Positions 1 through 64,000 of a stretch of 64,000 bases of DNA are shown here, in pieces (position 1 is the stretch's first letter; each line of letters starts with the position of its first letter). The translations under genes were made by a program, and so were the position numbers. This DNA is from Arachis hypogaea (Eukaryota > Streptophyta > Magnoliopsida > Fabales > Fabaceae). Location: positions 69,728,910 to 69,792,909 of the forward strand of contig NC_092052.1 of the NCBI RefSeq assembly GCF_003086295.3, given 5' to 3'. The notes under the pieces were generated by a model. That model made no database searches and was not told the DNA's origin. It saw nothing but the letters and a program-made list of their open reading frames with translations.

Positions 1-1428
1 TTAAACATTAGCATGTCCTCATGCTTAGCTTAAGGAGATAAAATAAATGAGTAGGGAAAAGTAAGACTCATGCAATTAATGCAATCTATGTATATGAATG
101 AAACTATATGATTCTGTCTACTTGGTTAAAATAAATAAGTTCTTCAAGACAAAAATAACTCAAACTTCACTAGTTCAAACTATACAGTAAAGACAAGTAA
201 ATTGTTAAGAAGACAGCTCATGAAAGCAGGGAACATAGAATTAAGCATTGAACCCCTCACTGGTGGTGTATATGCACTCTAGTCTCTCTAGTGTATAGGA
301 TAATCACTCTACTCTTCTCTAATCATGCTTTCTAAACTTTGTTCTTCACCTAACCAATCAACAAATATTTAATGTACCAATGCAAACGTCATGAGGTCTT
401 TTTAAGGTTGTAATGGGGCCAAGGTAAAGGTGAGGGTATATATATGGCTAAGTGAGCTATAAATTGAATCCTTGATTATCCTAAGCTTTCACCTAACATA
501 CATACTCTATATACTTTAAATTCATGCCTAGCTACCCAAAATTCTCACTTTTACATTACATACTCATGCATCAACTTTTCTCTTAACTTGTATCACATAT
601 GCATTGATCTTTTCATTAACTTAACTTAGCATTGGGGTAATTTTGTCCCCTTATTTAATTACTTAATTATTTGAATATTTTTGGATTTTTTTTTCAGCAT
701 AAAAATAAACATAACATTATCAATGCACATGGATTTTCAATTTTCTAGTTTCACATGAGTAGGTACCCAAATTCCATTATTTTATCATGACACATTCCCT
801 TATTAACCCATGTTCCCACAATCTTCCCAAACTCAATTAACACAATTTCTATCTGAAGCTAACCAAAGATTCAATTGTGATATTTAATTATTTTTCTACT
901 TAAGGCTAGTAATGTGATAAAATATAGAACAAATGGGATTTAAAAAGCTCAAAGTGGCTAACAAAGGTAAATAAGGGTAGGCTATTTTGGATAAGTGAGC
1001 TAAAATAATTAATGGCCTCAATCATACGCATCATATAACACATTAAACATTGGACATATAGGATGGAACAAAATAAGATTACAATCATAGAGAAGAAACA
1101 CAAAGAATAATATTTATGGTTAAATATGTAACCATGTATTAGGCTCAATTTCAAGTTGTGTGTTCTTAGCTTTTTAAACTATGTTCCAATACAACTTCTA
1201 ACAATTTAACACAAAAATTTTATTAAATTAGTAAATTTTTCAAAAATAGGGTCTTAAAAAGAAATTTATTATTTTCTAACCAAATAGAACATACATACAA
1301 TAACCTATTTCTATGCAATTTATCCTATCCTAAAAAAGAAAAAAAAAAAATAAAATAAATATCCTTTTTATTGGTGCTAAGGAAAAGAAATTACCTCTGA
1401 AGTCAGGTACTGACTGACCTCCCCACAC
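1..1428 (-). other. Element A 3' untranslated region
   Basis: No credible reading frame. On the minus strand it opens just after the ORF3 stop with the motif AAGTGTGGGGAGG (around 1420-1432), also found in element C near 18890. It then runs through AT-rich sequence to a small hairpin at 10-25 (stem AGCATG/CATGCT, loop AGGA), which sits about 20 nt before the expected 3' LTR. The segment around 380-600 resembles the equivalent part of C (19080-19160), which supports common descent. Confidence 0.7.
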
Positions 1429-2657
1429 TTAAAGCTTGGCACCATCCTCGGTGCCATCTGTCAGGAACAAAGGGGGACTGGTAGCAGCATCTCCACAATC
1501 GGGACTGTCATGGCTCCCTGTGCTGGTAAATGAAGTGGGTCCGGAGTGTCTGGTTTTCTTCAGGTGGGTGGTTACCAATAAGTAGCTCCTTGAGGTATGT
1601 AAATCGCGCTTGTTACGGCGCTCTCTTTGCTTTCCTTTCCGCTCAAGCCGGTCTAGCTTCTCAAGTATCTGATGGAGCAATTGTTTGTTGTAGGTGCTTG
1701 TGATGTGGAAGGAGTAGGATATCTTCTGCTGGTTCTGTGCTTGGTTGACAGTGGCTGCTGGAGGTCTGATATACTTTCCTTTAGGGACGTATTGATCATC
1801 TCGTGGAATTATGGCTTGGTGTCCCCAGCTCTGTAGAGACTCTGGCTGCTGATACTAGATCTGAAACCAAGGCGGGGAAAGGTAAGTTGCCCGCAATTTG
1901 TATGTGTCCCATAGCATGGATGTGTCTGGTAAGTTTGAGGCTGGTCTGTAAGGATACACCAGAGTAAACAGCCATGTCTGCATGAAGGAGGATATGAGTG
2001 CTCGAAAAGATGTAATGGGACATAATCTGTGCCCATACTCGAGCCTCCAAGGTGAATACTGAAGCCAATATGTCCTTAGGTCAGACGATGGTATCCATAG
2101 ATCCATCTGCTGCAGGTTGTGCTATAACTCTGAGAACGGCATCCCAGTCAAATTGGTATGTCTGGCGCTTGATGAGGCTTCTTGGAATGCGTCCAATCCT
2201 TCTGGAGCAGGGAAAGATCTAAAGCTCGCTGAATAGCCTCTTCTGTTATGGGACTTGCTTCTGATGGACATAGACAGATTGCATGGTTGGCATGTGAAAA
2301 TTGGAGTAGAATTCAACTACCCATGATAGATTAACCTGCCGTGGCTGTCTCTGTAGGAATCCCCATTGTCTTTGCTCAATGCGGGGCTCAATAAATTCAG
2401 CAATGTTGGTCGGGAGGATAAGAAGGTACTCATTGTTATAACAGGATGGGGAACATCTGCTCACAGTAGCGGTTAGTGAACCGTGCAGTGTCCTTTGATG
2501 GAAGGCTTTCTCTTTTTCATCGACCTTGATTATCTTCTTGATTCGTTTATTGAGGGTTTCACCGTTGTTGAAGATAGCGCTGCCATTAGTGATCTTTTTT
2601 TTCTTTCCTTGCTGGTGGTTTGGGAGTAGCTTTCTCTTTACCTTTCTTGGTGGCCAT
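1429..2657 (-). pseudogene. Element A ORF3, putative plant transposon protein (degenerate)
   Basis: This is the third ORF after integrase, where Athila elements often keep an extra gene of unknown or env-like role. A start at 2657 gives a Lys-rich N-terminus (MATKKGKEK). Fragments in shifting frames then carry hallmarks of the 'putative plant transposon protein' family: a VVEFYSNF block (around 2290-2330), an EEAIQRAL block (around 2235) and an HAMGHIQIAGNLPFPALV block (around 1880-1930). The C-terminus (1429-1680) is basic and coiled-coil-like. Several frameshifts and stops break it. Its function is unknown; it is related in position, and probably in family, to the intact ORF at 56008-57102. 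Confidence 0.65.
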
Positions 2658-3469
2658 CCTGAAAAGGGAAAAATAAGTAATTTAAACTAAGGGTTAGAGC
2701 AAGGAAGAGGACATGATGCGTGATAATCAATGCATGGTAAAGAGGGATGTCGTTAACACATGGTCGGACTACATGTGAAAGTTCATCAATGGAACATAGC
2801 AAGTGCAGGTGATGACAATTAAATGCAAGATGTTTATGGCATGCTGGCAAAGGCATGAGTAGCATAGATCAAGCATTAAATATCCAAGTTAGATTATCAA
2901 CTCTTTCAAACTAACAACCTGTTTGTATTGACAATTATATTTAATCAATAAAATATAAAAGGTTTTGTGAAAAAAAAAGGCATTTAGAGTAGTAGAAGAC
3001 ATAAAAGTAATGCATGATGCCATGCGGGCTTTTTCACAAACACATAGCATGCATGGTGGATATGTTATTGAAATATTAAAGTGACATGCAAGCAACCCTT
3101 TAAGAAGTAATATTAATTGTCAAACAATTTCACAATAATTCAAAGCAAAATGTAAAAGAAAAAATCACCCACATAAATTTCTAACACCAATTAAAGGAAT
3201 AAAAGAAAGAAAAGAAAGAAAAGGAAAGTATAGATATGAAGTAAAGGAAAAGAAAAGAAAACATAAATAAAAATAATAAAAATAATAAAATATAATAAAA
3301 ATAAAATAGGAAGAAGAAAGAAAAGAACTTTGATAATGGATGTGAAAAGAAGGGCGAAAAGGTAAAAAGTAGAAAAAATAAAGAAGGAAGAAGGAGAAGA
3401 AAGAAATAAGAAGGAAAGAAAATTAGATTTGGGAGAAAAGATAAGATATCAGGCGCTGATCTGGATAAG

Positions 3470-4010
3470 TGTGGTCGCATGTGACGGACGCGTGGGTCAC
3501 GCGGTCGCATGGAGTGTAGAAGTCAGGTGACGCGGACGCGTGGGTCACCGGTCGCGTGGCCTGATTTGTGCTATTGGCGCGAGTGCAGCCTCGGTCGCAC
3601 AACTCTCTGTTTTGAATGCATTTTGCAAAAATCTGGGTGACGCGTGCGCATAGGTGACGCGGTCGCGTGAATGGCCATATTTTGAAAAATGACGCGGACA
3701 CGTGGAGCACACATTCGCATGATAGGGCTTGTGCTTCTAGCATCATTCCAGCCCATCTCCATCATAACTCTCTGCCATACACCTCTTTACGTCGATTTTG
3801 CAGGGCCACGCATTCGCGTGGGTGACGCGGTCGCGTGGGAGGTTCTTTTTCAGAATGACACAGACGCGTCATTGACGCGGTCGCGTGGGCATGCTTGTGC
3901 CTAAGGCACGCCTCCAGCCATGCTCTCGCATGACTTTCTGCTTCTTTTCTTCTCGTGTCCAAGGCACCAATGACACGGACGCGTCAGCGACGCTTGCGCG
4001 TCGCGTGCCT
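3470..4010. repeat. CG-rich paired palindrome array (element A spacer)
   Basis: Imperfect copies of GACGCGGACGCGT and CACGCGGTCGCGTG recur in pairs about 17-18 bp apart, with pairs separated by variable AT-richer DNA. Many copies show CG changed to CA or TG, as expected of methylated CpG. The same motif type occurs in the element's own LTR (10955-11085). Confidence 0.8.
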
Positions 4011-4124
4011 CTCTTTTTTTTTATTATGCAGTATGCAAATGCAAATGCAGGCTATATGCAGCTATATGCAGAGATTATAGGCATAACATATAAAGATAAG
4101 ACTGAAACTGAACGATCATACCAT

Positions 4125-4142
4125 GGTGGGTTGTCTCCCACC
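4125..4142 (-). promoter_or_regulatory. Hairpin after the pol stop (element A)
   Basis: On the minus strand GGTGGG pairs with CCCACC around the loop AGACAA, 44 nt past the integrase stop. Element D has the equivalent stem TTGGG/CCCAA with loop AGGCAA at 24637-24652, about 50 nt past its protease stop. The stem sequences differ but pairing is kept. The role is unknown. Confidence 0.5.
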
Positions 4143-4185
4143 TAGCACTTTGCTTTTACGTCCTTAAGTTGGACGTTCTTCAGAC

Positions 4186-5259
4186 TCATTCTACTTCTGT
4201 TGGTGGGTCTTCTAAGAGGAAAACCTCTAGTTCTTTGTGATCCTTAATATTTTCTCCATGAAAAAGCTTTAGGCGATGTCCGTTGACCTTTAGGAATTTG
4301 GAGCTAGAAGGATGACGCAGGTGAAAAACTCTGTATGGCTCTGCCTTTTCTACTCTATAGGGACCTTCCCATCTTGATCTCAGTTTACCTGGCATGAGCC
4401 TCAGCCTAGAGTTATATAGAAGAACTGACTCTCCTGGTCTGAATTCTCTCCTTTTTATGTTCTTGTCATGGACAGCCTTCATCTTCTCTTTGTATCGCCT
4501 GGAATTGTCATATGCTTCTAGGCGAAGATTCTCCAATTCTGCTAGTTGCAGCTTCCTTTCAACACCAGCTTCTTCAAAATTCATATTGCACTCCCTTACA
4601 GCCCAGAGAGCTTTGTTTTTCACATCTACTGGAAGGTGGCAAGCCTTTCCGTATACTAAGCGGAAGGAGCTCATCCCAATGGGTGTCTTGTACGTTATTC
4701 TATATGCCAAGAGTGCATCTTGTAGCCTGGCACTCCAGTCTTTTCTATGAGGTTTTACTATCTTCTACAGAATGCGTTTAATCTCTCTCTTAGACACTTC
4801 TGCTTGTCCGTTGGTTTGGGGATGATAAGTTGTTGCTACTTTATGAATAATCCCATGCTTTTTTAGTAATCCTGTCAATCTTCTGTTACAAAAGTGAGTA
4901 CCTTGATCACTCACGATTGCTCGTGGTGACCCAAAGCGATAAACAATATGGTTTCTAACAAAGGAAACAATAGTGTTAGCATCATCAGTATGGGTAGGAA
5001 TTGCTTCCACCCATTTAGAAACATAATCTACAACTAACAGTATATAAAGGTAACTATTAGAGTTTGGAAATGGACCCATGAAGTCAATGCCCCAAACATA
5101 AAAAATTTCACAGAAAAGCATAATCTGTTGAGGTATCTCATCCCTCTTGGATATATTACCAAACCTTTGGCATGGGGAACAAGATTTACATAATTCAGCA
5201 GCATCTCTAAAAAGAGTAGGCCACCAGAATCCACAGTCTAAGATTTTTCTAGCTGTTCT
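4186..5259 (-). pseudogene. Element A integrase (pol, C-terminal part)
   Basis: Integrase inserts the cDNA copy into the chromosome. The zinc-binding region starts in the preceding segment (His-His near 5270-5450) and ends with a CxxC (CKSCSPC, around 5180). The catalytic core shows [10 protein letters not shown] with the first Asp (around 5090), [10 protein letters not shown] with the second Asp (around 4905), and the Glu in [12 protein letters not shown] (around 4790). The C-terminal part ends in a GPYRVE...NGHRLK block typical of gypsy integrases, with no chromodomain. One frame runs through all of this but is stopped by TAG at 4765-4767 and TAA at 5260-5262, so it is inactive. Confidence 0.9.
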
Positions 5260-6979
5260 TTAAGGGCCAAAATGTCCTCCACTCTCAGAAGAGTGGCAAG
5301 CCTCTAAAATGGACTGGAATTCTGATTGTGGTACACATCTTCTAATTATCTGGTCAGCACCACACCTCCACAAATATGGATCATCCCATATATAATACTT
5401 AGATTCGCTTTTCAGCTTGTCTCTTTGATGCTTAGTAAAATTTGGAGGGAAAGTGTGGCTAACTAGATAATTAGCTACAGGTGCATAACAAGGAACTACT
5501 TCAGATACTACATGCAAACTATCAAATGGGAAAGTATCATTGATAGGGGTGGAGTCATGCTTAATGTGCTCAAGGCGACTCAAGTGGTCTGCCACTAAAT
5601 TCTGGTTACCACTCCTATCCTTAATTTCTAAATCAAATTCTTGCAACAACAGTATCCAACGTATTAGCCTTGGTTTGGACTCTTTTTTAGCTAATAAATA
5701 TTTTAGAGCTGCATGGTCTGAGTATACTACTACCTTAGTACCAAGTAAATAGGCTCGAAATTTATCCAGAGCAAAAAAAATAGCAAGAAGCTCTTTTTCA
5801 ATAGTAGTGTAATTAGACTGAGCAGCATCTAAAGTCTTAGATGCATAAGCAATCACAAAAGAGTCTTTACCTTCGCGCTAAGCCAGCGTCGCTCCTACTG
5901 CATGGTTGGAGGCATCACACATAATTTCAAATGGCTGGCTCCAGTCTGGTCTTCTCACAATCGGGGCTTGAGTTAGGGCGATCTTTAGCTTATCAAATGC
6001 TTGCATGCAATTCTCACTGAACTCGAACTCAATATCTTTCTGTAGCAATCTGGATAAAGGCAATGCTACCTTACTGAAGTCCTTAATGAATCTCCTGTAA
6101 AAACCTGTGTGGCCAAGGAACGAACGGAATTTCCTCACGGAAGAGGGGTAAGGTAAACTAGAAATGACATCTACCTTTGCTGGATCTACAGAAATACCAG
6201 TATTAGACACAACATGTCCTAGTACAATTCCTTGTTTTACCATAAAGTGACATTTTTCAAAATTCAATACAAGGTTTGTACTAACACATTTGTCTAATAC
6301 TCTAGATAAACTATCCAAGCAAAGGCTAAATGAATCACCATATACGCTAAAATCATCCGTAAAAACTTCCATACAATTCTCAATAAGATCTGAAAAGATG
6401 CTCATCATGCATCTTTGGAAAGTAGTAGGTGCATTACATAAGCCAAAAAGCATTCTTTTATAAGCATATTCCAAAGGGACATGTAAAAGTGGTCTTCTCC
6501 TGATCCTCAGGAGCTATGTGAATTTGAAAGTAGCCTGTATAGCCATCTAAAAAGCAATAATGGGATTTACCTGACAGGCGATCAAGCATCTGATCAATAA
6601 ATGGTAAGGGGTAGTGATCCTTGCGAGTGGCTTGGTTGAGACGCTTATAGTCAATACAAACCCTCCATGAATTCTGCACTCTAGTTGTCAGGAGCTCTCC
6701 ATGCTCATTCTTTATTGTTGTGACTCCAGACTTCTTGGGCACCACTTGTACTAGACTGACCCATTCATTGTCTGAGATGGGGTAAATGATATCTGCTTCA
6801 AGTAGCCTGGTCACTTCTTTCTTGACAACTTCTAAGATGGTGGGATTCAATATTCTTTGAGGCTGACGGACAGGTTTCGATTCCTCTTCTAAATATATTC
6901 TGTGCTCACAAACTTGAGGACTGATGCCTACTATATCCGCTAGGCTCCATCCAATTGCTTTCTTATGTTTTATCAGCAC
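5260..6979 (-). pseudogene. Element A reverse transcriptase and RNase H
   Basis: These domains copy element RNA into DNA and degrade the RNA strand. The RT N-terminal half lies in 6458-6979 (VCIDYKRLNQATRKDHYPLP, then CFLDGYTGYFQI). The rest lies in 5878-6474 and includes FTDDFSVYG, where the E2 copy has FMDDFSVYG. RNase H follows in 5260-5856 ([36 protein letters not shown]) and runs into the His-His part of integrase. The halves of RT are in different frames (shift near 6460-6474), another shift near 6975 separates RT from protease, and an in-frame TAG lies at 5878-5880 where E2 has Gln. Confidence 0.92.
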
Positions 6980-8145
6980 ACTGAGCAGTTGTCTTCTTGT
7001 TGAGAAGTGAGTTCCCTTGCAATGATAACTGGGAACTTCTGATTATCCTCAAGGTAAGCATACTTGAGGTATGGAGGAAGGGGCTTTAATTCTGATTTAG
7101 GCTCTTGGCTAGGCTCTGGATCATCCGGGGCTAGTGATAATGGCAAAGTGTCCACATTGTGTTCAGAGGGTGTCCCCACACTTGGACCTTGCTCCATGTG
7201 CTTCTCTTCTATTTCTTCTTGGTGAAATTCAGCTACAGTTTCGTCAATGATGTCACACTGGAAGATAGAGTGATCTTCCGGAGGGTGCTTCATAGCTTCA
7301 TTTAAATTGAAACTCACTGCTCTGCCATCTATTTTAAAGGAGTAAGTTTCTGAGAATGCATCCAGCTTGAACTTTGAAGTCTTCAGGAATGGTCTTCCAA
7401 GCAGGATTGATGATGGTCTGCCTGAGTCATTAGGGGGAATTTTCAGGATATAGAAGTCAATAGGAAATATGAGCCCCTTAATGCTCACTAATACATCTTC
7501 AGCAATTGCAACTACTGTAATAATACTTTTATCTGCTAACACAAAATGAGCTGCCGACCTTTTTAAGGGAGGGAGCCTCAAAGTATCATATATAGACAAT
7601 GGAATAATACTAACACACGCTCCTAAGTCACACATGCAATCATAAAATATTACACCTCCAATGGTACAGTTAACCATGCATGGACCTGGATCACTACATT
7701 TTTCAGGTATACCTCCCATTAAAGTAGATATAGAACTACCTAAAGGAATAGTTTCTAATTCATTAATTTTATCCTTATGAATGCATAAATCTTTTAGAAA
7801 CTTTGTGTATTTAGGTACCTGTTGAATGACATCAAAAAGGGGAACAGTTACCTCTACCTTTTTGAATATTTCTACCATTTTGGGATCAAGTTCCATCTGC
7901 TTTCTGGATTTCTTTGCAAGGTGTGGAAATGGGATAAGGATGGCACCACTTGCAACCTCTGTATCCTTTGGTGGTTCATTCCCTTGCTGAGCTACTTCTT
8001 CTTCAACCTTGTTTTGTACTTTATCTTCCTCTTTAGCATCTTCCATTTCAGCATCTTCTACTTCTATTCCATCCTCAGCCGGGGCGTGTACTATTGGGCT
8101 TGGCTCCTCCTGATTCCTCTCTAGCAATGTGGTTCCGAATCTCAA
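6973..8145 (-). pseudogene. Element A aspartic protease region of Gag-Pol
   Basis: The protease cleaves the Gag-Pol polyprotein. An open stretch of 390 codons holds an acidic linker (residues 20-70, rich in Glu and Asp), then the retropepsin core with CDLGACVSIIPLS (active site DLGA, about residues 174-186) and the flap-to-end block ILLGRPFLKT (about residues 247-256). The same frame continues upstream into gag, so the 'start' at 8145 is only the first Met after a stop. The normal product would be one long polyprotein. The frame is lost at its 3' end by a 1-2 nt shift into RT. Confidence 0.88.
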
Positions 8146-9776
8146 AGTAATGGCATTGATGCCACCCTTGGTATTAGGTAAGGGTTGAGAAGGAATTTCA
8201 CTAGAGCTTAAAGGTTAGTTAGTGGAATTAGGTAATGAATCTATCCTGGAGGCGAGAGCTTGTAAAGTGGCATTCAGACCATTTAAAGTAGAGTTTAGCT
8301 GCGTCTACATGTCTTGTTGTCCTTGTGCAAGAGAAAGAAGCATCTCGTCATTTGATGAGGAATTAGGATAGGTGATCTGAGGAACTTGTTGTTGGTTATG
8401 CTGGAATCCTTGAGATTGTCTTAGGTGAGGTGCTCTGTAAGGCTGGTTTTAATTCTGCTATCTGTTGTTGTTATTCCACCTCTGGTTTCCATTGTTATCT
8501 CTGCCTCCTCTGTTATAGTTGTCCCTCCAGCCATGGTTGAAATTTTCCCTCCAACCTTGGTTGGAGTTCTCTTGCCATCCTTGGTTATAGTTTCCACCTT
8601 GGTTGTAATTGCCGCCTTGTTGATTGTATCCTTGATTCGGGCGGTCATAGAAGTTATGAGTAGCTGCCATAGTGTTGTCTTCTTGTTGGAGCTGCGGACA
8701 TTCATCAGTATAATGACTATAATCAGCACAGATTCCGCATACTCTTTATGGGACTAACTGTTGGCTCTGTTGTGGTGGGTGAGGCTGAGCTTGTTGTTGT
8801 TGGTTCAACTGTATTTGCTTCAGTAGGTTGGTCATTTCACATATACTCTGTGTAAGAGCAGTAGTCTCAATGCTAGAGGAAACCTCTGCAACAGCTTTTG
8901 AGTGGCTGTGCCTGTGCCTGTGATTCCTAGTGGACTCAGCTAAGTTGCTGATCAGTTGCCATGCTTCATCTGCGGTCTTGTACTTTTTCATAGAACTATT
9001 ACTAGCACCATCTAGTGTAGTTTTATCCTGAGACTTCATGCCTTATGTGAAGTAGCTGATCAACACCATTCTATCAATCATGTGATGGGGGCATGAGTCT
9101 AGAAGATTCTTAAAGCGCTCCCAGTACTCATAAAGAGTCTCTGATTCTCCTTGAACAATGCAGGAGATCTCTTTCCTCAGTCTATCTGTGACTTCAGCTG
9201 GAAAGTATTTTTCCAAAAATTCTCTCCTGAGGGTATCCCAGTTGGTAACAGTCGCTTCATGTTGGGAGTAGTACCACTCCCTCGCCTTTCCATCAAGAGA
9301 AAATGGGAAGGCAGTTAACAAAATAGAAGTTTTATCTGGACCATTACACCTAACAGTAGAACAGGCTGTCTGAAAATCCCTTAGGTGCTTGATAAGCTCC
9401 TGAGTAGGTAAGCCATGAAACTTGGGCATCAAGTTGATTAGTACAGTTTTTAGTTCAAAATCTGTAGCCAGAGTTGGATGATGCACTTGATACGACTGCA
9501 GTGTAAAATCTAGGGCTCCAGCTTCCTGGAGAGTAATCCTCCTAGGTTCTACCATTCTATCTGCACGAGAATCAACTGAATCAGTAGTAAAGGAGCTTGT
9601 TCACTCTCAGATGGCGATTCAGATTCGCCCTCAGATGAGATTGGTGAATATCTGATAACAATCACTTTACCACCCTCAGAGGCTATCCTGCGCCAAGCAC
9701 GCCTAATACGTGAAAGAGTTCTTTCAATTTCAGGATCAAATGCAGCTAAGCTCGGATCAGGCAGTGAACGCATCAT
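8146..9776 (-). pseudogene. Element A Gag (capsid-nucleocapsid)
   Basis: Gag forms the virus-like particle and binds element RNA. From the Met at 9776 the N-terminus is acidic and Ser-rich. The retrotransposon gag domain is clear at 9043-9555 (KAREWYYS, LEKYFPAEVTDRLRKEI, LYEYWERFKNLL). A Gln-rich C-terminal part follows (8746-9039), then a perfect CX2CX4HX4C zinc knuckle (CGICADYSHYTDEC, around 8702-8743) and an Asn/Gly/Trp-rich repeat tail, as in NQGWRENF (8458-8670). One frame covers all pieces, interrupted by stops at 9043, 8746, 8458 and others. Confidence 0.88.
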
Positions 9777-9879
9777 TCAATGAAAGAAACATATAGCTCA
9801 TGGTAATAAAATAAAAGTAAAATATGCAAATAAAATAAAAATATGTACACGAATTAATAATCTAGCACACTATTGCAAC

Positions 9880-9897
9880 TCCCCGACAGCGGTGCCA
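9880..9897 (-). other. Primer binding site, element A
   Basis: On the minus strand the 18-mer TGGCACCGCTGTCGGGGA begins 5 nt after the 5' LTR end. It is a near match to TGGCGCCGTTGCCGGGGA in element C, the type complementary to the 3' end of plant tRNA-Asp used by Athila/Tat elements. Two mismatches suggest decay. The tRNA match is from general knowledge, not checked. Confidence 0.8.
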
Positions 9898-9902
9898 AAA
9901 AC

Positions 9903-11385
9903 TGACGGTGAGGCAGAGGTCGGATAATTAAGAAATCAATATAGAGAATGCGTTGAGAGTATAGTTCTTAACCAGCTAAGATCTGCCTTGTCAATTTAGA
10001 AAAGTTGTCATGAAATTTAGAAATAAAAATACTGGGAGTATGAGTCCCAGGTCGTCTCCCAACGAGTTGCAGGAAAGGGTGCTAACTTATTAATTAGGAA
10101 TTTTCAAGAGAGTTTAGGTTTGGGTAATGAGAAATTAAATAATTATAAATTAAAGCAATAAAACTAAGAATTATTATTAATATAAAAAGCCTTGACTGGG
10201 GGAATGATTAATTGGAAGTCATATCCTTGTTAGCGTCTCTTAAGTGTAGTATCAAAAAGGTTGTTGTTTTCACTTAGTTAACCCTTACTAAATAAAGGAA
10301 AGTCAAGTGATTGATCTAATCCTTATTCGCAAATCCTAGTCCTCTCCCTTGGGAAGGTCTAGCGTTAGTAAATACAGAACTAGCCAACAACTTCCAAATT
10401 AACCAACACTTAAGCCTTCCAACTCAAGTGTCTCCTCTTAATCAACCCCCATGTCAAGTTTGGGAAATCTACTCCATTGACATAAATATAATACTCAGAA
10501 AAATATAAGAAGAAGACATGATAAATTAAATAAAATAAAACTTCGAAATTTATTGAAAGTAAAAGTAATCCTCTTCACTAACGATTCATGAAAATAATCC
10601 AATTACTACCTTAAGCAAGAATTAAGAATATGTTATAAATAAATAAAAGAGTAAGTAAAGAAACAAACTAGAATAATATCTTCAACGGAGGTAATGACTC
10701 TTCAATATCTGAAAGCAAAAGCAATGAATGTAAAGTGAACCTAGAGGGAAAGTAATCCTCTCTAAATTCAGATCTAAAAACCTAAAAACTATCCTAATGT
10801 ATCTAAAACTATATGTCTATTATGTCTAAGATGTGTGTGTTGAGTTTCTGCATGTTCTCTGGCTTTATTCTGTGTTTTTGGGCCAAAAACTGGGTCAAAA
10901 TGCAGCCCGAAATCGTCCCCATCATTTTCTGTTAATTCTGCAGATTGTGCAGGTCACGCGTACGCGTCATCCACGCGTTCGCGTCATTCGTGCAGATTCC
11001 AATCCGCGCGTACGCGTCAGACACGCGCACGCGTCGCTGCAATTTTTCCATTCCGCGCGGTCGCGTGAGCCATGCCCGCGCGTCAGTGTTCGCTGGTCAT
11101 CTCCTTAGTTTCTTGTGTTCCTTCCATTTTTGCAAGTTTCCTCTCTATTCTCTAAGCCATTCCTGCCCTATGAAGCCTGAAACACTTAACACAGATCACG
11201 GCATCGAATGGTATAAAGGAGAATTAAAATATACTAATTAAAGATCTCTAGGAAGCAAGTTTTCAACCATAAAATAATATTAGGAAGGAATTATGAAATC
11301 GTGCAATTAGTATGAATAAGTGGGTGAAGACTTGATGAAACCATTCAATTAAACACAATGTAAACCATGAAATAGTGGTTTATCA
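9903..11385 (-). repeat. Element A 5' LTR
   Basis: About 1.48 kb. On the minus strand it begins TGATAAACCACTATTTCATG and ends ...CTCACCGTCA, just before the primer site. The start matches LTR F at 47291. U3 contains paired CG palindromes (10955-11085), followed by a block read on minus as GGGACGATTTCGGGCTGC, also seen in LTRs C, F and G. A weak version of the CTAGAGAGAG hairpin lies around 10740-10770. Bases 11386-11390 (ATCGA) would be the target duplication; the other copy is outside the window. Confidence 0.88.
10955..11085. repeat. Paired CG palindromes in element A U3
   Basis: Two clear pairs: ACGCGTACGCGT at 10956 with ACGCGTTCGCGT at 10973, and GCGCGTACGCGT at 11006 with ACGCGCACGCGT at 11023. 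Each pair is exactly 17 bp apart, and the pairs are 50 bp apart. A third, weaker pair follows to 11085. Confidence 0.85.
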
Positions 11386-11579
11386 ATCGACTCCAGATAC
11401 ACCACCACATCGACTTGCGTCCATCACGGCCATATATGACCTAGTATCTTCAGTGGGCCCACATAGAGTTGTTTGGTTAGGGTGACCAACACTTGGTCGG
11501 TGGGGGGTTGTGCCAGATGACCTGCCATTTCACCACCCAAATGCTCCATAGCTACATCAACTAGAGGATGGTGACCTTC
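11386..11579 (+). pseudogene. PMD-like (plant mobile domain) gene remnant, piece 1
   Basis: Plus-strand frame with pieces such as WAHIELFG and QLEDGDL resembles the C-terminal end of plant mobile domain proteins, transposon-derived genes whose cellular copies act in silencing. It has internal stops (TAG where Trp is expected, another before GDQHLV). The frame is interrupted at 11579 by a solo LTR and resumes at 14765 with PEVRPHAGGGRGGG. The join across the insertion stays in frame, which is the main reason to call it one gene. The N-terminal part would lie left of element A, outside the window. Family assignment is tentative. Confidence 0.5.
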
Positions 11580-12640
11580 TGTAACACCTTACCACACAAA
11601 TTCTTATACTTAAGTCATAAAACTGAGGTGTCAAGGTATTACGACCTCTAAACGTAAAATAAAATATTATATATACTATAGTTAAAAGGAGGTTTATCTA
11701 GGAGCCTTGAAGAAAGTTATTGAACGAAAAACAAGCAGAACAGTGCAACACTCACAATCGGATAAGAGTATAAAGATAGATACGATTGAGCGGAAAAGAT
11801 TACATATATATATATATATATATAAGATCAGAGTTCCAAAAATGCAATTAACAAGCTCTAGGATCGGCCTTCGAAGAAAAGACCGACCAGAGTATACTTA
11901 TACATATATATATACACCCCAAAAGTAACCCAAAACAGAAAACTGACAACCTATTTCTCTGAGTCGACTTCTAAGAGGGACAAACATAAAATACAGGGTG
12001 GAGACTCTATATACATATATAAACATAAATAAAATACAACCCTAAGTCCCAAGAGTTCTTCACTTCCACAGAGTCTCCAGAATATGTAGTGTAGTGCTTC
12101 TCAACCTGCATCTGAAAAATAACAACACGTATGGAATGAGAATCGGAGGTTCTCAGTATGGTAGTGGTGCCCACATACATAATATATATGGTCCTAGGAA
12201 TGCCAGAGGCAATTCTAGAATGCCGACACTCAGATTATAATACTTAAAGGACTAAAACAGAAACCATGAATCAGGGTGGTTCTCCAAGGCTTTCTAAAGT
12301 TAACTAATTCCTTAAACCTAACTTAAACTTAACTAGAACCCTAAATCTCTTTGCCTTTCCTCTGTTCCTCCATCTTCGGTGAGATTACACAGACAAACAA
12401 ACAGACAATGGCAAACACAAGTAGATTACAGATACATCAGGTAGCAAATATAGCAAGTAAGCATAGATATTCAAATAGGCAAACCCAAGAAAATACAAAC
12501 CCAAACAAGTCACTCAAATGCATATGATGCCTGCATGTCCTATGGCTGATGAGTCTCATCTGTCGATTATCAAGCCAACCCGACACATCCGGTTGCTAAC
12601 CCGGACATATATCTCTAGGTTGCGCATCTCTAAGAGGATC

Positions 12641-12770
12641 ATAAATGAAGGAGTGTGCCTTTCCACATCGAAGGAGCGTGCCTTTCCACCTTTTCCTAGA
12701 GGATAAATGAAGGAGAGTGTCATTCCACATCGAAGGAGCATGCCTTTCCACCTTGCAACCAGAGAAGAAT
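12641..12770 (+). repeat. Short tandem repeat in the solo LTR, period about 62 bp
   Basis: ATAAATGAAGGAG recurs at 12641 and 12703, and within each unit GAAGGAG followed by TGCCTTTCCAC is repeated again. This makes open frames on both strands that should not be read as genes. Confidence 0.65.
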
Positions 12771-13134
12771 GTGGGGGAAACAATACAAAGGAGAGTGCCT
12801 TTTCCACCTTCTATCCTCAACTTGCCATTCGAATACATTTTCAAGTTAACGCGCAAGCGGGTTCACACCCAAACATTGCCATCTCGACCATTCCGACCAT
12901 ACCCAGTCATTGCCAGTCTCAATATTCACCCCTCAATTCAATCACACCTTCGCACTTTTCATTCTTAATTCCTCATTTTCCAAGCTTATTTCATCCCCAA
13001 GTTATCATCCGTTTCCTAGCTTCATCTTATTACTAGGCTTACTACCATAATCTAGGGTTAAAAGAATGAAAATAGAGATTTACAGGTTGAAACTTGAACT
13101 CTAAAACACAAATATTCATTTTTTCTAAAACAGG

Positions 13135-13350
13135 GGCCACGCGTACGCGTGGTACGCATGGGCGTGCACTTTGGCCCTTTTTAGCGTACGCAGCCCCCAT
13201 CATGCGTATGCGCGCACGCCAAACAGAAATGAATGGCCGCGTGTGATGATGTTCACGTACGCAAAACCCTCAGGTCACCTGTATGCGTAGGCGTACATTT
13301 TGGACCATTTTGCGTACGCATAGCCTTGTCAGCATATGCATGTACCCGGG
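13135..13350. repeat. CG-rich palindromic stretch in the solo LTR
   Basis: GCGTACGCGTGG, GCGTACGC and related self-complementary words are scattered here, similar in kind to the arrays in elements A and C but less regular. The pitch is not clear enough to state. Confidence 0.55.
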
Positions 13351-14764
13351 GCAGAAGCGACCCTTTGCGAATGAAGGGTATGAAAATCTGCAGAATTTTA
13401 GTTTCGAACCCCAAACTTCCGACGCGGATAACTTTTTCGTTTTAAAATATTTTTCATCCTTCTTCCAATGGTGTAAACTTCACGGACCCAATTTTCATCT
13501 GAAAGAAGTTTGAAACAATTTGGGCGTCCGAAAGCCGAGTTATGGCTCGCCGAAGTTCAACTAAAAACCAATTCTTTTCACAAAAACCTTCAATCTCTAT
13601 TTTCATTAAGTCACCATTCAAAATCAACTTACAATACTCAAATTCAACACCAACACATACAATATCACAGCAACATCACTCCACATCCTTCCACCACCCA
13701 GCAAACTTTAATTTTAAATGATTTTAGTACATGAGCTTCACAATTATCTATACAAATTCATTACTACCAACTTGTCAATCATCATCAAAGCATTATTTAA
13801 CATTCTATTTCCATACCCAATATCAAACAACAACCAACTCCCAACCTAGTTCACAATTATCATTAAGGCGCTATGCAATTTAACATACACATGCATTCAT
13901 TCTTATCCTATGGTCATCTATCCTAAGTTTTCACAAGACATTATATATTAAATATGAAAAACCTAAACCATACCTTGGCCTTTCCTCGTAACACCCAGAA
14001 CGTTACAATTAGCACCGTTCTGCAAAAACCCAAGCTTTCAAGGTCACAACAAACGAATCTCCAATTCCCTAAAAATCAACATCTAGTCTCTAACACCACC
14101 AATGTGCCCCAAAGCAACCCACAACTCAATCTAATACAAATAATCATAACTAAATCAACATAAACTTCACTTAAACACATATTTCACAAGGGTTTGGGAG
14201 TCCTCACCTTACCAATGGAGATTTGGGTTAATACCCAGCAAGTCTATAAAGCTAATTTGATCTTAAACACCAAAATCACATAATCTCTCAAAAATCAAAA
14301 CCTAAATTCGTGAGAAATGGGGAAACAGAAAACTGGGCACACAATATCAAATTCCTTACCAAATATTTGGGTGGATCTCATAGAGAATTTTAAGACAAAC
14401 GCGTGGCTATTAACGGCTCGTCAATTAGAGTTATGGATTGAAAGTTATGGAGGATTGAAGAATGAAATTGAAATTGGAACCCCAATTCTCACCTCTCTTC
14501 CATTTCAGTGTGTTTATGATGAATGGGAAAGGAAGGAGGCTGAGTTGGGTTATTTATGTGTTGGGCCATGGGTCCGTTTGGGTCCGGTCTAATCGGTTTG
14601 GCCCGACAGCCCAATTTCGGGTCAAATTCTTTAAAATTAGTGTCAAAATTCTTATTTTAATTAGCTCTACATCATTAAATCATAAAATTCTATTTTCTAA
14701 TTTATTTGATTAATAATTAATTTATTAACTAATTATTCACTAATTACTCGGGGTTTACACTTTC

Positions 14765-14941
14765 CAGAGGTGCGGCCTCATGCTGGGGGAGGGAGAGGTG
14801 GTGGACGGGGGGAAAGGTAGAGGTAGAAGGAGATGCGGTGGATGGAGAGGTAGGAAGGGGGATCCGAAGATTGCCCGCAACAGAGATTCCGTCAGCCCGC
14901 CATCGCATGTGGCAGAGGATGTTGGATACACGGTTGGAGAT
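14765..14941 (+). pseudogene. PMD-like gene remnant, piece 2
   Basis: Continues the frame of 11386-11579 directly with PEVRPHA and a Gly/Arg-rich tail (GGGRGGGRGG), a low-complexity end common in PMD-type proteins. At least one frameshift falls in the Gly/Arg region. It ends at the 5' LTR of element C, and the frame resumes at 31104 after the element is removed (VGD then LSGPFPG). Confidence 0.5.
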
Positions 14942-15380
14942 TGATGAATCCATATTTTACAATATATTTTGGTTTGATTTGAGTGAATTTCATCACATAA
15001 ACCCACATTTATTCACCTAAATAGCATGCTTATGAGATTTCTTCCTAAATTGTGCTTAAAAGTGAAAACATGCTCTCTTGTGCTTAATTTTAATCAATTC
15101 TATTCACTTTAATCCCATTTGGTGCCTTGATGTATTTGTTAAGTGATTTCAGGTTTTCAAGGCAAGCATGGGTTGGATAAGTGAGGAGAAGAGCATGCAA
15201 AAAGGGAAGAAACCATGAAGAAATGAGATTTGGAAAGTTGCCAGCCCTGACCTCTCGGTACTAAATTGATCATAACTTGAGCTACAGAGGTCCAAATGAG
15301 GCGGTTCTAGCGGCATTGGAAAGCTAACATCCGGGGCATCAATTTGATATATAAGTTGCTATAGTGGACATAAGTCTACC

Positions 15381-15461
15381 TATGCGGACGCACATAACTT
15401 GTGTGTACGCACAGGTCAGAAAACAGCAAGTGTGCGGACGCACACATCTGTGCGTCCGCAC
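15381..15461. repeat. Paired CG palindromes in element C U3
   Basis: Two pairs, 15381/15399 and 15431/15449, of the type TGTGCGGACGCAC then TGTGCGTCCGCAC. Members of a pair are 18 bp apart and the pairs are 50 bp apart, as in LTR A. The 3' LTR copy (20078-20160) differs almost only by CG to TG or CA changes. Confidence 0.85.
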
Positions 15462-15547
15462 AGGTCGCTGCACGTGAGCTCATTAATGCAAATCGCTGGG
15501 GGCAAATTCTGGGCCTCCAAAACCCAATCCAACTTATTTTCTGAAGC

Positions 15548-15555
15548 TATTTAAG
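15548..15555 (+). promoter_or_regulatory. TATA-like box, element C 5' LTR
   Basis: TATTTAAG lies about 90 bp downstream of the palindrome pairs and about 70 bp upstream of the R-region hairpin. The 3' LTR has the same word near 20244. The transcription start is inferred, not visible. Confidence 0.55.
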
Positions 15556-15621
15556 GCCAAAGTGAAGAGGAATGAGGGGGGGGGGCAATTAGCTTTAGCT
15601 TTTGTTATGTTTTCTCTTAGT

Positions 15622-15656
15622 TTCTAGAGAGAGAAGCTCCCCCCTCTCTCTAGAAT
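15622..15656 (+). promoter_or_regulatory. R-region hairpin, element C
   Basis: TTCTAGAGAGAG pairs with CTCTCTCTAGAA across a short pyrimidine-rich loop. Equivalent inverted repeats stand at 20316-20349, 34013-34046 (minus), 41632-41665 and 62089-62119. It would form near the 5' end of the element RNA. Its role is unknown. Confidence 0.6.
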
Positions 15657-16928
15657 TAGGGTTTCTTAGTTTATTTTCTTGTAATTTCTATGTTTAATTA
15701 TTGTTTCTATTTACTTTTCCTTGTCATTTATTGTTATTGCTTCTTTATTCTTCTTCATTTCTCTTGTTATTTCCTTTATTTTGTCATTTTTATGCTTATG
15801 GATACTCTTTGTTATTTTAATTCCAATTAATGCAAATTTATGTTTTCATGTCATTTATTACTTTCTTTAGTTGTTATCTATACTTTTCTTGCTTTTGGTA
15901 GTTAGACTTTATTTTTAATGTATTTTAATATTATTTTATTCTCATGCACACCAAGTGTTTGACAAAATGCTTGGCTTAGTTTCTACTTAGTTTTTCTTCA
16001 CTCTTGGCTTGAAATTGTTGACTTTGGTGATCCTTGAGTCATTGATGTCAATTCTTGTTTGATACATTAGAGTAGTTAGTTGATTTGGTCTCCATTCACT
16101 CTATGTGACCCCTAGTGTTGACATAGGACTTATGGATTGAAATTAACTATGCCTATTTGACTTATCTTTGATGTAAGGTTGACTAAGTAGGATTAACTCT
16201 TCATAATCATCATATGTTTATTGTCAATGTCTAGGATAGGTAACCTTAGCTCTTAATTGCTTGCCAAGATGTTTCTTGCATTTTAAGTTTCCTTTACTTA
16301 CATTTAAATTGCTTTGACTTTTATTGCGTTGACTTTTATTTGCTTTGATGTTTAATTTCTTGCATGTTTAATTTTCATAATCTTGGTTGAGAAATTGGAT
16401 GTTTGGGTGGAATGGAGTTGTGGATGTCCATTCCGCATTGTGTGAGAATGGTTAATTGATTTGGTTTCCATTGACGCTAGTCTTTCACTAAGTAATTAGT
16501 AAGTTGACTAGGACTTATGGATTGAGATCAATTACACATTTTGACTAATTCTCAAGGAGGATTGACTAGTTTGTATTGCTTCCACACAATTGCCATGTTT
16601 GTGGTCCACAACTAGGATAGGAAGCCTAAATTACTCAATTCTTGCCAAGAGTTGCCATTTACATTCCTTGTATGTTCAATTTACTTTCTTGCTATTTACG
16701 CTTATTGCTCTCTTGCTTGCTTTCAATCCCCATTTCCCCATAGCCAATAATTGTGTACTTCATTGCAACTCATAGGGAAGACGACCCGAGATTTAATTAC
16801 TCTCGGTTACTTTGTTTTGAATTTATTATTTGATAGTGAGAACTCATTGTTGGTTTGGACTATGCTACCGACGACTTGATGCTTGTTTTTATTGATTCCA
16901 AACTGACATAAATTCTCGTTGTCAAATT

Positions 16929-16946
16929 TGGCGCCGTTGCCGGGGA
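16929..16946 (+). other. Primer binding site, element C
   Basis: TGGCGCCGTTGCCGGGGA, 4 nt after the LTR end. This is the tRNA-Asp-type site described for Athila and Tat elements and is the best-preserved copy in the window. Confidence 0.85.
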
Positions 16947-17364
16947 GTTGCAATGGTGTTGTTGTTGGCTATTGTATATATGTGAATATTGTAAATAGCT
17001 TGCTTTTTGGTTGTCTTTGTTGATGGTTAGTATTGGGATCTTAGAGGACATTGGACATTCAAGCAATTGGTGGGGAAGTCAAGCACAAGCCACCATAGCA
17101 AAGGGCTATCCCAATTGTCTAACTTAAAGACATTAAATAAAAGTGTTTGATAACATTGTTCCTTCTCTTCTCTTTTTGTATATATTTTGACTTATTTGCT
17201 TTTTGTTATGTTTGGGTAGCTTAGGATTAGTTTAATTTTGAGATTTGTATGTTAATTTTGGTTTGGATCATGAATTTATGGGTTCTTGCATGTTTTGGTG
17301 TTTAGTTTTGATTGAACTAAGGCTTGGTACCTTAGAATTTTGAAGAAATATTTTTGCAAAACAG

Positions 17365-17880
17365 GGCATTTGTGCGTACGCACGTACCTGTGCGTGTGCA
17401 CAGAACTTCTATTTTCTGCGACCTGTGCGTGCGCACTGACCTGTGCGCACGCACATGTATCATTTTGCCCTCTGCTCACAGTGCCAGCATGCCTTGTGCA
17501 CGCGCATTCCCCTATTTTCTGCGACCTGTGTGTGCACACGTACCTGTGCGCACGCACACATGCTCTTTCTCGCACTCTTTGTGCGGACGCACAGACGTGT
17601 GCGTCCGCACGCCAACTTGCAACCACTCTGGTGAGAGCGTTGGCACAGCCTGTGCGTGTGAACCCATGCCCCTTATGCTCTTGTGCGCGCGCACGGACCT
17701 GTGTGCGCGCGCACACATGATCCCTCCAAAAAAAAAAGAAAAAAAAGAAGAGTCTTTTGTGCATGCGCACAGGCTTTTGCGCACGCACAATCCTTATTTC
17801 CCCTTCTGTTCGCAGCGCTCGCACCATGCTGTGCGCTCGCACACCCTCCCTTATTTCACCTTGTATGCGTACGCACACAT
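17365..17880. repeat. CG-rich paired palindrome array, element C spacer
   Basis: Pairs of TGTGCGNNCGCAC-type words: starts at 17371/17390, 17424/17442, 17527/17545, 17580/17598 and 17682/17702, so 18-20 bp within a pair. The array occupies the same place relative to the following pyrimidine tract as the array in element A. Confidence 0.85.
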
Positions 17881-19602
17881 ACACTCCTGTTTTCTCCCAT
17901 TTTACTTCTTTTCTCCACCTTTCTCTACTTCTTCTTTTCTTCTCTCTTCCACTATTCTCTTCTCTTTCCTTTTCCCTCTTTTCTATTTACTCTAGTTGCT
18001 TTCCATTGCATTTTATTTTTATTCTAGTTATTATATTTGTTTTAGTTTAATTTTTTTCGATTAAATAAATTGCAAGTGTTGATTGATTATTGGGTTGCTT
18101 CTTGCTTAAGTTTTGGTTTAATTGTTGATGAATATGGGCACTATGTCTCAAGTCTCTGTTTGATTGCCTAATTGAATTGTGAGTTTGATTCATATGTTGT
18201 CATGACCATATGCATTAGACTTTATCCTTGTTTGGCATATTGAATTGTGCACTTTTACTTTAGTGAATTGAGTTGAGCTACTTAGTCATCATGGTTCTTA
18301 AGTGAATATAATCACATAACAAGGTATTTGTTCCTTGTTAATGCTTTGCATTTTTTTAGTTGACTTGACTTGATCCTTATCAAGACTTGTCACTTTTTGT
18401 AACAAGTACCTTATACATGTGATTATATCCTTATTCCTAAGGGTGAATAAGTAGTTGCTTTTCATCATTGAATTGGTTATGGTTGATTGTGCTAATTTTT
18501 ATTCACTTTGCGCTTCCACTTGCACAATTTCAATAACCAATGTCTTATATACTCAATTCACTTTAGTTGTAGTTACCTAGGTTGTTTGTGCCTTAAATTT
18601 TGCTTATTTATTACTTGCAACTTAGGACTACTTAATTGAGGAACATGTTATTTCCTTTGCTTTTGTGGTTATTGTTTGACCTGATCAATGTGTTGTGCTC
18701 TAAATTGTACGCACATTTAGAATACACGCATTGCATTTTATCATACCACATATCTTACTTTTCCTCAATTGTTGTTTATTTGTATACAAAGCAACCCGGA
18801 GCCCCCGGAGCCCACCCGCTGAAGGTGGAGCCTCAAAGCCCTTCATCCCTCGGATTGTGTGCATGCACGGAGGACCGTGCATTATTTAAGTGTGGGGGAG
18901 GATCGCTAACTTCAAGGGGGTAAAATTTCTTTCCTTAGACACTTTGCAATACTCTTTTTGTTCTTTTTCTTCAATTTTTGCAATTTTTGTTCTTATTTGC
19001 ACTTTTTTTGGTTTATTTGTATATATCTCTTTAATGCTTATAGTTATATGATAGTAAATACTTGTATATATCTCTTTAATGCTTGAGCTAATCAAAGATC
19101 CAATCTAATAGCCCACTTAACCATATCAATCCTACCCTTACCTAAGCCCCATTACAACCCACAAAAGTCCTCATGATATTTGCGTTCATTCTTCAAATAT
19201 TAGTTGATTGTTAGACGACTTGCAAATCTTTGAGAAACATGATTAAAGGAGGAATCGAGTGATTAACCCTAAACACTTTTGAGTGATTAGAGTGTAAACA
19301 CATCCGGTGAAGGTTTCAATTGCTCAATTCTATGTTTCCATTGCTTATTTTGTATCTTCTTGCAAGTTGTTGAACTTAATTTTGAAAATTTCAAATCAAA
19401 TCTTTGGACATTGATTATATTGCTATATTTTCTTGTCTTGGCCCTAAAGTTCTACTATGTATTGATTGAGATTCTTTTGTTTGTTTTTGCCAAACTCAAT
19501 AGGAATCATAGTGTAGATATATAGATAGCATTTAGTATAGTTACATGCATGTAAGTAGTTGCATTAATAATTACCCCTTCATTCATCTCCTATGGTTGGT
19601 TT

Positions 19603-19618
19603 AGCATGAGAACATGCT
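19603..19618 (+). promoter_or_regulatory. Tetraloop hairpin before the 3' LTR of element C
   Basis: AGCATG pairs with CATGCT around loop AGAA, ending 20 nt before the LTR and followed by TGGTTTAAGTGCGAGAGAAT. Element A has the same stem with loop AGGA at 10-25. The purine-rich GCGAGAGAA may serve as the polypurine tract. Confidence 0.6.
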
Positions 19619-19638
19619 TGGTTTAAGTGCGAGAGAAT

Positions 19639-20602
19639 TGATGAATCCATATTTTACGATATATTTTGGTTTGATTTGAGTGGATTCCATCACATAAACC
19701 CACATTTATTCACCTAAATAGCATGCTTATGAGATTTCTTCCTAAATTGTGCTTAAAAGTGAAAACATGCTCTCTAGTGCTTAATTTTAATCAATTCTAT
19801 TCACTTTAATCCCATTTGGTGCCTTGATGTATTTGTTAAGGGATTTTAGGTTTCCAAGGCAAGCATGGGTTGGATAAGTGAGGAGAAGAGCATGCAAAAA
19901 GAGAAGAAACCATGAAGAAATGAGATTTGGAAAGCTGCCAGCCCTGACCTCTCGGTACTAAATTGATTATAACTTGAGCTATAGAGGTCCAAATGAGGCG
20001 GTTCTAGCGGCATCGGAAAGCTAACATTTGGGGCTTCGATTTATATATAATTCACTATAGTGGATATAAGTCTACCTATGCAGACGCACACAACTTGTGC
20101 GTATGCACAGGTCAGAAAACAGCAAGTGTGTGGATGCACACATCTATGCGTTCGCACAGGTCCTTGCACGTGAGCTCATTAATGCAAATCGCTGGGGGCG
20201 AATTCTGGGCCTCCAAAATCCAATCCAACTCATTTTCTGAAGCTATTTAAGGCCGAAGTGAAGAGGAATGAAGGGGGGCAATTAGCTTTAGCTTTTGTTA
20301 TGTTTTCTCTTAGTTTCTAGAGAGAGAAGCTCCCCCCTCTCTCTAGAATTAGGGTTTCTTAGTTTATTTTCTTGTAATTTCTATGTTTAATTCTTCTTTC
20401 TATTTACTTTTTCTTGTCATTTATTATAATTTCTTCTTTATTCTTCTTCATTTCTCTTGTTATTACCTTTATTTTGTCATTTTTATGCTTATGGATACTC
20501 TTTGTTATTTTAATTTCAATTAATGCAAGTTTATGTTTTCATGTCATTTATTACTTTCTGTAGTTGTTATCTCTACTTTTCTTGCTTTTGGTAGTTAGAC
20601 TT
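19639..20602 (+). repeat. Element C 3' LTR, first part
   Basis: Same as 14942-15905 with scattered substitutions, many of them C to T or G to A in the palindromes. It is interrupted at 20602 by element D, with target duplication GACTT at 20598-20602. Confidence 0.9.
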
Positions 20603-22272
20603 TGGTGCACGAAATTGCGATCATCAACAATGGCGCCAACTACTTGGAGCTCTCAAACGTGAATCACACTTTGTCACAATTCTGCACAACTAACCAGCAA
20701 GTGCACTGGGTCGTCCAAGTAATAAACCTTACGTGAGTAAGGGCCGATCCCACGGAGATTGTCGGCTTGAAGCAAGCTATGGTCACCTTGTAAATCTCAG
20801 TCAGGCGGATTCAAATGGTTATAGAGTTATAATAATTAAAAGACAAATAAAACGTAAAATAAAGATAGAGATACTTATGTAACTCATTGGTAAGAATTTC
20901 AGATAAGCGTATAGAGATGCTTTTGTTCCTCCTGAACCTCTGCTTTCCTGCTGTCTTCATCCAATCCTTCATACTCCTTTCCATGGCAAGCTTTATGTTG
21001 GGAATCACCGTTGTCAATGGCTACATCCCGTCCTCTGTGTGAAAATGGTCCAATGCGCTATCACTGCATGGCTAATCATCTGTCGGTTCTCGATCATACT
21101 GGAATAGGATTTACTATCCTTTTGTCGTCTATCACTACGCCTAGCACTCATGAGTTTGAAGCTCGTCACAGCCATCCCTTCCCAGATCCTACTCGGAATA
21201 CCACAGACAAGGTTTAGACTTTCCGGATCTCGGGGAATGGTCGTCCATGGGTTCTAACTTATACCACGAAGATTCTAATATCTCAGACTCGGTCCCCTGT
21301 ATTAGATATCTAAGAGATATTCATTCTATCTCATCTTCATGTAGGACGAAAGTGGTTGTCTGGCACGCGTTCATAGGTGAGAATGGTGATGAGCGTCACA
21401 TAATCATCACATTCATCATGTTCTTGGGTGCGAATGAATATCTTAGAATAGGAATAAGCTTGAATTGAATAGAAAAAGAATAGTACTTTGCATTAATTCA
21501 TGAGGAACAACAGAGTTCCACACCTTAATCTATGGAGTGTAAAAACTCTACCGTTGAAAATACATAAGAACAAGGTCCAGGCATGGCCGAGAGGCCAGCC
21601 CCCAAAACATGATCAAAGGATCAAAAGATAATCCAAAGATGTAAATACAATAGTAAAAAGTCCTATTTATATTAAACTAGTTACTAGGGTTTACAGAAAT
21701 GAGTAATTTATGCAGAAATCCACTTTCAGGGCCCACTTGGTATGTGCTTGGGCTGAGCATTGAGCTTTACACGTGTAGAGGCTTCTCTTGGAGTTGAACG
21801 CCAGTTTGTAACCTGTTTCTGGCGTTTAACTCAACTTTGCAACCTGTTTCTAGCGTTTAGCTCCAGAATGTAGCATGAAACTGGCGTTGAATGCCAGTTT
21901 GCATCATCTAAACTCTGGCAACGTATGGACTATTATATATTGATGGAAATCCCTGGATGTCTACTTTCCAACACAATTGAGAGCGCGCTATTTGGAGTTC
22001 TGTAGCTCCAGAAAATCCACTTTGAGTGTAGGGAGGTCAGAATCCAACAGCATCTGCAGTCTTTCTTCAACCTCTGAATCTGATTTTTGCTCAAGTCCCT
22101 CAATTTTAGCCAGAAATTACCTGAAATCACAGAAAAATACACAAACTCATAGTAAAGTCCAGAAATGTGAATTTTATTTAAAAACTAATAAAAATATACT
22201 AAAAACTAACTAAATCATACTAAAAACTATGTAAAAACAATGCCAAAAAGCGTATAAATTATCCGCTCATCA
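20603..22272 (-). repeat. Element D 3' LTR (complete, 1670 bp)
   Basis: On the minus strand it starts TGATGAGCGGATAATTTATA and ends TTTCGTGCACCA. U3 carries four palindromes at 21787, 21819, 21850 and 21881, then a TATA box at 21662-21671 (TATAAATAGG on minus). The U5 side holds a block shared with E1, E2 and I around 21180-21240. Confidence 0.9.
21787..21897. repeat. 31-bp phased palindromes, element D 3' LTR
   Basis: Four 17-bp imperfect palindromes of the form CTGGCGTTNAACGCCAG start at about 21787, 21819, 21850 and 21881, a pitch of 31-32 bp. The 5' LTR has the same set at about 29630-29735. Confidence 0.88.
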
Positions 22273-23383
22273 CAACACCAAACTTAAATTGTTGCTTGTC
22301 CCCAAGCAACTGAAAATCAAATAGGATAAAAAAAAGAGAATATACTATAAATTCCTAAATATCAATGAAACTTAGCTCCAATCAGATGAGCGGGACTTGT
22401 AGTTTTTTGCCTCTTGAATAGTTTTGGCATCTCACTTTATCCATTGAAGTTTAGAATGATTGGCATCTATAGGAACTCAGAGTTCAGGTAGTGTTATTAA
22501 TTCTCCTAGTTCAGTATGTTGATTCTTGAACTCAGCTACTTTATAAGTCTTGGTCGTGGCCCTAAGCACTTTGTTTTCTAGTATTACCACCGGATACATA
22601 AATGTCACAGACACATAACTGGGTGAACCTTTTCAGATTGTGACTCAGCTTTGCTAAAGTCCCCAATTAGAGGTGTCCAGAGTTCTTAAGCACACTCTTT
22701 TTTTGCTTTGGACCTTGACTTTAACCGCTCAGTCTCAAGTTTTTACTTGACACCTTCATGCCACAAGCACATGGTTAGGGACAACTTGGTTTAGCCGCTT
22801 AGGCCAGGATTTTATTCCTTTAGGCCCTCCTATCCACTGATGCTCAAAGCCTTGGATCCTTTTTATTTACCCTTGCCTTTTGGTTTTAAGGGCTATTGGC
22901 TTTTTTTGCTCTCTTTTTCTTTTTTCTTTCTTTTTTTTCGCTATTTTTTTTCTACAAGCTTTTGTATTCACTGCTTTTTCTTGCATCAAGAATCATTTTT
23001 ATGATTTTTCAGATTATCAAATAACATGTCTCCTTTTTCCTTATTCTTCAAGAGCCAACATATTTAACATTCATAAACAACAACTTCAAAAGACATATGC
23101 ACTGTTCAAGAATTCATTCAGAAAACAAAAAGTATTGTCTCCACATCAAAATAATTAAACTAGTTTCAAGGATGAATTCGAAACCATGTACTTCTTGTTC
23201 TTTTGTTTTTAAAACAGTTTCCATTTAAGAGAGGTGATGGAGTCATAGGACATTCATAGCTTTAAGACATAGACACTTAAACACTAATGATCATATAGTA
23301 AAGACACAAACATAATTAAACATGAAGCATTGAAACCGAAAACAGAAAATAAATAGACAAGGAGATTAAGGAATGAGTCCACC
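22273..23383 (-). other. Element D 3' untranslated region
   Basis: No gene. On the minus strand it matches E2 57660-58219 and E1 59764-60270, including the GGGCCTAAAGGAATAAAATC segment near 22810-22830. A hairpin at 22291-22310 (GTTGCTTG, loop GGGA, CAAGCAAC) stands 18 nt before the 3' LTR and is followed by TTTAAGTTTGGTGTTG. A T-rich run (22890-22970) gives meaningless hydrophobic frames. Confidence 0.8.
22291..22310 (-). promoter_or_regulatory. GNRA-type hairpin before the element D 3' LTR
   Basis: Perfect 8-bp stem GTTGCTTG/CAAGCAAC closing the tetraloop GGGA on the minus (element RNA) strand. It is one of two copies in D; the other precedes ORF3 at 23866-23885. Confidence 0.65.
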
Positions 23384-23810
23384 TTAGTGAGGGTGGCGTC
23401 TTCCTCTTCTTGAAGAACCAATGGTGCTTTTGAGCTCCTCTATGTCTTTTTCTTGTCTTTGTTGCTCCTCCCTCATAGCTCTTTGATCTTCTCTAATTTC
23501 ATGGAGGATGATGGAATGCTCTTGGTGCTCCATCCTTAGTTGTCCCATGTTGGAACTTAATTCTCCTAGGGAGGTGTTGATTTGCTCCCAATAATTTTGT
23601 GGAGGAAAGTGCATCCCTTCAGGCATCTCAGGGATTTCATAGTGAGGAATTTCCTCATGCTCTTGTTGAGGTCCATGATCTCTTGTTTGCTCCATTATTT
23701 TCTTAGTGATGGGCTTCTGAGATGGATCTTTCCATCTCCCATGACTCAGAGGTGGAAGCAATTGCCTTCCCTTTCCTCTTTCTTGAGATTTTTCTGGCCT
23801 TAGGTGCCAT
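23384..23810 (-). pseudogene. Element D ORF3 remnant (core deleted)
   Basis: The Met at 23810 opens MAPKARKISRKRKGK, alike in position and composition to the E2 ORF3 start (MAPKGKQ). A frameshift follows, and the next part (23384-23761) matches only the C-terminal coiled coil of E2 ORF3, with YWEQINTSL aligned to YWEYLETSV and a Glu/Gln-rich helix. The roughly 240-residue central domain is missing. The product, if any, would be a basic peptide plus a coiled coil. The function of the full protein is unknown. Confidence 0.7.
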
Positions 23811-23865
23811 TAATGGTTATGGAAAAACAAAAAAGCAATGATTTTACCACACCAAACTTAAAAGG

Positions 23866-23885
23866 TTTGCTCGTCCCCGAGCAAA
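23866..23885 (-). promoter_or_regulatory. Hairpin before ORF3 of element D
   Basis: On minus TTTGCTCG pairs with CGAGCAAA around the GNRA loop GGGA. E2 has TTTGCTTG/CAAGCAAA at the same place (55949-55968), so one U-A pair is replaced by C-G, a compensatory change that favours a structured RNA. Confidence 0.65.
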
Positions 23886-24317
23886 AGAAGAAAGAAAGTA
23901 GTAGAAGAAGAAAAAAATGGAGGAGATGGGGGAAGAAGATGTATTCGGCCAAGGAGAAGAAGAGAGGGTTGTGTTGTGTGAAAATGGAGAAGGAGTGAGG
24001 GGAGGTGTAGGGTTCGGCCATTAGAGTTGGGTTTGGGAAGGAAATTAGTTTGAATTTTGAAGGTAGGTGGGGTTTATGGGGAAGAGAGGATGGATGTGAG
24101 TGGTGAAGAGGTGATGGGAAAGAGTGATTGAGGTGATTGGTGAAGGGTATTTGGGGAAGAGAGTTATGAAAAGGTGTGAAGAGGAGAGAAGAAAATGTGG
24201 GGATTCTGTGGGGTCCACAGATCCTGTGGGATCCTGTGGGGTCCACAGATCAAGTGGAGTTAAGGACTTAACATCCCTACTCCAATTAGGCGTGTAAAAC
24301 GCCCTTGTTAAGCAATC

Positions 24318-24489
24318 CTGGTGTTTAACGCCAGACTGCTGCCTGTTTCTAGCGTTAAACACCCAAATGTAGCTTGTTTCTAGCGTTTAACGCCAGGCAG
24401 ATGCTTGTTTATGGGGTTAAACGCCAGCTTGGTGCCTGTTTCTGGCGTTAAACGCCAGACAGATGCTTGTTTCTGGCGTTAAACGCCAG
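24318..24489. repeat. 31-bp phased palindrome array before ORF3, element D
   Basis: Six copies starting at 24318, 24349, 24380, 24410, 24442 and 24473, so intervals of 31, 31, 30, 32 and 31 bp. The best are exact CTGGCGTTAAACGCCAG. The linkers contain a recurring TGCTTGTTT. Confidence 0.92.
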
Positions 24490-24636
24490 ACTGCTCTCCT
24501 CCAGGGTGTGCTATTCTTAATGCTGTTTTTCATTCTGTTTTTGATTTTTCAGTAGTTTTTGTGACTTCACATGATCATCAACCTAATAAAACACAAAATA
24601 ACAAAAAGAAAATAAAATAGATATGATTAAATAACA

Positions 24637-24652
24637 TTGGGTTGCCTCCCAA
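24637..24652 (-). promoter_or_regulatory. Post-pol hairpin, element D
   Basis: TTGGG/CCCAA closes the loop AGGCAA on the minus strand, preceded by AAGTGCTTG. It is the equivalent of 4125-4142 in element A. It shows that the deletion removed RT to integrase but left the pol end signal. Confidence 0.5.
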
Positions 24653-24701
24653 CAAGCACTTCTTTAATGTCAATAGCTTGACAGTGAGCTCTCATGGAGC
24701 C

Positions 24702-25787
24702 TCACAGATAATCAGAGCAAGGTTGGAACCTCCCAACACCAAACTTAGGGTTTGAATATGGGGGTTCAACACCAAACTTAGAGTTTGGTTGTGGCCTCCC
24801 AACACCAAACTTAGAGTTTGACTGTGGGGGCTTTGGTTGACTCTGCAGTGAGAGAAGCTTTTCATGCTTCCTCTCCATGGTTACAGAAGGAGATCCTTGA
24901 GTCTTAAACACAAGGTTGTCCTCATTCAGTTGAAGGACTAACTCTCCTCTGTCCGCATCAATCACAGCTCTTGCTGTGGCTAGGAAGGGTCTTCCAAGGA
25001 TGATGGATTCATCCTCTTCCTTCCCAGTGTCTAGGATTATGAAATAAGCAGGGATGTAAAGGCCTTCAACCTTTACTAACACGTCCTCTACTTGTCCATA
25101 AGCCTATTTTCTTGAGTTGTCTGCCATCTCTAATGAGATTCTAGCAGCTTGCACCTCAAAGATCCCTAGTTTCTCCATTATAGAGAGTAGCATTAAGTTT
25201 ATTCCTGACCCCAGGTCACACAGAGCCTTCTCAAAGGTCATGGTGCCTATGGTACAGGGTATTAAGAATTTGCCAGGATCCTGTTTCTTTTGAGGTAATT
25301 TCTGCCTATCCAATGCATTCAGTTCATTGGTGAGCAAGGGGGGTTCATCTTCCCAAGTCTCATTACCAAATAATTCGGCATTCAGCTTCATGATTGCACC
25401 AAAGTATTTAGCAACTTGCTCTTCAGTAATGTCTTCATCCTCTTCAGAGGAAGAATACTCATCAGAGCTCATGAAGGGCAGAAGGAGGTTCAATGGAAAC
25501 TCTATGGTCTCTAGATGAGCCTCAGATTCCTTTGGTTCCTCAAAGGGATACTCCTTATTGGACATTGAACGTCCCAGGAGGTCTTCCTCACTAGGATTCA
25601 CGTCCTCCTCCTCCCTTGTAGGTTCGGCCATGATGATCAAATCAATGGCCTTGCACTCTCTCTTTGGATTTTCTTTTGTATTGCTTGGGAGAGTACTAGG
25701 AGGAGTTTCAGTGACTCTTTTACTCAGCTGGCCCACTTGTGCCTCCAAATTCCTAATGGAGGACCTTGTTTCATTCATGAAACTCAC
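24702..25787 (-). pseudogene. Element D aspartic protease region
   Basis: In frame with gag. An N-terminal coiled segment (RNLEAQVGQLSKRV), an acidic linker (25400-25650), the protease site CDLGSGINLMLLS (about 25170-25210) and the block ILGRPFLATARAVIDADRGE (about 24940-25000) identify a retropepsin. DLGS replaces the usual DLGA. After the domain the frame carries three repeats of a KFGVG peptide, each coded by a copy of the AAGTTTGGTGTTG motif (24731-24815), then stops at 24702. No RT follows. A TAG near 25104 breaks it. Confidence 0.85.
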
Positions 25788-25853
25788 AGTGGCCTTAGAT
25801 AGATCAGAGACTATATTTGCTAAGCTAGATGGGTTCTGCTCAGAATTCTCTGT

Positions 25854-27032
25854 CTATTGCTGAGTGGATGATGGAAAAGGTTTGCTATTGCTAAACCTAT
25901 TTCTTCCATCATTATTAAAGCCTTGTTGAGGCTTTTGTTGTTCCTTCCATGAGAAATTTGGATGATTTCTCCATGAGGGATTATAGGTGTTTCCATAGGG
26001 TTCACCCATGTAATTCACCTCTGCTATTGTAGGGTTCTCAGGATCATAAGCTTCTTCTTTAGAAGATGCCTCTTTAGTACTGTTGGATGATTCCTTCAAT
26101 CCATTCAGACTCTGAGAGATCATATTGACTTGCTGAGTCAATATTTTATTCTGAGCTAATATGGCATTCAGAGTATCAATTTCAAGAACTCCCTTCCTTT
26201 GAGGCGTCCCATTACTTACAGGATTCCTCTCATAAGTGTACATGAACTAGTTATTAGCAACCATGTCAATGAGTTCTTGAGCTTCTGCAGGCATTTTCTT
26301 TAGGTGAATGGATCCACCTGTAGAATGGTTCAATGACATTTTAGATAATTCAGACAGACCATCATAGAATATATCCAGGATGGTCCATTCTAAAAGCATG
26401 TTAGAAGGACACTTTTTGGTCAGTTCCTTGTATCTCTCCCAAGCTTCATAGAGGGATTCACCTTCTTTCTATCTGAAGGTTTAAACATCCACTCTAAGCT
26501 TGCTAAGCTTTTGAAGAGGAAAGAACTTGGCTAAGAAAGCCATGACCAGCTTATCCCAAGAGTTCAGGATATCCTTAGGTTGAGAGTCCAACCATATTCT
26601 AGCTCTGTCTCTTACAGCAAACGGGAAAAGCATGAGCCTGTAGACCTCGGGATCAACCCCATTGGTCTTAACAGTATCACAGACTTGCAAGAATTCAGTT
26701 AAGAACTGAAAGGGATCTTTGGATGGAAGTCCATAAAACTTGCAATTCTGTTGCATCAGAGAAACTAATTGAGGTTTCAACTCAAAATTGTTTGCTCCGA
26801 TGGCAGGGATTGAGATGTTTCTTCCATGTAAATTGGAATTAGGTGCAGTAAAGTCACCAAGCATCTTTCTTGCATTGTTATTATTTTTGGCCATGTCTCC
26901 TTCTTTTTCAAAAATTTCTGTTAGATTTTTTCCAGAGAGTTGTGCTTTAGCTTCCCTTAGCTTCCTCTTCAGAGTCCTTTCAGATTCAGGATCAGCTTCA
27001 ACAAGAATGTTCTTATCCTTGTTTTTGCTCAT
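25854..27032 (-). pseudogene. Element D Gag
   Basis: Starts at the Met at 27032 (MSKNKDKNILVEADPESER). The gag domain follows with ARIWLDSQPKDILNSWDKLV and FLAKFFPLQKLSKL, then YEAWERYKEL just past a stop. The C-terminal part is Asn/Gln-rich (25854-26243) and runs on into the protease in the same frame. No CX2CX4HX4C knuckle was seen. In-frame stops lie at 26481, shortly after it (around 26469), before 26243 and at 25854. Most look like CAA or CAG codons turned into TAA or TAG. Confidence 0.87.
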
Positions 27033-28618
27033 ATGAAAAAGAAGAAAACAGAAAAGAAAATTTGGAATCCTCTATGTCACAGTATAGAGATTCCTTATGT
27101 AAGTATAAGAAGAGAATAATGGAGGAAGGAAAAGATAAGAATCCAAATACAAGGGAGAGGAATGAGTTCGAATTCTTGGGTGAAAGAGGGGTGTTAGTAG
27201 ATGAATAAATAATTAGAAAGAGATGAGGAGAAGAGAAATTCGAAAATTAGATAAATTAAAATAAAAGTATTTTTGTTTTTAAATTGAATTTAAAATAAAA
27301 AATAAAAATTAAAGTTCGAAAATTAAGAAAGGAAAATAGAATCAAATTAAATTAAATTTAAAACAATTAGTTAATTTAAAAAGGAATTTTGAAAAAGAGG
27401 GAAGGGATTTTCGAAAATTAGAGATAGAATTAGATAGGTAGTTTTGAAAAATATATGATTGAAATAGTAAACTTTTAAAATCAAACAAAAAGTCAAGTAG
27501 TTAATTGAAAAAGATTTGAAAATCAATTTTTGAAAAGATAAGAAGTTAGAAAAGAAGTTGGAAAAGATTTTGAAATTGATTTTGAAAAAGATGTGATTGA
27601 CATTTATTTTGAAAAAGATTTGAAAAAGAAATTTAAAAAGATTTGATTTTTGAAATCAAAGTTGATTACTTGACTAACAAGAAACTAAAAAGATATGATT
27701 CTAGAGTTTAAAGATTGAACCTTTCTTACTAGGCAAGTAACAAACTTAAAAATTTTGAATCAATCACATTAATTGTTAGCATTAATTTCGAAAATATGTG
27801 ATAAAAATAAGAAAAAGATTTTTGGAAATCATTTTGAAATTTTCGAAAATCATAAAAGAAAAATGAAAAAGATTTGATTTTTGAAAAAGATATAAATTTT
27901 TTTTAAAATGAAAATTTGATTTGACTCATAAGAAACAATTAAATTTAAAAACTTTTTGACTAAGTCAAACCAAATTTTCGAAAATTTATGAGAGAATAAG
28001 GGAAAGATATTTTTTTATTTTTGAATTTAAATGAGGGAAGAGAAAAACATAAAAATGATGCAAAACATAAAAATTTTGGATTAGAACAAAAGATGCATGC
28101 AAGAACACTATGAATGTCAAGATGAACACCAAGAACACTTTGAAGATCATGATGAACATCAAGAACTTATTTTTGAAAAATTTTCAAGAAAAGAAAAACA
28201 TGCAAGACATCAAACTTAGAGATTTTTCATGTTTAGACACTATGAATGAAAAAATAACAAAAGACACAAAGCAAGAAAATATGAAGATCAAACAAGAAGA
28301 CTTGTCAAGAACAACTTGAAGATCATGAGGAACACATGCATGAGTTTTCGAAAAATGCACAAATTTTAAAAACATGCAATTGACACCAAAATTAAAATTT
28401 GACTCAAGACTCAAACAAGAAACAAAAAATTTTTGGTTTTTATGAATTTATAAGAATTTTTTTGTTTTTGTTTTTTCGAAAATTATTTTAGGAAAAACGA
28501 AAAAGAAGAAATTTTTTTGTATTATTTTCGAAAATAAGAAATAAAAAAGCTTAAAAATAAAATAAAATTACCTAATCTGAGCAACAAGATGAACCGTCAG
28601 TTGTCCAAACTCGAACAA
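27033..28618 (-). other. Element D 5' leader
   Basis: AT-rich, no gene. Words like TTTTGAAAAAGAT and the palindrome ATTTTCGAAAAT recur many times, as in the shorter E2 leader (49471-50269). A leader of 1.6 kb is long and may hold packaging signals. Confidence 0.65.
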
Positions 28619-28636
28619 TCCCCGACAACGGCCCCA
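28619..28636 (-). other. Primer binding site, element D
   Basis: On minus TGGGGCCGTTGTCGGGGA, two changes from the element C site, 6 nt after the 5' LTR. Confidence 0.75.
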
Positions 28637-28642
28637 AAAACT

Positions 28643-30083
28643 TGGCGCACGAAATTGCGATCATCAACAATGGCGCCAACAACTTGGAGCTCTCAAACGT
28701 GAATCACACTTTGTCACAATTCCGCACAACTAACCAGCAAGTGCACTGGGTCGTCTAAGTAATAAACCTTACGTGAGTAAGGATCGATCCCACGGAGATT
28801 GTCGGCTTGAAGCAAGCTATGGTCACCTTGTAAATCTCAGTCGGGTGGATTCAAATGGTTATAGAGTTATAATAATTAAAAGACAAATAAAACGTAAAAT
28901 AAAGATAGAGATACTTATTTAACTCATTGGTGAGAATTTCAGCTAAGCGTATAGAGATGCTTTTGTTCCTCCTGAACCTCTGCTTTCCTGCTGTCTTCAT
29001 CCAATCCTTCATACTCCTTTCCATGGCAAGCTTTATGTTGGGCATCACCGTTGTCAATGGCTACATCCCGTCCTCTCTGTGAAAATGGTCCAATGCGCTG
29101 TCACTGCACGGCTAATCATCTGTCGGTTCTCGATCATACTGGAATAGGATTTACTATCCTTTTGCGTCTGTCACTACGCCCAACACTCGCGAGTTTGAAG
29201 GTCGTCACAGCCATCCCTTCCCAGATCCTACTCGGAATACCACAGACAAGGTTTAGACTTTTCGGATCTCGGGAATGGCCGTCCATGGGTTCTAACTTAT
29301 ACCACGAAGATTTTAATATCTCGGACTCGGTCCCCTGTATTAGATATCTAAGAGATATTCATTCTATCTCATCTTCATGTAGAACGAAAGTGGTTGTCAG
29401 ACACGCGTTCATAGGTGAGAATGGTGATGAGCGTCACATAATCATCACATTCATCATGTTCTTGGGTGCGAATGAATATCTTAGAATAGGAATAAGCTTG
29501 AATTGAATAGAAAAACAATAGTACTTTGCATTAATTCATGAGGAACAACAGAGCTCCACACCTTAATCTATGGTGTGTAGAAACTCTACCGTTGAAAATA
29601 CATAAGAACAAGGTCCAGTCTTGGAGTTGAATGCCAGTTTGTAACCTGTTTCTGGCATTTAACTCCACTTTGCAACCTGTTTCTGGCGTTTAACTCCAGA
29701 ATGCAACATGGAACTGGCGTTGAACGCCAGTTTGCGTCGTCTAAACTCGGGCAAAGTATGGACTATTATATATTGCTGGAAAGCCCTGGATGTCTACTTT
29801 TCAACGCAATTAAGAGCTCCAGAAAATCCAGTTTGAGTGCAGGGAGATTAGAATCCAACAGCATTTGCAGTCCTTCTTCAACCTCTGTATCTGATTTTTG
29901 CTCAAGTCCCTCAATTTCAGCCAGAAATTACCTGATATCACAGAAAAACACACAAACTCATAGTAAAGTTCAGAAATGTGAATTTTATTTAAAAACTAAT
30001 AAAAATATACTAAAAACTAACTAAATCATACTAAAAACTATGTAAAAACAATGCCAAAAAGCGTATAAATTATCCGCTCATCA
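28643..30083 (-). repeat. Element D 5' LTR with promoter deletion (1441 bp)
   Basis: Same ends as the 3' LTR, except that its inner end reads GCGCCA. It lacks the sequence corresponding to 21581-21785, about 205 bp that include the TATA box, and it also lacks some 20 bp near 29816. The four palindromes (about 29630-29735) remain. Confidence 0.88.
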
Positions 30084-31103
30084 GACTTTATTTTTAATGC
30101 ATTTTAATATTATTTTATTCTCATGCACACCAAGTATTTGACAAAAAGCTTGGCTTAGTTTCTACTTAGTTTTTCCTCACTCTTGGCTTGAAATTATTGA
30201 CTTTGGTGATCCTTGAGTCATTGATGTCAATTCTTGTTTGATACATTAGAGTAGTTAGTTAATTTGGTTTCCATTGACTCTATGTGACCCCTAGTGTTGA
30301 CACAGGGCTTATGGATTGAAATTAACTATGCCTATTTGACTTGTCTTCGATGTAAGGTTGACTAAGTAGGATTAACTCTTCATAATCATCATATATTTGT
30401 GGTCAATGTCTAGGATAGGTAACCTTAGCTCTCAATTACTTGCCAAGAGGTTTCTTGCATTTTAAGTTTCTTTTACTTGCATTTAAATTGCTTTGACTTT
30501 TATTGCGTTGACTTTTATTTGCTTTGATGTTTAATTTCTTGCATGTTTAATTTTTACACTCTTGGTTGAGAAATTGGATGTTTGGGTGAAACGGAGTTGT
30601 GGATGTCCATTCTGCATTGTGTGAGAATGGTTAATTGAGTTGGTTTCTATTGACGCTAGTCTTTCACTAAGTAATTAGTGAGTTGACTAGGACTTATGGA
30701 TTGAGATCAATTACACATTTTGACTAATTCTCAAGAAGGATTAACTAGTTTGTATTGCTTCCACACAATTGCCATGTTTGTGGTCCACAACTAGGATAGG
30801 AAGCCTAGATTACTCAATTCTTGCCAAGAGTTGCCATTTACATTCCTTGCATGTTCAATTTACTTTCTTGCTATTTACGCTTATTGCTCTCTTGCTTGCT
30901 TTCAATTCCCATTTCCCCATAGCCAATAATTGTGCACTTCATTGCAACTCCTAGGGAAGACGACCCAATGTTTAATTACTCTCGGTTACTTTGTTTTGAA
31001 TTTATTATTTGATAGTGAGGACTCATTGTTGCTTTGGACTATGCTACCGACGACTTGATTCTTGTTTTGATTGATTCTAAACCGACATAAATTCTCGTTA
31101 TCA
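30084..31103 (+). repeat. Element C 3' LTR, second part
   Basis: Begins with the second GACTT duplication, then continues the LTR sequence of 15906-16924 and ends TTCTCGTTATCA. Together with 19639-20602 it makes one LTR of about 1.98 kb. Confidence 0.9.
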
Positions 31104-31610
31104 GGGATCTTTCAGGACCCTTCCCCGGAGACTACTTATCCCTTAGACCACCTAGGTCACACTCTTTGGATGCCAGGCCCAGTCAACAGGGGCATAAACC
31201 AGGAGCCAGCCCTAGTGCGCACCTTGACATTCAGTGCGACCTGCCGTTCAGCCCGTCAGACTTCAGGCCGCAGACGGATTATGAGCCCATTTTGGATACG
31301 CAGGACATGGTTGATGTGACGATGGATATGCCTGATTAGATGACTCGCTTGATCCAGGGGGTGGTGGCGGGTTGCCGGATGTTCTGGAAATGCCACAGTA
31401 GACCCAGCCCTTTTCACAGATGCACACCACTCCTCCACAGTCTGCATACCAGCCATGACACATGGATGATCCGAATCCGCCCTTCGGGTGATGATAGCGC
31501 GATGTCAGACCTCTTGTATGTGGCACACGTGGCTGTCTCGACCCGAGACCTCATGGACGACGTCCTTGTCCACGTGGTGGTAGGCGAGGTCATGGCTAGC
31601 AGGTTTTGTG
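31104..31610 (+). pseudogene. PMD-like gene remnant, piece 3 (C-terminus)
   Basis: Continues the frame broken at 14941. After the element the sequence reads LSGPFPGDYLSLRPPR, then a block with FRPQTDYEPILDT and MVDVTMDMPD (31255-31340), then a Pro/Gly/Arg-rich end in mixed frames with stops. It looks like the acidic and proline-rich tail of a PMD-type protein. It converges on the transposase that ends near 31724. Confidence 0.5.
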
Positions 31611-31723
31611 ATAAAATATTAATTTTGTTATAAATGTGTAATGTACAACAATTAGTTATGAGAAAATATTAATTTTGTTATAATTAATATCATTGTTTTA
31701 AAGTTCAAACAAGTATTCCATTT

Positions 31724-33085
31724 TTAAGTAGTTAAACGAAGTAAATTACATGGTACAACGCGTACAATAATAGAGTTATCCACTCTAATATGCCACTTAC
31801 TAACGTTAACTAGACAATGCCCCTCCATTGTCAAGAGCGGTACAAGTCCTACGTGTGTGATCGACTTGACGACACAATCCGCACCTCTTCTCCCTGCTAT
31901 GCTCAACATCATCCAAGTTGTTATGAATCCTAGAGTTGATAGGGTAACCTCTCTTTACTCTCATCATCCTAGGATTGGGCTGAATCTAGGCCCCGTCATA
32001 GGATGGCCAATCATCCTCATGACTTATGGGTCAAAACACTGATCTGTAAACATTAAAGACCGACTCCATACGATACACGGGATGTACATACTGCTTCCAA
32101 TCAAATCGTACATGAGAGAAAGCTGCAAGAACGTGATGACAAGGAACATGAAGAGACTGAAAATACCCACAATCACACATGCCCTCATCAAGCAGCTCTT
32201 GGTAATTTTGTTGCCTGGACCTAGGCATTACCGCTAACTCTTCAACCTTGAACGTAGTCTTCGACCGATCAAACTGGTAAATATTCATAGTGTTAACGTG
32301 CTTCAAGTTGAATTCTATGGCCTTCATCAACGTCTGTGAAAATTCAGCACCAACTTAAAGCTGCGCAAGGGCCTCTGAATCCTTCCTAGCAAAAAGTTCA
32401 CCCAAACGGAAATAACTTGACTTAACAAGAACCGTGATGGGCAAATTCCGAGAACCCTTCATGACATCGTTAATGCACTCTAAGATGTTTGTCATCATGT
32501 GACCAAACCGACGATCCTTTTTTGCATATTATGCCCAATGTGACAGAGGCATTTCTTCAAGTGAGTTTGTGATTGCTACATTCTCGCCCCTCAGACAGCC
32601 AAAATAATGAGCAAACTCCCGCTACAACTTTGAATACGTTGCGTTAACTAGAACATTTTTCAAGTCCTTATTTTTTAAGTGAGTCATGAAACTGGAAGCA
32701 ATGTATCTTGTACAAAATTCCTGGAAGGAATGAGGTGGTTTCCATAAACTTCTCTCGGTGTTCAAGGAAGCATCAATTGATTTGTATTTGTCTAAAATCA
32801 CTAAGACGCCGGGTTCTGGTGTCACATGTTACTGCATATACGAAAGAAAGAATGACCAAGCCTCCTTCGTCTCACCTTCAACAACAGCATATGCAATGGG
32901 AAAAATGCTTGCATTGCAATCTTGAGCAATGGCCATCAGTAACGTGCCTTCATATTTACCATATAAGTGGGTACCATCGATGGAAATAAGTGGCTTGCAA
33001 TGCTAGAAAGCCTCAACACACAGTAGAAACATCCAAAAAACCCAATGAAACATGACAATGTCAACTGAACCAGGCCAAGGCTATG
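31724..33085 (-). pseudogene. MuDR/MULE transposase, C-terminal part
   Basis: The transposase cuts and moves Mutator-like DNA elements. One frame with stops shows the first catalytic Asp in ISIDGTHLYGKY (around 32960-32990), a second Asp region (LDKYKSID, around 32795), a SWIM zinc finger [15 protein letters not shown] (around 32140-32180) and a CX2CX4HX4C knuckle (CGLCRQVDHTRRTC, around 31850-31890). Stops interrupt at about 32826, 32622 and 32031. The N-terminal part continues at 34538 past a solo LTR. Confidence 0.85.
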
Positions 33086-34537
33086 TGATGTGAGGGTTAT
33101 CATCGGTCTAGAATTTCTTCTCAATAAAAGAAATCGCTTCGTTGCAAGTATAGTTCCAAACTGACAAATAACCTCAATCAAAGTTTAATTTGTTTGTCAC
33201 AAGTGCAAACCAATAAAAATACCGAGAGTATTAGATCTCAGGTCGTCTCTCAAAGGAATTGCAGTGAGGTATGCACATTATTGGTTATGACTTATGAGGT
33301 TCAAGGGGTGGTTTGCATATAAGAGGACAAGAAATTAAATGACATTAAACTAAACCAAAAAACTAAAAATAACAAATACTAAAAAGGCATTCATGGCAAG
33401 GATTGAGAATCAAGATTTTCTATCCTGGTCATTAATCATAATACAATAATTACCAAGAGATAATCCTATTTCGTTATCTCCAACATTGGGAGAAAATAAA
33501 ATAAGACTAGTTAATCTCAATTCATGAGTCCTAATCACCTTACTAGTTGAATTAGCAAAAGATTAGCGTCAATGGAAACAATATTAACTAACAACTCTAG
33601 ATCACCGACATAAGTTGGGTATTAATGACTCAAGAGCACCTAATTTCTCTTTCCAAGCCAAGAAAGCACAAAATCTACTCTAAAGACCAACCAAGCATTT
33701 TGTCAAACACTTGGAAGGCATAAAAGGAAAGCATGGAAAAAGGGCAAGAATAGTAAAATCTAAAACAACCAAATGCAAGAAGATAATAATAGCAATAACT
33801 CAAACAAGCATCAAAACATGAAAACATAAAATTGCATTAAATGAAATTGAATTAACAATAGTTCATAAAACTAGAGAGTAGCTCAAAAGAGAAATTAACA
33901 AGAAGAAATAAGAGAACAAAGATGTAATAACAAGAAATTACAAGGAAAACTAAATGAAAACAAAAATTAAACCCTAAATCTAAGAGAGATTAACCTAATT
34001 CTACCTTAATTCTAGAGAGAAGAGGGAGCTTCTCTCTCTAGAAACTACCTAAAGCATGATACCTAAGCTACACTAATTGCTCCTCTTTTGTTCCCTATTA
34101 AATTCTACATCAAATAGTTTCAGAAATGAGTTGGATTGAGCTTCTGCAACCCCAGAAATCACCCCCAGGGTGTTTCTTTAATGAGGTCATGTGCTGCTTG
34201 TCACGCGTACGCATGGGTCACGCGTTCGCCTCGCATGGTAGATTTCCAAAACTTCATTTCGTCATACTTTCTCCACTTTTGCATACTTTTTCTTCATTCC
34301 TTCAATCCAATCTTTACCTTCTGAACCTGAAATCACTCAACAAACATATCAAGGCATCGAATGGAATTAAAGTGAATTAAATTTAGCAATTTAAAGGTCT
34401 AAAAAGAATATTTTTACTCTTAAGTGCAAATTAGGAGAAATTCACAAAACCATGCTATTTTATTAAATAAATGTGAGATAAGTTGATAAAATCTACTAAA
34501 TTCAACACAAGAGAAATCACAAAATTGGGGTTTATCA
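33086..34537 (-). repeat. Solo LTR inside the MULE transposase
   Basis: 1452 bp. On minus it starts TGATAAACCCCAATTTTGTG and ends CCTCACATCACA. Flanks CTATG (33081-33085) and CTGTG (34538-34542) are a target duplication with one change. It belongs to the same family as 41082-42538 (1457 bp). It carries one ACGCGTACGC/ACGCGTTCGC pair (34200-34230) and the R-region hairpin (34013-34046). There are no internal genes. Confidence 0.85.
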
Positions 34538-35670
34538 CTGTGTCACAAGTTGCACCCAAGTACCTAAAAACCCATCAACAGTTAGCACATGTAGATGGTG
34601 ACTTTATACATAACTCACGACAATGAAATGAATCTTACCGGACAAGTATGTTTGCATAGAGAATAAGAGAAAGCTCGTTGTATGACTCCTCCCAATCGCC
34701 ATATATTCTAGCAATGACTCTCTGCTTTGCATGCCAAACCTTTCTGTAGAACACCTTATAACCGAAGTGATTCTCCACAGCTCCTTGTAGAGCCCTGATG
34801 CTGATTGTTGGATCTGCTTTGACTATTGTGAATATGTGTTGAGTAATCACCTTTGAATCCAACCAATGATGGTCTTGGCCCATGGATGTTTGCATGCAAG
34901 TATAAGGACCATTGTATCTCATAACCTCCTATTTTTCTTCCTTTTGGCGATATACTATGCGTATGTTCCAAGAGCAACTGGACCTGAACTGGATACACTG
35001 TACATTATACCTCAACTAGTCACTCTTTAGTATTTTATACTCCACAGCCCTCCTGATGCTGTACCTTTTAACTGCCAACATGACTTCTTCCTTGTTCTCA
35101 AATTGTTTTCCAAGCTCGAACTCATTGCTTGGATCCTCTTCGGAGCCTCCATAGGCAAACGATCAATCCAAAGTCATTGCATCTAGATTTAACCTGGAGA
35201 AGTGATTTGGCCGGTCATATGATCGAGAAATAACAGGCTGTGTCAGAGTGATTTAAGTGTCACTGTAGTAGTTCATCTCTTCTTCCTCGTCACCATCATC
35301 AGAAATTTTTGTTGGTTCATCATCAGCATCGTCTCCGTCATCGGGGTTAACTTCATACAGATCCATCATTGAATCCCTGATAGCAGAACCCTTATGACTT
35401 TCAACATTATCTTCCATCATGTCAGCATTACCAAGTCCAACGTTTGTTCCCTCTTGACTACTTTCAAGTGGCATATTTAGATCGACCATCGTCTTTCTAA
35501 TATTTTGTCTAACAGCTCCACTTAACGGACTATCATCAACAGTATCCGCAAATGATCCTTGTCCACCCAACTCAACGAGAAACACAAATAATTCCAACAG
35601 ATGAACATTTGTCCATCGGTTGTGCCACGACCTTATAAGACGTACGTCCTCGTCATCACATAACCAATAC
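34538..35670 (-). pseudogene. MuDR/MULE transposase, exon 2 N-terminal region
   Basis: After the splice junction the frame reads WLCDDEDVRLIRSW, an acidic stretch (35253-35400), then a MuDR DNA-binding segment (FELGKQFENKEEVMLAVKRY, about 35060-35130). At 34635-34922 comes the start of the transposase region (IRALQGAVENHFGYKVFYRK). In-frame stops at about 35253 and 35010 and a stop at 34635 disable it. It continues after the solo LTR at 33085. Confidence 0.8.
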
Positions 35671-35752
35671 CTAATTCAAAGAAAATAAATATTTCTTAAA
35701 ACCGTCGTCTAATAAACGTAATAACAGCAGAGCAAAGACAATTGTAACATAC
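35671..35752 (-). other. Intron of the MULE transposase
   Basis: 82 bp with GTATGT at the donor and an AT-rich run ending TTGAATTAG at the acceptor. Splicing joins FYKW to YWLCDDEDV in frame, as expected for the N-terminal domain of these transposases. Confidence 0.7.
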
Positions 35753-35990
35753 CATTTATAAAACAAATTGTCATCTACTTTAGTCAGATATTTGTAGTAA
35801 ATTTTTTTCACTCTTTCGTGTGTTGCTGCCCAACGGAATGCAATATTAAATTTTTCAACGCTGTTAGAGTGTTGACTTCCGGTGTCATGTACGTAATTAT
35901 TGGTTGTCTAGACTTAAAAATGATAGAACCTTCTTCATCATATACTATTTCACCATCATAATAAATGGATAACAATTGATTTGTTGACAT
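35753..35990 (-). pseudogene. MuDR/MULE transposase, exon 1
   Basis: The Met at 35990 opens MSTNQLLSIYYDGEIVYDEE, the ubiquitin-like N-terminal start common in plant MuDR proteins. A missing A near 35808-35812 shifts the frame (HTKE then stop), which is why it cannot be functional. The exon then reads VKKIYYKYLTKVDDN to the donor site. Confidence 0.75.
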
Positions 35991-37113
35991 TGTAGTGAAA
36001 AAATGCCAAGATGAAAACCAAATAGGAGAATAAAATTGTGGTTTTGAGCTTCGTTCTTTAGTAGCCATGCTTTTATTTAAATTATAGAGTATGTCGACGG
36101 TGCGACGAACTTGCCCTAAATAAAAAGAAAACATATATGAGAAATTAAAGTTCAAATAACATGTTTCTGGAAATAAATATTTTTTTAATTTATTTAAAAA
36201 AAATCCAAGATAAGATAAATGCACAATATCTTGTCTTAACTCATGATAGAAAGAATTTGTGTCCAAAGTCTTGAATTGTCCATAGGTAAACTAATAATTA
36301 TTGATATAGACTCTTTCTGTAAAAAATAAAATCTTTTGTTATAACAGAAACAAAAGTGATATTGATTATTCAAAAATCAAAGTTGATTTGCCTGCCTAGC
36401 AGAACCATTTTTTTTCAAAAAGCAACATCTTTGATATGTGTAAAAAAAAGAATCTGTCAAGTACTTCATAATAGTACCTACTAATCAAGGAGTCCTTTTT
36501 CAAGTTATGAGTTTGGTTCTCACTAACAGCATTACTTGAGGATAATCGAGTTAGATTTTGAATATGGAATCCTCAACTACATTTGTTAGTATTTTTAACG
36601 TTAAATATATCCCATTCTTCTATTTTGAAGGAGTAAAAATACAATATCATTTGAATTAAAATGTAGTCCATTTCACCCTTTGAGTGAATTTTAACCGAAA
36701 TAAAGCTCCAAAGAAATGTTGTCGTAACCCACAACCATAAACAAAGCCAAAATCCCTTTTCTGTGATACACAATCATAATAAGTTTATTAAATGAATGAT
36801 TTTTATTTTTTAGATGTGTTACAAAGGCCAATATAATCAAAATTATTTGTTTTAACTCATCACTCTCAAAGTTTAGTTCTCCTATAACTATTCTTTTAAG
36901 TAGTAAAGAATTATCTGCTTTAGATGCTAAATCCATAAGATAATCTTTTAGGTTTTTATCACAAGATTATAGAATTTCATCTAAATCAAATAAGCATAAC
37001 TATTTAATCTCACTATCTCACATGGTTAATTCTACACATAATATATAATAATATTAAAATTTAATTAACTTAAAATGATCAATAATTAAAAAATTTATAT
37101 TGTAGTTTATAAA
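35991..37113. other. AT-rich stretch without a gene
   Basis: Probably the 5' region of the MULE and its flank. No terminal inverted repeat for the MULE could be fixed by eye. The small open frames at 36573-36936 have no recognisable features. The last 8 bases (TTTATAAA, 37106-37113) are the target duplication of the next element. Confidence 0.5.
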
Positions 37114-38600
37114 GGGTTTAATTTCTTCGTCAGTCCCTATAGTTTTACCGAATTTTCAATTAGGTCCTTATACTTTTTTTGTTTTCAATTGAGTCCCTAT
37201 ACCATATCAAATTTGTGATTAAGCCCTTATTAACAGTAAACGTTAAAAAAATATTTATGAAATATAAATTTACAGATTTGCCCATACCCTCTGCATTATA
37301 AGATTTTTTGGCTTTAGTGGTTGGGAGATGGCGGTAATGGTGTCATCGGAGTAGCAGCAATAACATCATCAAGATCCCAAATTTTTGCTATATATACATG
37401 AAATTGATACATATTGTCTGAGATCAACAAAAAAAATTTTCAAAATCTGAATTAAAAAACGTTAGCATCATGGAAAAAAATAAAAAACAAACAAACTAAT
37501 AATGACAATATACTCAGCCTAATCCAACACTTACAATAACAATAAATCTAATGTTAAATTCTCCAAATTAAATTTCAAACACTAAAAATTGACAACCAAT
37601 GTAAAAATAATAATCGAAGACCTTTCTTCAAGTGATGTTCCAATCTTCCAATGGAGAATTGGAGATTGGTTTTGATGGACCTTAAAATTATCCTCTTATT
37701 GGGACCATCGTCTCTACTTCCGGCAATTTATTTTTTCACTTTTTCGGAAAGGCTATTCATGGAGGCAAGTTTACAGCGCAAAGAATGAGCTTTCTTGGGT
37801 AATGATGATGGTAGTGGTGGAAGAGAGAGTGTACCATGTTTTTTTTTTGGTAGCAGATCAAGGCTGATAGACCAGTCCGACATGGAAATAACCCTGAGAC
37901 CTACTCAACCCAGATGCTATGCAGGAAGACCTCCCTTCTTCCTCGAGCTAACACGCCGATTCTATTCCTCTTGCTTATCACAACGTCCACCAACCATTCC
38001 GGTGCTGCCGTTCTTCATCGATCTGGCGCCGCTTCTGTCTTCTTGGGGTGATGATGTCTAGTCGCAATCTCGATAGAGAACGCAGAACCTAACACAGCAC
38101 TCCCCCTCGCATGATCTACGAGCACTTTCCAGTTGCAGATCTCAAGCCACCACCACGATGTCCTCCCTACTACTGTGATAGCTAGCATCGCTGCTACTGG
38201 CTCTTCGAGATGCTGAGGTAATTGCCGATCTCCCTCCGATGTTGGTTCTGCTAGCACCTTAACTTCACCACAGCGGTGTGGCCCTCTTGCACTGTCGCCT
38301 TCTTCCACAACCTTCTTGCACTCTTTCTCTTTTTTTTAACTAATTATTTTACTGATGAAGATGAAGGGTAAACTTGTAAAATGATAATGATGATATAATT
38401 AATTAAATAAATATATTTTTAAAAGCAATTTTAATTGGAATATATTTTAGCATATTCTGTTAACTCTAATATTTTTGTCATGGTAGAGACTTAATTACAA
38501 AATTTGATATGGTATAGGGACTCAATTGAAAAGAAAAAAAAGTATAGGGACCTAATTGCAATTTCGGTGAAACTATAGGGACTAGCGAAGTAATTAGACT
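37114..38600. mobile_element. Non-autonomous DNA transposon with long inverted ends (MULE- or hAT-like)
   Basis: The left end GGGTTTAATTTCTTCG and the reverse complement of the right end (AGTCTAATTACTTCG) begin inverted repeats of about 140-150 bp. Both contain AGTCCCTATAGTTT and CAATTGAGTCCCTATACC. TTTATAAA stands directly on both sides (37106-37113, 38601-38608), an 8-bp target duplication. No transposase is encoded. The core at 37790-38320 is clearly GC-richer than its surroundings. I cannot decide between Mutator-like and hAT-like from the ends alone. Confidence 0.8.
37790..38320. other. GC-richer core of the inverted-repeat transposon
   Basis: Two opposed open frames (37795-38061 plus, 38015-38308 minus) lie here, each short, with no motif I recognise. 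The composition contrast with the AT-rich arms suggests a captured gene fragment, but the donor cannot be named from the sequence. Confidence 0.4.
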
Positions 38601-39106
38601 TTTATAAAACTCATCCTTCATGTTTAGCACTATTCTTCATTGATATAAAATATCATTGAGAGCTTATGCTAATAGTTATCATATACATATTTTGGTCTTG
38701 ATATATTGTTAGAAGGTAGTCAAATGAGAAACAAACTCCTGACATATGATATTTGAGGCCTATATCCTCGCTTCTTTAATGACATCATTAAATTTCATAT
38801 CATTTTCTATCAATCCAAGAGTGAAACATACATTCATATAAGTAGCATGGAGCATTACTCCTATTGTCCTTATTTCTTGAAAATTCAGACATTATTTTTG
38901 AATACTTAAGAGAAGCTGTTGATAATAATCATTAGTATTTAAAGAAATATTGGTTAGAATCTCACTTTTAAGACATTTATGAGGCAATTACATATGTATA
39001 TAAAATATTTTTTAATAAAATGGATAACAATGATAAAGTTTTGTAGTGCATATAGAACAAAATTATAGTAGCTAAAAGTTATTTTAATATGTTTTATATT
39101 ATTAAA
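38601..39106. other. AT-rich stretch without a gene
   Basis: Nothing recognisable. It ends with TTAAA (39102-39106), the left target duplication of element H. Confidence 0.5.
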
Positions 39107-39533
39107 TGTTCGGTAGCTCGGATACGAAGCGGGTCTGGTGCTATGGAGTTCGAGAGTTAGTGGGTGGCTGGATGCATGGCCTGGGTGAGCTCTGGAGGGC
39201 AGGTGAGCGAGACTCTTCCGAGCTGGCGAGGAGGGGGGTGCCACTTGCAAGGACTCCAACGCTCAAGTCAGGGACCGTACAAGAGGCAGCAGTTAGGGTA
39301 AGGCAAGTGACGTACCTGGGGGGAGGGATAGGGCCCTCCCCTTATATAGTTTGTACCACAGTGGGTCCCACACAAGCAGACCCTCTTTCCTGGAAGTTTT
39401 TCTTTCCAACTGTCTAGGTTCATGTAAAAGGGGAGGTGACGTGTGGGTCACCTCTCGGGTCGGGTGCGACTATCCATCGGGCTGGCTAACCATCCAGACG
39501 CGAGTCCTTAGTCTGTTAGGTTGGGCTAGAACA
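39107..39533 (-). repeat. Element H 3' LTR
   Basis: On minus it begins TGTTCTAGCCCAACC and ends GCTACCGAACA. A TATATAAG box is visible on minus at 39341-39348. Confidence 0.85.
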
Positions 39534-39830
39534 GTGCCCCCAACGCGTTAATCCCCAAGTAGGTGATTGGCGCATTAGTGTAACTCGCCCCGTCTCCAAT
39601 CGAGCACCTTAGGGGTCGGGAGCCCGTTGGTGGGGGATGTAACATCGTGCACATGCTATGCCCCCGTGCCTCGCCTGCGCATACCATTCAGGTGTTTGTG
39701 GTAAAATCCAGGCTTTAGGCACTAGCATATGTATCATAAATTAATGATATGCTTAGTCGTAGATCTATCTTGTTTAAATTCCGACTTAGCGTTCTCCCGG
39801 GTTAACTTGAGTGGTACCCCCACTGTAGGT

Positions 39831-41081
39831 ATGGCGCAACAACCAGCACCGAATGTTATCGATTTCTACGCCTGAGTGACTTCAGATGTGAAGGACATGC
39901 CTTCTCGGGTTCTTTATGCGGGGGAGGTCCGGAGGAGGCACACTACCAAGTTTATGTCCCCAGTGACCGTGAAAGGGTGTGCCATAAAAACATGGCTCCC
40001 CCCGTGTAGTTGATTGGCTATGGGTGTACAAGCCCATGTTTACTACATTGGGTCTCCGGCTTCCTTTTTCTCCTTTCATGATGTCTTTGCTTAACCGTTG
40101 CGACGTTTCCCCATCTCAGCTTCATCCGAATAGCTGGACCGCTATCCGGTGTTTCGAGCTGATGTTTGAGTACTTAAAGATCCCAGCATCTGTAAACGTC
40201 TTCCTATATCTCTTCCAATTAACGAATCCTTCCCGCGAGGGAAAAATGAAAAAAGGATATATGTCTTTCTGGGCCGTTCAAGGCCGTAGGATATTTGGAC
40301 TCTTCGAAGATTCTTTCTGCCATTTCAAGAGCACCTTTTTCAAGGTGAGGCCTGCCCTAGGTCGTCACCCCTTTTGGCTTACCCTGGAGGGGGAAAGGTG
40401 AATCCCGAATTATTGGAGTTTCGGGGCAGGCTCAGAATATTTAATAAAGGAAACTTATGAGGGGATGAGTGAGCAGAATCGCCGGATCGCCGACGTACTA
40501 TTGGCGATCTTCGGTTCCAAGAATTTGAATCCATTTAGTGACGGGGGACCGGGAAGTCGGTCGAGCCTATGTCGGTAGGTTACCACCTTGTTTTCTTTAG
40601 TTTTTTATTTCTGCTTATCTTTGTGCCGTTTCTTATTGCTAATCTGATATCTTCTCTTTATTTTTCTGCAATCTCCAAGGCCGACAGGAAGACTACCATG
40701 GCTGATCTTATGGCCCACTTCCTCGGAAGTGATGATGATGACTCTTCGGCCACCCACTCAGACAACCTTGGTTCCAACACTGCTGGTGAGGGGATGGTCA
40801 GGCTGCTGCATGGGGTCAAGGCGATTCCCAACCTTCCAGGAATGCTCCCACTGACCACCCTCCTGAAAATGTAGCCGTGGAAGAGCCAATTTTGGAGCAG
40901 AAGGCTGGCCCGGGGGCCGACCCCAACTTGACTATCGTGCCTAATCCCAAGAAAAGAAAAGGGGTTGCTGGGGGGGCTTTGAGTGTGATGGAGAGGAGTT
41001 TCGATGCTGAGGGTTTCATCGACTCCCATCTCCTTCCCAGAATCGAAGAATTCTTTCGGGAGGAAGACCTTGCTGCTCAGG
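39831..41081 (+). pseudogene. Antisense ORF of element H ('putative gypsy type transposon' domain), first part
   Basis: A Met at 39831 (MAQQPAP) could be the start. The best-preserved block is 40024-40401, with LRLPFSPFMMSLLNRCDVSP, LHPNSW and FELMFEYL, which I recognise as the plant domain long named 'putative gypsy type transposon' (Transposase_28). An acidic linker (DDDDSS, 40725-40745) follows, then a frame that reaches EEDLAAQ at the solo LTR. Stops and shifts occur before 40877, but the last segment is open. Its role in the element is unknown; a transposase activity has not been shown for this family. Confidence 0.7.
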
Positions 41082-42538
41082 TGATGCACCACTATTTCGT
41101 GGTGTATTCTATGCTGAATTTAGGAGATTTTATCACCCTTTTCCCATATTTATTCAATGAAATAGCATGGTTTCATGATTTTCTCCTAATTTGTGCTTAA
41201 GAGTGAAAACATGCTTTTTAGGCCCTTAATTAGTTAATTTTAATTCACCTTTGATTCCACTAGATGCCTTGATGTGTTTGTTAGTGAATTCAGGATTGAA
41301 AAGGCTAGGAATATATCAAAGGAGTGAAGAGAAAAGCATGCAAAGTGGAGAGACCATGGAAAATCAAGGATTTGGGATGCATTCATCGACGCACACGCGT
41401 AGCAGACGCACACGCGTGAATTTGAAGTCGCATGGCGACGCGTACGCGTGACCTACGCGTACGCGTCGACGCTCGCACGTGACATCATTAAAGTGAAAAC
41501 ACTGTGGGCGATTTCTGGGCTTCCCAGGCCCAAATCCAACTCATTTTCTAAGCCTATTACAGGCAGAAATCAAGAGGAGTCTAAGGGAAAAACACATAGT
41601 TTAGTTTACATCAAGCTTTAGTTAGTTTCTAGAGAGAGAAGCTCTCTCTTCTCTCAAGAATTAGGTTAGATGTAGATTAGAATTTCTTAGATCTAGCTTT
41701 AATTATTGCTTTGATGTACTTTTCCTTTCCAATTTCTTGTTCCTCTACCTTTGCTTTCTTAGTTTTGTACTTTAATCTTTGTAATTGTTTACTTTGTTGT
41801 TGATGCATTCTTGCTTCTTCTTCTATTTTTCTTTAATGCAATTTATGTTTGGTTTCCCTCATTGTTGATTTGAATTGTTGTTGTTAATTTCCTTGCTTTG
41901 AGTAGTTGTAGATTTACTTTTCTTGCAATTTTATCTTGTTTTCATTTTATGCCTTCCAAGTGTTTGATTAAATGCTTGGAAGGATGTTAGAGTAGATTTT
42001 TGTGTTCTTGGCTTGGGATGGTAACTTAGGTGAAATTGAGTTGCTAATGTCCAAGTCTTGATAATTGATGTCCATTGACTCTAGCTCTCACTAAGTTAAT
42101 TAGTGAGTGGTTAGGACTTATGGATTAGGATTGGTGTAGCTCATTTGACTTTCCTTTACTTGTTCGAGGATGACTTAATGAGATTGATCCTTGCAATTAT
42201 CATGTTGTGGTTAGTAACAAGGATATAGATCCTTAACCATCAACCCTTGCCAAGACCTTTTTATCATTTGAGTTTTCAGTTACTTTCTTGTCATTTACTT
42301 TTCATGTCTCTTATTCTAAAACCCCAAAATACTTGTCCCATAACCAATAGCAAAAACACTTCCCTGCAATTCCTTTAAGAGACTACCTGAGGTTTGAATA
42401 CTTCGGTTATTATTTTTATTGGGATTTGTTACTTGTGACAAACAAATTTTTGTATGAGAGGATTGTTTGTTGGTTTAGAACTATACTTGCAATGAGAATT
42501 CATTGAGAAATTCTATACCATCAAAAATCCCATCATCA
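41082..42538 (+). repeat. Solo LTR G inside element H
   Basis: 1457 bp, starts TGATGCACCACTATTTCGTG and ends CCCATCATCA, with perfect target duplication TCAGG (41077-41081, 42539-42543). It contains CG palindromes (41390-41475), the R-region hairpin (41632-41665) and no internal genes. Removing it restores the host ORF in frame (AAQ then AKWVY). Confidence 0.92.
41390..41475. repeat. Paired CG palindromes in solo LTR G
   Basis: Two pairs, of which the second is two nearly perfect ACGCGTACGCGT words 17 bp apart. The first pair is ACGCACACGCGT-like. Spacing matches LTRs A and C. Confidence 0.85.
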
Positions 42539-43100
42539 TCAGGCCAAGTGGGTCTACCGCAGCCTTCTTCGGGCCGCCGCTATTGCTCAGAAAGTGGAGC
42601 CCGTGCTATGCCAGCGTCAAGTTTTGGAGGGAAAACTCCGCGCTGCCCAAAAGGACGTAGCCGACCTGAAGGCTCGGGAAGGGCCCCTCAAGACTCAACT
42701 TGCCGAGAAGGATAAGAAGGTTGAGGAAGACGCTACCGAGATCAACAGACTGGTGGAACGCGATCTTTCCCTTTACAAGGACTTGAACGTGGCCTGGGGT
42801 CAGGCTATTTTCACGGAGGCCAGGGCCAAGGAGTTAGAGAAAAAGTTGAAAGAGCTGGAGGAGAAGCATGGTGAGGTCAAGAGGTCAGCTCAAGCCGCCC
42901 AGCAGGAGGTCGCCTCCCTGAAGAAGAAAAACAAGGACATAGTGAGGGATACCAAGAAGGTTGTCATGGCTACCGAGGAGGGGATCAAGGCTCAAATCGC
43001 TGTCCTAGCACCCGATTTGGATACTTCCTTGGTTGGGGCGTTTAAGATGGTTCAAGACGGCAAGATTGTGGACATCCCCAGGAAGGCGGGAGCTCCTTAG
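42539..43100 (+). CDS. Antisense ORF of element H, coiled-coil C-terminus
   Basis: An open frame from the solo LTR border to the stop at 43098-43100, directly continuing the frame left of the LTR. About 180 residues, mostly a long Lys/Glu/Ala-rich coiled coil (EKKLKELEEKHGEVKRSAQA), ending GKIVDIPRKAGAP. This is the usual tail of proteins with the Transposase_28 domain. It overlaps the end of the opposite gag frame by about 4 bases. It probably oligomerises; nothing more can be said about function. Confidence 0.65.
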
Positions 43101-44460
43101 TAGTCATGACTTGCTGCTTGCAACCTGCTACTTTGTATTCTAAAATTTGAACTTTCTTTTCGGGCCAATGTGTTGCGCTTGTTGTTCGTTTGACTTGTTG
43201 GGCTGATGTGTTGCCCTTGTTGTAGTTTTGACTTGTTGGGCTTATGTGTCGCCCTTGTTGTACTTTTGACTTGTTGAGCCGACGTGTCTCGTCCTACTAC
43301 TACGTTGACAACCACTGTGGGGGTGTTGTCCACGTCTTCCGCGGTTCCTTGCTTTTGCCTCACAGCCCGAATGCGATCCTCCTTGGACCGTTCGCGCTCT
43401 CGTCTTCTCGACTCCTTTATAAACTGGGAGAACTCCACCAATCTCCCCTTGCGAATGACTTGTTCTAGGGCATCCTTCAAATCAAAGCAATCTTGTGTCT
43501 TGTGGCTGAAACCCTTGTGGTAATCACAATACAGATTTTTGTTCCCCTTGGTCCTGTCTTTTAGTTGTTGGGGTTTCGACAAGATTCCTTTGTCTGCTAT
43601 TTGTTAGTACACCTTTGTTATGGGCACTATGAGAGGGGTATAGTTTGGGAACTTCCCCGCCCGAGAAAATGGTTTAGGTTGCCTCGTCGAAGTCCCTTCC
43701 CTTTGATTTTTAGGGTAGACGGGTTGACGGGGAGGAGGGTTGGCTGGTTGCCGTTTATTGGCCGCCACTACTTGGCTAACTTTCTCGTTATTAATATATT
43801 CCTTAGCTATATTATGAATCCCTTACATCGTCCAGACGGGCCTGGTGGTGAGGTGTTTCCTGAAATCTTCATTTAGCAGCCCGTTTGTCAGACACAAACT
43901 GGCCACCGAGTCCGTTAGGCCGTCTACCTCTAGGCATTCGTCATTGAACCTGTCTAGGAACTTTCTAGTCGACTCTCCAACTTTCTCGGTGACCCATAGT
44001 AGGTTGGTTGAGTGCTTTGCTTTGGCGATGCTTATGGTGAACCGGGCCAAGAAGCTGCGGGATATGTCCGCAAAAGCCGTGATGGACTCTTGTGGAAGCA
44101 CGTTGAACCACCGGATTGTTGGACCTACCAACGTCACCGGGAACGCGTGACATCTTACCACATCACCTACTCCTTCAATATTCATCCTGGCTTCAAAAGC
44201 CATCAGATGTTCTTGAGGGTCCTTAGTGCTGTCGTACTTCATATCCGTTGGCTTGTCAAAGTGTTTGGGTAGGCGAACCTTAAGGATGGAGGGGTGGAAA
44301 GGGGTCGCTTCCATGATGATGGGGTCCCATATTTTCCTGCCTCCGTTTCCTTGGGTTTCCCTGTGGCCTTCGGTCCTTTCCTGCGTACGGGAGCGAGTCC
44401 GGGTGTTGGCTTCGGCTCTCCTGCGTCCCGCTGACTTCCTTCATGACCTTCCACCCTTCT
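43097..44460 (-). pseudogene. Element H Gag (Tat-type)
   Basis: The capsid domain at 43823-44314 has PFHPSILKVRLPKHFD, YDSTKDPQEHLMAFEARMN and GPTIRWFNVLP, typical of Tat/Ogre gags. Downstream lies a CX2H...HX4C-like knuckle (YCDYHKGFSHKTQDC, about 43480-43530) and an Arg/Glu-rich stretch. The N-terminal Pro/Lys-rich part (44239-44454) is in another frame, and two in-frame stops separate capsid from knuckle (near 43823 and 43590). The last 100 or so codons read through sequence with no gag features, which suggests that pol was deleted here. Confidence 0.8.
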
Positions 44461-44724
44461 GAGTAGAGAGCGGGTACGGGATAAGCTCGAGGGAGATCTC
44501 CACTACTGGAGGGGCGGTAGCGGTCTCAGGCCGCTAGCTCGCGTTTGAGATTCTGCACCCTATGCCTCAGTTCTTGCATGATTCTTGCGTTGTCGTCTCC
44601 TATTCCCCCAAAAGGACGCCTTTCGGGAGAGCAGAAGCGTTGGTTCTCTCTCTGTGTCTCATGTCTCGACAGCTCGCGGGAAGCGCCTGCGTAGCTCACC
44701 CTACTCCTCAGGCAGGCTCCTCCC
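44461..44724 (-). other. Element H 5' leader
   Basis: Between the right LTR and gag. No convincing tRNA primer site could be picked: the first bases on minus after the LTR are GGGAGGAGCCTGCC. Confidence 0.45.
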
Positions 44725-45146
44725 TCTTTGGTAGCTCGGATCCGAAGCGGGTCTGGTGCTATAGAGTTCGAGAGTTAGTGGGTGGCTGGATGCCTAGCTT
44801 GGGTGAGCTCCGGAGGGCAGGTGGTCGAGACTCTTCCAAGTTGGCGAGGAGGGGGGTGCCACCTGCAAGGACTCTAACGCTCAAATCAGGGACCGTACAA
44901 GAGGCGACAGTTAGGGTAAGGCAAGTGACGTACTTGGGGGGGGGGGGAAGGTAGGGCCTTCCCCTTATATAGTCTGTATTACAGTGGGTCCCACATGAGT
45001 AGACCCTCTTTCTTGGAAGCTTCCCTTTTCAGTTGTCCAAGTTCATGCAAAAGGGGAGGTGATGTGCAGGTCCTTATTCTGGCTATCCATCGGGCCGGCT
45101 AACTGTCCAGCCGCGAGTCCTTATTCTGTTGGGTTGGGCTGGAACA
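44725..45146 (-). repeat. Element H 5' LTR
   Basis: Matches 39107-39533 in the same orientation, with a TATATAAG box on minus near 44964-44971 and a run of about eleven G at 44936-44947. Its inner end has TG changed to TC on the plus strand. Confidence 0.85.
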
Positions 45147-47290
45147 TTAACAAATTAAATAACATAGATGCAAAATACATGTTAAAAGTTTAAGTTTAAA
45201 TAAATTAAACATATGAAAATAAAGTTGAATATAAACTTATAATTACTTGTAATTAGAGGTGTTCAAATACAAACAGAATCACTATCCAATCCAAAACTAA
45301 AACTCGATCAAAATCACACAAATTTTGATTAGATTGGATTTTGATTTTTGATAAATTAGATACGTTGAATTAAATTTTCTGTTCACTTTTTAAAACTGAA
45401 TTATTTCAATTTAAACCGCAAAATGTGATCTAATATTATTATTTTATTATTAAATTTAAATTTTATATTAATATATTAATTTATTACATGTTTTTATATT
45501 ATTATTTAGTGAGTATTTTTTTAATATAAAATAAGATTCATTTATTTATTTATTTTACCAATGTAACTGCTTCTAGTTTTAATAATAAAATATTAATTTT
45601 TTTTTTTTAAAAATCGAATAAATCAAACTAATCTAAATTATAATAGTTTGGATGAGATTAGATCAAATTTAAAAAATAAAATGAAATAGGTCTAATCCAA
45701 ACGGTAACAAATTATATACTTCGAGTTCGATTAATTTTTTTTATTGATCTAAATTGTACCGGCGAACACCACTACTAGCAAGCACATCAGCCAACCTTTT
45801 AATTAAAAAATATCTTTCTTTTCAAACAAATTTGGTTAAAAACATCATAACCCAAATTTTAAGTACGAGGATGTAATCATTTAACCGTCATTTGGCTAAA
45901 AAAATTAACTTGCGATATTATGATTTTTTAACAATATCATGTATTCATATATATAAGAAAATTATTTACAATGTAAATCGTAAACTACTCATTCTCCAAA
46001 TGGAATAGAAACTAAATTATACTCGGTTCTTTCTCTTAGATATTGTAGCCAAATAATTCTCATAGGACATCACATACCAAAATGTATCTACAATTGATAA
46101 TTTTTTAATTTTATCAACAACTTGTATTTTTCTAATGAATCACCAGTATTGTATACCGTGGTTGTTACATAATGATTGCGCTTGTCTTTAGTTTAATTAT
46201 TTAGTTTTAAGTAACTAATTTTAGTTTGAAAGTGTGTATTCAACTCTCATAACACTAGTATTATATTTATTGTATAAGATAATATATGAAAAATTTTTTA
46301 TTTTTTAAATAAGAACACATAAAGCAATTGTTACTATAAAATTTTACAGAATAATGATTAAATCTGAAGTTTAACTATTTTTAATATTAAAATATAAAAA
46401 CGAATGAGTAAAATTTTGTGTCTTTAAAATAGAAAAGTTATTCATTGATAATATCATATATTTTAAATTTTAAATAAAATATTTATATTATATTTAAAAA
46501 TTCAGTTTTGTCAATGAGTGTACGTTGTTTTAACTCTTTAGGATAAAATTTTAAACATGATTCTATCTTCATGAAAGGTAGATTTTTTTAAAAAAAAAAA
46601 AATTAACATTTGGTTGAAATTAAAATTATTAAAAATAAATGAGATTACTAATCAATTATTAAAATTATAAAAAACTCGAAAAGAAACGTAATCAATTATT
46701 TATATAGTTATTAGTATTTAGAATCAACCCATTAATAATAATAATTTTTTTTGGAATTTTGAATAAATTGAAATAAATTATTTATGTCTTCAAATTTAGT
46801 GAAATTAATGCATAGCTTATTAAGAAAAATAAACGAATGAATAAAATTAATTTGATTAGATAATTTATTTGAAAAATAATCATGTGATTAATACACAATA
46901 ATTAGTTTCATAAATTGTCATAAAAATAATTAATTATCATAAAAGGGGTCAAACACAAAATTTATAGGAGTACGCCCATATGTAGTATGTAATTATTTAT
47001 GCTGAAATAACTGTATTACTGTTTTAATTACTATTATTATATACTTTATTTTTGATGTATTGAAAATGTAAAGAGCTTTATATAATTATTTAACTAAGTT
47101 TATACATTTAATATTTTTTAATTGATGAATTTAAAAATTAGTTGTTTTTATTGATATATCAATACAGGATCAAATGTCTGGGTAAAATTATTTTACACTA
47201 TTAGTAAATAAAAAATATTATAATAGAAACTATATAATCTGATTTAATATTTAAATTGTTACTATCTCACAGATTATAATATTAGATACT
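45147..47290. other. AT-rich stretch without a gene
   Basis: Low-GC DNA with many stops in all frames and no recognisable coding. A possible small element (about 45254-45776) is listed separately. It ends with ATACT (47286-47290) at the start of LTR F. Confidence 0.6.
45254..45776. mobile_element. Possible MITE-like element
   Basis: TAGAGGTGTTCAAA on the left faces CGAACACCACTA on the right, an inverted end of about 10 bp like hAT-type MITEs, around AT-rich DNA. No matching target duplication was found, so this is weak. Confidence 0.3.
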
Positions 47291-47682
47291 TGATAAACCA
47301 CTATTTTATGGTATATTTTGGATTGAATTGAGTGGATTTTGTCAATTATTCTCTCACTTATTCATGTAAATTGCATGTTTTTAAGTTTCCTTTCTAATCT
47401 TGTGCTATAATTGAAAACATGCTTCTTAGACCTTAAAATCGCTAATTTTTAATCCCCTATCCATTCGATGCCGTGATATGTGTGTTAAGTGATTTCAAGG
47501 TTTATAGGGCATGAATGGCTTAGAGGATGGAAAGGAAGCATGCAAAAGTGGAAGAAACACAAGAAATTAAGGATTTCAGAAGCTGGTAGCGACGCGTACG
47601 CGTGACTGGAGCAGCGTCCACATGACGCATATGCGTGGCCAATGAATTATCAACGTGACGCATGTGCGTGGCTGACGCATAC
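47291..47682 (+). repeat. LTR F, first part
   Basis: Starts TGATAAACCACTATTTTATG as LTR A does. U3 palindromes at 47590-47680 are degenerate (GACGCGTACGCGTGAC, then GACGCATGTGCGTGG). Cut by E1 at target CATAC (47678-47682). Confidence 0.85.
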
Positions 47683-47906
47683 TGATGAGCGGATAATTTA
47701 TACGCTTTTTGCCATTGTTTTTACATAGTTTTCAGTATAATTTAGTTAGTTTTTAGTATATTTTTATTAGTTTTTAAATAAAAATCACATTTCTGGACTT
47801 TACTATGAGTTTGTGTATTTTTCTGTGATTTCAGGTATTTTCTGGCTGAAATTGAGGAGGGCCTAAAGGAATAAAATCCTGGCCTAAGCGGCTGAACCAA
47901 GCTGTC
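47683..47906 (+). mobile_element. Element E1, left remnant: truncated 5' LTR plus a scrap of 3' interior
   Basis: The first 170 or so bases are the start of a TGATGAGCGGATAATTTATA LTR. At about 47854-47860 it jumps to sequence that in E2 lies at 57658-57705, near the 3' end of the interior. Everything between is deleted. CTGTC at 47902-47906 is the target duplication of E2. Confidence 0.88.
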
Positions 47907-49446
47907 TGATGAGCGGATATTTTATACGCTTTTTGGGGTTAATTTCATATAGATTTTAGTATGTTTTAGTTGGTTCTTAGTTTATTTTCATTAGTTTCTA
48001 GGAAAAATCCATATTTCTGGACTCTACTATGAGTTTGTGTGTTTTTCTGTATTTTCAGGTATTTTCTGGCTGAAATTGAGGGAGCTGAGCAAAAATCTGA
48101 TTCAGGCTGAAAAAGGACTGCTGATGCTGTTGGATTCTGACCTCCCTGCACTCAAAATAAATTTTCTGGAGCTACAGACCTCTAAATGGCGTGCTTTCAA
48201 TTGCGTTGGAAATTAGACATCCAGGGCTTTCCAGCAATATATAATAGTCCATACTTTGCTCAAGGATAGATGACGTAAACTGGCGTTCAACGCCAGCTCT
48301 CTGCCCAATTCTGGCGTCCAGCGCCAGAAACAAGTTGCAAGTTGGAGTTCAACGCCAGAAAAGGATCCAAAGCTGGCGTTGAACGCCCAAAACAGCCCCA
48401 GGCACGTGAGAAGCTTTAGTCTCAGCCCCATCACACACCAAGTGGGCCCCATAAGTGGATTTCTGCACTATCTGTTATAGTTTACTCATTTTCTGTAAAC
48501 CTAGGTTACTAGTTTAGTATTTAAACAACTTTTAGAGATTTATTTTGCATCTCATGACATTTTTTTAGATCAAAACTTTATACTCTTTGACGGCATGAGT
48601 CTCTAAACTCCATTGTTGGGGGTGAGGAGCTCTGCTGTGTCTCGATAAATTAATGCAAGTATTTCTGTTTCCCATTCAAACATGCGTATTCCTATCTAAG
48701 ATATCCATTCGCGCCTAACTATGGAGAAGGTGATGATCAGTGACACTCATCACCTTCCTCAATCCATGAATGTGTGTCTGACAATCACTTCCGTTCTACA
48801 TCAGATTGAATGAATATCTCTTAGATTCCCTAATCAGAATCTCCGTGGTATAAGCTAGATTGATCGCGGCATTCATGAGAATCCGGAAAGTCTAAACCTT
48901 GTCTGTGGTATTCCGAGTAGGATTCTGGGATTGGATGGCTGTGACGAACTTCAAACTCGCGAGTGCTGGGCGTAGTGACAGACGCAAAAGGATAGTAAAT
49001 CCTATTCCGGTACGACTGAGAACCTGTAGATGATTAGCCGTGCGGTGACAGCGCACCTGGACCCTTTTCACTGGAAGGGTGGATGGTAGCCATTGACAAC
49101 GGTGATCCACCTACACACAGCTTGCCATAGGAGGACGTGCGTGCATGAATCAGAGGACAGAGGAAAGCAGAGATTCTGAAGACAAAGCATCTCCAAAACT
49201 CCAACATATTATCCATTACTGCATAACAAGTAACCTTTAATCCATGCTCTCTTGTTTATTCGCAACTCAACTGATAAATATAATTGACTTCCTGACTAAG
49301 AATTGCAAGATAACCATAGATTGCTTCAAACCAACAATCTCCGTGGGATTCGACCCTTACTCACGTAAGGTATTACTTGGACGACCCAGTGCACTTGCTG
49401 GTTAGTGGTACGAGTGTGAAAAGTGTGATTCACAAGTCGTGCACCA
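47907..49446 (+). repeat. Element E2 5' LTR
   Basis: Starts TGATGAGCGGATATTTTATA and ends GTCGTGCACCA. Four phased palindromes lie at 48280-48389, then a TATA-like TATTTAAA at 48519-48526. The U5 block CTAAACCTTGTCTGTGGTAT (48891-48910) is shared with D, E1 and I. Confidence 0.92.
48280..48389. repeat. 31-bp phased palindromes, E2 5' LTR
   Basis: Starts at 48280, 48311, 48342 and 48373: three intervals of exactly 31 bp. The first is a perfect CTGGCGTTCAACGCCAG. Confidence 0.92.
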
Positions 49447-49452
49447 AGTTTT

Positions 49453-49470
49453 TGGCACCGTTGCCGGGGA
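49453..49470 (+). other. Primer binding site, element E2
   Basis: TGGCACCGTTGCCGGGGA, 6 nt after the LTR, one change from the element C site (tRNA-Asp type). Confidence 0.85.
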
Positions 49471-50269
49471 TTGTTCGTGTTTGAACACTTGACGGTTTAT
49501 TTTGTTGCTTAGATTAGGAAAAATTTTTCTTTTTGGTTTGGAGTCTCTTATTATTGTTTTTGGTTAAAATTTTAGAATCCTTATTTTCTCTTTCAAAAAA
49601 AAAATTTTTTTTCTTCAAAACAAGTGTTACGTTCACTGCCCAATTGGCTAGAGCGTTGGTGTAAGTTCGTGGCAATTTGGTATACTCTTTTCAAAATAAT
49701 AATTTCTCTATTAAATTTTGTGCCAAACTTTAAGTTTGGTGTTTTCTTGTTGATTTCCCTTTGGTTTTTGAAAATTTTAGTTTTGTTTTCTAAAAATTTT
49801 AAGTTTGGTGTTCTTTCTTCATGTTCTTGTGCTCTTGTGAGTCTTCAAAGTGTTCTTGAGTTTCCCTTGTGTCTTGATCTTAAAATTTTTAAGTTTGGTG
49901 TTCTTTGGTGTTTTCCCTCCAAAATTTTCAAAAAAACAAGGAGCATTAGATCTAAAAATTTTAAATCTTGTGCTATCTTATTGTTTTCCTCTCTCCTCTC
50001 TAAATTCAAAAATATCTTTTCTCTCTATTTTAAAGTAAATTTTCGAAATTTACCTTTAAAATTCAGATTTTTATTTCAAAATTTAAAACCTTTTTCAAAA
50101 AAAAATCATCATATCCTTTTCAAAACTTCCTAACCACTTCCTCTCTCCTCAATTTTTTCGAAAATTTTCAATCATTTTTATTTATTTTATTTTAATTTAT
50201 TTCATTTTCGAAATAAATAAATAAATAAAAATAATTTTTTTTATTTTACATCATCTCCCTTTCTCTATC
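49471..50269 (+). other. Element E2 leader with repeated AAGTTTGGTGTT motif
   Basis: No gene. The motif occurs at about 49731, 49801 and 49891, the first inside the perfect palindrome CCAAACTTTAAGTTTGG (49723-49739). Further on are AT-rich stretches with TTTTCGAAAATTTTC. The open frame at 49624-50133 is a low-complexity Phe/Leu/Ser run without domain features. Confidence 0.65.
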
Positions 50270-51136
50270 ATGGATCTAAGCGGAAATGAACAGTCCAGGA
50301 GGACTCTGGGGTTATATGCTAACCCCTCTACTGCTTCATATGGGAGTAGTATCTGCATACCCTCCATTGGAGCCAGTAGCTTTGAGTTGAATCCTCAGCT
50401 CATTATCATGGTGCAGCAAAGTTGCCAGTATTCCGGTCTTCCACAGGAAGAACCTACAGAGTTTCTGGCACAATTTTTACAAATTGCTAACACAGTACAT
50501 GATAAGGAAATAGATCAGGATGTCTACAGACTATTACTATTTCTATTTGCTGTAAAAGATCAGGCTAAGAGGTGGTTAAATAACCAACCTAAGGCCAGCA
50601 TAAGGACATGGAAACAGCTGACAGAAAAATTCCTGAATCAATACTTTCCCCCAAAACGGATGACACAGCTAAGGCTGGACATCCAAGGCTTTAAACAAGG
50701 AGATAATGAATCTCTTTATGATGCCTGGGAGAGATACAGAGAGATGCTACGAAAATGCCCCTCTGAAATGTTTTCAGAGTGGGTTCAGTTAGACATCTTC
50801 TATTATGGGCTTGCAGAAGGAGCTCAGATGTCTCTAGATTACTCAGCTGGTGGATCTATCCACATGAGAAAGACAATTGAAGAGGCTCAAGAGCTCATTG
50901 ATACAGTTGCCAGGAATCAGCATCTGTACCTAAGCAGTGACCCTTCCATGAAAGAAGAGGTTAAAACAGTAACTGCTGAACTCAGCCCTGTAAAACAAGC
51001 TGCTGAATTCAATCAGCAATTAGACTTTCTAACAAAGCAGTTAGCCGAATTCAAGGATAAATTACAAGAGACAAGGATGGCTAATATAAATATGGAAGAA
51101 CAATTGAAGCAAACAAAGCAGCAGCTGTCAAGATAA
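50270..51136 (+). CDS. Element E2 Gag
   Basis: Gag builds the particle that packages element RNA. 288 codons from the Met at 50270 (MDLSGNEQSRRTL). The retrotransposon gag domain spans residues about 45-200 (KRWLNNQPKASIRTWKQLTE, KFLNQYFPPKRMTQLRLDI, LYDAWERYREML), and residues 235-288 form a Gln/Lys/Glu-rich coiled coil. There is no zinc knuckle. The frame ends in TAA at 51134-51136 and reopens at once with VQLRSGKAL, a block usual in uninterrupted Gag-Pol of this group. The stop is therefore either a CAA-to-TAA mutation or, less likely, a read-through point. Confidence 0.88.
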   Translation: MDLSGNEQSRRTLGLYANPSTASYGSSICIPSIGASSFELNPQLIIMVQQSCQYSGLPQEEPTEFLAQFLQIANTVHDKEIDQDVYRLLLFLFAVKDQAKRWLNNQPKASIRTWKQLTEKFLNQYFPPKRMTQLRLDIQGFKQGDNESLYDAWERYREMLRKCPSEMFSEWVQLDIFYYGLAEGAQMSLDYSAGGSIHMRKTIEEAQELIDTVARNQHLYLSSDPSMKEEVKTVTAELSPVKQAAEFNQQLDFLTKQLAEFKDKLQETRMANINMEEQLKQTKQQLSR

Positions 51137-53140
51137 ATAACAGAAGAATGCCAAGCAGTTCAATTAAGAAGTGGGAAAGCATTAAATACCCCACCTCAAG
51201 GTAGCAAAGAGCTAAGGAATGAGCAAACCACCCAAAATTCACCTGAGGACAGTAAGAGCCCAGGGAAAAGTAATTTTGGCGCTAAAATGCCAGAAATCTG
51301 GTGGAAGGCTGGCGCTGAACGCCCAGACCATGCCCAAGACTGGCGTTCAGCGCCAGTAACAAGCAAGAACTGGCGTTCAACGCCAGAAACAAGCAAGGAT
51401 CTGGCGTTGAACGCCCAAAATGGGCACAGTTCTGGCGTTCAGACGCCAGGAACAGACAAGAAGTTGGCATCTAACGTCACTCCAGCTTCTAACTCTGGCA
51501 CTCAATTGCCAGTGAAGGATCTGGCACACACAAGTGCTGATAACAACCCATCTAAAAAGGCTTCTTCAACCACTTCTGTAGGAAATAAACTTACAGCAAC
51601 TAAGGTTGAGGAATATAAAGCCAAGATACCTTATCCTCAAAAACTCCGCCAAGAGGAGCAGGATAAGCAATTTGCTCGCTTTGCAGATTATCTCAGGACT
51701 CTTGAAATAAAGATTCCATTTGCAGAGGCACTTGAGCAAATACCTTCTTATGCCAAGTTCATGAAAGAGATCTTGAGTCATAAAAAGGATTGGAGAGAAA
51801 CTGAAAGAGTTCTCCTCATTGAAGAATGCAGTGCAGTCATTCTGAAAAGCTTTCCTGAAAAGCTTAAAGACCCTGGGGGTTTTCTGATACCATGCACATT
51901 AGAAGGTAATTGCACCAAGACAGCTTTATGTGATCTTGGGGCAAGCATTAACCTAATACCTGCATCCACTATCAGAAAGCTTGGCTTAACTGAAGAAGTT
52001 AAACCAACCCGGATATGTCTCCAACTTGCTGATGGCTCCATTAAATACCCATCAGGCGTGATTGAAGACATGATTGTCAGAGTTGGGCCATTCGCCTTTC
52101 CCACTGACTTTGTAGTGCTGGAAATGGAGGAGCACAAGAGTGCTACTCTCATCTTAGGAAGACCCTTCCTAGCAACTGGACGAACTCTCATTGATGTCCA
52201 ACAAGGGGAAATAACCGTGAGAGTCAATGATGATGAGTTTAAGTTGAATGCTGTCAAAGCCATGCAGCATCCAGACACATCAAAAGACTGCATGAAAGTT
52301 GATCTTATTGACTCTTTGGTAGAAGAGATCAACATGGCTGAGAGTCTCGAATCAGAGTTGGAAGACATCTTTAAAGATGTTCAGCCTGATTTGGAGGATT
52401 CAGAGGAGATGAAAGAGCCTCTGAAATTTCCTCTGGAAGAGGAAAAACCTCCTAAACCCGAGCTCAAACCATTACCACCATCCCTGAAATATGTATTTCT
52501 GGGAGAAGGTGATACTTTTCCAGTGATCATAAGCTCTGCCTTAAATCCACAGGAAGAGGAAGCACTTATTCAAGTGCTAAGGACACACAAGACAGCTCTT
52601 GGGTGGTCCATAGGTGACCTTAAGGGCATAAGCCCAGCTAGATGCATGCACAAAATCCTATTGGAGGATAATGCTAAACTAGTGGTTCAACCACAGAGGC
52701 GGCTAAATCCAGCCATGAAGGAAGTGGTGCAGAAAGAGGTCACCAAATTACTAGAGGCTGGGATTATTTATCCTATTTCTGATAGCCCCTGGGTGAGCCC
52801 TGTCCAAGTCGTCCCAAAAAAGGGAGGCATGACAGTGATTCATAATGAAAAAAATGAACTAGTTCCTACAAGAACAGTTACAGGGTGGCACATGTGTATT
52901 GACTACAGAAGGCTCAATACAGCCACCAGAAAGGATCATTTTCCTTTACCATTCATAGACCAGATGCTAGAAAGACTGGCAGGTCATGATTATTACTGCT
53001 TTTTGGATGGCTACTCAGGCTATAATCAGATTGCAGTAGATCCCCAGGATCAAGAGAAAACAGCATTCACATGTCCATCTGGAGTGTTTGCTTATAGAAG
53101 GATGCCATTTGGGCTGTGTAATGCGCCTGCAACCTTCTAG
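51137..53140 (+). pseudogene. Element E2 protease and N-terminal RT
   Basis: Continues the gag frame. Residues coded at 51300-51460 are made of the palindrome array and give repeats like DWRSAP and NWRSTP. The retropepsin core follows: CDLGASINLIPAS (about 51937-51975) and ILGRPFLATGRTLIDVQQGE (52150-52210). After an acidic, Pro-rich linker comes the RT (HKILLEDNAKLV, MCIDYRRLNTATRKDHFPLP, CFLDGYSGYNQI, RRMPFGLCNAPATF). TAG at 53138-53140 stops it where element A keeps Gln. Confidence 0.92.
51309..51450 (+). repeat. 31-bp phased palindromes inside the E2 gag-protease frame
   Basis: Five clear copies at 51309, 51340, 51370, 51401 and 51432 (intervals 31, 30, 31, 31), with two worn copies after (about 51465 and 51495). 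The frame stays open through all of them. Confidence 0.92.
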
Positions 53141-54181
53141 AGATGCATGCTCTCTATTTTCTCTGATATGGTGGAAAAATTTCTGAAAGTCTTCATGGAT
53201 GACTTCTCAGTATATGGAGACTCATTCAGCTCCTGTCTTGATCACCTGAAACTTGTCATGAAGAGATGCCAAGAGACCAACCTAGTCTTAAACTGGGAAA
53301 AATGTCACTTCATGGTGACTGAAGGGATTGTCCTTGGGCATAAAATCTCAAACAATGGAATAGAGGTGGATCAAGCAAAAATAGAGGTAATTGAAAAATT
53401 ACCACCACCTGCCAATGTTAAGGCAATCAGAAGCTTTTTGGGGCATGCAGGATTCTATAGGAGGTTTATAAAGGATTTTTCAAAAATCGCAAAACCTCTA
53501 AGCAATCTGCTAGCTGCTGACACGCCATTTGTGTTTGACACAGAGTGTCTGCAGGCGTTTGAAACGCTGAAAGCTAAGCTGGTCATAGCACCAGTTATTT
53601 CTGCACCAGACTGGACATTACCATTTGAGCTAATGTGTGATGCTAGTGATCACGTCATTGGTGCAGTATTGGGACAGAGGCATGACAAGCTTCTGCATGT
53701 CATTTATTATGCTAGTCGCGTTTTAAATGATGCCCAGAAAAATTACACAACCACAGAAAAAGAATTACTTGCAGTGGTTTATGTCATTAACAAGTTCAGA
53801 TCATACTTAGTAGGATCAAAAGTGATTGTATATACTGACCATGCTGCTCTTAAATATCTACTCACAAAGCAGGATTCAAAACCCAGGCTCATCAGATGGG
53901 TGTTGCTTCTGCAAGAGTTTGATATAGAAATAAGAGACAGAAAAGGGACAGAGAACCAAGTGGCTGATCATCTGTCCCGGATAGAGCCAGTAGAAGGGAC
54001 GTCCCTCCCCTCCCTTGAGATCTCTGAGACTTTTCCGGATGAGCATTTATTTGCCATACAGGAAACACCATGGTTTGCCGATATTGCAAACTATAAAGCT
54101 GCAAGGTTCATACCCAAGGAGTACAACAGGCAACAAAAGAAAAAAATTAATCACTTATGCAAAGTACTACTTGTGGGATGA
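53141..54181 (+). pseudogene. Element E2 RT C-terminal part and RNase H
   Basis: The RT catalytic motif FMDDFSVYG is intact (53190-53220), followed by the connection and RNase H with [31 protein letters not shown] and VADHLSRIE. The frame is lost near 54130 by a shift in an A-run (AAAAGAAAAAAA). Otherwise this domain reads as functional. Confidence 0.92.
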
Positions 54182-55083
54182 ACCCTATCTCTTTAAGAGA
54201 TGTGCAGACAGAATAATCCGTAGGTGTGTTCCTAGAGAAGAAGCGCAGAGGATCCTATGGCATTGCCATGGATCTCAATATGGAGGCCATTTCGGGGGTG
54301 AGCGAACAGCCACCAAGGTTCTCCAATGTGGCTTCTATTGGCCCACACTCTATAGAGATTCCCGAGAGTTTGTACGTAACTGTGACAGTTGCCAAAGAGC
54401 TGGTAATCTGCCCCATGGTTACGCCATGCCTCAACAAGGAATCTTGGAGATTGAGTTGTTTGACGTATGGGGAATTGACTTCATGGGACCTTTCCCACCA
54501 TCATTCTCAAACACTTATATTCTGGTGGCAGTTGACTATGTATCAAAATGGGTTGAGGCCATTGCCACACCCACCAATGATACTAAAACAGTGCTGAAGT
54601 TCCTCCAGAAACATATCTTTAGCAGGTTTGGTGTCCCTAGAGTACTGATCAGTGATGGGGGCACTCACTTCTGCAACAAATAGCTTTACTCTGCCATGGT
54701 TCGGTATGGGATTCACCACAAGGTAGCTACTCCATATCATCCACAAACTAATGGGCAAGCTGAAGTCTCTAACAGAGAATTAAAGAGAATCCTAGAATGA
54801 ACAGTAAGTACCCGTAGAAAGGATTGGGCACGGAGCTTGGATGATACTCTGTGGGCTTACAGAACAGCATTCAAGACCCCTATAGGGACCTCTCCATACC
54901 AACTTGTGTATGGTAAGGCATGTCACCTGCCCGTGGAACTGGAACATAAAGCCTACTGGGCAACCAGATTCCTAAACTTTAATGCCAAATTAGCAGGAGA
55001 AAAAAGATTGCTCCAGCTAAATGAGCTAGAGGAATTCAGATTCACTGCTTTCGAAAATTCCAAGCTTTATAAAGAGAAATAAA
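54130..55083 (+). pseudogene. Element E2 integrase, C-terminally truncated
   Basis: In the shifted frame: [13 protein letters not shown], the zinc region [13 protein letters not shown] and CDSCQRAGN, and the catalytic Asp residues in [10 protein letters not shown] (54470-54500) and [10 protein letters not shown] (54645-54675). The Glu lies in [12 protein letters not shown] (54745-54780). Stops: TAG at 54681, TGA at 54798, TAA at 55081. After [10 protein letters not shown] only a short tail to FEPGQKVLLF remains. The GPY/F end module present in element A is missing, cut near 55150. Confidence 0.9.
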
Positions 55084-55289
55084 AAAAGTGGCATGATAGA
55101 AAGCTGTCATCTAGAATCTTTGAACCAGGACAGAAGGTTCTGCTATTTATATAAATTTGTTTATATAAAGTTCATTAATAACAAGGTAAAAAAATCAATT
55201 GCATAAGTTCACAGGGTTACAGAAGGAATCTGCACACAAAACAGAGAAAAAGAGCTCACTGGTAAGAAAACGCCAGTAAGAGCATGTTT

Positions 55290-55460
55290 TGGGCGTTCAG
55301 CGCCCAAAAGAGGCATCCAGTGGGCGCTGAACGCCAGTAAGGATAGCTATCTGGCGTTCAACGCCAGAAAAGGGCAACAACTGGGCGTTGAACGCCCAGG
55401 AGAGCAGCATTTGGGCGTTGAACGCCCAAAACAGGCAGCGTTTGGGCGTTCAAACACCAG
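55290..55460. repeat. 31-bp phased palindrome array before ORF3, element E2
   Basis: GGCG cores at 55292, 55323, 55353, 55384, 55414 and 55445, so intervals alternate 31 and 30 bp. A half copy precedes at 55267. The dominant form is TTGGGCGTTNAACGCCCAA, slightly different from the LTR version. Confidence 0.92.
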
Positions 55461-55948
55461 GATGATGGGAAGGAGGTAAATTTGTTTCTTCTTCATATTT
55501 TTCATTCTAATTTTAATTTCCATGTTACAAATCATGATTTCTTGTATACACATGTTAAGAACCCTGATTTCTAAAATCCTTAATTTCTAAAAATCCTACT
55601 TTAAAAATATCAAATGTATCTTAATCCATAAGCACAAATCCTCTTTTTCAATCTAATTCAACTCTTTTCCAAAAATCTTTTCAACTCATCAATATCTTTT
55701 TCAAAACTCCACATTATCTTTTTCAAAATCTAGAATTATCTTTTTCAAAAATTTTTCATATCTTTTCAATTTTAAACTATATCCTCTCTTATCATATCTT
55801 CTATCTTATCTTTTCCAAATCAATCTTTTTTATCATATCTTTTCTAAATTTTCGAACCCACCCCCCTCCCTTTAAATATGGGTTTAGCCTCCCTCCCTCC
55901 ATCAATAATTGCACCTAGCTCTCCTTCTATCCCTCTCCTTTCTTTTCT

Positions 55949-55968
55949 TTTGCTTGAGGACAAGCAAA
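55949..55968 (+). promoter_or_regulatory. Hairpin before ORF3 of element E2
   Basis: TTTGCTTG and CAAGCAAA pair around loop AGGA, followed by AAGTTTGGTGTG. The start codon is 40 nt further on. It pairs with the D version at 23866-23885 by a compensatory change. Confidence 0.65.
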
Positions 55969-56007
55969 CCTCTAAGTTTGGTGTGTTTATCCGTGATCAC
56001 TAAGATC

Positions 56008-57102
56008 ATGGCTCCTAAGGGAAAACAACCCACTTTAAGAGCCAAGAAAGAGAGCGTTCCAAAACCACTTTGGAATCAAGGGAAGTTCATATCTAAAGAA
56101 CATTCAGACCATTATTACAAAATAATGGGTCTAAGATCAGTGATCCCGGAAGTTAGATTCGATCTGAAAGAAGACAAATATCCGGAGATCCAAGAGCAAA
56201 TTCAAATCAGAAACTGGGAGGTCCTAGCTAATCCTGAGACGAAAGTGGGAAAGAATATGGTCCAGGAGTTCTATGCTAACATGTGGCAGACAGACAAGCA
56301 AAAACTATCTGGAACTGCTTTCTATGAATATCGGACCGTGGTCAGAGGAAAGATTGTTCATACCAACCCTGACAAGATCAGGGAGATCTTAAAGCTACCT
56401 CAGCTGAAAGATGATCCAGACTCTTTCAACAGGAGAATGATGAGAACAGACAAGGGCCTGGATAAGATTCTAGAGGATATATGTATCCCTGGAGCCAGGT
56501 GGACCACCAGCACGAAGGGCGTCCCAAATCAACTCAAAAGAGAAGATCTCAAACCAGTCGCCAGAGGATGGTTGGACTTCATTGGGCATTCTCTGCTGCC
56601 CACCAGCAACCGTTCTAAAGTCACTGTTAAAAGAGCAGTGATGATCCATTGCATCATGATGGGAAAAGAAGTGGAAGTTCATCAACTGATTTCAACTGAA
56701 TTCTACAAAATTGCTAATAAAAATTCTAAAGAGGCCAGGTTGGCTTACCCAAGCTTGATTTCTCTGCTCTGCAAGGACGCTGGAGTAAGGATGGGAATAA
56801 CTGAGTATATCTCAATTGAGAAACCAATCACCAAAGCATCAATGGAAAAACAACAAGCACAGGATGACCCCATCAAGAAAAAAACACAGGAATTTCTCCC
56901 AGAAATCCCTCAATCTGAATATTGGGAGTATCTTGAAACATCAGTTACCAAGATGCAAGAAGCTATGGAACAAATAATAAAGGAACAGAAGGAACAAAGT
57001 CAAATTCTTTGCTATTTGATTAAAGAACAGGAAGAGCAAGGGCGTGACTTGAGGGAATTGAAGCGCCAGAAGTTATCTCTTGAAGGACCAAGCACCCCAT
57101 AG
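56008..57102 (+). CDS. Element E2 ORF3, putative plant transposon protein (intact)
   Basis: 364 codons. I start at 56008 (MAPKGKQPTLRAKKES) because D also begins MAPK here; an upstream Met at 55909 would read through the conserved hairpin. A basic N-terminus is followed by a central domain (residues about 75-270: VQEFYANMW, YEYRTVVRGK, VARGWLDFIGHSLLPTSNRS, YPSLISLLCKDAGVR) that fits the 'putative plant transposon protein' family. Residues about 305-360 form a Glu/Gln coiled coil. No membrane segment or signal peptide is seen, so an envelope role is not supported. It is the only long intact gene of E2. Its function is unknown; nucleic-acid binding and self-association are guesses. Confidence 0.8.
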   Translation: MAPKGKQPTLRAKKESVPKPLWNQGKFISKEHSDHYYKIMGLRSVIPEVRFDLKEDKYPEIQEQIQIRNWEVLANPETKVGKNMVQEFYANMWQTDKQKLSGTAFYEYRTVVRGKIVHTNPDKIREILKLPQLKDDPDSFNRRMMRTDKGLDKILEDICIPGARWTTSTKGVPNQLKREDLKPVARGWLDFIGHSLLPTSNRSKVTVKRAVMIHCIMMGKEVEVHQLISTEFYKIANKNSKEARLAYPSLISLLCKDAGVRMGITEYISIEKPITKASMEKQQAQDDPIKKKTQEFLPEIPQSEYWEYLETSVTKMQEAMEQIIKEQKEQSQILCYLIKEQEEQGRDLRELKRQKLSLEGPSTP

Positions 57103-58219
57103 ATCCGAGGAACATCCACTTCCCAGAACAAAGGTTGTTAAATTCTAATTTCTGCTTTAACTCTATGATAGTTGTCGTTATAAGAGTTTACCTTAGGAGT
57201 CATATAGTAGTAATTAGTGTCTATTTTGATTTTACCTCCAATTAAGTTATAGTCTATTTTTCTCATCATCAGCAAACATGAATAAAATAGTAGATCTTTT
57301 GAATAAGAGGCAATAAAATTCGAGTTTTTAATAAGAAAAATTCTAATTAGTAACATGTGGTGGCAATGCTTTCTGTCTTCTGAATGAATGCTTGAACAGT
57401 GCATATGTCTTTTGAATTTGTTGTTTAAGACTGTTAAATATGTTGGCTCTTGAAAGAATGATGAACATAAGACATGTTATTGATAATCTGAAAAATCATA
57501 AAAATGATTTTTGAAGCAAGAAAAAGTAGCAAAGAACAAAGCTTGCAAAAAAAAAAAGAGAGAGAAAGAGAAAGCAAGCAGAAAAAGCCAAAGCTCTTAA
57601 AACCAAAAGGCAAGGGTAAAAGAAAGGATCCCAAGGCTTTGAGCATCAGTGGATAGGAGGGCCTAAAGGAATAAAATCCTGGCCTAAGCGGCTAAACCAA
57701 GCTGTCCCTAGCCATGTGCTTGTGGCGTGAAGGTGTCAAGTGAAAACTTGAGACTGAGCAGTTAAAGTCAAGGTCCAAAGCAAAAAGAAGAGTGTGCTTA
57801 AGAACCCTGGACACCTCTAATTGGGGACTTTAGCAAAGCTAAGTCACAATCTAAAAGGGTTCACCCAATTATGTGTCTGTGGCATTTATGTATCCGGTGG
57901 TAATACTGGAAAACAAAGTGCTTATGGCCACGGCCAAGACTAATAAAGTAGCTGTGTTCAAGAATCATCATACTGAAATAGGAGAATCAATAACACTATC
58001 TGAATTCTAAGTTCCTATAGATGCCAATCACTCTGAGCTTCAATGGATAAAGTGAGATGCCAAAACTGTTCGGAAGCAAAACGCTACTAGTCCCGCTCAT
58101 CTAATTAGAATCTGAGCTTCACTCAAAAACTCAGAGATATTATTGCTTCTTGACTTATTAGTCTTCTATTTTATTTGTCTAGTTGCTTGAGGACAAGCAA
58201 CAGTTCAAGTTTGGTGTTG
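57103..58219 (+). other. Element E2 3' untranslated region
   Basis: No gene. The part from 57640 is shared with D (minus) and E1, so it is conserved within the family. It ends with a hairpin (58182-58201) and AGTTCAAGTTTGGTGTTG directly before the 3' LTR. No classical polypurine tract is visible there. Confidence 0.8.
58182..58201 (+). promoter_or_regulatory. Hairpin before the 3' LTR of E2
   Basis: GTTGCTTG/CAAGCAAC, loop AGGA, ending 18 nt before the LTR. E1 has GTTACTTG, loop GGGA, CAAGCAAC at 60233-60252, also 18 nt before its LTR. Confidence 0.65.
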
Positions 58220-59758
58220 TGATGAGCGGATATTTTATACGCTTTTTTGGGTTAATTTCATATAGATTTTAGTATGTTTTAGTTGGTTTTTAGTTTATTT
58301 TTATTAGTTTCTAGGAAAAATCCACATTTCTGGACTCTACTATGAGTTTGTGTGTTTTTCTGTAATTTCAGGTATTTTCTGGCTGAAATTGAGGGAGCTG
58401 AGCAAAAATCTGATTCAGGCTGAAAAAGGACTGCTGATGCTGTTAGATTCTGACCTCCCTGCACTCAAAATGGATTTTCTGGAGCTACAGCACTCCAAAT
58501 GGCGTGCTTCCACTTGCGTTGGAAAGTAGAAATCCAGGGCTTTCCAGCAATATATAATAGTAAATACTTTGTTCAATGATAGACGACGTAAACTGGCGTT
58601 CAACGCCAGCTCTCTGCCCAATTCTGGCGTCCAGCGCCAGAAACAAGTTGCAAGTTGGAGTTCAACGCCAGAAAAGGATCCAAAGCTGGTGTTGAACGCC
58701 CAAAACAGCTCCAGGCACGTGAGAAGCTTTAGTCTCAGCCCCAGCACACACCAAGTGGGCCCCAGAAGTGGATTTCTGCACTATCTGTTATAGTTTACTC
58801 ATTTTCTGTAAACCTCGGTTACTAGTTTAGTATTTAAACAACTTTTAGAGATTTATTTTGCATCTCATGACATTTTTTAGATCAAAACTTTATACTCTTT
58901 GACGGCATGAGTCTCTAAACTCCATTGTTGGGGGTGAGGAGCTCTGCTGTGTCTCGATGAATTAATGCAAGTATTTCTGTTTCCCATTCAAACATGCGTG
59001 TTCCTATCTAAGATATCCATTCGCGCCTAACTATGGAGAAGGTGATGATCAGTGACACTCATCACCTTCCTCAATCTATGAACGTGTGTCTGACAATCAC
59101 TTTCGTTCTACATCAGATTGAATGAATATCTCTTAGATTCCCTAATCAGAATCTCCGTGGTATAAGCTAGATTGATGGCGGCATTCATGAAAATCCGAAA
59201 AGTCTAAACCTTGTCTGTGGTATTCTGAGTAGGATTCTGGGATTGGATGGCTGTGATGAACTTTAAACTCGCGAGTGCTAGGCGTAGTGATAGACGCAAA
59301 AGGATAGTAAATCCTATTCCGGTACGACTGAGAACCTGCAGATGATTAGCCGTGCGGTGACATCACACCTGGACCCTTTTCAGTGAAAGGATGGATGGTA
59401 GCCATTGACAACGGTGATCCACCTACACACAGCTTGCCATAGGAGGACGTGCGTGCATGAATCAGAGAACAGAGGAAAGCAGAGATTCTGAAGACAAAGC
59501 ATCTCCAAAACTCCAACATATTATCCATTACTGCATAACAAGTAACCTTTAATCCATGCTCTCTTGTTTATTCGCAACTCAACTGATAAATATAATTGAC
59601 TTCCTGACTAAGAATTGCAAGATAACCATAGATTGCTTCAAACCAACAATCTCCGTGGGATTCGACCCTTACTCACGTAAGGTATTACTTGGACGACCCA
59701 GTGCACTTGCTGGTTAGTGGTACGAGTGTGAAAAGTGTGATTCACAATTCGTGCACCA
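58220..59758 (+). repeat. Element E2 3' LTR
   Basis: Same as 47907-49446 with few substitutions. Phased palindromes at about 58593-58702. Ends CGTGCACCA before target duplication CTGTC. Confidence 0.92.
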
Positions 59759-60645
59759 CTGTCCCTAGCCATGTGCTTGTGGCGTGAAGGTGTCAAGTGA
59801 AAACTTGAGACTGAGCGGTTAAAGTCAAGGTCCAGAGCAAAAAAAGAGTGTGCTTAAGAACTCTGGACACCTCTAATTGGGGACTTTAGCAAAGATGAGT
59901 CACAATCTGAAAAGGTTCACCCAGTTATGTGTCTGTGGCATTTATGTATCCGGTGGTAATACTGGAAAACAAAGTGCTTAGGGCCACGGCCAAGACTCAT
60001 AAAGTAGCTGTGTTCAAGAATCAACATACTGAACTAGGAGAATCAATAACACTATCTGAACTCTGAGTTTCTATAAATGCCAATCATTCTGAACTTCAAT
60101 GGATAAAGTGAGATTCCAAAACTATTCAAGAGGCAAAAAGCTACAAGTCCCGCTCATCTGATTGGAGCTAAGTTTCATTGATATTTTGCAATTTATAGTA
60201 TATTCTCTTCTTTTTATTCTATTTGATTTTTAGTTACTTGGGGACAAGCAACAATTTAAGTTTGGTGTTGTGATGAGCGGATTATTTATATGCTTTTTGG
60301 CATTATTTTTACATAGTTTTTAGTATAATTTAGTTAGTTTTTAGTATATTTTTATTAGTTTTTAAATAAAAATCACATTTCTGGATTTTACTATGAGTTT
60401 GTGTGTTTTTCTATGATTTCAGGTATTTTCTGGCTAAAATTGAGGGACTTGAGCAAAATTCAGATTCAGAGGTTGAAGAAAGACTGCAGATGCTGCTGGA
60501 TTCTGACCTCCCTTTACTCAAAGTGGATTTTCTGGAGCTACAGAACTTCAAATGGCGCACTCTCAATTGCGTTGGAAAGTAGACATCCAAGGATTTCCAG
60601 CAATATATAATAGTTTATACTTTGCCCGAGTTTAGATGACGCAAA

Positions 60646-60757
60646 CTGGCGTTCAACGCCAGTTACATGCTGCATTCTGGAGTTAAACGCCAGAAACAGG
60701 TTGCAAAGTGGAGTTAAACGCCAGAAACTGATTACAAACTGGCGTTCAACTCCAAGA
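60646..60757. repeat. 31-bp phased palindromes, E1 3' LTR
   Basis: Four cores at 60648, 60679, 60710 and 60741: three intervals of exactly 31 bp. Two copies have GGAG for GGCG, so spacing is kept better than sequence. Confidence 0.92.
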
Positions 60758-60871
60758 GAAGCCTCTACACGTGTAAATCTCAATGTTCAACCCAAGCACA
60801 CACCAAGTGGGCCCTGAAAGTGGATTTCTGCATCAATTACTCATTTCTGTAAACCCTAGTAACTAGTTTAG

Positions 60872-60880
60872 TATAAATAG
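60872..60880 (+). promoter_or_regulatory. TATA box, E1 3' LTR
   Basis: TATAAATAG about 115 bp after the last palindrome. The same distance and word occur in the D 3' LTR. Confidence 0.6.
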
Positions 60881-61918
60881 GACTTTTTACTATTGTATTT
60901 ACATTTTTGGATTATCTTTTGATCCTTTGATCATGTTAAGGGGGCTGGCCTCTCGGCCATGCCTGGACCTTCATCACTTATGTATTTTCAACGGTAGAGC
61001 TTCTACATACCATAGATAAAGGTGTGGAGCTCTGCTGTTCCTCATGAATTAATACAAAGTACTATCATTTTTCTATTTAATTCAAGCTTATTCCGATTCT
61101 AAGATATTCATTCGCACTTCAATATGAATGTGATGATCGTGACAGTCATCATCATTCCCAACCTATGAACGCGTGCCTGACAACCACTTCCGTTCTACCT
61201 TAGATTGAATGAGTATCTCTGGGTTTCCTTAATCAGAATCTTCGCGGTATAAGTTAGAATCCATGGACGGCCATTCTTGAGATCTGGAAAGTCTAAACCT
61301 TGTCTGTGGTATTCCGAGTAGGATCTGGGAAGGGATGGCTGCGACGAGCTTCAAACTCGCGAGTGCTGGGCGTAGTGACAAACGCAAAAGGATCAATGGA
61401 TCCTATTCCAGTATGATCAAGAACCGACAGATGATTAGCCATGCAGTGACAGCGCATTAGACCATTTTTACTGAGACAGGATGTAGCTATTGACAACGGT
61501 GACGCCTAACATACAGCTTTCCATAGAAAGGAGTATGAATGATTAGATGAAGACAATAGGAAAGCAGAGGTTCAGGAGGAACAAGCATCTTCATACGCTT
61601 ATCTGAAACTCTCACCAATGAATTACATAAGTATCTCTATCTTTAATTTACGTTTTATTTATCTTTTAATTATTAAATCTCCATAATCAATTGAATCTGC
61701 TTGACTGAGATTTACAAGGTGACCATAGCTTGCTTCAAGCCAACAATCTCCGTGCGATCGACCCTTACTCACGTAAGGTTTATTACTTGGACGACCCAAT
61801 GCACTTGCTGGTTAGTTGTGCGAAGTTGTGACAAAGAACTAAGATTATGAATGTGTGTATTGAGTTTTTAGCGCCGTTACCAAGGAATGAACTGTCACGA
61901 TTTCTGCGCACCACATAC

Positions 61919-62944
61919 GCGTGACGAGCGTCACGTACTGCAATAAGTAGAATTCGCTGAGGGCGATTTCTGGGCTGCTTTTGACCTAGTTTCAAGCCCA
62001 AAAATGAAGACAAGAGGCTACAGAGTGGAGCTGGAAGGGGATTCAATCATTCATTCATTCACACACTTTAGGTTTTAGATGTAGAATTCTAGAGAGAGAT
62101 GCTCTCTCCTCTCTCTAGGTTTTAGGGTTTTTAGTCTTATTTCTTCTTAGCTTCATAATTTTATCTTGCTTTAATTTAGTTTTCTTCTACCTTTTATTGT
62201 TCTAGTATCTTAGTTTATCTTTTCTTGTTGATTTCTTTATTTTTTCAATTTAGTTTATGAACTCTTTTTATTAGATTCAATTTCCTTTTAATGCAATTTG
62301 AGGTATTTCATATTTATTGCTTCTTTCTTTAATTGTTGGTTATTGATTTCTTGCAATTGTTAGTCTTAGATTTTACTATATCTTATTAATTTTCTATGTT
62401 TTTATTTTGTGCTTTCCAAGTGTTTGATAAAATGCTTGGGTAGATTTTAATTTAGATTTTTGTGTTCTTGGCTTCGGTTGATGATTTGGAGACTCTTGAA
62501 TTGTTAAAGTCTGTTGTTGATTGGTGATTGAAGATTGCCGGTTAGCTTGAACTTCAATAAATCTAATCTCTCACTATGAGTTGACTAGGACTTGTGAACT
62601 CAAGTTGATTGTAAAGGCAATTTTTAGAGGTTAACTAAGTAAAGGCAATTTACATTGACCATCACAATTGATGACGATAATGAGGATATGACTTCTAATT
62701 CTCTTTCCTTGATAAGAGCATTTTTAGTTATTAGTTTATTTTCTTGCCATTTTACTTTCTTGTTCCTTATTACAAAACCCCAAAAAATATACTTTCCTAT
62801 AACCAATAATAAACTACAGTTCCCTGCAATTTCTTTGTGAGATGGCCCGAGGTTTAAATACTTCGGTTATTTTTATTGGGTTTGTGTTGTGACAAACAAT
62901 TTAAACGTTGATTGAGGTTTAATTGTCGGTTTAGATCTATACTT
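61919..62944 (+). repeat. LTR F, second part
   Basis: Continues LTR F after E1: the GGGCGATTTCTGGGC block (61958-61972), the R-region hairpin (62089-62119), and U5-like sequence to about 62944. With 47291-47682 it totals about 1.42 kb, near the 1.45 kb of its relatives. No primer site follows, and the exact end is uncertain. Confidence 0.72.
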
Positions 62945-62946
62945 CG

Positions 62947-63140
62947 ATGAACTATTTTTATGAGGAATGTAATTTTGTACTAGAACAATTGGAGGAAGCC
63001 GTAATTGTCGAAGAGGAAGAAGTGGTTGAAGACCTAGGAGATTTTGAGAGTCCATGGGAACCTCAAGTCATAGAGCCTCCTTCCAAGAGGTTTGAATTTG
63101 ACGTTGAGGAGGGTGTTGGTAGCACGAATCCCCACACCTT
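62947..63140 (+). pseudogene. Retrotransposon coding scrap (acidic linker)
   Basis: An open frame with CNFVLEQLEEAVIVEEEE, DLGDFESPWEP and PSKRFEFDVEE. It resembles acidic linkers of Gag-Pol in this group, but has no catalytic motif. It is cut by the LTR that starts near 63146. It may belong to the interior of element F. Confidence 0.45.
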
Positions 63141-63145
63141 CGTAC

Positions 63146-64000
63146 TGTTGTGCCAGCAAGTGCACTGGGTCGTCCAAGTAATACCTGAGCAATTCAGTGC
63201 TGATCCCACGAGAATTGTTTGCTTGAAGCAATCTATGGTTATTCTGCAGGTCTTAGTCAAGCAGATGAAAGAGTAGGAGATGTTGGCATGTTATTTTTAA
63301 TTGCATAAAAGAAAAGGGAATAGATAAACAGAGTAATTAGAACTCAGAAGTCGTGTAAACTGTGAAAGGAGGGATAAGAATGAGGTAAAAGATTGGAGTT
63401 GCTTAGTCTTTCTGAATTAAATCAGGCAGTATTATTTCCTTTGCTTGTGAGTGATTTCTTCAATGGCAGGCTGTATGTGATTGACACTGGTTTGAGCAAC
63501 TGCCAATACTCCTCCAGATCTAAACCCCAGATTTAGTGTGGATCTATTCTAATTAAGCGTGAAGCTCGTACAGTTTATTCTCCTTCAAGATCCTACTCAA
63601 AATGCCACAAACAAGGTTAGATCTTCCAGATCAAAGAATGCTGCACCTTGGGTTCTAGCCTCTACCACAGAGACCCTAATCTCCCCAGAAATCGGCTAAA
63701 CTGATGTCTCGAGAAGTCCCCAATGAAGTCATGGATTAGCCGTCTGAGAGACGTATATTCAACCCGGTGGTTCATCATTGTCCAATGAAAGATGCACTCT
63801 GAACCCATGTAGAACGTGATAACCTTATGCCAGTTTAACGCATTCATATTGATGAAGAACGAATATACATCTTAGAATCAATCAAACACGGATCGAAGAA
63901 AAACAGTAATACTTTTATTAATTCATAGGACTCAGTAGGGCTCCTCCCCTCAACCTAGGAGGTTTAGAAACTCATAATGATGTGAAAAACAATGGTAAAA
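63146..64000 (-). repeat. Element I: LTR fragment running off the window
   Basis: On minus it ends with GTATTACTTGGACGACCCAG and TTGCTGGCACAACA, the U5 end type of D, E1 and E2. The block around 63590-63640 matches the shared U5 motif in worn form. It extends past base 64000, so neither size nor interior is known. Short open frames inside are not genes. Confidence 0.7.

Follow-up and report, generated by a model that had tools for sequence, protein, structure and literature searches.

Arrays of 17-bp palindromes at a 31-bp pitch in peanut retroelements: possible sites for a symmetric transcription-factor dimer

Three LTR retroelements, D, E1 and E2, lying in a 64-kb stretch of Arachis hypogaea DNA (the window, that is, the whole of the DNA analysed) carry arrays of a 17-bp palindrome that recurs about every 31 bp. 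These arrays occupy three kinds of site: the U3 of the LTRs, the region preceding ORF3, and the gag-protease linker of E2. The sites, their pitch, their place and their pattern of variation are directly seen in the DNA. Starting from these observations, we tentatively propose, with somewhat less than an even chance of being right, that the palindromes are double-stranded DNA sites for a symmetric transcription-factor dimer with an enhancer role in U3. Such a dimer would most likely be a host protein.

The palindrome arrays and the elements that carry them

In the internal spacer of element D, which lies on the minus strand, six palindromes start at positions 24318, 24349, 24380, 24411, 24442 and 24473 (array 24318-24489). 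All five start-to-start intervals are exactly 31 bp, so the strict row of six palindromes described in a previous sequence-only reading stands as it was given. The form built from the commonest base at each position across units is CTGGCGTTNAACGCCAG, with a free centre base (0.10 bits); the six copies differ from it by 1, 4, 1, 2, 0 and 0 mismatches, in order. The copy at 24349, with its four mismatches, stays in the 31-bp register, which bears out the earlier observation that the pitch survives in mutated copies. A degenerate seventh unit is found at 24287-24305. When up to three mismatches were allowed, the 17-mer matched 31 times in the window, against a mean of 0.06 and a maximum of 1 in 100 dinucleotide shuffles, and all 31 matches fell within D, E1 and E2.

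The LTR arrays consist of four palindromes at a pitch of 31 bp and lie in U3. They are present in both LTRs of D (21788-21897 in the 3'LTR and 29621-29730 in the 5'LTR, minus strand), in both LTRs of E2 (48280-48389 in the 5'LTR and 58593-58702 in the 3'LTR, plus strand) and in the sole full LTR seen for E1 (60646-60755 in the 3'LTR, plus strand). All the LTR arrays previously claimed for the three elements were recovered, and the position given for the E2 5'LTR (48280-48373) was right, whereas the starts for D and E1 needed a slight correction: the units of the D 3'LTR begin at 21788, 21819, 21850 and 21881 (formerly 21787 for the first) and those of E1 at 60646, 60677, 60708 and 60739, 2 bp below the values given before. 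The arrays of the D 5'LTR and the E2 3'LTR had been missed. Two further arrays that had been attributed to E2 correspond to 51276-51511, in the gag-protease region, and 55260-55460, before ORF3 (both plus strand), provided that degenerate edge units are included, and these score just 11-13.5 of 16, a score of 11 being also found elsewhere in the window. The first contains eight units at a pitch of 30-33 bp, those at 51276, 51464 and 51495 being degenerate and that at 51432 carrying a one-base central insertion; the second contains seven units at a pitch of 30-31 bp, including the TGGGCGTTNAACGCCCA form, with degenerate units at 55260 and 55443.

Element E2 spans 47907-59758 on the plus strand, between LTRs that are 97% identical (47907-49446 and 58220-59758). 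Its internal region carries, in order, PF03732, PF13650, PF00078, PF17917 and PF17921/PF00665, and its genes are arranged as gag, aspartic protease, RT, RNase H, integrase and ORF3. ORF3 (55909-57102, plus strand) is an extra ORF between the integrase and the 3'LTR; it lies behind the pre-ORF3 array and matches PF20167 (Transposase_32, E=4.6e-43). Among the nine frames covered by the scan, six from E2 and three from D, none matched a second RNase H or the Athila ORF-1 family pfam03078. According to passages of PMC6317226, an additional RNase H (aRH) marks the Tat clade and separates it from Athila, and only 16% of Athila elements carry pfam03078. The domain order of E2, with no second RNase H in these frames, fits the Athila branch, and D, E1 and E2 would be Athila-type (OTA) Ty3/gypsy elements. 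Among 40 relatives of the E2 protease-RT frame (first 260 residues), 16 bore an Arachis name and took 15 of the top 16 places, which supports Arachis as the host; no relatives of the ORF3 and RT-RNaseH frames were confirmed in viral contigs. As for the surroundings, E2 is flanked by parts of an E1-like element, with a short LTR start on its left (47682-47857) and 3' internal DNA plus an LTR on its right (59759-61836, the E1 3'LTR being 60271-61836).

Element D (20602-30083, minus strand; LTRs 20602-22272 and 28642-30083) resembles E2 in gag (43%) and in the protease region (40%), and tblastn revealed no match in D to the RT-RNaseH, integrase or ORF3 frames of E2 at E 1e-3. D is probably a non-autonomous relative. 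An ORF3 remnant that had been seen by eye in D was dropped, since tblastn finds none. We classed the D internal array as pre-ORF3 on account of an ORF3-leader-like motif downstream, at 23848, ORF3 itself being undetectable in this element. D is apparently nested in the LTR of another element, as 14937-16924 matches at ~95% the pieces that flank it (19633-20603 and 30083-31103). A second palindromic repeat, CCAAACTTAGAGTTTGG-like and of the same 8-1-8 design as the main palindrome, is found by the protease frame of D (24735-24821). Its AACACCAAACTTA word appears three times, at 24735, 24768 and 24801, at a 33-bp pitch that is a multiple of 3 and translates as KFGV repeats; a perfect single copy of the repeat is present at 49723. 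With 0-1 mismatch, AACACCAAACTTA also occurs at 22274, 23848, 55973, 58206 and 60257, adjoining there an inverted repeat of the TTGCTTG/TTGCTCG..CAAGCAA/CGAGCAA type. All three elements have this combination directly ahead of the 3'LTR; E2 additionally has it in the ORF3 leader, and D in the counterpart of that leader.

The LTR arrays are followed by candidate promoter signals. In the E1 LTR the array covers +376 to +485 and a candidate TATA box, TATAAAT, is located 117 bp downstream of it, at +602 (60872-60878, plus strand). TATAAAT likewise stands at +602 in the D 3'LTR. In the E2 LTR, the array begins at +374 and TATTTAA lies 129 bp downstream of it. The segment of the D 3'LTR with the TATA-box word has no counterpart in the D 5'LTR, and this copy of D is thus probably devoid of a working upstream promoter. 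The observed/expected CpG ratio was 0.71-0.93 in four arrays. It was 0.29 over the E2 internal region taken together, but already 0.61 in LTR sequence beyond the array. CpG retention between LTRs was not significant (10/12 vs 44/70, p=0.21; 8/11 vs 40/71, p=0.35), and we dropped the idea that selection keeps the CpG.

The gag-protease array of E2 lies inside the open frame 51137-53140. As 31 is not divisible by 3, its units are translated in different frames, giving WRSAP, WRSTP, LALNAQ and GVQTP. A strict search for these peptide signatures matched six of 40 proteins (P0001, P0002, P0003, P0006, P0008 and P0010), all of which are named Arachis; three of the six showed a single motif, and the 24 proteins without an Arachis name gave no match. 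Absence from the ten other Arachis proteins means little, since many matches are fragments. The pitch was also followed, with a looser motif, in the 13 proteins examined out of 49, which have 2 to 8 recognisable units per translated array, some of the proteins being fragments. In four long gag-protease proteins (P0001, P0002, P0003 and P0006), of which the array part alone was examined, the 12 intervals measured 31 (seven), 30 (two) or 32 (three). Nine short ENA proteins (P0041-P0049), related to one another, also contain translated arrays, and there 36 of 44 intervals were 31, four were 30 and four were 67. In their gag-protease linkers, P0002 and P0003 show GVQT(P/L) in every other unit, as if one extra central base were present (compare unit 51432), a pattern that, going by the peptides, would correspond to a 63-bp in-frame dimer repeat.

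P0041 and P0042 come from ENA contigs shorter than 1 kb. Both translate the pre-ORF3 array of E2 and run on into the ORF3 leader, with a break at the borders of a putative 443-bp intron (55476-55918, plus strand; AG|GTAAAT ... CCTAG|CT) that would connect the array exon to that leader. As both proteins continue across this interval, the array probably belongs to an exon and is probably transcribed, although an intron-less genomic copy would give an identical picture.

Pitch and conservation of the repeat unit

Counting one LTR per element and including degenerate edge units, 21 of the 28 intervals in the window measure 31 bp, four measure 30, and 29, 32 and 33 occur once each. For the comparison of units we used a set of 27, which takes one LTR per element and contains neither insertion units nor degenerate edge units. 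In 11 of these, AAACARG follows the palindrome in the sense of the element, at least once in each of the six arrays (five of the six units of the D internal array and one or two of the four or five units of every other array). Shared by all six, this linker start makes descent from a single 31-bp repeat probable, with the pitch inherited from it. It is also what an ordinary minisatellite would leave behind, that is, a 31-bp repeat with a chance palindrome, multiplied by slippage and by template switching during reverse transcription and copied around the element, in which palindromy would be upheld through mutation, by quasi-palindrome correction, instead of by function. We regard this explanation, taken as a whole, as somewhat unlikely. 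It agrees with the differing number of units between relatives and with the tandem arrays often present in the non-coding portions of large Ty3/gypsy elements outside the chromoviruses, as described in passages of PMC6317226, PMC7004042 and PMC3305785. The indels are no obstacle to it either: the LTR array has none between E2 and E1 or between E2 and D, and the rate outside predicts 2.1 (P0 = 0.13) and 2.3 (P0 = 0.10), respectively, or 0.9 for E1 or D if the rate is taken from U3 only (P0 = 0.41), a deficit no greater than chance. Strict pitch by itself is no proof of selection on spacing.

The two parts of the unit, however, have not changed alike. Palindrome positions hold 1.58 bits and linker positions 0.83 (95% bootstrap interval of the difference, 0.48-0.91), the first half of the linker having 1.07 and the second 0.58, in the 20 units with a true 14-bp linker, a set that omits second LTR copies, last units of arrays, the 13-bp-linker units 51340, 55321 and 55382, the insertion unit 51432 and the degenerate units 51276, 51464, 51495, 55260, 55443, 24334 and 24305. 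Equal conservation throughout the 31-bp unit, which the sequence-only reading had expected of plain tandem duplication, is thus not what the units display. At homologous LTR positions the linkers again outpace the palindromes in divergence, contrary to what a minisatellite would lead one to expect: E2 and E1 are identical at 58 of 64 palindrome positions and at 27 of 42 linker positions (p=0.0012), and E2 agrees with the two D LTRs at 54 and 56 of 64 palindrome positions and at 26 of 42 linker positions in each case (p=0.011 and 0.004). Between E1 and the D LTRs no difference was detected (60/64 and 62/64 in palindromes vs 38/42 each in linkers; p=0.71 and 0.21).

Comparison with the first 373 bp of the LTR, between E2 and E1, tells which part is unusual. 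The palindromes were kept no better than this upstream stretch (58/64 vs 315/373, p=0.25), as the minisatellite explanation would have it, while the linkers were kept worse (27/42 vs 315/373, p=0.0025), so the linkers are the fast part. Also at variance with a mere minisatellite, the coding array stays open though its units use different frames. On these comparisons, plain tandem duplication is insufficient to explain everything. The earlier statement that the array is not a simple tandem repeat has to be qualified accordingly: a tandem repeat it is nonetheless, but one in which the linkers change more than the palindromes.

Variation of the half-sites

We then compared the two arms of the palindrome in the 27 units. 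Half-site variants are mirrored between the arms (r=0.85, permutation p=5e-5), and six variant classes are common to both arms vs 3.0 expected (p=0.013), permutation p values that are too small because the units are related by descent. The left/right counts are 6/8 for C1>T, 5/6 for T2>G, 5/2 for C5>A and 2/3 for T7>C. The two halves of one and the same unit were identical in nine of 27 cases vs 7.0 expected (p=0.18), whereas quasi-palindrome correction predicts matching arms in each unit. An intact GGCGTT core is missing in four of the 27 units, and independence of the halves predicts 3.7. Mirrored variants together with independent halves point to separately read half-sites, unlike an RNA hairpin or the product of quasi-palindrome correction.

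The same data bear on a function at the RNA level, in which the palindromes would form hairpins or pair with each other in element RNA for packaging, dimerisation, translation or splicing, the genomic RNA containing all three array positions; we consider this explanation in its entirety unlikely. Sense-strand folds are far more stable than those of shuffles, with z values of -9.0 for the pre-ORF3 array of E2, -10.9 for the gag-protease array, -8.4 for the E2 LTR, -6.2 for the E1 LTR and -4.5 for the D array (vs -1.6 antisense), but any palindrome folds and this stability is no test. Further arguments for RNA are that complementarity extends one base beyond the palindrome (14/27 vs 8.8 expected, p=0.01), that pair 2-16 leans in the same direction (22 vs 18.2 expected, p=0.05; p values again made optimistic by the shared ancestry of the units), that the gag-protease unit with a one-base insertion retains its arms, and the probably exonic nature of the pre-ORF3 array indicated by P0041 and P0042. 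Against them, pair 5-13 is broken in nine of 27 units with zero double changes and pair 1-17 exhibits no excess of pairing (p=0.29). Covariation, once considered as the main argument, was dropped. C>T and G>A changes are equally common (10 each, no strand bias), which gives no sign of G-U tolerance, and the concordance of halves within units is, as stated, not significant. Moreover, if transcription begins past the TATA box, the 5' end of the RNA would lack the U3 array.

Finally, the arrays might be targets of silencing or anti-silencing, recognised in a VANC/VANDAL-like manner by a protein encoded by the transposable element (perhaps ORF3) or by the siRNA machinery, which we find very improbable. 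VANDALs are DNA transposons. The palindromes of maize Sireviruses are reportedly linked to hairpins and small RNAs, and for this reason the silencing explanation stays alive. Arrays with raised CpG recur across the element, and VANC targets, in passages of PMC5735166 and PMC10398659, are likewise short protein-bound motifs amplified as fast-changing tandem repeats in a transposable element. In the same passages, however, these targets lie in non-coding parts of the element and the VANC motif (YAGTATTAY) is non-palindromic and has a known cognate protein of the transposable element, the term 'palindrom' being absent from the VANC paper PMC5735166, while one of our arrays is coding; PF20167 ('putative plant transposon protein'), the one Pfam family that ORF3 matches, gives no DNA-binding function, a single-sequence structure model of ORF3 reached only pLDDT 36.8, and D retains a six-unit array with no detectable ORF3.

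A possible regulatory layout and its precedents

We return to the reading of the palindromes as dyad sites for a dimer. Each subunit would contact one half-site, about N-T/G-G-G-C/A-G-T-T, with the axis base left free, and the 30-31 bp pitch, ~three helical turns, would place neighbouring dimers on one DNA face, where they could cooperate. The U3 array would act as an upstream enhancer for the LTR promoter, ~120 bp before the TATA box. The copies in the gag-protease linker and in the pre-ORF3 exon would be enhancers at a downstream or internal position, and those before ORF3 might serve its expression. The module would have had a single origin as a 31-bp tandem repeat and then spread through the element family, later selection having kept half-sites more than linkers. 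The protein, its cooperation and activation are the parts that we infer. An enhancer inside a coding sequence is unusual, and this counts against the dyad-site reading. Of the phased binding sites postulated before, the dyad-site pattern and the place in U3 upstream of the TATA box find support; selection on the spacing does not, the zero indels being unexceptional and the pitch probably inherited. The ORF3 product, suggested before as one of the candidate binders, is neither supported nor contradicted in that role.

The nearest precedent for this layout is provided by the RM boxes of Sireviruses (Ty1/copia). In passages of PMC2829016, these are palindromic dyads in 3-14 copies, with a CGG-CCG core in 12 of 13 RMs, lying mostly in the upper half of the LTR, from 200-400 bp in; they precede the TATA box, form CpG islands and recur upstream of the envelope gene, no such linker copies being present in four elements lacking that gene. 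As in those descriptions, several short CpG-containing dyads cluster here in the LTR upstream of the TATA box (from +374 in E2 and +376 in E1), at four copies per LTR, the low end of the RM range, and further copies lie upstream of an envelope-position ORF. Unlike RM boxes, the arrays have a GGCG..CGCC core with a TTNAA centre and no CGG..CCG in the commonest-base form, reside in elements that are Ty3/gypsy by domain order, differ in TATA distance, include a third array in the gag-protease coding region and keep a pitch of 30-31 bp, none being fixed in the RM description in passages of PMC2829016. By membership they are no RM box but may work like one, and, by analogy, they look like a Ty3/gypsy counterpart.

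Tandem repeats are, on the other hand, well known in OTA Ty3/gypsy elements such as Ogre, Retand and GmOgre (passages of PMC7004042, PMC11963269, PMC3305785 and PMC6317226). The arrays described here share with them the short tandem unit, the variable copy number and the superclade, but in those passages the Ogre, Retand and GmOgre arrays are placed after the coding region, ahead of the 3'LTR, with no mention of a palindromic unit, whereas the unit here is palindromic and also found in U3 and in coding sequence. Compared in this way, the arrays are also a variant of the OTA-element tandem repeats. A further parallel is Tnt1, a Ty1/copia element whose BII boxes are situated in U3; we know of no BII boxes before an ORF or in coding DNA. 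As in our elements, several boxes occupy the promoter of a plant LTR retrotransposon, and those of Tnt1 are bound by host factors, which passages of PMC3316501 describe as defence-induced.

Searches elsewhere returned little that resembles the arrays. Viral contigs contained the single palindrome in 17 stretches, one site each, and no palindrome with the sense linker or exact 31-bp pair was found in them; in prokaryote genomes, the paired form (core 13-mers, gap 16-20) occurred in four contigs from two bacterial genera. No published description of these Arachis arrays was found in a literature that was covered partially and mostly at title level. One form of the motif letters was absent from it, a 13-letter piece occurred under titles not about retrotransposons, and 'palindrom' was absent from the passages of the Arachis retrotransposon literature that were checked.

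A more far-reaching version of the dyad-site reading, possible but doubtful, is that the Athila elements of Arachis independently evolved a Sirevirus-like layout. Palindromic dyad boxes would stand in U3 before the TATA box and before the envelope-position ORF, locked to a three-turn pitch and overlaid on gag-protease coding DNA, where the spacer peptide would be whatever the rotating frame gives, and a cooperative dimer would control the genomic RNA and a separate ORF3 message. The basis of this family picture is a few independent arrays in one 64-kb window. If it is true, envelope-class plant retroelements of two superfamilies share a regulatory plan, with boxes at the promoter and boxes before the third ORF, which would imply a common type of host factor or a common need for separate ORF3 expression. 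The coding array would clearly exemplify a spacer in a protein that is dictated by a signal in the DNA. Repeats this simple lend themselves to a direct DNA pull-down, and a factor that turned out to be a host regulator of stress or defence would reveal what activates these elements in peanut.
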